DNA of 38,321 nucleotides, from the NCBI RefSeq assembly GCF_000737195.2, contig NZ_JALM01000023.1, positions 1 to 38,321 on the forward strand, in the 5' to 3' direction. Numbering within the stretch: the first letter of the stretch is position 1; every line of letters starts with the position of its first letter. The DNA is from Sciscionella sediminilitoris. Its GTDB lineage: Bacteria > Actinomycetota > Actinomycetes > Mycobacteriales > Pseudonocardiaceae. Positions 1 to 38,321 of this stretch are shown piece by piece. Both the position numbers and the translations under genes were made by a program. The notes under the pieces were generated by a model, which saw nothing but the letters and a program-made list of their open reading frames with translations, was not told the origin of the DNA and made no database searches.

Positions 1-3
1 GCG

Positions 4-855
4 TCATTGGCGGTAGGCGGCCGCCGCGAGCCGGACGAACGACCGGATCAGCGGATTGGAGTCATGCCGTTTCCAGGCCAGCAGAACGCGGCTGGGAGGC
101 ATGTCGGTCACCGGCACGACGGTGAGCCCCGTGGTGGTCTCGTGGTCCAGGAGTGTCATGCCGACCGTGCCGTTCCAGAGCACGGCCTGGCGGCATTCCT
201 GCACCGCGCGCACCACCGCTCCCTCGCGGGTTTCTCCGCCGTTCCAGTACGACTGCCAACGTGGATCGGTTCCTTCCGGGAACCGGAACCAGCGGCGATC
301 GGCCAGATCGGCCAGCTTCAGCTGCCGGTGGCGGGCGAGCGGATCATCGGAGCGCAGCAGCGCACCGACGGGATCGGCACGCAGTTCGCGCACGGCAAGA
401 CCGGTCTCGTCGAACGGCGCCCTGGTCAGGGCGATGTCCACCAAACCGGCGTGCAGCCCGCAGGTGGGATCGGCCAGATCGGCCTCGCGGATGCGGACCT
501 CGGCGTGCGGATGCCGGTCACGGTAGGCATCCGCCAGCCGGAGCACGCCCGGATCGGTGCTGTCCGCGAGGATGCCGATGGTGATGGTCGCCGCCCCCGC
601 CGCGGAAGCCACCCGCAGGCGCGCCCGGTCGGCCCGGTCGAGCAGGGCACGCGCCTCCTCGAGCAGTACCGTCCCGGCCGGGGTGAGCGCGACACCCGCC
701 GGGGACCGGTCGAACAGTGTGGTGCCGATCTCGGTCTCCAGCTGTCTGATCGCCCGGCTCAGCGGCGGCTGGCTCATGTGCAGCCGGGTCGCGGCGCGGC
801 CGAAGTGGAGTTCCTCGGCGACCACCAGGAAATAGCGCAACGTTCGCAGCTCCAC
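4..855 (-). CDS. LysR-family transcriptional regulator
   Basis: This is a typical LysR-type regulator of about 283 residues. The N-terminal winged helix-turn-helix reads ELRTLRYFLVVAEELHFGRA followed by the SQPPLSRAIRQLE recognition region. A periplasmic-binding-protein-like effector domain fills the rest. I chose the GTG start at 855 because LysR proteins normally begin one or two residues before ELRTLRYF. The in-frame ATG at 888 would add 11 atypical residues and would place the operator-like dyad at 863-881 inside the gene. It is divergent from the cupin-DoxX pair starting at 936, the classical arrangement for a LysR protein controlling its neighbours and itself. The effector is unknown. 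The family is certain and the target is inferred from position. Confidence 0.93.
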   Translation of the reverse strand: MELRTLRYFLVVAEELHFGRAATRLHMSQPPLSRAIRQLETEIGTTLFDRSPAGVALTPAGTVLLEEARALLDRADRARLRVASAAGAATITIGILADSTDPGVLRLADAYRDRHPHAEVRIREADLADPTCGLHAGLVDIALTRAPFDETGLAVRELRADPVGALLRSDDPLARHRQLKLADLADRRWFRFPEGTDPRWQSYWNGGETREGAVVRAVQECRQAVLWNGTVGMTLLDHETTTGLTVVPVTDMPPSRVLLAWKRHDSNPLIRSFVRLAAAAYRQ

Positions 856-862
856 GATGCGA

Positions 863-881
863 CGATACCCGCACGGTATCG
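863..881. promoter_or_regulatory. LysR-box candidate (T-N11-A dyad)
   Basis: The arms CGATACC (863-869) and GGTATCG (875-881) form a perfect 7-bp inverted repeat around a 5-nt spacer. T866 and A878 give the exact T-N11-A spacing known for LysR binding sites. It lies between the divergent LysR gene (start 855) and the cupin gene (start 936). Binding is inferred. Confidence 0.7.
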
Positions 882-935
882 AGTACACCGGATGGATCTT
901 GGACAGCTCTGGTGCGCGGGCGGTGCAATCGCGGT

Positions 936-1433
936 ATGACCGATGAACCGGAAACCAGTCCGGCCGCCGATCCTGCCGTTTCGGTGGTGCGGCCGGAAGA
1001 TGGCGAGCTGATCGCCCTCGGCGCCACGCGGATGCGTGTCCTGGAGGACGGCGGCACGACCGGGCACCGTCTCGGGATCACCGAGTCCGTCATCCCGCCG
1101 CACACTCCCGGACCACCGCAACACCGCCATGCCGAGCACGATGAGGGCTTCTACGTTCTCTCCGGGACGATCCGGTTCACGGTGGGCACCGAGGAACACG
1201 ACGTCACGGCGGGCACCCTCGTGATGGTGCCGCCGGGGGCGCCGCACACCTTCGCCAACATCAGTGACCAGCCCGCCACCATGCTCACCACCTTCAGCCC
1301 GGACCGGTATGTGCAGTACTTCCGCGACTTGCGGGACATGAGCGCCGATGGCCAGACCTTGTCGCCGCAGGCACACATCAGCGTCATGCGGCGGTATGCC
1401 ACCGAACCCGCCAGCGACTTCGCCGAGCGGTGA
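936..1433 (+). CDS. cupin-domain protein (quercetinase-like, Cupin_2)
   Basis: This is a 165-residue single-domain cupin. Motif 1 (HRHAEHDEGFYVLSG) supplies the metal ligands His63, His65 and Glu70. Motif 2 (GTLVMVPPGAPHTFAN) supplies His104. All four ligands are intact, so a metal-bound beta-barrel is expected. Members of this group include small dioxygenases, isomerases and binding proteins, and the substrate cannot be read from sequence. I chose the ATG at 936 because the upstream in-frame start at 912 adds eight Arg-rich, non-conserved residues. The stop overlaps the DoxX gene by four bases (GTGA), indicating translational coupling. The pair is probably controlled by the divergent LysR regulator. 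A cupin with DoxX suggests handling of quinones or other redox-active aromatics, which is inference. Confidence 0.88.
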   Translation: MTDEPETSPAADPAVSVVRPEDGELIALGATRMRVLEDGGTTGHRLGITESVIPPHTPGPPQHRHAEHDEGFYVLSGTIRFTVGTEEHDVTAGTLVMVPPGAPHTFANISDQPATMLTTFSPDRYVQYFRDLRDMSADGQTLSPQAHISVMRRYATEPASDFAER

Positions 1434-1798
1434 CCATGAACATCGGGTACTGGATCCTGGCCGGATCGCTGGCGCTTTTCTACCTCTACGCCGGTGGGGC
1501 GAAGCTATTCCGCAACCGCGAACAGCTCCAGCCGATGATGGCCTGGGTGGACCGCACTCCGATGCCGGTCGTCCGGCTCCTCGGCACGCTCGAGGTGATG
1601 GGCGCTGTCGGGCTGATTCTGCCGCCGCTGACCGGAATCGCGGCCTGGCTGTCCCTGGCCGCCGCCGGTGGGCTGGGCATTCTGCAGATCGGCGCCACCG
1701 CCGTGCATCTGGGGCGGGCGGACCGCCGGATCGGGCTCAACATCGCGCTGTTTCTCGCCGCAGCCGGGACCGTGTGGCTGTCCACGACGTGGTGGTGA
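1430..1798 (+). CDS. DoxX-like integral membrane protein
   Basis: This is a 122-residue protein of four predicted membrane helices. It begins WILAGSLALFYLYAGGAKLF and has a conserved-looking LLGTLEVMGAVGLILPPL segment typical of the DoxX/DoxX_2 family. Family members are small membrane proteins linked to redox stress or quinone metabolism, often without a defined reaction. The GTG at 1430 overlaps the cupin stop in a GTGA arrangement. An ATG at 1436 is an alternative that removes two residues. It is cotranscribed with the cupin gene and ends shortly before the convergent GntR gene. Confidence 0.85.
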   Translation: MTMNIGYWILAGSLALFYLYAGGAKLFRNREQLQPMMAWVDRTPMPVVRLLGTLEVMGAVGLILPPLTGIAAWLSLAAAGGLGILQIGATAVHLGRADRRIGLNIALFLAAAGTVWLSTTWW

Positions 1799-1829
1799 GT
1801 CCGCCATCCCGGCGCGGCCGTGACCCTGC

Positions 1830-2549
1830 TCAGGCCCCGGCGGCCGGGGTGATCCATTCGCCGGTCAGGTCGATGCCATCGGCCGCGCTGGTGTCGAAGT
1901 AGCGCATGATCCGTTCGCGGAAGAGCACGACGTGCCGGGTGGACACTTCCTCGGCCTGTGCGGCGTTCCGATCCCGGTAGGCCTTGATGATCTCGGCGTG
2001 ATCGGTCCGCACGGCGTCGAAGTGTGTCTTGATGTCCTCGCTGTAGCCGCCGAAGGAGATGAATCCGAGCCGCTGCCCCTGATCGTGGATCTGCCCGGCG
2101 AGCCGTTCCAGGTATTCGTTGTCCGCGATCCGCGCTTCGATGCGGTGCAGCCGGGAGTTCGCGGCCGAGACCCCGGCCGGATCGCGCCGTTCCATCTCCT
2201 GGTTCACTTCCCGTTCCGCGGCCTCCAGCTCACCGAAATCGCCGTCGGTGATCCGCGCGACCACCAGGTGCGCCACGGCTTTGGCGAGCACGATGTGTGC
2301 CTCGAACAAGCGGCTGATGTCGACCAGGTCCAGGGAGCGCACCAGGAAACCGCCGCCCGGTTTCACCAGCACCAGTCCTTCGGAGGCGAGCAGGAACAGG
2401 GCCTCGCGGACGGGGGTCCGGCTCAGCCCGAGTTGCTCGGCGAGTCGCAGATCGTCGATCCAGTCCCCCGGCCGGAGCGTCATGGCCATCAACAGCTCGC
2501 GAATGTGCTGGTAGGCGGTCTCCATCAAGGTCCGCTGCCGACGTGCCAT
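1830..2549 (-). CDS. GntR-family regulator with FCD ligand domain
   Basis: This is a 239-residue regulator of the FadR subfamily. The N-terminal winged helix includes the signature LAEQLGLSRTPVREALFLLASEGLV (residues about 34-58). An all-helical FCD domain follows, with the metal-ligand-type pattern of spaced His and Asp residues, such as NSRLHRIEARIADNEYLERL and later HFDAVRTDHAEII. The start at 2549 gives MARRQRTLMETAYQHIRELL, the usual short lead into the helix-turn-helix. The longer in-frame extension to 2786 would cross the intergenic operator. It is divergent from the MHS transporter and probably controls transporter, DUF5943 protein and amidohydrolase. FCD regulators usually sense organic acids of the pathway they control. 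Confidence 0.93.
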   Translation of the reverse strand: MARRQRTLMETAYQHIRELLMAMTLRPGDWIDDLRLAEQLGLSRTPVREALFLLASEGLVLVKPGGGFLVRSLDLVDISRLFEAHIVLAKAVAHLVVARITDGDFGELEAAEREVNQEMERRDPAGVSAANSRLHRIEARIADNEYLERLAGQIHDQGQRLGFISFGGYSEDIKTHFDAVRTDHAEIIKAYRDRNAAQAEEVSTRHVVLFRERIMRYFDTSAADGIDLTGEWITPAAGA

Positions 2550-2628
2550 GCGCTCAGTCTGCCACGCTCCGGAGCGCGCCGGACACGGCTGCCGGACGAC
2601 AAGGGGGCCTTGCCAAAGCCCGTCCGAA

Positions 2629-2653
2629 CTCTGTATAACAAAAAAATACAAAG
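2629..2653. promoter_or_regulatory. GntR-type operator and promoter candidate
   Basis: The arms CTCTGTAT (2629-2636) and ATACAAAG (2646-2653) match as an inverted repeat at seven of eight positions across a 9-nt A-rich spacer. This is the most AT-rich spot in the region, and TATAAC within it resembles a -10 element for the plus strand. It sits between the divergent GntR gene and the transporter it probably regulates. Confidence 0.6.
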
Positions 2654-2759
2654 AACGGTCCCACTCGGGCCGGCATCGTTCCACGGGACGCGCGACCGCC
2701 GGCCGTAACCCGACCTGACGCTCTCCACCAGCGGCGTTTCCGAACGATGGAGGCATTTC

Positions 2760-4088
2760 ATGCCCGACAGCGAGGTTGCCGAACACCCCGATTCCGCTCT
2801 GTTACGCCGCGTGGTGATCGCGGCAGCGCTGGGCAATTTCCTGGAATGGTTCGACTTCGCCGTCTACGGCTTCATGGCCACCCTGATCGGCAAGCATTTC
2901 TTCCCCTCCGATGACCCGACGACGAGCCTGTTGCAGACCTTCGCCGTGTTCGCGGTCGCCTTCGCGCTGCGCCCGATCGGCGGGCTCGTCTGCGGCGTGC
3001 TCGGCGACCGGATCGGCCGCAAACGGGTGCTCTCGCTGACCGTGCTGTTCATCGGCGCGTCCACCACTGTCATCGGGGTGCTGCCGACATACCAGGAAAT
3101 CGGGATCACGGCGACGCTTCTGCTGTGCCTCGCGCGCGCCGTGCAGGGTTTCTCCGCCGGTGGCGAATATGCGGGCGCCTGCACCTATGTCGTGGAGCAC
3201 GCCCCCGCGAAACGGCGGGCCCGCTATTCCAGTTTCCTCCCCTCCGGCACCTTCTTCGCCTTCGCGGTCGCGGCCGGGGTTTCCTTCGCCGTCTCCTCGT
3301 GGATGTCGCCCGCCGCGCTCGATTCCTGGGGCTGGCGCATTCCGTTCCTGGTCGCGGCACCGGTGGCACTGCTGGGTTTCTACATCCGGCACCGGCTCAG
3401 CGAGACCCCGATGTTCCGGAACCTGAGCGCGGACACCCCGGAATCGGCCCCGTTGCGCGGTGCTTTCCGCACCCAGTTGCGCACGATGTTGTTGCTCGGC
3501 GGGGTGATCAGCGCCTCCGGGCTGTCGTTCTACACCCTCACCACGTACATGAGCACCTATGTGGAAGTGGTCGGGAAACAGTCGGCCCCGGTCGCGCTGC
3601 TGGCCAGTGTGCTCGCGCTGACCTTCAGTGCGGCGCTTTCTCCCTTCGCGGGCCGGATCTCGGACCGGGTGGGCCGGAAGGTGACCGCGGCCGCTGCCGG
3701 GATCGCCATCCTGGTCACCGCGATCCCAGCGTTTCTGCTCGCCGGGCAGGATTCGCTCGGCCTGATCGTGCTCGGTCAGTGCCTGCTCGCGATCGGTGTG
3801 GTGCTGTCCCTGGTCGCGGTCGCCGTGCTGCTCTCCGAGCTGTTCCCGACCCGGATCCGGTACACCGCATCGGCGCTGACCTACAACATCGCCTACACGC
3901 TGTTCGGGGGCACGGCACCGTTCGTCGCGACCTTTCTCATCTCGCAGACCGCGAACCAGCTCTCTCCCGGTTTCTATCTGATGATCGTCAGTGTTCTCGC
4001 CCTGGTCTGCGCGCTGTTCATCCCGGAGACGGCGGGCAGCCCGCTGGATCCGCGATCGGAGCGCCGACAGTCCCTCGCACAGCACTGA
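2760..4088 (+). CDS. MFS transporter, metabolite:H+ symporter (MHS) family
   Basis: This is a 442-residue, 12-helix permease. The opening LGNFLEWFDFAVYGFMATLI and the loop GVLGDRIGRKRVLSL are hallmarks of the MHS family, which contains ProP, ShiA, KgtP and citrate transporters. RAVQGFSAGGEYAGACTYVVEHAP matches the conserved helix-4/5 stretch. The substrate is probably a polar organic acid, betaine or similar molecule that the downstream amidohydrolase or DUF5943 protein helps to process. The ATG at 2760 follows GGAGG by a suitable distance. It heads a three-gene plus-strand unit (2760, 4144, 4698) opposite the GntR regulator. Confidence 0.92.
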   Translation: MPDSEVAEHPDSALLRRVVIAAALGNFLEWFDFAVYGFMATLIGKHFFPSDDPTTSLLQTFAVFAVAFALRPIGGLVCGVLGDRIGRKRVLSLTVLFIGASTTVIGVLPTYQEIGITATLLLCLARAVQGFSAGGEYAGACTYVVEHAPAKRRARYSSFLPSGTFFAFAVAAGVSFAVSSWMSPAALDSWGWRIPFLVAAPVALLGFYIRHRLSETPMFRNLSADTPESAPLRGAFRTQLRTMLLLGGVISASGLSFYTLTTYMSTYVEVVGKQSAPVALLASVLALTFSAALSPFAGRISDRVGRKVTAAAAGIAILVTAIPAFLLAGQDSLGLIVLGQCLLAIGVVLSLVAVAVLLSELFPTRIRYTASALTYNIAYTLFGGTAPFVATFLISQTANQLSPGFYLMIVSVLALVCALFIPETAGSPLDPRSERRQSLAQH

Positions 4089-4143
4089 GCACCGCACTGA
4101 GCACCGCACCGATTTCACCGAACACCACCGCAAAGGACTGCCT

Positions 4144-4671
4144 ATGTCCACCGAGATACCCGTTCCCGTCACGGTCGACCCGGAAAACGGGCGCTGGTCC
4201 GTCGAGGGAATCCCGATGGTCCTCGTTCCCCGTCACATGATCACGAACAACCTGGCCGCCGCCGAGGAACGACTGGGGCACAACGGATCGGCGAACCTCA
4301 TCCGGGACGCCGGGTACCGCTCCGCCCAGCAGTGGTGCACCCAGCAGCGCGGCTTCCACGGCTTCTCCCCCGATCGCGTCGTGGCGCACTACCTGGAACA
4401 GCTCGGCAACCGGGGCTGGGGACGGTTCCGCATCGAGGAACACACCGGTGAACGGATCCGGGTCACCCTGCGCCATTCCGCGCTCGCCGATCGCACCACG
4501 GGCAACGGGACGGGAACCTGCTACATGTTCGCCGCCTGGCTGGAGGGGGCCTTCGACTTCGCCGCCGCGGAAACCGGCCGCCCCCGCTGGTTCGCGTTCA
4601 CCGAGACCGGCTGCCGCAGCACCGGGGCACCGCACTGCACGTTCCATGGCAAGCCGGTCGAGCAGCACTGA
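4144..4671 (+). CDS. DUF5943-type protein with V4R-like domain
   Basis: This is a 175-residue soluble protein. The N-terminus PVPVTVDPENGRWSVEGIPM, the following VPRHMITNN and AGYRSAQQWC, and the segment NRGWGRFRIEEH agree with my memory of the DUF5943 family, one member of which sits in the Pseudomonas dimethylglycine-catabolic region. The C-terminus (CRSTGAPHCTF) carries the Cys-x7-Cys pattern of 4-vinyl-reductase (V4R) domains, which bind small hydrophobic ligands. No catalytic role is established to my knowledge. It lies between the transporter and the amidohydrolase, so it probably works on or senses the same substrate. The start at 4144 is preceded by a weak AAAGGA. Confidence 0.75.
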   Translation: MSTEIPVPVTVDPENGRWSVEGIPMVLVPRHMITNNLAAAEERLGHNGSANLIRDAGYRSAQQWCTQQRGFHGFSPDRVVAHYLEQLGNRGWGRFRIEEHTGERIRVTLRHSALADRTTGNGTGTCYMFAAWLEGAFDFAAAETGRPRWFAFTETGCRSTGAPHCTFHGKPVEQH

Positions 4672-4697
4672 TTCGTCACCAGCAGGAAGGACAACGC

Positions 4698-6356
4698 ATG
4701 TCACCCACGATCACCGTGTACCCCGCCCGCCGGATCCACACCATGGACCCTGGCCGTCCGGTGGCCACCGCGATCGCCGTCATGGACGGGCGGGTGCTCT
4801 CCACCGGAACGCTGGAGTCGATGCGGCCCTGGCTGGACCGGCATGAGTACACGATCGACGATTCCCTGCGGGACAAGGTGATCCTGCCCGGATTCATCGA
4901 CCCGCACACGCATTTCGCCATGTCCTCCGGTTATCTCGGCGTGCCCTATCTCGGCCCGCTCGAATCGCCGGGACTGTGCTGCTCGAATCCCGGGCTGCCT
5001 GCCCGCGAGGACGTGATCGGGAAACTCCGCGAGCTCGACGCCGAAACCCCGGCCGGGGAACCGATCGTGGCCTGGGGCTTCGATCCGGCCATGCAGGGCG
5101 GGCATCTGCACCGCGACGAGCTGGACGCGATCGTCCCGGAACGCCCGCTGTTCGTCATCACCTACGCCCCGCACGTCCTCTACACCAACTCCGCCGCGCT
5201 GCGCGACCGCCAGGTGCCCGATGACCTCGACGTGCACGGGGTCGGCCGCTATCCGGACGGGCGGCTCGACGGCCGGTTCACCGAATTCGAGGCACACAAA
5301 GCGGTCGTGGGCAGTTCCGCGGTCGATCTCGTGCAGGACGCCGGGGAACAGGGACTGCACGCGATGAACCGGCTGGCCACCTCGGCGGGGATCACCACCA
5401 CCGCGGAGCTGTTGTTCGGGCTCACCGACCCGGACCGGGAATGGCGGCTGCACGATGCCGTGTACAACGCCGCCGATGTTCCGGTGCGGATGGGCCTGAT
5501 CTCCTATGAGATGACCATGCACGACAACTTCGGCGAACAGGCCGCCGCGACACTGCGCACCTGGCACGAGCACAACAGCCCGACCTTGTTCTTCCACGGC
5601 GTGAAGTTCCTCGCCGACGGATCCTTCCCGGCGATGTCGCTGCGCACCAGGTTCCCCGGCTACCTCGACCTGAGCAACGGGGTGCGCAACGACATCCCGT
5701 GGCCGCAGCTGCACGAGCGGATGCGGCCCTTCTGGGACGCGGACATTCCCATCCACTGCCACACCAACGGCGACGAGAGCATCGATGCCGCACTGGATGC
5801 CTTGGCACGCCTGCAGCACGACCGGCCGCGGTTCGACCACGGGTTCACCTTCGAGCACTACTGCATCAGCAGCACCGACCAGGCCCGCCGGGTCCGCGCC
5901 CTCGGCGCACAGGCCAGTGTGAACGCCTACTTCGTGCACTACCGCAGCCAGTTGCACGCCGACCAGGGCTACGGACCCGATCGCAGCGAAGCCGTGGCGC
6001 GCCTGGGTTCCCTGGAACGCGAAGGAGTGACGTTCGCGCTGCACTCCGACTACGCGCTCGTCCCGGTCCCGATGAGCCCGTTGACCGCCGCCTGGGTCGC
6101 CACCACCCGGATCGGCACCGACAACGCGACCGTGCTGGCCCCCGGTGAGCGCATCGACCGGTACCGGGCGATGCGCGCGATCACCGTGGACGCGGCGCGG
6201 ATGCTCGGGATGGACCGCGAACTCGGCAGCCTGGAACCCGGGAAGTTCGCGGACTTCGCCGTCCTCGACGCGGATCCCTTCGATGTGCCGGTCGAACAAC
6301 TGCGGTCCATCCCGGTGTGGGGCACCGTGCTCGGCGGCACCCCGCACCCGGCCTGA
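4698..6356 (+). CDS. amidohydrolase, YtcJ-like (Amidohydro_3) family
   Basis: This is a 552-residue metal-dependent hydrolase. It has the small beta-sandwich at both ends (IAVMDGRVLSTGTLE near the start; LGSLEPGKFADFAVLDADPF near the end) around a TIM barrel. The metal-binding HxH lies in LPGFIDPHTHF, followed by KFLADGSFPAMS, the histidine segment HCHTNGDESIDAALDA, HGFTFEHY and the terminal Asp in HSDYALVPVPMSPL. YtcJ-like enzymes hydrolyse C-N bonds of varied amides or formamides, and the substrate cannot be read from sequence. A good AGGAAGG precedes the ATG. It is the last gene of the GntR-associated unit and converges on the ureohydrolase gene with a two-base gap. Confidence 0.9.
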   Translation: MSPTITVYPARRIHTMDPGRPVATAIAVMDGRVLSTGTLESMRPWLDRHEYTIDDSLRDKVILPGFIDPHTHFAMSSGYLGVPYLGPLESPGLCCSNPGLPAREDVIGKLRELDAETPAGEPIVAWGFDPAMQGGHLHRDELDAIVPERPLFVITYAPHVLYTNSAALRDRQVPDDLDVHGVGRYPDGRLDGRFTEFEAHKAVVGSSAVDLVQDAGEQGLHAMNRLATSAGITTTAELLFGLTDPDREWRLHDAVYNAADVPVRMGLISYEMTMHDNFGEQAAATLRTWHEHNSPTLFFHGVKFLADGSFPAMSLRTRFPGYLDLSNGVRNDIPWPQLHERMRPFWDADIPIHCHTNGDESIDAALDALARLQHDRPRFDHGFTFEHYCISSTDQARRVRALGAQASVNAYFVHYRSQLHADQGYGPDRSEAVARLGSLEREGVTFALHSDYALVPVPMSPLTAAWVATTRIGTDNATVLAPGERIDRYRAMRAITVDAARMLGMDRELGSLEPGKFADFAVLDADPFDVPVEQLRSIPVWGTVLGGTPHPA

Positions 6357-6358
6357 GC

Positions 6359-7342
6359 TCAGGCGGCGCGGCCCTTGCGGGCGAGATAGGCGGGCTGCTC
6401 GACGACCCGGCCCATGAACTCCAGTGCGAGCTGGGCGCCGAGCAGCGAGGTGTTGTTCGAGCGCACGTCGAGCATCGGGTTGATCTCCACCACGTCCAGC
6501 CCGATCACGTCGGCGTGCCTGGCGATCGCGAACATGGTCTGGCGCAGCTCCTCGAAGCCGAATCCCTCGGGCTCGGCCGAGGCACAGCCGGGCACCAGCG
6601 GCATGTCCAGCACGTCGATGTCGACGCTGACATAAACCTTGCCTCCCTTGGGCAGTTCGCGCAGGATGCTCTCCACCCCGGCGCGCCGCAGCCGGTTCAC
6701 GGTGACCACCGCGTTGCCGCGATCCAGCGACTGCTGCAACGCGGACTTGCTCGTCCGGATGCTCCGGATGCCGACCTGCACCATCCGGTCGACATTGGCG
6801 AGGTTGCCAATCTTGAGCATGGGGCTGCCGTTGGCGTTCTCCACCCCGTGCACGAACGGGCGGTAGTCCAGGTGCGCGTCGAAGTGCACGATCGACACCG
6901 GTTCCTCATAGGCGCGCACCACGCCGAACGAGACCGCGTGGTCCCCGCCGAAGACCACCGGGATCGCACCGGACTGCAGGATCTCCGAGGTGGCATCGGT
7001 GACGTTGCGCATCGTCCCCTCGGGATTGGTGTACAGGATGTCGACATCCCCGCAGTCGACGATGCGCTGATTGCGGCGTTCGTACCGCAGATAGTGCTTG
7101 TCCTCGTCCACGTCGTAGAGCCCGGCCGCGTGCTGGATCGCGCCGTATTCGGCGAACCGCACCGACATCTCCCGGATGGCCCGCGGCGCCATCCGGGCAC
7201 CGGGGTACCACGGCGAGCCTTCGTCACTGGGCACCCCGAGCACCGCGATATCGGCGTCCATATTGCGCATATCGGTCTGCACCGGACTGCGCAGGAACGA
7301 GGGGATTCCGACGAAGGGCAGGTTGAGCCTGTCTTCATTCAT
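6359..7342 (-). CDS. ureohydrolase of the arginase/agmatinase family
   Basis: This is a 327-residue arginase-fold enzyme expected to release urea from a guanidino compound using a dinuclear metal site. Metal ligands are visible: His135 in GGDH, Asp155, His157 and Asp159 in HFDAHLD, and Asp241/Asp243 in SVDIDVLD. The segment after the last pair reads DMPLVPGCASAEPEGF, whereas classical members have a Pro after the Asp and a PGTGTPE-like stretch. This marks a divergent subgroup, so agmatine, guanidinobutyrate or guanidinopropionate are only candidates. The ATG at 7342 overlaps the permease stop by eight bases and lies about 14 nt after AAGGAA, so the permease and hydrolase are one coupled unit. 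Confidence 0.88.
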   Translation of the reverse strand: MNEDRLNLPFVGIPSFLRSPVQTDMRNMDADIAVLGVPSDEGSPWYPGARMAPRAIREMSVRFAEYGAIQHAAGLYDVDEDKHYLRYERRNQRIVDCGDVDILYTNPEGTMRNVTDATSEILQSGAIPVVFGGDHAVSFGVVRAYEEPVSIVHFDAHLDYRPFVHGVENANGSPMLKIGNLANVDRMVQVGIRSIRTSKSALQQSLDRGNAVVTVNRLRRAGVESILRELPKGGKVYVSVDIDVLDMPLVPGCASAEPEGFGFEELRQTMFAIARHADVIGLDVVEINPMLDVRSNNTSLLGAQLALEFMGRVVEQPAYLARKGRAA

Positions 7343-8696
7343 GATCGGCGGGGATTCCTTTCGGTTGAGTGGCAAGCGTTTTCGCCTTGCCGAGCGGTTC
7401 GATACGGCCGACGAGGAACAGGTAGACGAGACAGCCGGCGATGGCCACGAACGCCGCGGACAGCAGCCCCCAGCTGAAGCTGCCGGTCACGCCGTAGAGC
7501 CAGCCGATGACCGCGGGGCTGGCGATCCCGGCGAGGTTCGCGATGCCGTTCTGGAACCCCTGGATGGACCCGGCGAGCGACTGGCTCGTCTCCGGCGCGA
7601 TGTCCACCGGGAGTGCGACGATCGAGGAGGTCGCGAACGTGACACAACCGAAGGACACCGACAACAACACCAGGGCCAGTACCGCGCTCGGGGTGAGATC
7701 GGCGAACCCGATGAGCGTGGAACCGAGCATCCCGCCGACGATGCAGGCCTTCCTGGCGAACGTGACCGAGTGCCCGCGCCGGATCAGCGCATCCGAGGCC
7801 CAGCCGCCGAGGAAATTGCCCAGAAACGCGACCAGGCCCGGGATCGTGCCGAAGATGCCGAGTTCCAGGAGATTGAAATGCCGCTCGTCGACCAGATAGG
7901 AGGGGAACCAGGTGATGAAGAAATAGATGACATAGCTCTGGCAACCGAATCCGATCGCCATCCCCCAGACCGTGCGGCTGCGGAACAGATCGCGCCAGCG
8001 GATCCGTGGGCCCGCCTCGGTTTCCGGGCCCGCCTGCTGCCTTCCGGTCCGCGCGCCGCCCTCCTCGATATAGCGCAGTTCCCCTTCCGAGACCCAGCGC
8101 TGCGCATGCGGGCTCCGGTACACGTACAGCCACACGGCGGCCCACACGATGCCCAGTGACGCGGTGGCGATGAACGAGCCCTTCCAGCCGAGCCAGGCGA
8201 TCAGGGCGGTCACCACCGGGACCGCGAGCATGGTGCCACCGCGGGCACCGCTGTCGTAGATGCCGGAGGCGATACCGCGTTCCCGTTTGGGGAACCACTC
8301 CTCCACCACCCGAGCGCTCGCGGGGAACGCGCCCGCCTCGCCGATGCCGAGCAGCAGCCGGATGCCGAACAGCGTTCCGATGCCGCGCGCCACAACGGTC
8401 GCCGCGGTGAACACCGACCACCACACCACCGCGACCGCGAACATCGCGCGGCTGCCCACCTTGTCGACCAGCCAGCCGAGCGGGAGCTGGAACAGTGAAT
8501 ACGTCCAGAAGAACGCCCCGAGTACCAGTCCGGAAAGTGCCGGATCCAGGTGCAGTTCAGTGTTCAGGTACGGCAGGGCGACCGAGAGATTCGCCCTGTC
8601 GATGTAGTTGATGCAGATGGCCAGGAACGCCAGTCCGATGATCAGCCACCGGATCCGTCCACGGCGGCGCGGCGCGGTGTTCCTTGTCGGCGTCAT
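7335..8696 (-). CDS. MFS permease, anion:cation symporter-like
   Basis: This is a 453-residue 12-helix transporter. FLAICINYIDRANLSVALPYL at the first helix, and LGIGEAGAFPASARVVEEWFPKRERG in the first half, are typical of the ACS (phthalate/glucarate/tartrate) branch of the MFS. GGWASDALIRRG is the corresponding loop in the second half. The ATG at 8696 follows GGAGGA. An in-frame extension to 8777 would run into the palindromic operator and was not accepted. The gene is coupled to the downstream ureohydrolase, so it probably imports the guanidino substrate or a related metabolite. It is divergent from the HTH_12-FCD regulator. Confidence 0.9.
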   Translation of the reverse strand: MTPTRNTAPRRRGRIRWLIIGLAFLAICINYIDRANLSVALPYLNTELHLDPALSGLVLGAFFWTYSLFQLPLGWLVDKVGSRAMFAVAVVWWSVFTAATVVARGIGTLFGIRLLLGIGEAGAFPASARVVEEWFPKRERGIASGIYDSGARGGTMLAVPVVTALIAWLGWKGSFIATASLGIVWAAVWLYVYRSPHAQRWVSEGELRYIEEGGARTGRQQAGPETEAGPRIRWRDLFRSRTVWGMAIGFGCQSYVIYFFITWFPSYLVDERHFNLLELGIFGTIPGLVAFLGNFLGGWASDALIRRGHSVTFARKACIVGGMLGSTLIGFADLTPSAVLALVLLSVSFGCVTFATSSIVALPVDIAPETSQSLAGSIQGFQNGIANLAGIASPAVIGWLYGVTGSFSWGLLSAAFVAIAGCLVYLFLVGRIEPLGKAKTLATQPKGIPADHE

Positions 8697-8772
8697 CGAA
8701 TCCTCCGATGCTGCGAGGGGCGCTGCGGTGCGCCGCGTGTCCGGCGGAGCATGGCGCAGTCCGCATGTGTTT

Positions 8773-8804
8773 GTCAATATTGACGTACATACGTCAGATA
8801 TGAC
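8773..8804. promoter_or_regulatory. nested palindromic operator
   Basis: Two GTCA-N4-TGAC dyads (8773-8784 and 8793-8804) are spaced exactly 20 bp apart. A perfect 7-bp-arm palindrome, TGACGTAcaTACGTCA, spans 8781-8796. All share the same centre at 8788/8789, so the 32-bp block is an overall imperfect palindrome. It lies between the divergent permease (start 8696) and the FCD regulator (start 8851). Two dimers on one DNA face is the natural reading. Confidence 0.78.
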
Positions 8805-8850
8805 CGTGGCTTATACTCATCGTCACCGTGATCGCAGGACAGGGGGGCGG

Positions 8851-9615
8851 ATGGACCGGCTCGACGTCGATACCGCCGTGCTCCGCATGCTCGATCACGC
8901 CAGCGGACCGGTCGGCGCGCGCGAGATCCGCAACGGGCTGACCCAGGCCGGGTTCGAACTGTCCGAGGCCACCGTCAGCAGGCGGCTCCGCGAACTCGAC
9001 GCGCGCGGGGTCACCGAACCCGTCGAACGCAAAGGACGCGTGCTCACCGAGGACGGCAGGGCCCAGGTGCGTGCCCGGCTGCGCGGACTCGAACACACCG
9101 ACCTGCTCGGCCGCGCCATCGACGTGCGCACCGGGCAGGACGTGCTCAACCTGCTCCGGGCCCGGCGCGCCGTGGAACCCGAGGCGGTGCGCGGGGCGGC
9201 CGGATTCGACGCCGAGGTCATCGATGCCCTGCGGCAGAGCCTCGCCGAACACCGGCGCGCACTCGAGCACGGCGGGCCGATTCCCCGCCAGCTCGTGCTC
9301 GACTTCCACCGCACCGTCACCGAGGCCAGTGCCAACCCGCTGATCTCCGCCATGATCCGGATGGCGCTCGATCCCGCGCTCGATCACGTCGAGGCCGCGC
9401 TCGATGTCATCCTCGAAGCACGGCACACCAGTGCCGAGAGCATCGCCGAACACGCTCGGATCGTCGAGGCACTTGCCGCGGGCGAGCACGACCGCGCCGC
9501 CACAGTGATGACCGAACACCTCGACCGGCTGATCAGCGAGACCGCCGCGTTCATCGACCGCTACGAACCGGACCTCGTGGACCGCCTGCTCGCCTCGGCC
9601 CGTAAGCCCTCGTAA
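8851..9615 (+). CDS. FCD-domain regulator with HTH_12-like winged helix
   Basis: This is a 254-residue regulator. The C-terminal part (about residues 90-235) is an FCD domain of the GntR/FadR type: DVLNLLRARRAVEPEAVRGA, then LDFHRTVTEASANPLI, then a terminal helix with EHARIVEALAAGEHDRA. The N-terminus is not a GntR winged helix. Its pattern (AVLRMLDHASGPVGAREIRN, then LSEATVSRRLRELDARGVTE) resembles the HTH_12 fold described at the start of RNase R and in NrpR. An AGGGGGG stretch precedes the ATG at 8851. It presumably represses the divergent permease-ureohydrolase unit through the palindrome at 8773-8804. Domain assignment of the N-terminus is by eye. Confidence 0.85.
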   Translation: MDRLDVDTAVLRMLDHASGPVGAREIRNGLTQAGFELSEATVSRRLRELDARGVTEPVERKGRVLTEDGRAQVRARLRGLEHTDLLGRAIDVRTGQDVLNLLRARRAVEPEAVRGAAGFDAEVIDALRQSLAEHRRALEHGGPIPRQLVLDFHRTVTEASANPLISAMIRMALDPALDHVEAALDVILEARHTSAESIAEHARIVEALAAGEHDRAATVMTEHLDRLISETAAFIDRYEPDLVDRLLASARKPS

Positions 9616-9642
9616 TCCCCACCGAAGATCGAAGAGGTTCCC

Positions 9643-10623
9643 ATGAACTGGAAAAGAATCCGCATCGCAACATTCTCCGTCGCGATCCTGTTGCTGATGA
9701 CCACCGGCGCATCGAGTGCGGCGGAAGCGGATTCGCCCTCTTCCGATTTCGCGAACAGTTACTCGATCATGAACTACAACATCCAGCAGCTGCCCCGGAT
9801 CGCCGACCCGAGGCCTGCCGTCAAGGACCGGAACGCCCGGGCTGCCGAACAGGTCATCCGGGACGAAGGCAGCGATGTCGTGGTGCTGAACGAGGCCTTC
9901 AGCGTGGAAGCAGCGAAGCTCGCCGAGCGGTTGCGCGATGTCTGGAAGTACCAGACTCCCCTGGTCGGGCTCAGCTGCACGGACGACGGGCAGTGGACGT
10001 CGATGGAGGGGAACTGTTCCAGGAGCCTGATCGTCACCAGCGGCGGGGTCAGGCTGCTGAGCAAGTACCCGATCACCGAACAGCACCAGCTCGTCTATGT
10101 GAACTCCAACTCGAAGACCTGGGACTACAAGGCGAACAAGGGTGCCGCGCTGGTCCGCATCGAGAAAGACGGCGGATCGTTCTGGGTCGCGGCGACGCAT
10201 CTGCAGGCCGACGAGAATGACCTCGAAGCCACCAGGAAAACTCGAAGCGCCCAGCTGGCCGAACTGAAGGAATTCATCGGAAAACACGCGGAAAACGAAC
10301 CGGTGACGGTTTCCGGTGACCTGAACATCCCTTACCGGGCCGACCTGGAAAAGAAGTACTCGGACACCGAGTACAAAGAGGCACAGCGGACACTCGGTGC
10401 CGCATTGGACACCGCCAAGAAACCGCCGTACACCTACGACGCCACCATCAACGAAACCGTGCGCAAGGGCTACCCCTCGACCCACGAAAGCCTCGACTAC
10501 ATCGGCGGCATGACCGGGGCCCGTTTCGCCCCGGAAAAGGTGAGCGGCACGCACATCCTCGGCTATCCCGAGGGTTCGGCGCCGTCCGATCACCAGCCCC
10601 TTGTCGCCACGGTGCGGTACTGA
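9643..10623 (+). CDS. secreted sphingomyelinase C-like phosphodiesterase
   Basis: This is a 326-residue exported protein of the endonuclease/exonuclease/phosphatase fold, closest in pattern to bacterial neutral sphingomyelinases. A signal peptide (KRIRIATFSVAILLLMTTG, cleavage near residue 27) opens it. The fold's active-site segments occur in order: MNYNIQQLP, DVVVLNEAF, ATHLQAD, VSGDLNIP and the final SDHQP with the catalytic His. HESLDYIGG near the C-terminus also fits. Such enzymes cleave sphingomyelin to phosphocholine and ceramide; phosphatidylcholine or another phosphodiester is possible here. Codon use is noticeably richer in AAG, AAC and GAA than in the neighbours, which may indicate transfer. 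The start lies after GAAGAGG. Confidence 0.85.
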   Translation: MNWKRIRIATFSVAILLLMTTGASSAAEADSPSSDFANSYSIMNYNIQQLPRIADPRPAVKDRNARAAEQVIRDEGSDVVVLNEAFSVEAAKLAERLRDVWKYQTPLVGLSCTDDGQWTSMEGNCSRSLIVTSGGVRLLSKYPITEQHQLVYVNSNSKTWDYKANKGAALVRIEKDGGSFWVAATHLQADENDLEATRKTRSAQLAELKEFIGKHAENEPVTVSGDLNIPYRADLEKKYSDTEYKEAQRTLGAALDTAKKPPYTYDATINETVRKGYPSTHESLDYIGGMTGARFAPEKVSGTHILGYPEGSAPSDHQPLVATVRY

Positions 10624-10689
10624 CCGCGGCCGGTTCACCGCTGGCGTAATCCCTCGCGACCGCCGCCGGTTCCGCGGTGCAATGGTCCG

Positions 10690-11385
10690 GTGGCGGCGGG
10701 ATACGACGAGATAGCGGACTGGTACGCCGAACAGTTCCACGACACCCAGCACGGCGAGCCCGGGCACGACCCGCTCGGTATCGGCCGGGCACTGCGTGAA
10801 CTACTCGGGGGCGGGGACGGCGGGATGTGCCTGGAAATCGGCTGTGGCACCGGGATCCACGCCGCCCTCGTGCGAGAACTGGGCTGGGCTCCCCTCGGCA
10901 TCGACCTGTCCGCCGGAATGCTGCGCCATGCCCGCGGGCGGCTGCCGATCGCACGAGCCGATGCCGCCCGGCTGCCCATCCGGGACGACAGCATCCCTGC
11001 CGCACTCGCCGCGATGGTGCACACCGATATGCCCGGATACCTCGGCGTGCTCACCGAAGTGGCCAGGGTGCTGCGGCCGGGCGGGGTTTTCGTGCACATC
11101 GGGGTTCATCCATGCTTCTGCGGCGGATTCGCCGACCGCAGCGACCCCGAGGCCGTGGTGCTCCGTCCCGGTTATCTCGACGTCCACTGGACCAGGGAAT
11201 CGTGGACCGACAAGGGAATCCGCGACAAGGTGGGCGCGGCACACCGGCCACTGCCCGAACTGCTGAACGCCTTCCCGGCCGCCGGGCTGACACTCGAACG
11301 GTTCACCGAGGGCGGATCCCCGCTCCCGGTGACCCTGGCGGTCAGAGCTCGCAACCGCGGCACCGAGGGCATTCAGACCGGCTGA
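10690..11385 (+). CDS. class I SAM-dependent methyltransferase
   Basis: This is a 231-residue Rossmann-fold methyltransferase. Motif I is LEIGCGTGIHAALVRELG, with the acidic strand-2 position in PLGIDLSAGMLRHAR. ADAARLPIRDDSIPAALAAM corresponds to motifs II/III, and VARVLRPGGVFVHIG to the strand-5 region. This is the UbiE/Methyltransf_11 pattern, which does not predict a substrate. The cysteine-containing HPCFCGGF stretch is unusual for the family but is not a known motif. The GTG at 10690 has no clear Shine-Dalgarno sequence. The gene converges with the membrane-protein gene, the two overlapping by 13 bases. Confidence 0.85.
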   Translation: MAAGYDEIADWYAEQFHDTQHGEPGHDPLGIGRALRELLGGGDGGMCLEIGCGTGIHAALVRELGWAPLGIDLSAGMLRHARGRLPIARADAARLPIRDDSIPAALAAMVHTDMPGYLGVLTEVARVLRPGGVFVHIGVHPCFCGGFADRSDPEAVVLRPGYLDVHWTRESWTDKGIRDKVGAAHRPLPELLNAFPAAGLTLERFTEGGSPLPVTLAVRARNRGTEGIQTG

Positions 11386-12434
11386 TCGACGCGGCCGGTC
11401 GCCGATTGCCGCCGCAGCGCCCGGGAAAGCTCCACCATCTCGTCCAGCGCATCGGTCCAGCTCTGCGCGTGCAGGAAGACGGCACCGACCGGATGGCTGC
11501 CTTCGGATTCGGCGTTTTCCGCCGCACGCGACAACTGTAGCGCTCGCTGGTCGTATTCCTCGCGGGCGAATTCCTCGGTATTGGTGATGTGCGGGGAAAG
11601 CCGGACCAGACCGTCGAAGCATTCCACGACCCGGCGGGTGTGCGCGAGGTGCGCGCCCGAGGGCAACAGCAGCATCCACCTGCCGGTCGGTGTGCTTCGC
11701 CGGTCGTGGGTGGACGGGAAGGCCTGGTGCAGGAGCTGCCACAGGGGTTCGAGCGCGCGATAGCTGCTCCGGCAGTGGTACCAGTACCGGATCTTGCGAG
11801 TGACGATGACCAGACCGATCACGAGCAGCCCGAGCACGAAGACGGTACCGGACACCGATTGCCCGAAGTCCGCGATACGAGCCAACGAGGCCGGATACAC
11901 CCCGCTCTGCATCATCACGCGCACCACGCACAGCACGACGTCGTCCACGACGAGCAGAGCCAGCCCGAGGATCGCTATCACGAGCCCGATGGTCTGGACC
12001 CGCGCGGTCCGGCGAACCAGACGAGCAGCTTCCCGGATCGCGAACACGCATCCGATCGCCGAATAGGCGCGGGGCACCAACGGGTCCTGCACCGCTTTCG
12101 GAAGATTCGGTACATCGGCCGGGGTAGTGGTCGGCAACACGAAAACGAGGACCACGGCGATGAGGAACAGTCCCGCCTGCGCGAGCAGGTAGTTGCGGAC
12201 ACCGTCGCGAGCCGCGAGCGCGAAGCCCACGATCGCGGCGAAGACAACGGCCATCAGTACGATGCTCTGCCACCGCACGGACAGCCCGGCCGTGGCTGAA
12301 CCAACCGCGGCCACGAAGAAGATCGCCACGAAGGCGCCCAGGATCCGGTTGCGCGGATTCCGGATCAACCGGATCGTCAGCCAGATGAACCCGATCCAGC
12401 TGACCGCCAAGAAGACCATGGAGGGCACGCTCAT
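11373..12434 (-). CDS. polytopic membrane protein, MAB_1171c-like
   Basis: This is a 353-residue protein. About seven hydrophobic helices occupy residues 1-225, followed by a cytoplasmic domain of about 130 residues beginning near KIRYWYHCRSSYRALEPLWQLL. The layout and its partnership with XRE and ImmA/IrrE genes match the MAB_1171c putative-transporter family of Actinobacteria, whose function is unknown. The W-rich RALEPLWQLLHQAFP stretch is typical of that C-terminal domain. The ATG at 12434 overlaps the metallopeptidase stop in ATGA, so expression is coupled. A longer frame upstream lies inside the metallopeptidase gene and is not accepted. Family assignment is from memory of the pattern. 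Confidence 0.8.
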   Translation of the reverse strand: MSVPSMVFLAVSWIGFIWLTIRLIRNPRNRILGAFVAIFFVAAVGSATAGLSVRWQSIVLMAVVFAAIVGFALAARDGVRNYLLAQAGLFLIAVVLVFVLPTTTPADVPNLPKAVQDPLVPRAYSAIGCVFAIREAARLVRRTARVQTIGLVIAILGLALLVVDDVVLCVVRVMMQSGVYPASLARIADFGQSVSGTVFVLGLLVIGLVIVTRKIRYWYHCRSSYRALEPLWQLLHQAFPSTHDRRSTPTGRWMLLLPSGAHLAHTRRVVECFDGLVRLSPHITNTEEFAREEYDQRALQLSRAAENAESEGSHPVGAVFLHAQSWTDALDEMVELSRALRRQSATGRVDQPV

Positions 12435-12952
12435 CGGATGGCCAGCTCCCCCAGCAGCGCCTTGTCGAACTCGCGCACCGTGGCATCCGATGGCGGGGCC
12501 ACCCGCATGACCCGCTGATCCCACTGCCCGATCATGTCGGCGAAGACCTCGGCCTCGTGTTCGTGCGCATCGTCGTAGCAGGACCGGCGGAGCACCGCCT
12601 GAATGAAGCTCGCCGGTACCGCGGGGAAAATCGTCTGCAGTGCCTCACGATCCACTTCATCGCTGGTGTGTTCCAGCAGCACGTGCCCGAGTTCGTGCAG
12701 CAGGATCGTCCGCTGGTGCGGTGGAATCGTCGCCGACTGGTACAGGATCCAGTCCTCGTCGTAGCTGAGCCAGAGCCCGAACACATCGGTGCGCAGCGGA
12801 TAGGCGACGAACTTCAGCGGTTTGCCCCTGCGTTTCTCGATGGCCTGGCGCAGCTGTTCGAAATCCAGCGGCGGATGCACGTCGAGCCGTTCGAGCTCGG
12901 CACGGCACCAGCGCGCCAGCTTCCGCCTGTGCTGCCTGTCCTTCGGTTCCAC
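12431..12952 (-). CDS. ImmA/IrrE-family metallopeptidase-like protein
   Basis: This is a 173-residue protein with the zinc-protease motif HELGH at residues 86-90 and a following acidic segment (HEHEAEVFAD, about 130-139) that could supply the third ligand. ImmA/IrrE proteins typically cleave or inactivate a partner XRE repressor in response to a signal, as shown for ImmA-ImmR in ICEBs1. Here the XRE gene lies immediately upstream with a six-base gap, and a membrane protein overlaps downstream. A derepression switch is the reasonable inference. The active-site motif is intact. Confidence 0.9.
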   Translation of the reverse strand: MEPKDRQHRRKLARWCRAELERLDVHPPLDFEQLRQAIEKRRGKPLKFVAYPLRTDVFGLWLSYDEDWILYQSATIPPHQRTILLHELGHVLLEHTSDEVDREALQTIFPAVPASFIQAVLRRSCYDDAHEHEAEVFADMIGQWDQRVMRVAPPSDATVREFDKALLGELAIR

Positions 12953-12958
12953 GCCCGG

Positions 12959-13405
12959 CTACTCCGTTTCCTTCCGACGTCTGCCGTGCCGTTCCTGCTG
13001 CAGCCGTTCGACGTGTTCCATCGCGTCCAGCAGCCCCTCGGGGGAAAGCTTGTCCGCGCGCCCGGCCACCTTCCGGAGCCTGCTGTCCCGGACCTTGGCC
13101 AGTAACCTCAGCTGTGCCGCGATATCACGTGCCGCGTCCTCGTCGACGAACCACGAGACACTGACCCCGAAGAACTGCGCCAGGATCGCCGCGTTGTTGA
13201 GGCTCGGATTCCGGCTGCGCCCCTCCCGCAGCTGCCAGACACTCACCCGGCTCACGTAGTTCCCGTGCTCCCCGCACCAGTCGGATACTTCCTGGTTGGT
13301 GTATTCGCGCCCTTCGGGGTGCCGGTAGAGATGGAAAAGCAGGTTCAGCAAGACCGAGAACGGCGGCTTGTCCGGTCCGGCCGCCGTGTCCGCATTGGCT
13401 GCCAT
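12959..13405 (-). CDS. XRE-family transcriptional regulator
   Basis: This is a 148-residue DNA-binding protein. The helix-turn-helix lies in TNQEVSDWCGEHGNYVSRVSVWQLREGRS (about residues 36-64). The following LNNAAILAQFFGVSVSWFVDE is the usual fourth-helix region of XRE/Cro proteins that pair with ImmA/IrrE. The C-terminal half is helical and highly charged. The ATG at 13405 follows GGAGGT at good spacing. It heads the three-gene operon with the metallopeptidase and membrane protein and is divergent from the diguanylate cyclase. The repeated 16-bp elements at both promoters are its probable operators. Confidence 0.9.
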   Translation of the reverse strand: MAANADTAAGPDKPPFSVLLNLLFHLYRHPEGREYTNQEVSDWCGEHGNYVSRVSVWQLREGRSRNPSLNNAAILAQFFGVSVSWFVDEDAARDIAAQLRLLAKVRDSRLRKVAGRADKLSPEGLLDAMEHVERLQQERHGRRRKETE

Positions 13406-13450
13406 CACGCCACCTCCCTCGCATCGCCGGTCACGGTACGACACGAAGCT

Positions 13451-13466
13451 CGTTAACTCCAGTTAC
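13451..13466. promoter_or_regulatory. XRE operator candidate, copy 1
   Basis: CGTTAACTCCAGTTAC contains the palindrome TAACT-CC-AGTTA (13454-13465) with perfect 5-bp arms. It lies about 45 bases upstream of the XRE start on the minus strand. The same element recurs at 13534-13549 in the same orientation, identical at 13 of 16 positions. Confidence 0.65.
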
Positions 13467-13533
13467 GGAACCCGATTCCACACGATCGCACTCCCCCACC
13501 TGAGGTGAGTGCCCTATCGGCTCTTGCCGCCCT

Positions 13534-13549
13534 CGTTAACTGGATTTAC
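13534..13549. promoter_or_regulatory. XRE operator candidate, copy 2
   Basis: CGTTAACTGGATTTAC contains the palindrome TAACT-GG-ATTTA (13537-13548; four of five arm positions pair). It lies 32 bases before the diguanylate cyclase start. With copy 1 it suggests that the XRE protein controls both divergent promoters. Confidence 0.65.
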
Positions 13550-13581
13550 ATTGCAGCTCAGCGCACATTCGGAGGGAGTTC

Positions 13582-14184
13582 ATGTCATCTGACCATGTGA
13601 TGCTGGGCAGCTGTTGTGGCACGTGCGGGCAGATCGTCGGCATCGACAGCCGCACCGGACTCCTCAATTGGGACGCCTGGCGCGAACGGGCCGAACAGAC
13701 CCTGAACCGGACCCAAGCCCCCGTCGCACTGCTGTTCTGCGACGTGGACAACTTCAAAGCCGTCAACGACACCTTCGGACATCAGGCCGGGGACACTCTG
13801 CTCCGCTCCATCGCCTTCGGCATACAGCACGCTACCCGGCTCAACGACCTGGCGGGACGCTACGGAGGGGACGAGTTCGTGCTGCTGCTTCCCGGTGATG
13901 ACAACGGAACCGCGGTCGCGCACCGGATTCGCGAACACGTGCGGCGGATCTCGGTCGGCCCGCCCAAGGCGGAAAGCGAGGCCCCTGCGCTCGGCACCGG
14001 ACTCTCGATCGGAGTCACCACCCGCGCGCTGACCGAGCAGACCTCGCTGGACGAGTTGATCCGGCGCGCGGATTCCGCCATGTACCAAGCGAAACGGGCC
14101 GGTGGCGATCGGGCCGTGACGGGATCGGCCGCACCGCCCCGGGAGGGAAACCTGCTGCTGCACCCGGTACGGGAACGGTTCTGA
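13582..14184 (+). CDS. stand-alone diguanylate cyclase (GGDEF domain)
   Basis: This is a 200-residue soluble protein consisting almost only of a GGDEF domain, which makes cyclic di-GMP from two GTP. The active motif GGDEF is intact at residues 95-99. The inhibitory I-site RLND (86-89) sits exactly five residues before it, so product feedback is expected. FCDVDNFKAVNDTFGHQAGD carries the metal-binding Asp and the GTP-binding segment. No transmembrane or PAS/GAF sensor domain is present. Instead there is a short N-terminal cysteine cluster, SCCGTCG (residues 10-16), that could bind metal or respond to redox. It is divergent from the XRE-ImmA operon with a shared operator element. GGAGG precedes the ATG. 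Confidence 0.92.
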   Translation: MSSDHVMLGSCCGTCGQIVGIDSRTGLLNWDAWRERAEQTLNRTQAPVALLFCDVDNFKAVNDTFGHQAGDTLLRSIAFGIQHATRLNDLAGRYGGDEFVLLLPGDDNGTAVAHRIREHVRRISVGPPKAESEAPALGTGLSIGVTTRALTEQTSLDELIRRADSAMYQAKRAGGDRAVTGSAAPPREGNLLLHPVRERF

Positions 14185-14189
14185 CCCGT

Positions 14190-15392
14190 TCATCCGATCA
14201 ACAGCACGCCATCCCATCCGCTCGGTGGCGGGGCACCGTTGCGGTAGGTGTGCAGGGCGAGCGCGGCTCCGGCGGTACCGGTCAGCAGACCGGGATCCTG
14301 TTGCCCGTCGTGGGTCAGCGTTGCCGCGGTCCGTTCGGCGAGCCGGTCCGCCGCAACGCCGAGCGCACAGGCGGGATCATCGGCCCGCATCCGGACGGCG
14401 AGGTGCAGCAGACCGGCCGTACCGTGGCACAGCCCGGTTTCGGGTCCCGGTTCCGGCAGTTCCCGCATCGCCTGCCTGGCCAGCGCGAGCCAGTCCGGCC
14501 GGTTCGCGGCCAGCCCGGCGAGCTGCACCGCGCGAGCCACACCGGGGGCGCCGTAACACCACGCCGTCCGGGAACGCGGCAGCTCGGCGGGACCTTCGGT
14601 GTAGTCGGCGAGATCCAGCGCGGCGGGCCAGTATCGGCCGTGTTCATCGATTCCCGACCAGGCGCGCAGGAACTCGACGATGGTCTCGGTGGCTTCGCCG
14701 TGCCCCGGCACGCACACCCCGTGCCGCCAAGTGAGAGCCAACAGCGCGAGCGGACCGGGAATACCGTGCGCCATACCGAGATTGGCGTGCCCGGAACCGG
14801 GCGGCGCGCCAGGATCCGGCGCACAGGCCACCCACCAGCCAGGCAGGCGCCGCTCGGTGATCGGCCGCAGGAGCAGGCGGTAGTACTCGAGAATCTCCCG
14901 CAGCAGCGCCTCCGCCTCCGCGCTGACCAGGCACCTGCGCAGCAGATACCTGCCCAGTCCGGTCAGCCCGGCGACCAGATCGAAGCGCGTGCTGTCCCAC
15001 GCCATCGCCCCGGCGGCCAGCCGATCGTGTTCCTCGTCGAGCAGTACGCGGACGATCCGGAACACCGCGGTGTCCAGCCCGGCGAGCAAGGCAGCGTACT
15101 CCCCCTCGTGCTGCGCGGCGGCACTCGCGGCGAAGGCCAGTGCGGGCACACCCGCGGCCAGGGTGTGCCTGCCGGTACCGGACAGCGCGGCGTTGGCGGC
15201 CGCGAGATACCGGTGGGCGACCGGACGCAGTTCCGGCTCGAAGTGACCGAGTTCGGCGTAGCACAACGCAATCCCGAGCTGACTGTCCAGCGTCGGCCAG
15301 CGGGCACCTTCCGGACCGGGCGGGCAGGTGGCCGCCGGATCGGCCAGCCGCTCGGTGGCAGCGGCGAGTGCCACGTCGAACCGTGAGCTCAT
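14190..15392 (-). CDS. lanthipeptide cyclase LanC
   Basis: This is a 400-residue zinc enzyme expected to add cysteine thiols to dehydroamino acids, forming lanthionine rings. The alpha/alpha-barrel repeats carry GMAHGIPGP (His209, matching the catalytic-region His of NisC), WCYGAPG (zinc ligand Cys279) and GLCHGTAG (zinc ligands Cys322 and His323). All three ligands are present. The ATG at 15392 overlaps the LanB stop in ATGA, showing coupling. A longer frame to 15602 lies within LanB and is not used. It converges with the diguanylate cyclase gene, separated by five bases, and completes a LanB-LanC operon divergent from the precursor peptide at 18599. Confidence 0.92.
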   Translation of the reverse strand: MSSRFDVALAAATERLADPAATCPPGPEGARWPTLDSQLGIALCYAELGHFEPELRPVAHRYLAAANAALSGTGRHTLAAGVPALAFAASAAAQHEGEYAALLAGLDTAVFRIVRVLLDEEHDRLAAGAMAWDSTRFDLVAGLTGLGRYLLRRCLVSAEAEALLREILEYYRLLLRPITERRLPGWWVACAPDPGAPPGSGHANLGMAHGIPGPLALLALTWRHGVCVPGHGEATETIVEFLRAWSGIDEHGRYWPAALDLADYTEGPAELPRSRTAWCYGAPGVARAVQLAGLAANRPDWLALARQAMRELPEPGPETGLCHGTAGLLHLAVRMRADDPACALGVAADRLAERTAATLTHDGQQDPGLLTGTAGAALALHTYRNGAPPPSGWDGVLLIG

Positions 15393-18300
15393 GCGCGACC
15401 GGCCCGGGCACGTCCGCGATAGGCCGCGATCACCCTGTTGGCAACGGAATTGGCCCGCTGTTCGGTTTCCCGGTCGATCCCTGCCAAGCGGTTGTGGTGC
15501 ATGTGCAGGATGCCGTCGACCGCGCCGCGCTGCCGTTCGCCGTCCGCTTCCGCGCGCAGCGCCTCGGCGTAGTCCCGGATGGCCGGTGCCCGGTCCGCGC
15601 AAGCGGCACGGATCGCGGCGGCAGGGGTTCCCGGCGGTGCCGCGGAAAGCCCGAGCGCCAGTTCGGTCGCCTGGCGGACGTGCCGGTGCATGCCCTCGTA
15701 GTGCTGGACGGCGCTGCCGCGATACCAGTCGGTCCAGTCCGGGTCCATCGAGCGGAGCAGATCCACGAAGTTCACCGCGACCAGCACCTCGGGTGGCAGC
15801 GGCTCGGCCGGACCGTCCAGCAACGGAAGCTGGGCCAGCACGGCCGCGCTGTCCGCGCCGAACGCGTGCTCGGCGGCCGCCAGCACGGCGGGGCCGCCGT
15901 ACCGATCCTGTTCCGGTTCATAGGTGTCGATGGTGAGCTTGCGGAGCAGGCCGCAGGTGCGCAGTTCCGCGGCCCAGTCGTGCAACCGCGGGAGCAGCTG
16001 CCGGTTGAGCGATTCCGCCGGGCCGTGGAACCGCAACCGCACATGTGGATCAGGATCGGCGTAGCGGATGAAGAACCAGCGCGGTTCGCCCACTCCGGTA
16101 AGCAAGCGCGGCAGCTGCGCGGTGAGCAGTTCGTGGTGCCGTTCCGGCCTGCTGTACAGCTTCGCGAACAGCCACTCACCGCCGGGCGGGGTGGCTGTCC
16201 GGGTGCTCGCACGCCGCCCGGCGCAACGGGTTTCGGCCCGGGCGCCGCGGCGGGCGCGCAGTGGCACCACGATCTCGCTGGCATGGCCGTGCAGCCAGTC
16301 CAGTTCGGACTCGTCCCGGTGCGCGGTCTCCACGAGGACCAGTTCGGGTTTGCGGCGCAGTTCATCGCACAGCAGCCGCCGGTGCAGCGGCCGGCTCAGG
16401 TCCAGTTCGACGCCGTGATCGGACTCCCGGACCTGCACCTGATCCGGAACACCGAACTGCTTCCGCCAGCGCGCGACCTCGGCGTCCCAGTCCGTCCCGT
16501 TCCGCGCCGCCTCGGCGAGACCGGGCGAGGGCCGCCAGCGCGCGGGCGCGAGCACCGTACGGCCGTGGCGCACCCTCGGCAGGTAGGGCAGGCAGTCCAG
16601 GCCGCCCCAATGCCAGGGCGAGAGGGTGCGGGTGCCGTACCGGGAGAGTTCGCGCACCAGGCGGACCGCGTTCGGAGCGTGTTTGTCGGTGTCGAGCATC
16701 TGCGGGCACACCACGGTGATCGGCCGTCCATCGCGCAACGAGACCACGAACAGTCCATTGTGGTCGGCGGCGATCCCGATGTCCTCGACGCCGAGCACAT
16801 CCGGACGGCCACGATCGTCGAAGGTTCCGAACGCCAGGGTGTGTTCCACCGCGCGGTCCACCCGCAGGATGTTGACGTGCCGGGCCGCCGTCGGTTCGAA
16901 ATTCGGCTGACCGTACAACCGCCCGTTCCCGTCCCCGGCCTGCACCGCGGCGGGTTCGCCGCCTTCGGTGAGATAACCGAACCGGCCGAACAGCGCACCC
17001 GTCCCGTTGGCCATCGCGGACGCGCAGACCAACCGGAAATCGCCCCGCTCGATCGCGGCCACCGACGGGGCGAGCAGTTGGAAGGTCAGCTCGGCGGTAT
17101 CCGGTCCGGGAGCCGGATTCCCGTTCGGGGCAAGGGTTTCCATGGTGTCCTCGTCCAGCACGATCTCCCCGGAGCCGGAGAACAGCGCCTGCTGCACGAG
17201 CTCGCCACAGAGCCGGTCCCAGCGCCGGTCCTCCTCGGCTCCGGGCACGGTGAACCGGCTGACCGGCGGTTGCCGGTACCCCGCGGGCGGGCCGATGCCC
17301 CGCTCCGGATCGAGCACCTCCTTGACCGGGACACCACCGCCGATCCCGTATGCGTCGACGAAGGCGTAGTACCACTGCGTGAGGTGCGCGGGTGCGCCCT
17401 CCGGCGGAGACAACCGCAATAGCGTCGCGGCCGCCGATTCGGCCTCCCGGGCCACTATCGGCGGCAATCGCAACCGCGCGTCGGCGCGCAGATCGACCTG
17501 GAGCGGGGTGGCGCGGGCCGGGTGCAGTTCCCGCGCCGCGGAGCTCGCCGCGTTCCAGGCTGCCCGTCCCGCACCGAGTGGTGCCGCGGCGTAGTCCGCG
17601 AACAGGCCGGCGATCCGGTGCAGCTGCCCGGTTTCCGGTGCCGGGGTACGGTCCAGAACCGTCAGCGCCGCGCGCATCGGGTCGGCTGCGGTGACCGTCG
17701 CGGACAGCTCCGTCCGCAGCAGCCCTGCCTCGACAAGGCCGAGCACCAGAGCCTGCGCCCGGTCCGCGCCCGCGCCAGGAAAGGCCTCGGTGATCCGGTC
17801 GAGCAGCGCGGCGCACTCGATCGGGGCGTGCGCCGCCGACAGTGCCGCCCGCACGGGTGGAGTGGCCCGCACCGACTGTTCCTGCGCCGGCTCGGTACCG
17901 GGACCGCGGCATCCGAGGTACGGCAGCACGAACCGCCCGGCCCGCTCGAAAACGAGATCGTTCGCGCACACGCGCAGACACCGCAGCACTTCGGGCCGCC
18001 GCTGCAGTACGGCCAGCACCGCGGTGAACCACTCACCGTCCGGCCGAACCCCCTTGTGATGGGCCGTCCCGATCTCCGCCTCGGCCCGCTCGGCGAACTC
18101 CCCGACCGCTACTCCGGCGAGCACCCCGAACGGCGTCGGGCGCCCGCTCATCCGCAACAGGTACCGGCACGCGGCGTACGCGGCACGGCGCAGCTGCCCG
18201 GAACTCACCTCCGCGCCCGCGTCCAGCCTGCGCAACACGGTGGCCAGCGACTCGCTGGAGACCTCGACCGCCTCCCGGACCACCGGATCTGCGACCACCG

Positions 18301-18427
18301 CGCGCAGCAGCCGCTCATCCTCGACCGGTTCGTCATCGCCGTACGGCAACCTGCCGCTGCTGTGCGGTAATACCGGTGTCCGCAAGTAGACGACCCCGAA
18401 TGCGGAAAACCGTTCTTCCGTGCGCAC
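15389..18427 (-). CDS. class I lanthipeptide dehydratase LanB
   Basis: This is a 1012-residue full-length dehydratase. The large N-terminal glutamylation domain (about 1-720) includes the conserved LLRMSGRPTPFGVLAGV (residues about 90-106). The C-terminal SpaB_C/elimination domain (about 740-1005) includes WFFIRYADPDPHVRLRF. In this family glutamyl-tRNA is used to glutamylate Ser/Thr of the precursor, and elimination then gives dehydroalanine or dehydrobutyrine. Both domains are on one chain, as in NisB and unlike the split enzymes of thiopeptide loci. The GTG at 18427 follows GAGGGG. It is the first gene of the LanB-LanC operon and divergent from the small precursor gene 171 bases away. Confidence 0.93.
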   Translation of the reverse strand: MRTEERFSAFGVVYLRTPVLPHSSGRLPYGDDEPVEDERLLRAVVADPVVREAVEVSSESLATVLRRLDAGAEVSSGQLRRAAYAACRYLLRMSGRPTPFGVLAGVAVGEFAERAEAEIGTAHHKGVRPDGEWFTAVLAVLQRRPEVLRCLRVCANDLVFERAGRFVLPYLGCRGPGTEPAQEQSVRATPPVRAALSAAHAPIECAALLDRITEAFPGAGADRAQALVLGLVEAGLLRTELSATVTAADPMRAALTVLDRTPAPETGQLHRIAGLFADYAAAPLGAGRAAWNAASSAARELHPARATPLQVDLRADARLRLPPIVAREAESAAATLLRLSPPEGAPAHLTQWYYAFVDAYGIGGGVPVKEVLDPERGIGPPAGYRQPPVSRFTVPGAEEDRRWDRLCGELVQQALFSGSGEIVLDEDTMETLAPNGNPAPGPDTAELTFQLLAPSVAAIERGDFRLVCASAMANGTGALFGRFGYLTEGGEPAAVQAGDGNGRLYGQPNFEPTAARHVNILRVDRAVEHTLAFGTFDDRGRPDVLGVEDIGIAADHNGLFVVSLRDGRPITVVCPQMLDTDKHAPNAVRLVRELSRYGTRTLSPWHWGGLDCLPYLPRVRHGRTVLAPARWRPSPGLAEAARNGTDWDAEVARWRKQFGVPDQVQVRESDHGVELDLSRPLHRRLLCDELRRKPELVLVETAHRDESELDWLHGHASEIVVPLRARRGARAETRCAGRRASTRTATPPGGEWLFAKLYSRPERHHELLTAQLPRLLTGVGEPRWFFIRYADPDPHVRLRFHGPAESLNRQLLPRLHDWAAELRTCGLLRKLTIDTYEPEQDRYGGPAVLAAAEHAFGADSAAVLAQLPLLDGPAEPLPPEVLVAVNFVDLLRSMDPDWTDWYRGSAVQHYEGMHRHVRQATELALGLSAAPPGTPAAAIRAACADRAPAIRDYAEALRAEADGERQRGAVDGILHMHHNRLAGIDRETEQRANSVANRVIAAYRGRARAGRA

Positions 18428-18598
18428 CCAATCCCCTCACGAACCTTCGGCGCCGCCATGGCGCTCCTCTCGCAATACCGAACCATTCTTGTCAAGGGGA
18501 CCGAATCGAGCCGATAGCGAATCCGGGATGCTCGTGCCATCATGGCGAAGCCATCGCGATCGGCACGACAAGAACACCTGCGATGAGAGGTTGGGGAT

Positions 18599-18775
18599 AT
18601 GCAAGACACACTCGATTCCCGTGCTCAGGGCGAACTCGACATGTTCGACCTCGAGCTGAAGGTCGTTCCCGCGGACGTGCAGCAGGTCGGATCCGCCTAC
18701 GCGGATCCCTCCTTCAGCAGCTGTCCGGAGTGCAACAACCCGAGCTGGAAGTGCAGCCCGCCGTTCCGCGGCTGA
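18599..18775 (+). CDS. putative class I lanthipeptide precursor (LanA)
   Basis: This is a 58-codon gene. The leader contains MFDLELKVVP (residues 15-24), which fits the F-N/D-L-D/E box that LanB enzymes recognise and the FxLD type of actinomycete precursors. The putative core after about residue 30 holds three cysteines (42, 45, 52) and six serines (32, 38, 40, 41, 49, 53) but no threonine. Likely rings are within SFSSC, SCPEC and SWKC, all lanthionine and none methyllanthionine. GAGAGG precedes the ATG. It is divergent from LanB-LanC. The start, leader box and location agree, so the call is strong. Ring pattern and cleavage site are inference. Confidence 0.85.
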   Translation: MQDTLDSRAQGELDMFDLELKVVPADVQQVGSAYADPSFSSCPECNNPSWKCSPPFRG

Positions 18776-18899
18776 CCGGGTAGAAAACCCCGGCAATAAC
18801 GGGCCGATCGCCCGTATTCCGATCCGTGCCTGATGCCGGAATCGAAACCGGGGAAAGTTCTAGGGAAATCCCGCAAATCCGCGGGCGGACGACACAGTT

Positions 18900-18930
18900 G
18901 CCGGTGGCCGGGAAATTCCCGGCCACCGGC
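18900..18930. terminator. strong hairpin after the precursor gene
   Basis: GCCGGTGGCCGGGAA (18900-18914) and TTCCCGGCCACCGGC (18916-18930) form perfect 15-bp arms around one base; in RNA the loop would open to a few A/U. No T-run follows, as in many actinomycete terminators. It lies 125 bases after the precursor stop and just before the GNAT start at 18955, so it probably separates the two transcripts. Confidence 0.7.
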
Positions 18931-18954
18931 GGCTTCGACTGGGAAACCATCCGG

Positions 18955-19707
18955 ATGCAGACCGAGGAACACCCCACCGAGCGGGATCTCGTCGACGGCT
19001 GGGCGATCGGGCCCACGGTCCGGATACGCCAGGCCCGGCCGGAGGATCTGCCCGGGCTTCCCGGGATCCTGGCGCTGGCCGGGGTTCCGCTGCTCAGTGG
19101 TGTCCGGCGAGCCGTACAGGATGGCCTGGCCGGGTCCGCGCTGCGTGCCGGGCTGCGCGGCGGAACGCGGGCATTCCACGCGGCAACCGGCCCGGTGCTC
19201 GGGGACGCCGAACGGGCGGTCAGCGAGGTGACCCCGGCGGTGAGCCTGGTGCTGGTCGCGGAATCCGCGCGGCACGGCCTGGTCGGCGGACTGATGGCAC
19301 TGCCGCCGGTCTACCTGCTGCCGTACCTCTGCCAGGGCACCGGAGCCGAACGGGATCGCGAGCAGTGCCGCACCCTGTTGCTGCGCTGCGCCAAGATCCA
19401 GGCCATGGCGGTCACCGAGCGGGCACGGGGTAGCCGCATCGGCGCCGCCATGCTGCACCGTTGCAGCGCCGTGTACCGCGCCTGCGGGCACCGGTTCGTC
19501 TACGGTCAGACACCACCGGACCGCGATCCTGGCGAGTACTACCGCCGGGAAGGATTCCGCGTCCTCGAACCCGGCGAGCCGCTGGACCTGGAACCCGCCT
19601 GTGGCCTCCGTACCCGGCTCGAGCCCGGGGCCACCGAACGCATTTGCCTGTTCCTGCGATCGCCATCCGATGACCGGACCCGGTCAGGCCCGGGAAGCGG
19701 TGCGTAG
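18955..19707 (+). CDS. GNAT-family N-acetyltransferase
   Basis: This is a 250-residue protein with a GNAT fold in the second half. AMAVTERARGSRIGAAML (about residues 151-167) is the acetyl-CoA pyrophosphate-binding motif A, and REGFRVLEPGEPL matches the last strand. The N-terminal half (IRQARPEDLPGLPGILALAG) has the usual first strand, followed by a helical insert. I chose the ATG at 18955 because the upstream GTG at 18826 would make the strong hairpin at 18900-18930 coding. No clear Shine-Dalgarno is visible. It is next to the lanthipeptide precursor, so it could acetylate the peptide or serve self-protection, but an unrelated role is equally possible. Confidence 0.78.
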   Translation: MQTEEHPTERDLVDGWAIGPTVRIRQARPEDLPGLPGILALAGVPLLSGVRRAVQDGLAGSALRAGLRGGTRAFHAATGPVLGDAERAVSEVTPAVSLVLVAESARHGLVGGLMALPPVYLLPYLCQGTGAERDREQCRTLLLRCAKIQAMAVTERARGSRIGAAMLHRCSAVYRACGHRFVYGQTPPDRDPGEYYRREGFRVLEPGEPLDLEPACGLRTRLEPGATERICLFLRSPSDDRTRSGPGSGA

Positions 19708-20067
19708 CCTGGCGAGTGCGATGGCCTGAACGCCCGCGAAAGCCGCGACGTCCACGGCGATGGCCACGAGCGCGAACACGGCGAGAAAACCCGGCGCGGT
19801 CAGGGAAATCCCGGCCATCGCGAGCGCGGCGGCCAGATTGGCGATCAGCACCACGCGCAGCGCGCGGTGCAGCGGGAGCCGCGCCACCATCCAGATCACC
19901 GCCGCCGACCAGGCGATCACCGCGCCGCCGAGGATCGCGATGGCGGTGACCGGAAGCGGGATCACATCGGCGACGTACGGGGCGGCGAACAGGAACGCAA
20001 GCCCGAGCAGCAGGCAGTATCCCGCGTCCAGCCGGAGCGTCACGACCCCGAGAGTGCGACCAGTCAT
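19684..20067 (-). CDS. small four-helix membrane protein, unknown
   Basis: This is a 127-residue protein with four hydrophobic segments: LDAGYCLLLGLAFLFAAPYV, VTAIAILGGAVIAWSAAVIW, ALRVVLIANLAAALAMAGIS and FLAVFALVAIAVDVAAFAGV. No family motif is recognised. It is convergent with the acetyltransferase gene, whose last 24 bases overlap its 3' end. It may be a small stress or redox membrane protein, but nothing in the sequence proves this. Confidence 0.75.
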   Translation of the reverse strand: MTGRTLGVVTLRLDAGYCLLLGLAFLFAAPYVADVIPLPVTAIAILGGAVIAWSAAVIWMVARLPLHRALRVVLIANLAAALAMAGISLTAPGFLAVFALVAIAVDVAAFAGVQAIALARLRTASRA

Positions 20068-20110
20068 ACCGCCCAGTCTAGGAAGAACCGCGCCTACGGG
20101 TAAAGATCAC

Positions 20111-20129
20111 TGTTGCGGACACGGCAACA
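20111..20129. promoter_or_regulatory. operator-like dyad upstream of hydrolase-permease pair
   Basis: TGTTGC (20111-20116) and GCAACA (20124-20129) form perfect 6-bp arms around a 7-nt spacer, giving a 19-bp site. It lies in the 148-base gap between the membrane-protein and hydrolase genes. No regulator gene is adjacent. Confidence 0.5.
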
Positions 20130-20146
20130 AGGATTGTGCTCATGCG

Positions 20147-20174
20147 CACGGCGGGTCGATGATCCCCCGCCGTG
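20147..20174. promoter_or_regulatory. hairpin in the hydrolase leader
   Basis: CACGGCGGG (20147-20155) and CCCGCCGTG (20166-20174) pair perfectly over nine bases with a ten-base loop. It ends 41 bases before the hydrolase start. It could be a leader structure, a terminator or a second operator. Confidence 0.5.
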
Positions 20175-20215
20175 AGCGAGGAGCACACCGATTCCTCGCA
20201 CGACAGGAGGATCCC

Positions 20216-21118
20216 GTGACCACCCGACCCTTGCCGTTCTTCTCGAGCGGACTACGCCTCGACGCCGATCTGCACCTGCCCGAGGACGGCGGCGAGCACG
20301 CGCCCTATCCGGTGGTGCTCGCCTGCTCCGGCTATCAGGGGCAGAAGACCATCCACCCGGAACGATTCGCCCGCGCCCTCAATCCCCTCGGTTACGCCGT
20401 TCTCGCGTTCGACTACCGCGGATTCGGGCTCAGTGAAGGGGAACGGGGCAGGCTCGTACCGCAGGAATGGGCCGAGGACGTGCGTGCGGGCATCGACCGG
20501 ATCGGCACCGTGTCCGAAGTGGACGCCGGACGCCTCGCACTCGTCGGCTGGGGACTCGGCGGTGGCGTGGTCGTCGCCGAGGCCGCCGAGGATCCGCGGG
20601 TGCGCGCGGTCGCCTGCCTCAACGGGATCGCGGACGGAACCCGGTCCACCCGCAATATGCACGACGAGGCGAGCTGGGCGGACCTGCTGCACCGGATCGA
20701 GGCCGATCGGGGCAGGCGGGCCAGCACCGGACGTTCCGAGCTCGCCGACCCGTGGGACATCGTGCGGCTCAATCTGGACGACCGCACCGATGGCTACGTC
20801 GGCGCCGAGCTGTACAAGACTCCGGGATTCGGCAGCGGAGTCACCCTGGAATCGGCGGATTTCCTGCTGCGGTTCGCTCCGGAACAGGTGGTCGAGCGGA
20901 TCTCGCCGCGACCGCTGCTCGTACTGCACGGTGCGCACAACGACCTGCACAAGCCGGTCGAGGCACAGGCGATGTACGAGCACGCGCGCGAGCCGAAACG
21001 CCTGGAACTGCTCGAAGGGCGCGGGCACACCGAGTGGATGTTCGATGACGACCCCACCTTCAAGCACGTGGTCGATGTGCTCGACGAATTCCTCGGCACC
21101 GCGCTGATCGCCAGCTGA
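20216..21118 (+). CDS. alpha/beta-hydrolase with altered nucleophile elbow
   Basis: This is a 300-residue alpha/beta-hydrolase fold protein of the dienelactone-hydrolase/acetyl-esterase type. VVLACSGYQG corresponds to the oxyanion region, FDYRGFGLSEGE to the usual loop, and GRGHTEWMFDD to the catalytic His segment. The nucleophile elbow reads GWGLGGG (residues 111-117), where Gly113 (codon GGA) replaces the expected serine. It is therefore likely non-hydrolytic, or uses another chemistry. The GTG at 20216 follows a perfect AGGAGG. The MFS gene begins 22 bases after the stop, so the two are probably cotranscribed, with the protein acting on or binding the transported compound. Confidence 0.87.
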   Translation: MTTRPLPFFSSGLRLDADLHLPEDGGEHAPYPVVLACSGYQGQKTIHPERFARALNPLGYAVLAFDYRGFGLSEGERGRLVPQEWAEDVRAGIDRIGTVSEVDAGRLALVGWGLGGGVVVAEAAEDPRVRAVACLNGIADGTRSTRNMHDEASWADLLHRIEADRGRRASTGRSELADPWDIVRLNLDDRTDGYVGAELYKTPGFGSGVTLESADFLLRFAPEQVVERISPRPLLVLHGAHNDLHKPVEAQAMYEHAREPKRLELLEGRGHTEWMFDDDPTFKHVVDVLDEFLGTALIAS

Positions 21119-21140
21119 GAACCCGGAAAAGGAGGTCGCA

Positions 21141-22499
21141 ATGGCCGCGACCCGGCGAATGCTGCGCAAACTGACCACCGCAACCGTGTGGGGCCAGGGA
21201 CTCGACGGCTATGACCTCGGGGTGATCAGTGTGGTCATGCCCATGGTCGTGCTGCACCTGCACATGTCCCCGGTGTGGGCCGGGCTCATCGGCGCCTCCT
21301 CGCTGATCGGGATCTTCTTCGGTGGGCCCGTTTTCGGCATGCTCACCGACCGGTTCGGCAGGCGTACCACCTTCACCGTCGATCTGGTGCTGTTCCTGAT
21401 CACCGCGCTGCTGCAGGTTTTCGTCACCGATCCGGCGCAGTTGTTCGTCATCCGGCTGGTCATGGGGATCGCGATCGGCGCCGAATACGCCATCGGGGCC
21501 ACGATGCTCGCCGAGTTCTCCCCGGCACGCGGGCGTGGGCGGCGCATCGCCGGACTCGAGGTCGCGTGGTTCGCCGGTTACCTGGCCGCGGTCGCGATCT
21601 CCTACGGGTTGCTCGATCTGGCCGGTGTCTCGTGGAACTGGGTGCTGGCCACCGGGGCACTGCCCGCGCTGTACTGCCTGATCGTCCGGCGCGGACTGCC
21701 CGAATCCCCGCGCTGGCTGCTTTCCCGCGGCCGGACCGAGGAAGCCCGCGCGATCATCGATACCTACCTCGGCGGGCAGGCCGCCTACCGGGGCGAGGAC
21801 TTCCACGGCGAACGGCCGAGCCTGTCCAGGGGCACACTGCACGCACTGTTCGCGCCCGGGCAATGCGCCCGGACGGTGTTCGCCTGCGTGTTCTACGCCT
21901 GCCTCGTCGCACCGTACTTCGCGATCTTCACCTTCGCCCCGAGCGTGCTCGCGACACTGCACCTCTCCGATCCGGCCGCGGGCACCATCACCGTCAACGC
22001 CCTCGCCGCCTGCGGAGCGCTGGCCGGGATGCTCGTGATCGAACGGATCGGCAGGCGCAGACTGCTCATCGGCCCGTTCTGGATCATGGCCGCCTGCCTG
22101 TGCCTGGTCGGAATCTGGGGCCAGGCACCGGGAATCATCGTCGTCGGCTGCTTCGCCGTGTTCGCCTTCTTCAACGCCGCGTCGAGCGATCTGACCCCGG
22201 TCTATCCGGCCGAACTCTTCCCGACCGAGATCCGCACCACCGGGACCGGGCTCGCCGCCGCGGCCAGCCGGATCGGCGCGGCATTGGGCACCTTCGCCCT
22301 GCCGAGCGGGCTCAACACCATCGGCGTCGGGCCGAGCATGCTGATCGCGGCGGGAATCTGCGTCATCGGCGCGGTGACCGCACAACTGCTCGCCCCCGAG
22401 ACCACCGGGCTCACCCTGACCAGGGCGACCCGCCCCGGCATGCAGCCGCTGACCACCGAACCGCCGCACAGCACGGATTCCCGCTCCGCGAACCACTGA
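21141..22499 (+). CDS. MFS permease, sugar-porter/aromatic-acid type
   Basis: This is a 452-residue 12-helix transporter. VWGQGLDGYDLGVISVVMP in helix 1, GMLTDRFGRRTTF in the 2-3 loop, and LPESPRWLLSRGRTEEA with LFPTEIRTTGTGL are the family's sugar-porter signatures. This shape is shared with 4-hydroxybenzoate-type permeases, so an aromatic or sugar substrate cannot be separated by eye. AAGGAGGT precedes the ATG. It is cotranscribed with the alpha/beta-hydrolase at 20216 and converges on the YxiG-like gene with a nine-base gap. Confidence 0.9.
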   Translation: MAATRRMLRKLTTATVWGQGLDGYDLGVISVVMPMVVLHLHMSPVWAGLIGASSLIGIFFGGPVFGMLTDRFGRRTTFTVDLVLFLITALLQVFVTDPAQLFVIRLVMGIAIGAEYAIGATMLAEFSPARGRGRRIAGLEVAWFAGYLAAVAISYGLLDLAGVSWNWVLATGALPALYCLIVRRGLPESPRWLLSRGRTEEARAIIDTYLGGQAAYRGEDFHGERPSLSRGTLHALFAPGQCARTVFACVFYACLVAPYFAIFTFAPSVLATLHLSDPAAGTITVNALAACGALAGMLVIERIGRRRLLIGPFWIMAACLCLVGIWGQAPGIIVVGCFAVFAFFNAASSDLTPVYPAELFPTEIRTTGTGLAAAASRIGAALGTFALPSGLNTIGVGPSMLIAAGICVIGAVTAQLLAPETTGLTLTRATRPGMQPLTTEPPHSTDSRSANH

Positions 22500-22508
22500 G
22501 CACGGTCC

Positions 22509-22988
22509 TCAGGACTCCCCCACGACGAACGGCGAATACCCGGGCGCGAGACGGTCCACCGACAGGTCAGCGAAGACGAGCCTGATGCTGTGCGCATTGG
22601 CTTCGATCACGGCCTCGCGGACCGGTCGCCCCAGCCGGGCGGACCACGCGGTGGTCTCCGCCGTGGCGGGCAGCAACTTGGGACCCGGGTAGAGCTCCTG
22701 CCAGCGAACGCCCCAGACATAGCCGTCCAGCTCACGGCCCTGCTCGAAATCGAGGAGACGATCGTCCAGCGACCGGCCCCAGATTTCCGGGGTCACCGTC
22801 GAGGTGACCGTCGCGCGGACGCAGCAACTGAAGCGGTAGCGGAGGTACTCCGGCGGGATCCCTGTCCGTGGATCGGCGGTCGCGTAGATGATGAGGTCGT
22901 AATCGCGCATCGAGTCGGTGAAACCGTGAAAGACGAGCGCCTGGTCGAAGGCGTCTTCGAAGGCTTCGGTGATCTGTTGAGCGTCCAC
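22509..22988 (-). CDS. YxiG-like domain protein
   Basis: This is a 159-residue soluble protein resembling the YxiG-like proteins common in Streptomyces and relatives. YDLIIYATADPRTGIPPEYLRYRF followed by two cysteines and a beta-rich WGVRWQELYPGPKLLP stretch is the recognisable part. Function is unknown; in some genomes such proteins are near toxin-type or immunity-type genes, but no toxin is seen here. I chose the GTG at 22988, giving VDAQQITEAFEDAFDQALVF. The longer frame to 23144 has a Pro/Arg-rich start and would cover the SoxR-like box region. The start is only moderately certain. Confidence 0.7.
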   Translation of the reverse strand: MDAQQITEAFEDAFDQALVFHGFTDSMRDYDLIIYATADPRTGIPPEYLRYRFSCCVRATVTSTVTPEIWGRSLDDRLLDFEQGRELDGYVWGVRWQELYPGPKLLPATAETTAWSARLGRPVREAVIEANAHSIRLVFADLSVDRLAPGYSPFVVGES

Positions 22989-23135
22989 AACGGAGATTTT
23001 CGCAGCGGGCGGCACGGGCGGAGCAGCCACCGTATCCGGCCTCGGAAGCACTTGGCGCGGTCGCCAGTCCGGCCTTCGGACTCGAGACCATGTGTCGAAG
23101 CAAGCTGCCGAATGACAATCAAGGGCATCGGCGCT

Positions 23136-23166
23136 TTGACTCAACCGTGGTTGAGGTCAGTAGGTT
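23136..23166 (+). promoter_or_regulatory. SoxR-like box within a 19-bp-spacer promoter
   Basis: CTCAACC (23140-23146) and GGTTGAG (23149-23155) form a perfect dyad around GT. The 18-bp context ACTCAACCGTGGTTGAGG differs at one base from the CCTCAACC-N2-GGTTGAGG SoxR box of actinomycetes. TTGACT (23136-23141) and TAGGTT (23161-23166) are 19 bp apart, the overlong spacing of MerR-family promoters. Confidence 0.75.
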
Positions 23167-23211
23167 GATTTCCGGAATCGAGCGAACGCACACCATGGGG
23201 GTGGCATCTTC

Positions 23212-24025
23212 GTGATCCTGGTGACCGGAGCAACCGGGAACATCGGCGGCGCACTGATCGGGAAACTCGGCAAAGCAGGCGTGCCCGTCCGCGCGCTGAG
23301 CCGCAGCCCCGACCGGGCTGCGTTCCCCGCCGGGGTCGAGGCCGTCGAGGGCGACCTCACGGATCCGGACTCGCTGCGCTCGGCCCTGCGCGGAGTCGAT
23401 GCCCTGTTCCTGTTACAGCCCGGCACCACGGACACCAGCCAGATCCTGGAATCAGCAGCCGAAGCCGGGGTGCACCAGGTCGTGACGGTGTCCTCGCTGT
23501 TCGCGCAGACTCATCCGGAATCGTTCATCGGCCGGAATCTGCTGCACAGCGAGCAGATCGTGCGGGAAAGCGGCCTCGAGTGGACCATTCTGCGGCCGTG
23601 GGAGTTCGCCTCGAACACCCTGGCCTGGGCGGCCGCGATCCGCGCGGAAGGCGTGGTTCGCGCCCCACGCTCGGGTGTGCCCTCCCCGGCGATCGATCCG
23701 GACGATATCGCAGCGGTCGCGGCCAGCGCGCTGCTCGAGGACGGCCACTGCGGCGCGGTCTACCCGCTGACCGGGCCCGCGGCGGTGACCCCCGCAGGAG
23801 AAGATCGAGGCCATCGGCGCGGCGATCGGCCGCGAGCTGAGTTTCATCGAGGACTCCGCCCTTGCCACCGAAGAGATGCCCGACGAGGTCGCCGCCGCCG
23901 TCTCGGTTCCCGGGGTGTGCGCGGTGGAAAGCCCCGGCGTGCTGCCCACGGTGCCGGAGGTGACCGGCACTCCGGGCCGGAGCTTCGCGCATTGGGCCCG
24001 GGATCACGCCGCAGCCTTCCGGTGA
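23212..24025 (+). pseudogene. NmrA-like NAD(P)-binding oxidoreductase, frameshifted
   Basis: The first 193 codons encode an intact Rossmann start (ILVTGATGNIGGALIGKLGK), VEGDLTDPDSLRSALRGVDALFLL and the NmrA/QOR2-type core up to LTGPAAVTP. After CCCGCA (23791-23796) there is one extra base in the GGAGAAG stretch. In the +1 frame the expected tail resumes as EKIEAIGAAIGRELSFIEDS and ends ARDHAAAFR at 24025. The total length of 814 bases is one more than a multiple of three, consistent with one insertion. As sequenced, the original frame runs on to 24240 through nonsense. It may be a true pseudogene or a sequencing error. The gene lies behind a SoxR-like box, fitting a redox-responsive reductase. 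Confidence 0.8.
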
Positions 24026-24044
24026 CGGTCTCCGAGCAACCGGA

Positions 24045-25652
24045 TCAGCACAGGTCCTCGGCCATCAGCTCGGCGGCACGCCATCCCATCGCCATGACGG
24101 GGCCGTTGAGGTTGCCGGAGACCATCGTCGGCAGGACCGAACAATCGACAACGCGAAGGCCGTCCACGCCGCGGACCCGTAACCGCGAATCGACGACATC
24201 GCCCTGGTTCGGCCCCATCGCACAGGTCCCCACCGTGTGATAGCCGCAGTACCCTTTGGTCAGTGCGGCATCGACGATCTCCTCGTCACCGTCCACATCG
24301 GAGCCTGGCAGGGTTTCCTCCGCGATGTGCCTGGCCACGGGCTCGCGGGCGAAGAGCTCCCGCATACGGCGCAGCGTGTCCGCGGTGATCCGGCGGTCGC
24401 GGCCCGTGGCGAGGAAACCGGGCTCGATGACGGGCGCGGAGTCCGGTGCTGCCGAGACGACGGCGATGCGCCCTTCGCTGTCTGGTTTCAGCACGTATCC
24501 GATGCCCTGCATGCCCGCGGCGTCCTCCACCTGCGCCGTCCCGCCCGCGGTCATCGGCTTCACCGACCAGGGCGCCAATTGAACCTGTGCATCCGGCCGG
24601 GGCGCGTCCTCGCTGGTCTTCAGGAAACCGAGGATGTCGTGCGCGGGAAGGGCGAGTGGCCCGGCCCTCGTGCGCAAGTACCGCGCGGCCGTGCGGACCT
24701 GCGCGGCCGGTGCGGCCAGCTGCCGGTTGTATCCGAGCTCGGCGGAGAGCCGGAACTGCAGCGGTACGCAGCGGTGCTCACGCAGGTGCGCGCCCACCTC
24801 CGGCCGGTCGATACGCGTATCGATCCCGGCCCGGCGCAGGACTTCGGCGGGGCCTATCCCGGACCGCTGCAGCAGCACCGGGCTGCCGATGCCGCCCGCG
24901 GAGAGCACGACCTCACGCGTGCACCGGTGTTCGACCATGCGACGGCCTTCGCGGGTCCGAACCCCCACCGCACGCTCCCCGTCGAACAGCAGCGATTCCA
25001 CGGTGGCGCCCGTGATCACCCGGAGGTTCGGCCGCCCGGCCGCGGGACGCAGGAACGCCCGGGCGGCGCTGACTCGCCTGCCATCGCGGATGGTGGCGGG
25101 TGCGTAGCCGATGCGCTCGCCGTCGGAGTCGTTGACGTCGGCGCACCGTGGCAGCCCCGCCTCGGCACCTGCCCGGAGTAGGTCCTCGCACAGCCGGTCA
25201 TCCGATCCGGGAACGCTCACCCCGAGTGGTCCGCCTGCCCCGCGGGTGTCCGAGGCACCGAGCGCATGGTCCTCGATCGCGCGGAAGATCCGCAGCATCT
25301 CCGGCCAGCCCCATCCGGGGTTTCCCAGCCGGACGAGCTCGTCGTAGTCGGCAGCGTGGCCCCGGTTGTAGACCATGCCGTTGATCGAACTGGACCCGCC
25401 GAGCACCCGCCCGCGCACCCACTGCTCCGCGCGCCGCTCCGAGCCGACCGGTTCGGTGGGAAACTGCCAGGTAAGCCGGGGATGGCCGAGCAGTTTCCCG
25501 AAACCTTTCGGGACGTGCAACAGCGGATTCCGATCCCGCGGTCCCGCTTCGAGCAGCAGTACCGAAAGCGCAGGATCCGCCGACAAGCGGTTCGCCAGCA
25601 CACATCCGGCCGAGCCCGCGCCGACGATGATGACGTCGTTTCGGTCGCCCAT
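24045..25652 (-). CDS. GMC-family FAD oxidoreductase (choline-dehydrogenase-like)
   Basis: This is a 535-residue flavoprotein. The FAD Rossmann start is DVIIVGAGSAGCVLANRL. GMC signatures are RGRVLGGSSSINGMVYNRG (signature 1) and SAGGIGSPVLLQRSGIGP (signature 2). The active-site His occurs in GYHTVGTCAMG and the Asn partner in NLNGPVMAMGWRAAELM. Members oxidise alcohols to aldehydes or ketones; substrate specificity is not readable. The ATG at 25652 follows GGGAGGA. It is cotranscribed with the TetR gene upstream and divergent from the FAD/epoxide-hydrolase fusion, so it may dehydrogenate the diol or alcohol the fusion produces. It converges on the frameshifted NmrA gene. Confidence 0.92.
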   Translation of the reverse strand: MGDRNDVIIVGAGSAGCVLANRLSADPALSVLLLEAGPRDRNPLLHVPKGFGKLLGHPRLTWQFPTEPVGSERRAEQWVRGRVLGGSSSINGMVYNRGHAADYDELVRLGNPGWGWPEMLRIFRAIEDHALGASDTRGAGGPLGVSVPGSDDRLCEDLLRAGAEAGLPRCADVNDSDGERIGYAPATIRDGRRVSAARAFLRPAAGRPNLRVITGATVESLLFDGERAVGVRTREGRRMVEHRCTREVVLSAGGIGSPVLLQRSGIGPAEVLRRAGIDTRIDRPEVGAHLREHRCVPLQFRLSAELGYNRQLAAPAAQVRTAARYLRTRAGPLALPAHDILGFLKTSEDAPRPDAQVQLAPWSVKPMTAGGTAQVEDAAGMQGIGYVLKPDSEGRIAVVSAAPDSAPVIEPGFLATGRDRRITADTLRRMRELFAREPVARHIAEETLPGSDVDGDEEIVDAALTKGYCGYHTVGTCAMGPNQGDVVDSRLRVRGVDGLRVVDCSVLPTMVSGNLNGPVMAMGWRAAELMAEDLC

Positions 25653-25677
25653 GGCAGTCCTCCCTGGTTCACTCCCG

Positions 25678-26403
25678 CTACCGGTTCGCGCGTGGCCTGC
25701 GGCCGTGCCGGATGCTCGTTACCTGCGGGGTGTTCTTCGCCGTGGTCCCGCGCGCCGCGGCCCATGCGAGAACGGTCTGCAGCGATGCCTCGGTCCGCGC
25801 CGGATCGTCGCCGAGGCCGAGCAGGAGGTTCTTCGCGTGCGGCGCGAGAACCGTGGTGACCCCCTCGCCGTTCTGGCCGAAGAAGCCCGACATCTCCAGG
25901 AGCACGAAGCCGTGGACCAGGCTCCAGAACTGGCCCGCGATCGCGACCGAATCGTCGCCGTGGATCCGCCCGGCATCGAGGGAACGCCGAACGGCCCCGT
26001 GCAGCTGCTCGAATGTCGCCGAGGCCTCCGCGATGCCGCTGGGGGAGCCCTCGGTAGTCAGGTCCCGAGCCACCGGGTTTTCGCTGCCGGGTGCGGTCAT
26101 ACCGAACATCAGCCGGTACCGCTGCGGGCTGGCCAGGGCGAACTCCCGATAGGCCACACCGAGCGCGAGCAGATCCGTGACGGGATCCTCGGTGCGCTCG
26201 ATCTCCGCCAGTGCCTCCCCGAACTGCACGAACACCCGCCGGATCAGCGCCTCGTACAGTCCCGCCATTCCGCCGAAGTGGGTGTAGACGGTCATCGTGG
26301 AAGCGCCGATCTCCCCGGCGAGCTTGCGCGCGTTCAGTGCTTCGGGCCCATCCGACTCGAGTAGTCCGAGTCCGGCTTCGATCAAACGATCCTTCGTGCT
26401 CAC
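25678..26403 (-). CDS. TetR-family transcriptional repressor
   Basis: This is a 241-residue protein. The helix-turn-helix is in ALNARKLAGEIGASTMTVYTHFGGMAGLYEAL (about residues 22-53), the TetR pattern. The helical ligand-binding domain follows, including FALASPQRYRLMFGM, typical of the TetR_C_33/WHG-type group. The start is a GTG at 26403. It is followed after 24 bases by the GMC oxidoreductase on the same strand and is divergent from the two-domain FAD protein starting 80 bases away. Three half-sites in the gap (26427-26453) are its probable operator, so it likely regulates both directions. The ligand is unknown. Confidence 0.92.
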   Translation of the reverse strand: MSTKDRLIEAGLGLLESDGPEALNARKLAGEIGASTMTVYTHFGGMAGLYEALIRRVFVQFGEALAEIERTEDPVTDLLALGVAYREFALASPQRYRLMFGMTAPGSENPVARDLTTEGSPSGIAEASATFEQLHGAVRRSLDAGRIHGDDSVAIAGQFWSLVHGFVLLEMSGFFGQNGEGVTTVLAPHAKNLLLGLGDDPARTEASLQTVLAWAAARGTTAKNTPQVTSIRHGRRPRANR

Positions 26404-26426
26404 CTGGTCAAGGGTGGCGTAACTAT

Positions 26427-26453
26427 GTTATACAGGCAACATAACAACGTTAT
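26427..26453. promoter_or_regulatory. TetR operator candidate (three half-sites)
   Basis: GTTAT (26427-26431), ATAAC (26441-26445) and GTTAT (26449-26453) are related half-sites. The last two form a perfect ATAAC-AAC-GTTAT dyad, and the first pairs with the second across nine bases. The region is the only AT-rich spot between the divergent TetR and FAD-fusion genes. Confidence 0.65.
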
Positions 26454-26483
26454 TCGTGCCGTACGCAGGCAAGGAGGCCGTCG

Positions 26484-28685
26484 ATGCGGATTCATGGCGA
26501 ACACGCGATCGTTCTCGGCGCCGGGATGGGCGGATTGCTCGCCGCCCGGGCGCTGTCCGAGCACTACGCGGCCGTGACGGTCGTGGATCGCGACACACTC
26601 CCCGAGGAGGCACACCCGCGGCGCGGGGTCCCGCAGGGCGCACACGGACACACCCTGTTGCCCCGGGGCGGCCAGCTCATCGAGGAATTCTTTCCGGGAC
26701 TGCTCGCGGATCTGGAGGAGCGCGGGGTTCCGGTCGTCCGGGACGATGCCGAGGACATCCACTTCGAACCGCTGGGACACCATCTGCACGGGGCCGTGCC
26801 GGGTCCCGGGGCCGCGATCCACGTACCAAGTCGCCCGATGCTGGAGCACCGGGTGCGTGCGCACCTGAGGCGGGTACCGACCGTCCGGATCGTGCAGCGG
26901 TGCGCCGTGGACGGATTGCGGACGACAGAAGGGCGCGTGACCGGGGTCCGGGCCACCGGGCCGGACGGGCCACTGGATCTCGACGCCGACCTCGTCGTCG
27001 ATGCGCTGGGGCGTGGCGCCCGCACCCCGGTGTGGCTGGAGGAGCTCGGATTTCCGCGCCCGGACGAGGACACCGTGAAGGTCAGGGGTGCCTATTCGAG
27101 CCTGCAGATGCGCATCGATTCCCGCGCGCTCACCGAGAAGATGGTCCTGATCAGCGCCACCCGTACGCGCCCGAAGGGCCTCGCGATGTTCCGTCACGAG
27201 GACGAGATATGGGATGTCTCGGTGTTCGGAGTCGCCGGGAACAAACCGCCATCGGACACCGTCGGCATGATCGATTTCGTGGCCGATTTCGCGCCACCGC
27301 ACGTGGTCGCCGCGCTGCGCTGCGCCGAGCCGTTGACCGAACCCGGTTCGCGGACGTTCCCGGCCAGCCGCTGGCGCCGGTACGACCGGATGCGCGCGTT
27401 CCCCGAGGGGCTGCTCGTGCTCGGCGACGGGGTGTGCAGTCTGAATCCCACGTACGGGCAGGGCATGACCACGGCCGCGATGCAGGCCGAGGCGCTCGCG
27501 ACGACCCTGCGCGACGGAGCGCACGACTTGCCGCGCCGGTACTTCCGGGCCGCCGCGAAACCGGTCCGGGACACCTGGAATCTCGCCGCCGTCGCCGACC
27601 GCGCCATCCTGGGGCCCGCGGCCGGACCGCTCCCACTGCCGATCCGCGCTCTCGCACCGCTGGGCAACACGTTTCTCGGTGCGGTCGCCACGGATCCCGT
27701 CCTCAGGGACCGGTTCCTGCGAGTGTTCACCCTGTTCGCCCCGCCCGCCTCGTTGGGCACACCCGGCACCGGACTGCGGCTGGCCCGTGCGATCCTCGCC
27801 GCCGCGCCGGGGTCCACGGCAGACGGCGCCCCGGACATTCCCGGTGTGGTGCGCCGTTCGGTCACGGCGCGCGGGGTGCGGTTCCACGTCACCGAGTCCG
27901 GTTCCGGGGTTCCGGTGCTCGCGCTGCACGGTTGGCCGCAGCACCACTACGCCTACCGGGAGCTGCTCGCCGATCCCCCGCGCGGCCTGCGCGTCATCGC
28001 GCCCGATCTGCCGGGCTACGGATGGTCCGGCGCGGCACCGCACCGGTGGGCCAAGGAGGACGTCGTCGAGGATGTGCTGGCGCTGTTGGACGAACTCGGC
28101 TTGTCGCGGGTACTGCTGATCGGGCACGACTGGGGAGGATGGATCGGGCATCTGCTGGCGCTGCGCGCGCCCGACCGGATCTCCGGTCTGCTGGCGCTGA
28201 ACATCGCCCACCCCTGGCAATCTCCCGCCACCCTGCGCCGGCACCTGTGGCGGTTCGCCTACCAGCCGGTGGTCGCGTTCGCCGGTGTTCCGCTGCACCG
28301 TCGCACCGGTCTCGTGCGCAGGTTGCTCGTCAGCGCCGGAGTCACCGACTCCGCGGCCCGCGTCTACGCCGACAGCTTTCGTGATCCGGTCAGCGCACGC
28401 ACAGCGGCCCAGACGTATCGCAGCTTCCTGCTGCGCGAAATGCCCGCTCTGGCGCGACATCCCGAGAAGCGAAGGGCAAGTGTGCCGATCCGTGCGCTGT
28501 TCGGGGTGAACGATCCCGCGATCCATCCGGCACTGGCCGCCGCCGAAACCGCCCGCGCGCGGGATTACACCCTCGAACGCGTGCCCGGCTGCGGACACTT
28601 CATCACCGAGGAACGCCCGGATCTCGTTCGCGCGCGGCTCCTGGACCTTGCCGAGGAGACCGGACTAAGCGCCGAGGCGGCCTGA
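26484..28685 (+). CDS. fusion: FAD epoxidase-like domain + epoxide-hydrolase-like domain
   Basis: This is a 733-residue two-domain protein. Residues 1 to about 445 are an FAD oxidoreductase: GAGMGG at 12-17, then LVLGDGVCSLNPTYGQGM (311-328), a signature close to the polyether-type flavin epoxidases (MonCI/Lsd18) and other group A monooxygenases. Residues about 460-733 are an alpha/beta-hydrolase with HGWP (482-485, oxyanion motif of epoxide hydrolases), GHDWGG with Asp549 as nucleophile, Asp677 in GVNDPAI and His705 in GCGHF. Both active-site sets are intact. An Asp nucleophile excludes a serine esterase; haloalkane dehalogenase is an alternative. It probably epoxidises an alkene and opens the epoxide to a diol on one chain. 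It is divergent from TetR-GMC. Confidence 0.87.
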   Translation: MRIHGEHAIVLGAGMGGLLAARALSEHYAAVTVVDRDTLPEEAHPRRGVPQGAHGHTLLPRGGQLIEEFFPGLLADLEERGVPVVRDDAEDIHFEPLGHHLHGAVPGPGAAIHVPSRPMLEHRVRAHLRRVPTVRIVQRCAVDGLRTTEGRVTGVRATGPDGPLDLDADLVVDALGRGARTPVWLEELGFPRPDEDTVKVRGAYSSLQMRIDSRALTEKMVLISATRTRPKGLAMFRHEDEIWDVSVFGVAGNKPPSDTVGMIDFVADFAPPHVVAALRCAEPLTEPGSRTFPASRWRRYDRMRAFPEGLLVLGDGVCSLNPTYGQGMTTAAMQAEALATTLRDGAHDLPRRYFRAAAKPVRDTWNLAAVADRAILGPAAGPLPLPIRALAPLGNTFLGAVATDPVLRDRFLRVFTLFAPPASLGTPGTGLRLARAILAAAPGSTADGAPDIPGVVRRSVTARGVRFHVTESGSGVPVLALHGWPQHHYAYRELLADPPRGLRVIAPDLPGYGWSGAAPHRWAKEDVVEDVLALLDELGLSRVLLIGHDWGGWIGHLLALRAPDRISGLLALNIAHPWQSPATLRRHLWRFAYQPVVAFAGVPLHRRTGLVRRLLVSAGVTDSAARVYADSFRDPVSARTAAQTYRSFLLREMPALARHPEKRRASVPIRALFGVNDPAIHPALAAAETARARDYTLERVPGCGHFITEERPDLVRARLLDLAEETGLSAEAA

Positions 28686-28703
28686 TCCGGATCCTCGCGA
28701 TGT

Positions 28704-29897
28704 TCAACGGATCGGTGCGGCACCGTCACCTTCGGCGGGCAGGACGCGACCGCGTACCTCGCCGAATCCGAGCCGCCCGGTTCCGGTTGGCGCGGTGGCG
28801 GTGATGGCGACGGTATCGCCGTCCAGGAGGAAGGAACGCTGCTCGCCGTCGACGGTCACCGGTTCCGCTCCGCCCCAGGTCAGTTCGATGAACGCGCCCC
28901 GCTGCCGCTTGTCCGGGCCGGAGATCGTGCCGGAGGCGTAGAGGTCGCCGGTGCGCGTGGACGCTCCGTTACTGGTCATGTGTGCGAGCATCTGCGCGGG
29001 CGACCAGTACATTTCCCGGTAGGGCGGCTGGGCCACTTCCTGTTCGTTCCAGGCCACGCTCAGCTCGATGTCGAGTCCCCACGGTTCGGTGTCCCGCAGA
29101 TGCGGCAGCGGCGCGGGATCCTGCACCGGGGTGGGAACCCGTGCGGCCTCCAGGGCGAGCAGCGGGACCACCCAGGGCGAGATCGAGGTCGCGAAGCTCT
29201 TACCGAGAAACGGTCCGAGCGGCACGTACTCCCATGCCTGGATATCGCGCGCGGACCAGTCGTTGACCAGGACCGCGCCGAACACGTGCGTGGCGAACTC
29301 GCCCGTGCCGATTCCCGCCCCGAGCGGGGATCCGGTGCCGACGAGGAACCCGAGTTCGGCCTCGATGTCCAAGCGGCGGCAGGCGCCGAAGCTGGGCGTG
29401 TCCTCGTCGGGAGCCTTACGCTGGCCGCAGGGGCGCACGATATCGGTGCCCGAGACGACCACGGTGCCCGCACGCCCGTGATACCCCACCGGCAGGTGCT
29501 TCCAGTTCGGCATCAGTGGTTCGGCGTTCGGCCGGAACAGCCGTCCGAGGTTGCTCGCGTGATGCTCGCTGGCGTAGAAGTCCACGTAGTCGCCCACCTC
29601 GACGGGCAGGTGCATGGTGACCTCCTCGACCGCGAACACCGCGGCCTCGGGCACCTCACCGCCCACCAGCGCGGTGATCCGCTCCCGCACCTGGACCCAC
29701 CACTGATGGCCTTGTGCCATGAACGCGTTCAGGCTCGGCCGCGCGAACACGTCCTCGCCGAGCGCCGCCGCCAGGTCCACCACGGAATCACCGACCCGGA
29801 CCCCGACGCGCGGCGCGCTGTCCCCGACGGAGAACACGCCATAGGGCAGGTTGTCCAGTCCGAACAACGAGCCTTCCGGGATGTCGATCCTGGTCAT
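28704..29897 (-). CDS. fahA: fumarylacetoacetase
   Basis: This is a 397-residue enzyme, the usual length, that hydrolyses fumarylacetoacetate to fumarate and acetoacetate, the last step of homogentisate breakdown. VDFYASEHHASNLGRLFR holds the catalytic His region, and VGYHGRAGTVVVSGTDIVRP, LDIEAELGFLVG and NDWSARDIQAWEYVPLGPF carry the metal-binding acids of the FAH fold. The N-terminal SH3-like domain (PYGVFSVGD) is present. It is the last gene of the minus-strand operon, four bases after the unknown protein, and converges on the FAD/hydrolase gene with an 18-base gap. Confidence 0.95.
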   Translation of the reverse strand: MTRIDIPEGSLFGLDNLPYGVFSVGDSAPRVGVRVGDSVVDLAAALGEDVFARPSLNAFMAQGHQWWVQVRERITALVGGEVPEAAVFAVEEVTMHLPVEVGDYVDFYASEHHASNLGRLFRPNAEPLMPNWKHLPVGYHGRAGTVVVSGTDIVRPCGQRKAPDEDTPSFGACRRLDIEAELGFLVGTGSPLGAGIGTGEFATHVFGAVLVNDWSARDIQAWEYVPLGPFLGKSFATSISPWVVPLLALEAARVPTPVQDPAPLPHLRDTEPWGLDIELSVAWNEQEVAQPPYREMYWSPAQMLAHMTSNGASTRTGDLYASGTISGPDKRQRGAFIELTWGGAEPVTVDGEQRSFLLDGDTVAITATAPTGTGRLGFGEVRGRVLPAEGDGAAPIR

Positions 29898-29901
29898 ATC
29901 G

Positions 29902-30720
29902 TCATTGCCCCTTCATCGATGCGGGAATCAGTCCCAGATCCGCCAATTCGGTCACCGGTTCGGTGATGCTGCAGGTGCCGAAGGAACGGAACACCGCGCG
30001 GACGGATGAGTCCACTGTGGATATCGCTTCGGCGATCCGAGCGCCGTCCCGTTCCGCCAGTACGGTGATCAGTTCCTGGAGCGGCGCCCCGCGTACGGCG
30101 GCTGCCGTGGCCAGCAGCAGGTTCAGGAAACCGTGCTGTTCGAATCCGGTGTCCTTGTCGGTGTTGCGCAGCGCGTGGTGCAGCCCGGCGGTGGCCTTGA
30201 ACGCGAGCCCGGCGCGTACCACCGCCAGCAGTGCCGCGGCGAGCTCCGGCTCGTCCGGATACAGCTCGGCGCGCACCCCGCCGGTGCGGAATTTGGCGTG
30301 GTGCCCGGCACTGGCGCAGTTCGCGATCACCTCGGCCTGCCGGGCATCGCGCGGGATCTCCACGAACACCGGCACCTCACCCGCGGGTTCCAGGCCGGTG
30401 AAGAACTCCGCCACCGGCAGGTCTTCGGGCACCGCGACCTCGAAGGCGACCACGCGCACCGGCAGATCGGCGGCCCGGCGCAGCGCCTCGGGCAACTGGG
30501 CCGGGCCCCGCGGCGCGGTGATCGCCAGCTCGAGCGGGACGGAATCAACCGGAAGCGCGCCCAATTCGGCAAGCGCGGGTGCCGCCAGGATCAGCGGGCC
30601 GACCAGCTTCCCGTAGCCCGCGCCGCGATGCACCGGATGGTCGGAGACCGCCCGCGCCAAGGGTTTCAGTCCGGGTGGGAACACCGCGGCATCATCGAGG
30701 AATCCGTGGAAGAGGCTCAC
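29902..30720 (-). CDS. unknown protein conserved between hmgA and fahA
   Basis: This is a 272-residue soluble protein that I do not recognise. Alternating strand-helix segments such as PVFVEIPRD, AKFRTGG, LAFKATAGLHHALR and HGFLNLLLATAAA look like a (beta/alpha) barrel, with conserved-looking Lys and His in the FKATAGLHH segment. The GTG at 30720 overlaps the hmgA stop in GTGA, so it is translationally coupled to the dioxygenase. In the homogentisate pathway the step between HmgA and FahA is maleylacetoacetate isomerisation, and no glutathione-type isomerase is present. This protein is therefore a candidate for that role, but this is only inference. A longer frame to 30747 lacks support. Confidence 0.75.
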   Translation of the reverse strand: MSLFHGFLDDAAVFPPGLKPLARAVSDHPVHRGAGYGKLVGPLILAAPALAELGALPVDSVPLELAITAPRGPAQLPEALRRAADLPVRVVAFEVAVPEDLPVAEFFTGLEPAGEVPVFVEIPRDARQAEVIANCASAGHHAKFRTGGVRAELYPDEPELAAALLAVVRAGLAFKATAGLHHALRNTDKDTGFEQHGFLNLLLATAAAVRGAPLQELITVLAERDGARIAEAISTVDSSVRAVFRSFGTCSITEPVTELADLGLIPASMKGQ

Positions 30721-31898
30721 CGCGGCCCCCGGCCCGCCCAAGTCCACGCGTAGCCCGGATCTTCGGCGGCGCGGCCACCCTCCCCGAGTTCCAGTGGCCG
30801 GAAGGTGTCGACCATGACGGCGAGCTCATCGAAGAACTCCACACCGATGCTGCGTTCGTAGGCGCCGGGCTGCGGACCGTGCGAATGCCCACCGGGATGC
30901 AGCGAGATCGAGCCCTGGCCGATGCCGGATCCCTTGCGTGCCTCGTAATCCCCGCCGCAGTAGAACATGACCTCGTCGGAGTCCACATTGGAGTGGTAGT
31001 ACGGAACGGGAATGGACAGCTCGTGGTAATCCACCTTGCGCGGGACGAAGTTGCACACCACGAAATTCTCGCCCTCGAAGACCTGGTGCACTGGCGGCGG
31101 CTGGTGCACCCGTCCGGTGATCGGTTCGAAGTCGCGGATGTTGAAGATGTACGGATACAGGCAGCCGTCCCAGCCGACCACGTCGAAGGGGTGCTGCGGG
31201 TACACGAGCCGGGTACCCACGATTCCCGTACTGCCACGGTGTTTCACCAGCACCTCGACATCGGTGCCCTCGGCGAGCAGTGGCGCCTCGGGCCCGCGCA
31301 GATCCCGTTCGCAGTAGGGCGCGTGCTCCAGCAGCTGGCCGTACCGCGAGAGATACCGTTTGGGCGGGGTGATGTGCGAGTTCGCCTCGATGACGTAGGC
31401 GCGCACTTCCCCATCGGGCACCCAGCGATGCGTGGTGGCGCGCGGCAGGATCACGTAGTCGCCCTCGCCGAACGTCAGCGCCCCGAACACGGTTTCCACC
31501 GTGCCCGCGCCGGATTCGATGTAGACGCACTCGTCACCGATCGAATCGCGGTACAGCGGGGAGGTTTCCCGCGCGAGGACATAGGAGATCCGCACATCGG
31601 CGTTGCCGAGAACCAGGCGCCTTCCGGTCACGATGTCCGCTGCCGCCTCCGGGAACAGGCCGTGCAGTTTCAGGTGCCGGGGTTTGAGCGGATGATTGGG
31701 TTCGGTGGCCGGATCCGGGAGTTCCCAGACCGTCGAGTCCACGATCGCGGACGGAATCGCGCGGTGATACAGCAGCGAGGAATCACTGGAGAAGCCTTCC
31801 TCGCCCATCAGTTCCTCGTAATACAGGCCGCCATCGGGATCGCGGTGCTGGGTGTGCCGTTTCGGTGGCACCGCACCGATCCGCCGGTAATAGGCCAT
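30717..31898 (-). CDS. hmgA: homogentisate 1,2-dioxygenase
   Basis: This is a 393-residue cupin-fold iron dioxygenase, of the shorter actinobacterial length. It opens homogentisate to maleylacetoacetate. VPYYHSNVDSDEVMFYCGG supplies the His and Glu ligands, and SLHPGGHSHGPQPG the second His; both match the family. The start segment RRIGAVPPKRHTQHRDPDGG is also typical. The ATG at 31898 follows GAGGAGG. It is followed by the unknown protein and fumarylacetoacetase, and preceded by an MFS permease after 25 bases. Confidence 0.95.
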   Translation of the reverse strand: MAYYRRIGAVPPKRHTQHRDPDGGLYYEELMGEEGFSSDSSLLYHRAIPSAIVDSTVWELPDPATEPNHPLKPRHLKLHGLFPEAAADIVTGRRLVLGNADVRISYVLARETSPLYRDSIGDECVYIESGAGTVETVFGALTFGEGDYVILPRATTHRWVPDGEVRAYVIEANSHITPPKRYLSRYGQLLEHAPYCERDLRGPEAPLLAEGTDVEVLVKHRGSTGIVGTRLVYPQHPFDVVGWDGCLYPYIFNIRDFEPITGRVHQPPPVHQVFEGENFVVCNFVPRKVDYHELSIPVPYYHSNVDSDEVMFYCGGDYEARKGSGIGQGSISLHPGGHSHGPQPGAYERSIGVEFFDELAVMVDTFRPLELGEGGRAAEDPGYAWTWAGRGPR

Positions 31899-31923
31899 GC
31901 TCTCGCCTCCTCGGTAGTGGAAA

Positions 31924-33243
31924 CTATTTCGTGAGTTCGGGGACCTCGGTACGCCGTTCCCTGCTGACCTTCAGGAAACACAGCAGCACCGCGCAGATCA
32001 CCAGGCAGGCGATCGGAAAATACAACCCGGCCGACACGTCGTCCACGCTCGCGTTCTGGCCGATGACATAGGGTCCGAAAAACCCGCCGAGCGCGGCGAT
32101 CGAGTTGATCGTGGCCAGCCCGACCGCGGTGTGTTCCTTGGACAGCACCCGCGCGGCCAGCGCCCAGTACGGGGCGAGATAGCCGAGCACCCCGACCGCG
32201 ACCAGGGAAAGGCAGATCAGCGCGGCCACCGGGTCGTGCCGGAACTGGATGGTGCCGAACAGTCCGATCGCGGCCAGCAGCATCAGCGCGACGACGTGCC
32301 AGCGCCGTTCCCCGGTCCGGTCGGAGTTGCGCGCCAGTAGCAGCATGCCGATCGCGCCGACGATCCACGGGATCACGCCGAGAAAGCCGATATTGGTCGC
32401 CGAATACGCGGGGTCCAGCTGTTTGATGATCTGCGGCAGGAAGAAAGTGAACCCGTAGAGCCCGCACGCGGCGAAAAGATTCGCCACCGCGAGGAAAAGC
32501 ACCCTGCCGTTCTTCATGACGCGCAGCTGACCCAGGAAGGTCTCCCGCTGTTCGGGTACGTAGTCGGCGTCGATCTCCGCCTCGAGCCAGTCGCTCTCCT
32601 CGCGGGTCAGGAACCGCGCCTGGCTCGGTTTGTTCGGCAGATAGGCCAGCACGACGAGCCCGATCAGCACCGCGGGCAGGCCCTGCAGGATGAACACCCA
32701 GCGCCAGCCGGAGAGGCCGAACCAGTGGACGTGGTCCAGGATCACCCCGCCGGTGAGGCTTCCCAGGATCATCGCGACCGGCTGGGCCAGCGCCAGCGTG
32801 GCGATCGCGCGGCCGCGCTCCTTGGGCCGGAACCACAGCGTCAGATACAGCAGCAGCCCCGGATACAGGCCCGCCTCGGCGATACCGAGCACGATCCGCG
32901 CGATGTAGAGCTGCGGGATGTCCTGGATGAACCCGGTGATCGCGGTGACGATGCCCCAGCTGATCGCGATGCGGGCCAGCCAGATCCGGGCGCCCACCTT
33001 CTTCATGATCATGTTGCTGGGGATCTCGAACACCACGTAGGCGAGGAAGAAAATCGCCGAGGCGATGCCGAAAACGGCCGTGGTGATCATCAACTCGTGC
33101 TGCATGCCCAGCTGGGCGTAGCTGATGTTGGACCGGTCCATGTAGTTGAACACGTACAGCAGGGCGATCAGCGGCAGGATTCTGCGGCTGACCTTCCGCA
33201 CGGTGCGGCCGGCGAGATCACCGGCTGCGATGGTGGCACTCAT
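31924..33243 (-). CDS. MFS permease, phthalate/ACS type
   Basis: This is a 439-residue permease. LLYVFNYMDRSNISYAQLGM in helix 1, ARIVLGIAEAGLYPGLLLYLTLWFRPKERG in the first half and LAPYWALAARVLSKEHTAVG in the second are ACS-family (aromatic and organic acid) signatures. It probably imports the compound whose breakdown ends in homogentisate. The ATG at 33243 follows GAGGAG. It is 35 bases after the FAD gene and 25 before hmgA, so it joins the two halves of the operon. Confidence 0.93.
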   Translation of the reverse strand: MSATIAAGDLAGRTVRKVSRRILPLIALLYVFNYMDRSNISYAQLGMQHELMITTAVFGIASAIFFLAYVVFEIPSNMIMKKVGARIWLARIAISWGIVTAITGFIQDIPQLYIARIVLGIAEAGLYPGLLLYLTLWFRPKERGRAIATLALAQPVAMILGSLTGGVILDHVHWFGLSGWRWVFILQGLPAVLIGLVVLAYLPNKPSQARFLTREESDWLEAEIDADYVPEQRETFLGQLRVMKNGRVLFLAVANLFAACGLYGFTFFLPQIIKQLDPAYSATNIGFLGVIPWIVGAIGMLLLARNSDRTGERRWHVVALMLLAAIGLFGTIQFRHDPVAALICLSLVAVGVLGYLAPYWALAARVLSKEHTAVGLATINSIAALGGFFGPYVIGQNASVDDVSAGLYFPIACLVICAVLLCFLKVSRERRTEVPELTK

Positions 33244-33278
33244 GGCTCTCCTCGTTGAGTCGACCAGAAAAGGGGCGC

Positions 33279-34685
33279 TCAGGGCGCGGCGTTCGCACCG
33301 GCGATCCGGCCCATGGTCAGGGCATTGGCGACGGCGTTGCCGCCACCGACATAGCGCTGCCCGAGCACACCGGCTCCGGCCTCGCCCGCGGCGAACAGGC
33401 CCGCGATGACCTCACCGCGTTCATCGCGCACGGCGGCGCGCGTGTCGATAGCGAGTCCGGCGTGGGTGCACACCAGCTCCGCGGGCAGCAGGCGCGCCGC
33501 GTAGAACGGCGCCTCGGCGATCGGGGCCGGGGACCCGGTCGCGCCTTTGCTGGCCAGGCTCCGATGCCGCAGAAAATCCGGATCGTGGCCGTGTGGCAGC
33601 GTTTCGTTCCACCGGCGCACGGTCGCGGTCAGTGCCCCGGCCGGAATTCCCGTCATACCCGCCAGTCCCTCGAGACTGTCCGCGCGCAGGGTGCGCCCGG
33701 CTTCCGCCTCGGCCAGGACGTGCTCGGCGGCCCAGTGCGCGTACCCGGCCGGCAGCTCGCGGCGGGCCCGCTCGTCGAAGACCAGCCACGCGGTACCGCC
33801 CTGGGCTTCGATGATCCCGCCGGACACCGCGTAGGAGACGTCCTCGTCCATGAACCGGCGGCCCGCGCCGTTGACGTGGATCCGGGATTTCGGCGGGAAT
33901 CCGGACTGCCAGTGGTGCAGGCGCTGGAAATAGGCGGTGGGCAACAGCAATCCCCAGCCCGCGCCCGCGATCCCGGCACCAAGCTGCGCACCGAAGCGCA
34001 GATGATCACCGCGGCTGCCCTCGGCGGCCACCACGAACAGGTCCTCCCCCGCCCGCAGCGCCGCCGGGTAATGCCGGGCCAGCAACTCCCGATCCCGAGC
34101 GAACCCACCGCTGGCCACCACGACCGCCCCGGCGGACACCTCGATGCCGTCGGCGACGACCCCGGTCACCCGGCCGTCCCGATCGAGCAGGCGCTCCACC
34201 CGAGTGTTGAGCACGACCTCGATCCGGTGCGCGCGGGCCGCCTTGGCGAGCACGGAAACGATCCCGTAGCCCTGATCCTTGGGCACGTGACCGCGCCACG
34301 CATCCTCGACACCGGCCTGGCACAGCCCCGGCTCGTGCGCGTTCCCGGACACCTTCGCCGGGATCTCCACCCCGAGGCCGATCAGCCATTCCAGCGTCGG
34401 GCCGGATCGCGCGCAGAATTCCGCGATCAGCCCCGGCTCGAGCTGCCACTGGTTGAGATCCATGTAGTGCTGGAAAAACCGCTCGGCCGAGTCCTCGATA
34501 CCCAGCGCGGCCTGCACACTCGTCCCTGCCGCGGTGAACAGGCCCGCGGACAGTTGGGTCGAACCGCCCAGTTCCTTCTCCGCTTCGAACAGCAGCACCG
34601 AAGCGCCCCGTTCGGCCGCGGTGACCGCGGCGGCGAGCCCGGCACCGCCACCGCCGATGACGATCACATCCCAGTGCTCAGTCAT
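33279..34685 (-). CDS. KstD/fumarate-reductase-type FAD dehydrogenase
   Basis: This is a 468-residue flavoprotein. VIVIGGGGAGLAAAVTAAERG binds FAD, and LFEAEKELGGSTQLSAG follows. The C-terminus has VCTHAGLAIDTRAAV and LGQRYVGGGNAVANALTMG, the pattern of 3-ketosteroid delta1-dehydrogenases, fumarate reductases and 4-oxocyclohexanecarboxylate-type desaturases. It therefore probably inserts or removes a ring or alkene double bond. The ATG at 34685 overlaps the SDR stop by eight bases. Next to two SDRs and hmgA it could help aromatise a cyclic substrate. Substrate is unknown. Confidence 0.9.
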   Translation of the reverse strand: MTEHWDVIVIGGGGAGLAAAVTAAERGASVLLFEAEKELGGSTQLSAGLFTAAGTSVQAALGIEDSAERFFQHYMDLNQWQLEPGLIAEFCARSGPTLEWLIGLGVEIPAKVSGNAHEPGLCQAGVEDAWRGHVPKDQGYGIVSVLAKAARAHRIEVVLNTRVERLLDRDGRVTGVVADGIEVSAGAVVVASGGFARDRELLARHYPAALRAGEDLFVVAAEGSRGDHLRFGAQLGAGIAGAGWGLLLPTAYFQRLHHWQSGFPPKSRIHVNGAGRRFMDEDVSYAVSGGIIEAQGGTAWLVFDERARRELPAGYAHWAAEHVLAEAEAGRTLRADSLEGLAGMTGIPAGALTATVRRWNETLPHGHDPDFLRHRSLASKGATGSPAPIAEAPFYAARLLPAELVCTHAGLAIDTRAAVRDERGEVIAGLFAAGEAGAGVLGQRYVGGGNAVANALTMGRIAGANAAP

Positions 34686-35469
34686 GCGCGCTCCCTGTGC
34701 TCTCGGCGGTGATCCGGTGATACAGCCCATTGGAGACCAGCCCGCCGTCCACGGTGAGCTCGCTTCCGGTCAGATAGCTCGACCGCGCGGAAAGCAGGAA
34801 CAGCACGGCCTCGGTGATCTCGGCGGGTTTGGCCATGCGCCCGGCCGGGATACTGGCCACCGCCGAGGCGACGAACGCGTCCGCACCGGCGAGCAGCTCG
34901 GTTTCCACCAGCCCTGGATGCACGGAATTGACCCGGATTCCCCACTTCGCGAAATTACCGGCCGCCGATTTCGACAGCCCGGTCAGCCCCCATTTGCTGG
35001 ACGAGTATGCGGGCGAGAAATAGCCGATCTGACCGGAGATCGAGGAAATGTTCACGATCGAACCGCCGCCGGAATCGCGCATCAGCTCCGCGACCGCCTT
35101 CATCCCGTAGAACGGGCCGGACAGATTGACCCGCAGTACCTTCTCCCAGATCTCATCGGTGGTGTCCAGGAAGTCCAGCCGCCGCGAAATACCGGCGTTG
35201 TTCACCAATCCGGTCAGCCGTCCCCGTGCTTCCCGGACCTCGGCGACCACCCGGGCCCACGCCGCCGGATCGGTCACATCCAGCTCGTGCGCCTGCGCTG
35301 AACCACCCGCGGCCGTGATCTCCTCGACAACGGGCGCGGAATCGGCGATATCGGCGAGGCAGACATGCGTTCCGCGCGCGGCGAGCGCGCGGGCGTGGCT
35401 CGCGCCCATTCCGGCGGCGGCCCCGGTGATCAGCACCGTGTCCGGGTACTCGTCAGCGGGCTCAGACAT
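34678..35469 (-). CDS. short-chain dehydrogenase/reductase (SDR) 1
   Basis: This is a 263-residue classical SDR. It has the NAD(P) motif TGAAAGMG, LDVTD for the adenine-side Asp, NNAGIS, and the catalytic Ser-Tyr-Lys in VNISSISGQIGYFSPAYSSSKWG. The LTGSELTVDGG end is standard. The start at 35469 overlaps the preceding SDR gene by eight bases, which shows coupling. The presence of two SDRs suggests two ring-hydroxyl oxidations. Confidence 0.93.
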   Translation of the reverse strand: MSEPADEYPDTVLITGAAAGMGASHARALAARGTHVCLADIADSAPVVEEITAAGGSAQAHELDVTDPAAWARVVAEVREARGRLTGLVNNAGISRRLDFLDTTDEIWEKVLRVNLSGPFYGMKAVAELMRDSGGGSIVNISSISGQIGYFSPAYSSSKWGLTGLSKSAAGNFAKWGIRVNSVHPGLVETELLAGADAFVASAVASIPAGRMAKPAEITEAVLFLLSARSSYLTGSELTVDGGLVSNGLYHRITAESTGSAHD

Positions 35470-36268
35470 GCCGGGAACCACCGTCCACGGCGATGCTGTG
35501 CCCGGTCACATAGCGGGCGCTGTCGGAAAGCAGGAACAGCAGCGGCCCCACGACCTCCTCGGGCGAGCCGAGCCGGTGCAGCGGCACGACATCCAGGGCA
35601 TGCCGCAAGGCGTCCGGATCCTCCTTGACCCAGCGGGTCATCTCGGTGTCGATGTAGCCAGGGGCGATCGCGTTGACCCGGATCCCCTGGTCGCCGAGTT
35701 CCACCGCGAGCGATTCGGTCAGGTGCGCGACGGCCGCCTTCGAGGTGCAGTAGGCCCCACGACCACGTCGCACCCGAACAGCCGAGACCGAGGACATGTT
35801 CACGATCGCGCTGCCCGGGCTCATGTGCCGCGCGGCTGCCTGCGCCCCGTAGAGCACCCCTTCGACATTGACCGAGAGGGTCGCGTTGAGCTGTTCCGGC
35901 GTGATCTCCCCGGCGAGCGCGAACGGGAAGATCCCCGCGTTGTTCACCCAGAAGTCGAGACGCCCGAACCGTTCGATCGCCAAGGCCGCCACGGTTTCGT
36001 GCTCACTCGCATCGGTGACATCGATGCGGGCACCGAGGATCCGGCCGGGCTGCGTGCTGCCCGCGACCTCCTGCTCGAGCTCGGCCGCCGTGGCACGCAT
36101 CTGCTCCTCGTTGATGTCCGCGCCGACCACATGCACTCCGCGAGCCGCCAGGGCTGCGGTGAACCGGGCACCCATTCCGCGGGCCGCTCCGGTGACGACC
36201 GCGACCTTGCCCGCGAATTCCGGGTAACCGGCCGTCATCGGCTCGTGCTGGGCAAGCGTCTCGCTCAT
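35462..36268 (-). CDS. short-chain dehydrogenase/reductase (SDR) 2
   Basis: This is a 268-residue classical SDR. It has TGAARGMG for NAD(P), ARIDVTDASE, NNAGIF, the catalytic set in VNMSSVSAVRVRRGRGAYCTSK, and IRVNAIAPGYIDTEMTRW. The VTGHSIAVDGG end is typical. The ATG at 36268 overlaps the NTF2-like gene by four bases (ATGA). It is the second gene of the operon, and its pairing with SDR 1 and the flavoprotein suggests consecutive oxidations of one substrate. Confidence 0.93.
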   Translation of the reverse strand: MSETLAQHEPMTAGYPEFAGKVAVVTGAARGMGARFTAALAARGVHVVGADINEEQMRATAAELEQEVAGSTQPGRILGARIDVTDASEHETVAALAIERFGRLDFWVNNAGIFPFALAGEITPEQLNATLSVNVEGVLYGAQAAARHMSPGSAIVNMSSVSAVRVRRGRGAYCTSKAAVAHLTESLAVELGDQGIRVNAIAPGYIDTEMTRWVKEDPDALRHALDVVPLHRLGSPEEVVGPLLFLLSDSARYVTGHSIAVDGGSRHV

Positions 36269-36684
36269 GAGTTCTCCGTTTCCGTGGATTCCTGATCATC
36301 CCGGCGCACCGTGCGGCGCCGGATACGCCAGCCGTCCGCGGTGTGCACCAAGTGGTCGGTGATCGTGGTCTGCCGAAGCAATTCCGCCGGCCCGCCCGGC
36401 ATCGTGCGCACGATCTGCAAATAGGCGCGCACCATCAGGTCCTGACCGGCCGGGACGGCATGGATATTGGTGAGCACATGGCGGGTGATTCCCTCCTGTG
36501 CCGCGAATTCCTCGACGAACCGGGTCAGCTCGTCCGTCCCGGCGACCGGTGCCGCATAACTGGGCGAGTGGAATTCGCCGTCCGCGGTGAAGGTCTCCGC
36601 CCACGCCCGCGCGTCACCGCCGTCGATGAAGTGGCTCTGCGCGCCGTACAGCTGGTGCACGAGCGCGAGGGTCTCGACGTCCAC
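36265..36684 (-). CDS. NTF2/SnoaL-like small protein
   Basis: This is a 139-residue protein of the NTF2-like alpha+beta-cone fold. LVHQLYGAQSHFIDGGDARAW followed by ETFTADGEFHSPS is the SnoaL_4 start, and RHVLTNIHAVP and the basic DGWRIRRRTVRRDD end fit. Members include small hydrolases, cyclases, isomerases and dioxygenase beta subunits. The possible His/Asp pair is not enough to choose. The GTG at 36684 follows GGAGGT. It is the first gene of the eight-gene homogentisate operon and is divergent from the IclR regulator. Confidence 0.85.
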   Translation of the reverse strand: MDVETLALVHQLYGAQSHFIDGGDARAWAETFTADGEFHSPSYAAPVAGTDELTRFVEEFAAQEGITRHVLTNIHAVPAGQDLMVRAYLQIVRTMPGGPAELLRQTTITDHLVHTADGWRIRRRTVRRDDQESTETENS

Positions 36685-36723
36685 GCTGACCTCCGGTGGG
36701 TTCCACAACCTCAATGTGTGTGC

Positions 36724-36744
36724 TATTATCGCACGCAGCGTGCG
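36724..36744 (+). promoter_or_regulatory. IclR operator with -10 element
   Basis: CGCACG (36730-36735) and CGTGCG (36739-36744) are perfect 6-bp arms around three bases. TATTAT (36724-36729), preceded by TG one base away, is an extended -10 for the plus strand directly beside the dyad. It lies between the divergent IclR gene and the catabolic operon. Confidence 0.7.
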
Positions 36745-36796
36745 AAGTACGGAAAGACTAGGTCGGACTGCCACCGGCCGTCAAGGGAGCGTCATC

Positions 36797-37468
36797 GTGT
36801 CCGAACTCGACTCCGGAATGTCGAAGACACTGCACAACGGACTGGAGATCCTGGAACTGCTCGTCACGCACCCGAAAGGCCTCACACTGACCGAGATCGC
36901 CGAAGCGATCGGTACCCATCGGACAGTGGCCCACCGGCTGGTGCGCACCCTCGAAGCACACCAACTGTGCCGGCGAGACCGGTTCAAGCGAATCTCACTC
37001 GGCACCGGACTCGTCCGGCTGGCCGAACCCGTCGAACAGGACCTGCGCACCCTCGCCAAACCCGTACTGGAAGAACTGACCGACCTCACCCAGGCCACCG
37101 CGCACCTCGTCGTGCGCGAGAACGACAAACAGGTGCGGATGCTGATGATCGTGGAACCACGCCAGGCGCGGATGCACGTCAGCTTCCGGCCCGGCCAGGT
37201 CGACCCCATCGACCGCGGCTCCGCGGGGCTGGCGATGCTCGCCGCCGCACCACCGATCGAGAACGAACGCGAAGAAGTCACCCTCGCACGCGAACGCGGA
37301 TTCGCCGTGTCCTACGGGGAAATCGCGCCCTCGATCATCGGGATTTCGGCGATGGTGCCCGGGAAGGAGATCAGCATCGGGCTGTCCCTGTTCTCCGCGC
37401 CCGACGACTCGGCCTTGGGCAACACCGTCGCCGAAGCCGCCGCACGGCTGGGCTCCCTGCTGCGCTGA
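36797..37468 (+). CDS. IclR-family transcriptional regulator
   Basis: This is a 223-residue regulator, slightly shorter than usual. The winged helix is LHNGLEILELLVTHPKGLTL then TEIAEAIGTHRTVAHRLVRTLEAHQ (about residues 12-54). The effector-binding domain includes LVVRENDKQVRMLMIVEP, GSAGLAMLAAAP and GISAMVPGKEISIGLSL. IclR proteins commonly control aromatic-acid operons such as pca and hmg. The GTG at 36797 follows AGGGAG. It is divergent from the homogentisate operon across the dyad at 36730-36744, which is its probable operator for both promoters. Confidence 0.93.
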   Translation: MSELDSGMSKTLHNGLEILELLVTHPKGLTLTEIAEAIGTHRTVAHRLVRTLEAHQLCRRDRFKRISLGTGLVRLAEPVEQDLRTLAKPVLEELTDLTQATAHLVVRENDKQVRMLMIVEPRQARMHVSFRPGQVDPIDRGSAGLAMLAAAPPIENEREEVTLARERGFAVSYGEIAPSIIGISAMVPGKEISIGLSLFSAPDDSALGNTVAEAAARLGSLLR

Positions 37469-37649
37469 ACCGGAGCAACATCAGTCAGACCGGTTGCCGT
37501 CGTTCGGCGGTGCGGTGCGGCGAACGGTCGCTCTTGCTCCCCCACAGGAGGGATCGCGGGCTGTTCGAGTCGACACCGCCGACGCGCATGCTTACTGTGC
37601 CGAACATCACCTGCACGACGGCGAAGACAATATCGGCTAAGGGGGAAAT

Positions 37650-38306
37650 ATGCGGGAATTCCAAGAAAGCGAGAGACAGCCGGAACAATCGCGAACAGCA
37701 CAGGATTTTCCGCTCCCACAAGGCCCAGCGCCGGGTTCGGTTCCGTCCGGCTACGGCGCGCCATCCGGAGCCACGGCCGACCAGGCGCGGGAGGCAGCCT
37801 TCTTCGCCGAGCTGGACCGGCGGGGAATCCCCATGCTCGACCGCCCGCGCAAACTCGTGGCCGGGGAAGTACTCACCTGGATCGGCAGCGCCGTCGTGGT
37901 CCTCGTCGGCATCGTCTTGGTCGTCGCGGGCGCGGTCGCCGGACCCAGCACCCTGTACGATTTCGGTGTCGCCCCTTCACTGGCCATTCCGATGGGAATC
38001 GGCTGCCTCGTCCAAGCGATCATCCAACTCATCGGCGCCTATTGGCTGCACCGCGGTCACCACGGCGGGCGCATCACCCTGACCGTGATCGGCGCGCTCA
38101 ACATCGTCTTCGATATCGGACAGATCATCAGCGGCCAACCCATCATCCTGCTCATGTGCCTCTACATCGCGATCACCGTGCTACTGATGTGGGGCCGCGA
38201 CTGCACCGCCTACCTACACTCGGAACGACACCAGCGCGAAGTCGCCGAATTCGTCAACAAGACGCACACCGGGCACTTGAGCTTCCCCTTGAATCGTGGA
38301 GGCTGA
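37650..38306 (+). CDS. integral membrane protein, unknown
   Basis: This is a 218-residue protein. A Pro/Gln/Ser-rich soluble N-terminus of about 70 residues precedes four hydrophobic segments (LTWIGSAVVVLVGIVLVVAG, LAIPMGIGCLVQAIIQLIGA, ITLTVIGALNIVFDIG and PIILLMCLYIAITVLLMW) and a charged tail. No family motif is recognised. GGGGGAA precedes the ATG by a few bases. Its final codons are part of the repeat at 38278-38321. Confidence 0.78.
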   Translation: MREFQESERQPEQSRTAQDFPLPQGPAPGSVPSGYGAPSGATADQAREAAFFAELDRRGIPMLDRPRKLVAGEVLTWIGSAVVVLVGIVLVVAGAVAGPSTLYDFGVAPSLAIPMGIGCLVQAIIQLIGAYWLHRGHHGGRITLTVIGALNIVFDIGQIISGQPIILLMCLYIAITVLLMWGRDCTAYLHSERHQREVAEFVNKTHTGHLSFPLNRGG

Positions 38307-38321
38307 GCTTCCCCTTGAATC
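38278..38321 (+). repeat. 18-bp direct repeat, cut by window end
   Basis: TGAGCTTCCCCTTGAATC occurs at 38278-38295 and again at 38304-38321, giving a 26-base period with an eight-base joint. The first copy is the end of the membrane-protein gene and the second follows its stop. More copies may lie beyond the window. Confidence 0.75.

Follow-up and report, generated by a model that had tools for sequence, protein, structure and literature searches.

A probably mobile four-gene class I lanthipeptide cassette of Sciscionella and its possible pathway acetyltransferase

What is made by a lanthipeptide locus that has precursor, dehydratase and cyclase genes and no exporter, protease or immunity gene beside them, and which genes belong to it? 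We analysed such a locus of Sciscionella sediminilitoris in a window (the whole stretch of DNA under analysis) of 38,321 nucleotides. The reading that we prefer, and consider somewhat likelier to be right than wrong, is that four genes form a mobile class I lanthipeptide cassette in Sciscionella and that one of their products, a GNAT-family acetyltransferase, acts in the pathway. This pathway would be of the ordinary kind, its novelty lying in a core peptide not reported before and in the additional acetyltransferase gene. The lanthipeptide pathway alone, with the role of the GNAT set aside, is very probable on the sequence evidence below. The features are:

11373–12524: MAB_1171c family gene
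14190–15392, minus strand: lanC, lanthionine cyclase (PF05147)
15389–18427, minus strand: lanB, full-length Ser/Thr dehydratase of 1012 amino acids with glutamylation and elimination domains
18428–18598: lanA–lanB intergenic region, largely conserved with S. marina in the alignment
18599–18775, plus strand: lanA, class I lanthipeptide precursor of 58 amino acids (open reading frame and S. marina ortholog)
18900–18930: perfect inverted repeat of 15 bp between lanA and the GNAT gene, terminator-like, without a T run
18955–19707, plus strand: GNAT-family acetyltransferase gene, after lanA on the same strand, in the block conserved with S. marina
20078–21118: alpha/beta hydrolase gene, beyond the GNAT gene
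21141–22499: sugar-porter-type MFS gene, beyond the GNAT gene

The lanthipeptide genes

The initial annotation had placed a class I lanthipeptide locus with complete LanB and LanC here, and both enzymes are encoded by full-length open reading frames whose Pfam matches lie far over the cut-off: Lant_dehydr_N (PF04738, 2.1e-172) and Lant_dehydr_C (PF14028, 8e-48) for LanB, and LANC_like (PF05147, 4.6e-39) for LanC. The ATG of lanC (15392–15390) overlaps the lanB stop (ATGA). LanB aligns to the solved relatives 5ehk (1.1e-117), which we take to be MibB of NAI-107, an actinobacterial LanB, and NisB (5e-27). The AHG, WCYG and CHG motifs of LanC, presumably its active-site and zinc residues, align with those of NisC. 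We thus find a two-domain LanB, a separate LanC with its motifs and an adjacent precursor with a leader and a Ser/Thr/Cys core under selection; the class is supported by the profile matches, by the alignments with LanB and LanC proteins of solved structure, by selection and by conserved synteny. Systems of the NisB/NisC and 5ehk type likewise combine a two-domain LanB, a separate LanC, an acidic FDLEL-type leader and a Ser/Cys core.

The small gene said to start at 18599 is found there, and S. marina has its ortholog in the equivalent position. It starts with ATG, preceded by GATGAGAGG, and is transcribed divergently from lanB–lanC, the promoters for both directions presumably lying in the intergenic region (18428–18598). 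The leader block, MFDLELKVVPADVQQ, is identical in the S. marina precursor, and the cores, near-identical between the two species, merge to ADPSFSSCPEC[NS]NPSWKC[ST]PPFR. The core contains Ser38, Ser40, Ser41, Ser49 and Ser53, Cys42, Cys45 and Cys52, and a single Lys, Lys51. Its description as Ser-only with three Cys is true of this precursor and does not extend to the ortholog, in which Thr replaces Ser53 and a further Ser stands at 46. The two precursors share 74% amino acid identity (omega 0.26), with residues 15–29 identical.

lanA is the sole open reading frame of 30–120 amino acids in the window in which F[DN]L[DE][LIVF] is followed by at least three Cys; 100 first-order Markov simulations gave a mean of 0.0, for a pattern that was picked after lanA had been seen. 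A chance open reading frame is ruled out by the ortholog, its omega and these simulations. The leader matches NF038155 (FDLD family class I) weakly, at 14.3 bits against a cut-off of 20.

The conserved block and its surroundings

The S. marina copy has the same arrangement, with LanB and LanC at 78% and 77% amino acid identity, and the lan genes are under purifying selection (omega 0.26–0.28; dS 0.48 for lanA, 0.47 for lanB and 0.50 for lanC). The block that can be aligned between the species starts at the lanC stop and reaches the last 15 GNAT codons (14190–19664; 79.5% nucleotide identity); beyond both of its ends, the 40 kb compared of that S. marina contig contain no alignable sequence. 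The shared block thus defines the unit as lanA–GNAT on one side and lanB–lanC on the other. All members of the trio that the initial annotation called compact are present, but the conserved unit holds a fourth gene, the GNAT gene, that it had left uncounted. The main chromosomal flanks of the window are 91–94% identical to S. marina at the nucleotide level, less diverged than the cassette. Since the two species carry it at sites that are unrelated and it has diverged further than the flanks, the cassette has probably moved.

Among the window proteins scanned, no transporter, protease or immunity gene of a recognisable lan type adjoins the cassette, as had been claimed; in this, and in having a GNAT gene inside the conserved block, the cassette differs from NisB/NisC-type systems. 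The hydrolase and MFS genes beyond the GNAT gene find no support as protease and exporter, since the stretch from 19916 to 21211 also occurs in S. marina, where the cassette is not beside it. The nisin-type lipid II motif is SxSxCTPGC; no motif of this type occurs in the cassette core, which reads SFSSC and then PEC (SFSSCPEC) and which we take to be unrelated to the NisA and NAI-107 cores. Two observations speak against a tentative alternative, in which the product is an antibacterial lantibiotic that leaves the cell and genes elsewhere supply its protease, exporter and immunity: the core lacks that motif and the conserved block an immunity gene. Unclustered proteases are nevertheless documented, all 44 paenilan-group clusters being without a protease gene in one report (PMC8960859), which gives a missing clustered protease a precedent.

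The acetyltransferase gene and the proposed pathway

The GNAT gene lies beside lanA, in the same orientation, in both known copies of the cassette; with only these two four-gene copies known, conservation of the linkage rests on a single comparison. Its product is 70% identical to the S. marina counterpart. It matches PF13508 at 4.4e-4, under the gathering score, and a profile of its own family retrieves GNAT structures; the structure model, built from a two-row alignment, has a mean pLDDT of 41, too low to be of use.

GNAT or acetyltransferase genes stand by lanthipeptide genes in several systems, as they do here. According to the respective reports, the GNAT PaeN acylates the class I lanthipeptide paenibacillin (PMC12715929), the tandem GNAT NpuN acylates a Lys side chain in the class II nostolysamides (PMC13060382), and lipid-bearing class III peptides show the same gene neighbourhood. 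The likeness to PaeN and NpuN is one of gene content.

We suggest that the cassette GNAT acts in the lanthipeptide pathway. Dehydration by LanB and cyclization by LanC are established chemistry for class I lanthipeptides. The FDLEL block of the leader would dock the 58-residue precursor on LanB, which would use glutamyl-tRNA to dehydrate Ser residues of the core; LanC would then join Cys42, Cys45 and Cys52 to the dehydroalanines and so close as many as three lanthionine rings, possibly Ser38–Cys42, Ser41–Cys45 and Ser49–Cys52. The GNAT would most likely acylate the peptide, at Lys51 or at the N terminus exposed once the leader is cut off. This cleavage and any export would fall to genes elsewhere. 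With a single gene each for precursor, dehydratase, cyclase and GNAT, the cassette offers a small, clean test system in which the ortholog pair reveals the residues kept. Should the GNAT prove to act on the peptide, the cassette would be an actinobacterial class I counterpart to the acylated lanthipeptides.

A minority possibility, though a substantial one, is that the lanthipeptide is made without the GNAT, which would be a mere passenger of the same mobile segment or a separate acetyltransferase of small-molecule or toxin type located there. The dS of the GNAT pair (0.76) exceeds that of the lan genes, so that its history may differ. The inverted repeat suggests that lanA and the GNAT gene may not share a transcript; its S. 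marina counterpart forms no inverted repeat at the same settings. The GNAT family occurs on 37 of 72,556 plasmid records and in 12 other genomes of the bacterial family, where no lan genes were found in the stretches read; outside Sciscionella, all 13 of 13 such stretches lack a lanB or lanC match. On one plasmid the relative comes after PIN and VapC genes. Against the passenger reading, the GNAT gene stands next to lanA and points the same way in both cassette copies, although all that surrounds the block is different.

The GNAT may instead point to phage. A review (PMC12360287) describes anti-phage lanthipeptides as intracellular in action and the phages that escape them as carriers of mutant GNATs. 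The lanthiphages (Shomar et al.), as described in secondary sources, resemble the cassette in being LanBC-type class I systems of Actinomycetota with a GNAT connection; there it is the phage that encodes the GNAT, which came to light through escape mutations, whereas the one here is within the cassette. By analogy, the product could be an intracellular anti-phage peptide, its GNAT activating it, restraining it or mimicking the phage GNAT that such peptides need. The mobile setting and the lack of an adjoining exporter or protease would suit this reading, as would PADLOC matches nearby (2023 library: capH-like, 3.4e-7; capP-like, 4.5e-4; mad2-like, 3e-9). These matches are weak, however, and widespread HTH, metallopeptidase-like and methyltransferase domains account for them; we do not claim a defence island. 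LanB, LanC, the precursor and the GNAT have no PADLOC match, and 67 proteins from the neighbourhoods of 13 related LanB loci yield four PADLOC families with one member each. Searches for the cassette GNAT gave no match across 50,697 phage records or, at 0.01, in PHROG, and no relative among 44 pattern stretches of viral_contigs, which leaves a phage origin of the gene unsupported. We consider the anti-phage reading unlikely. Its fullest form, one movable unit of an intracellular anti-phage lanthipeptide and its own GNAT, the latter switching the peptide on or off by acylation or mimicking a phage GNAT, is highly improbable. If the peptide did act against phages, the cassette would link a host GNAT with the question that phage GNATs have raised for the anti-phage lanthipeptides reported so far.

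Precursor relatives and other lan loci

Returning to the four-gene cassette, we searched for relatives of its precursor. The matches listed include two Sciscionella among 13 of 390 family genomes and the genome itself among five of 396 phylum genomes; plasmid records contain no precursor relative. The other 11 family-genome matches (four with an internal stop) and five phylum matches (three with an internal stop) were rejected as look-alikes; three of these 16, on examination, showed no match to lanB or lanC, and the remainder were taken as chance. Credible relatives thus appear confined to Sciscionella among the matches listed. This agrees with the suggestion that the product may be new, although each related lan locus has its own core (in part of this survey counting only matches above 60 bits), so that an unseen core is to be expected here.

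Like the cassette, the FxLD lanthipeptides (families I 1–4, PMC7268733) are actinobacterial class I peptides with an acidic leader motif. The cassette differs from them in that its precursor has no match to the FxLD profile TIGR04363 at E 1 and the window proteins scanned have none to the O-methyltransferase profile PF01135; the LanB of the S. marina FxLD locus (C79) falls in a different clade. The FxLD/O-methyltransferase type is thereby ruled out.

Gene calls in loci outside the window are rough ones made for this analysis. Around 13 related LanB loci, 67 hand-picked proteins include three MFS_1, two EamA and one GntP permease, in a tally of the 25 commonest of 97 domain families in which single transporters or proteases may hide. 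Counting against a role of the GNAT in the pathway, the S. marina C54 locus has no GNAT match at E 10 in the 1.4–1.6 kb around its genes and none at 1e-6 on its whole 9.2-kb contig. The cassette GNAT likewise finds no match at 1e-6 in 20 kb around the S. marina C57 and own-genome C11 loci. The LanBs of the C54, C57 and C11 loci are sisters of the cassette LanB (52–56% identity, one clade, support 100/100), and their precursors share with lanA a leader with F-D-L-[DE] while their cores differ from one another.

The cassette and its relatives

The initial annotation had described a class I lanthipeptide locus at 14190..18775, a trio of LanB, LanC and a three-cysteine precursor. The genes themselves are confirmed by their coordinates, by family profiles and by an S. 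marina ortholog, and the class I assignment holds, but the gene set was one short: a GNAT gene had been missed, making a four-gene unit in which lanA and the GNAT gene diverge from lanB and lanC.

Genes of the cassette
ATG at 15392-15390, minus strand: lanC, overlapping the lanB stop (LANC_like, 4.6e-39)
15389-18427, minus strand: lanB, with both LanB domains (PF04738, 2.1e-172; PF14028, 8e-48)
18599-18775, plus strand: lanA, 58-residue precursor, starting 171 bp from lanB
18955-19707, plus strand: GNAT gene, next after lanA

LanB aligns to 5ehk (1.1e-117) and NisB (5e-27), and LanC to 8byk (5e-22) and NisC (3e-5); motifs that we take to be catalytic or zinc-binding are in place in these alignments. 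The S. marina stretches compared have one cassette block in common with the window (14190-19664 against 10884-5369 of contig C7, NZ_KB905386.1, 79.5% at the nucleotide level). Its ends are the lanC stop and the final 15 codons of the GNAT gene, and no further match to the window was found in the 40 kb of C7 compared. Judged from this alignment, the conserved unit is four genes, GNAT included.

A tree of 34 LanBs places the window with S. marina C7 (LanB at 6620-9670; 100/100), then with contig C54 (96/94), then with the pair formed by C11, from the same genome as the window, and its S. marina counterpart C57 (100/100). S. marina C79 has its LanB in another clade and a precursor of the FxLD type (TIGR04363, 1.8e-12; stretch L011, 1040-1189). 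C11 carries the second lan locus of this genome (stretch L095, 8867-9118 and 9191-13497), and the window and C11 hold its two LanC genes. The Sciscionella cores are unlike one another, the C54 precursor ending in TPGTCNSECGLTRPGFPGC and the C11/C57 precursor in DTHLTQCTSCPTIC. A LanB pattern scan across 84,980 species genomes, in which 79 loci of 205 relatives were kept, gave S. marina C7 at 78% and the next at 42%; the scan was not exhaustive, as the C54 and C57 LanBs are absent from its list. Two phage records, MG543995.1 and MN270279.1, one from a Staphylococcus and one from a Streptococcus phage, encode distant LanB relatives (20-23% identity). At E 1e-50, 38 of 386 family genomes have a LanC relative. 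Among the 12 top LanC-relative loci outside Sciscionella (11 genomes), none has a GNAT match above 60 bits and seven have candidate precursors, with cores that differ from that of the cassette. At E 0.05 the precursor search listed 13 genomes out of 390 in the family, the two Sciscionella among them being judged credible; at E 0.01 it listed 5 out of 396 in the phylum, where the source genome was judged credible.

The precursor and its predicted maturation

At the position equivalent to lanA, the S. marina cassette encodes MQNTLATRNRDEHDMFDLELKVVPADVQQAEASNADPSFSSCPECSNPSWKCTPPFRR. Between the two species, lanA (dS 0.48, omega 0.26) has diverged like lanB (0.47, 0.27) and lanC (0.50, 0.28). 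Residues 15-29 are identical. Omega is 0.43 over residues 1-33 and 0.11 over residues 34-58, the latter stretch having only 4 non-synonymous and 6 synonymous changes, so the counts are small. The three core cysteines and Lys51 are all kept, as is Ser at four of the five core serine positions; at the fifth, S. marina has Thr, a residue that would also lend itself to dehydration, and an additional Ser stands at 46. The window has a single occurrence of the leader-plus-three-Cys pattern, picked after the ORF was seen, and 100 simulations gave none. On this comparative evidence, lanA is a real gene.

Leader docking, tRNA-dependent glutamylation with elimination, and cyclisation are established for class I lanthipeptides, and by analogy this standard chemistry is the best reading of the cassette. 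The precursor leader would dock first, core serines would be glutamylated and undergo elimination, and cyclisation would follow on the three cysteines; with five serines and three cysteines in the core, three rings are possible. The paenilan group, in which, according to the available text of PMC8960859, all 44 clusters lack a clustered protease, provides a precedent for a cassette without one. For the 67 proteins near 13 related LanB loci, the 25 commonest of 97 families are a mixture of metabolic, transport and regulatory ones and include neither a peptidase nor an ABC transporter family.

The boldest reading would make the cassette peptide an intracellular anti-phage lanthipeptide, likened by description, not sequence, to those that, in the accessible part of a review (PMC12360287), act inside the cell and are escaped by phages with mutant GNATs; the defence-type neighbours here, however, are weak.

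The GNAT gene

The cassette GNAT alone gives a weak PF13508 match (4.4e-4, under the gathering score). Nine of the 11 members of its family match PF13508, and a profile built from the 11 retrieves GNAT structures (best E 9e-4). Relatives (33-41%) were found in 12 further family genomes, bringing the total to 14 of 390, and on 37 of 72,556 plasmid records; 50,697 phage records yielded none. All 13 stretches outside Sciscionella lack a lanB or lanC match near them (five end at a contig edge), nor are lan genes found in the five plasmid neighbourhoods read of the 37. The GNAT beside lan genes here thus belongs to a roaming family. On the Saccharopolyspora plasmid NZ_CP031144.1 (stretch L174), a relative directly follows HTH and PIN-domain genes, near a VapC-type toxin gene.

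The GNAT may take part in the lanthipeptide pathway. In favour, it is retained in both cassette copies, as is the single core Lys. Against, it has a higher dS than the lan genes (0.76), is set apart from lanA in the window by a perfect inverted repeat of 15 bp, and has relatives elsewhere that do without lan genes. Acetyl- or acyltransferases are already reported with lanthipeptides in the portions available of PMC12715929 and PMC13060382, so the arrangement is not new in kind. In the former, 14% of class II clusters have GNAT families nearby, versus 5.4% of controls, and toxin-type roles are proposed for them. The cassette adds one modestly interesting gene to a known type of system. No description of this locus was found in the matching text of open-licence papers that name Sciscionella; one of these has an entry for Sciscionella SE31 under nonribosomal peptides, polyketides and oligosaccharides.

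Flanks and probable mobility

The chromosomal flanks of the window match S. marina C57, not C7, at 94% (2253-9614) and 91% (19916-21211). In C57, window position 19916 comes straight after the beginning of a MAB_1171c-family gene (window 12088-12444, 89%), so that the 7.5 kb at 12445-19915 is missing at this variable site (C57:207250). Divergence is not limited to the cassette: the adjoining block 11378-14106 has matches of 80% and 72% to S. marina C16. Within 10 kb of the S. marina cassette lie transposases of the IS110 and IS481 types and a phage-integrase match, and an ISL3-type transposase adjoins the C54 lan locus. For the cassette lan genes, dS (0.47-0.50) exceeds that of lanB (0.19) in the second lan locus common to both species by a factor of about 2.5. 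Together, the absence at C57, the diverged blocks, the nearby transposases and integrase match and the raised dS suggest that the cassette was gained or exchanged apart from the core genome, in either direction.

Window 11373-14184 and C16:79092-81917 (72-80%) hold MAB_1171c-family, metallopeptidase-like, HTH and GGDEF genes; a closer MAB_1171c copy in C57 has its two ends about 12 kb apart. Elsewhere in the window are a secreted-looking, sphingomyelin phosphodiesterase-like protein (9643-10623; TIGR03395, 2.4e-34, under cut-off) and an alpha/beta hydrolase similar to the quorum-quenching lactonase UilS (20078-21118; 3.4e-35, under cut-off).
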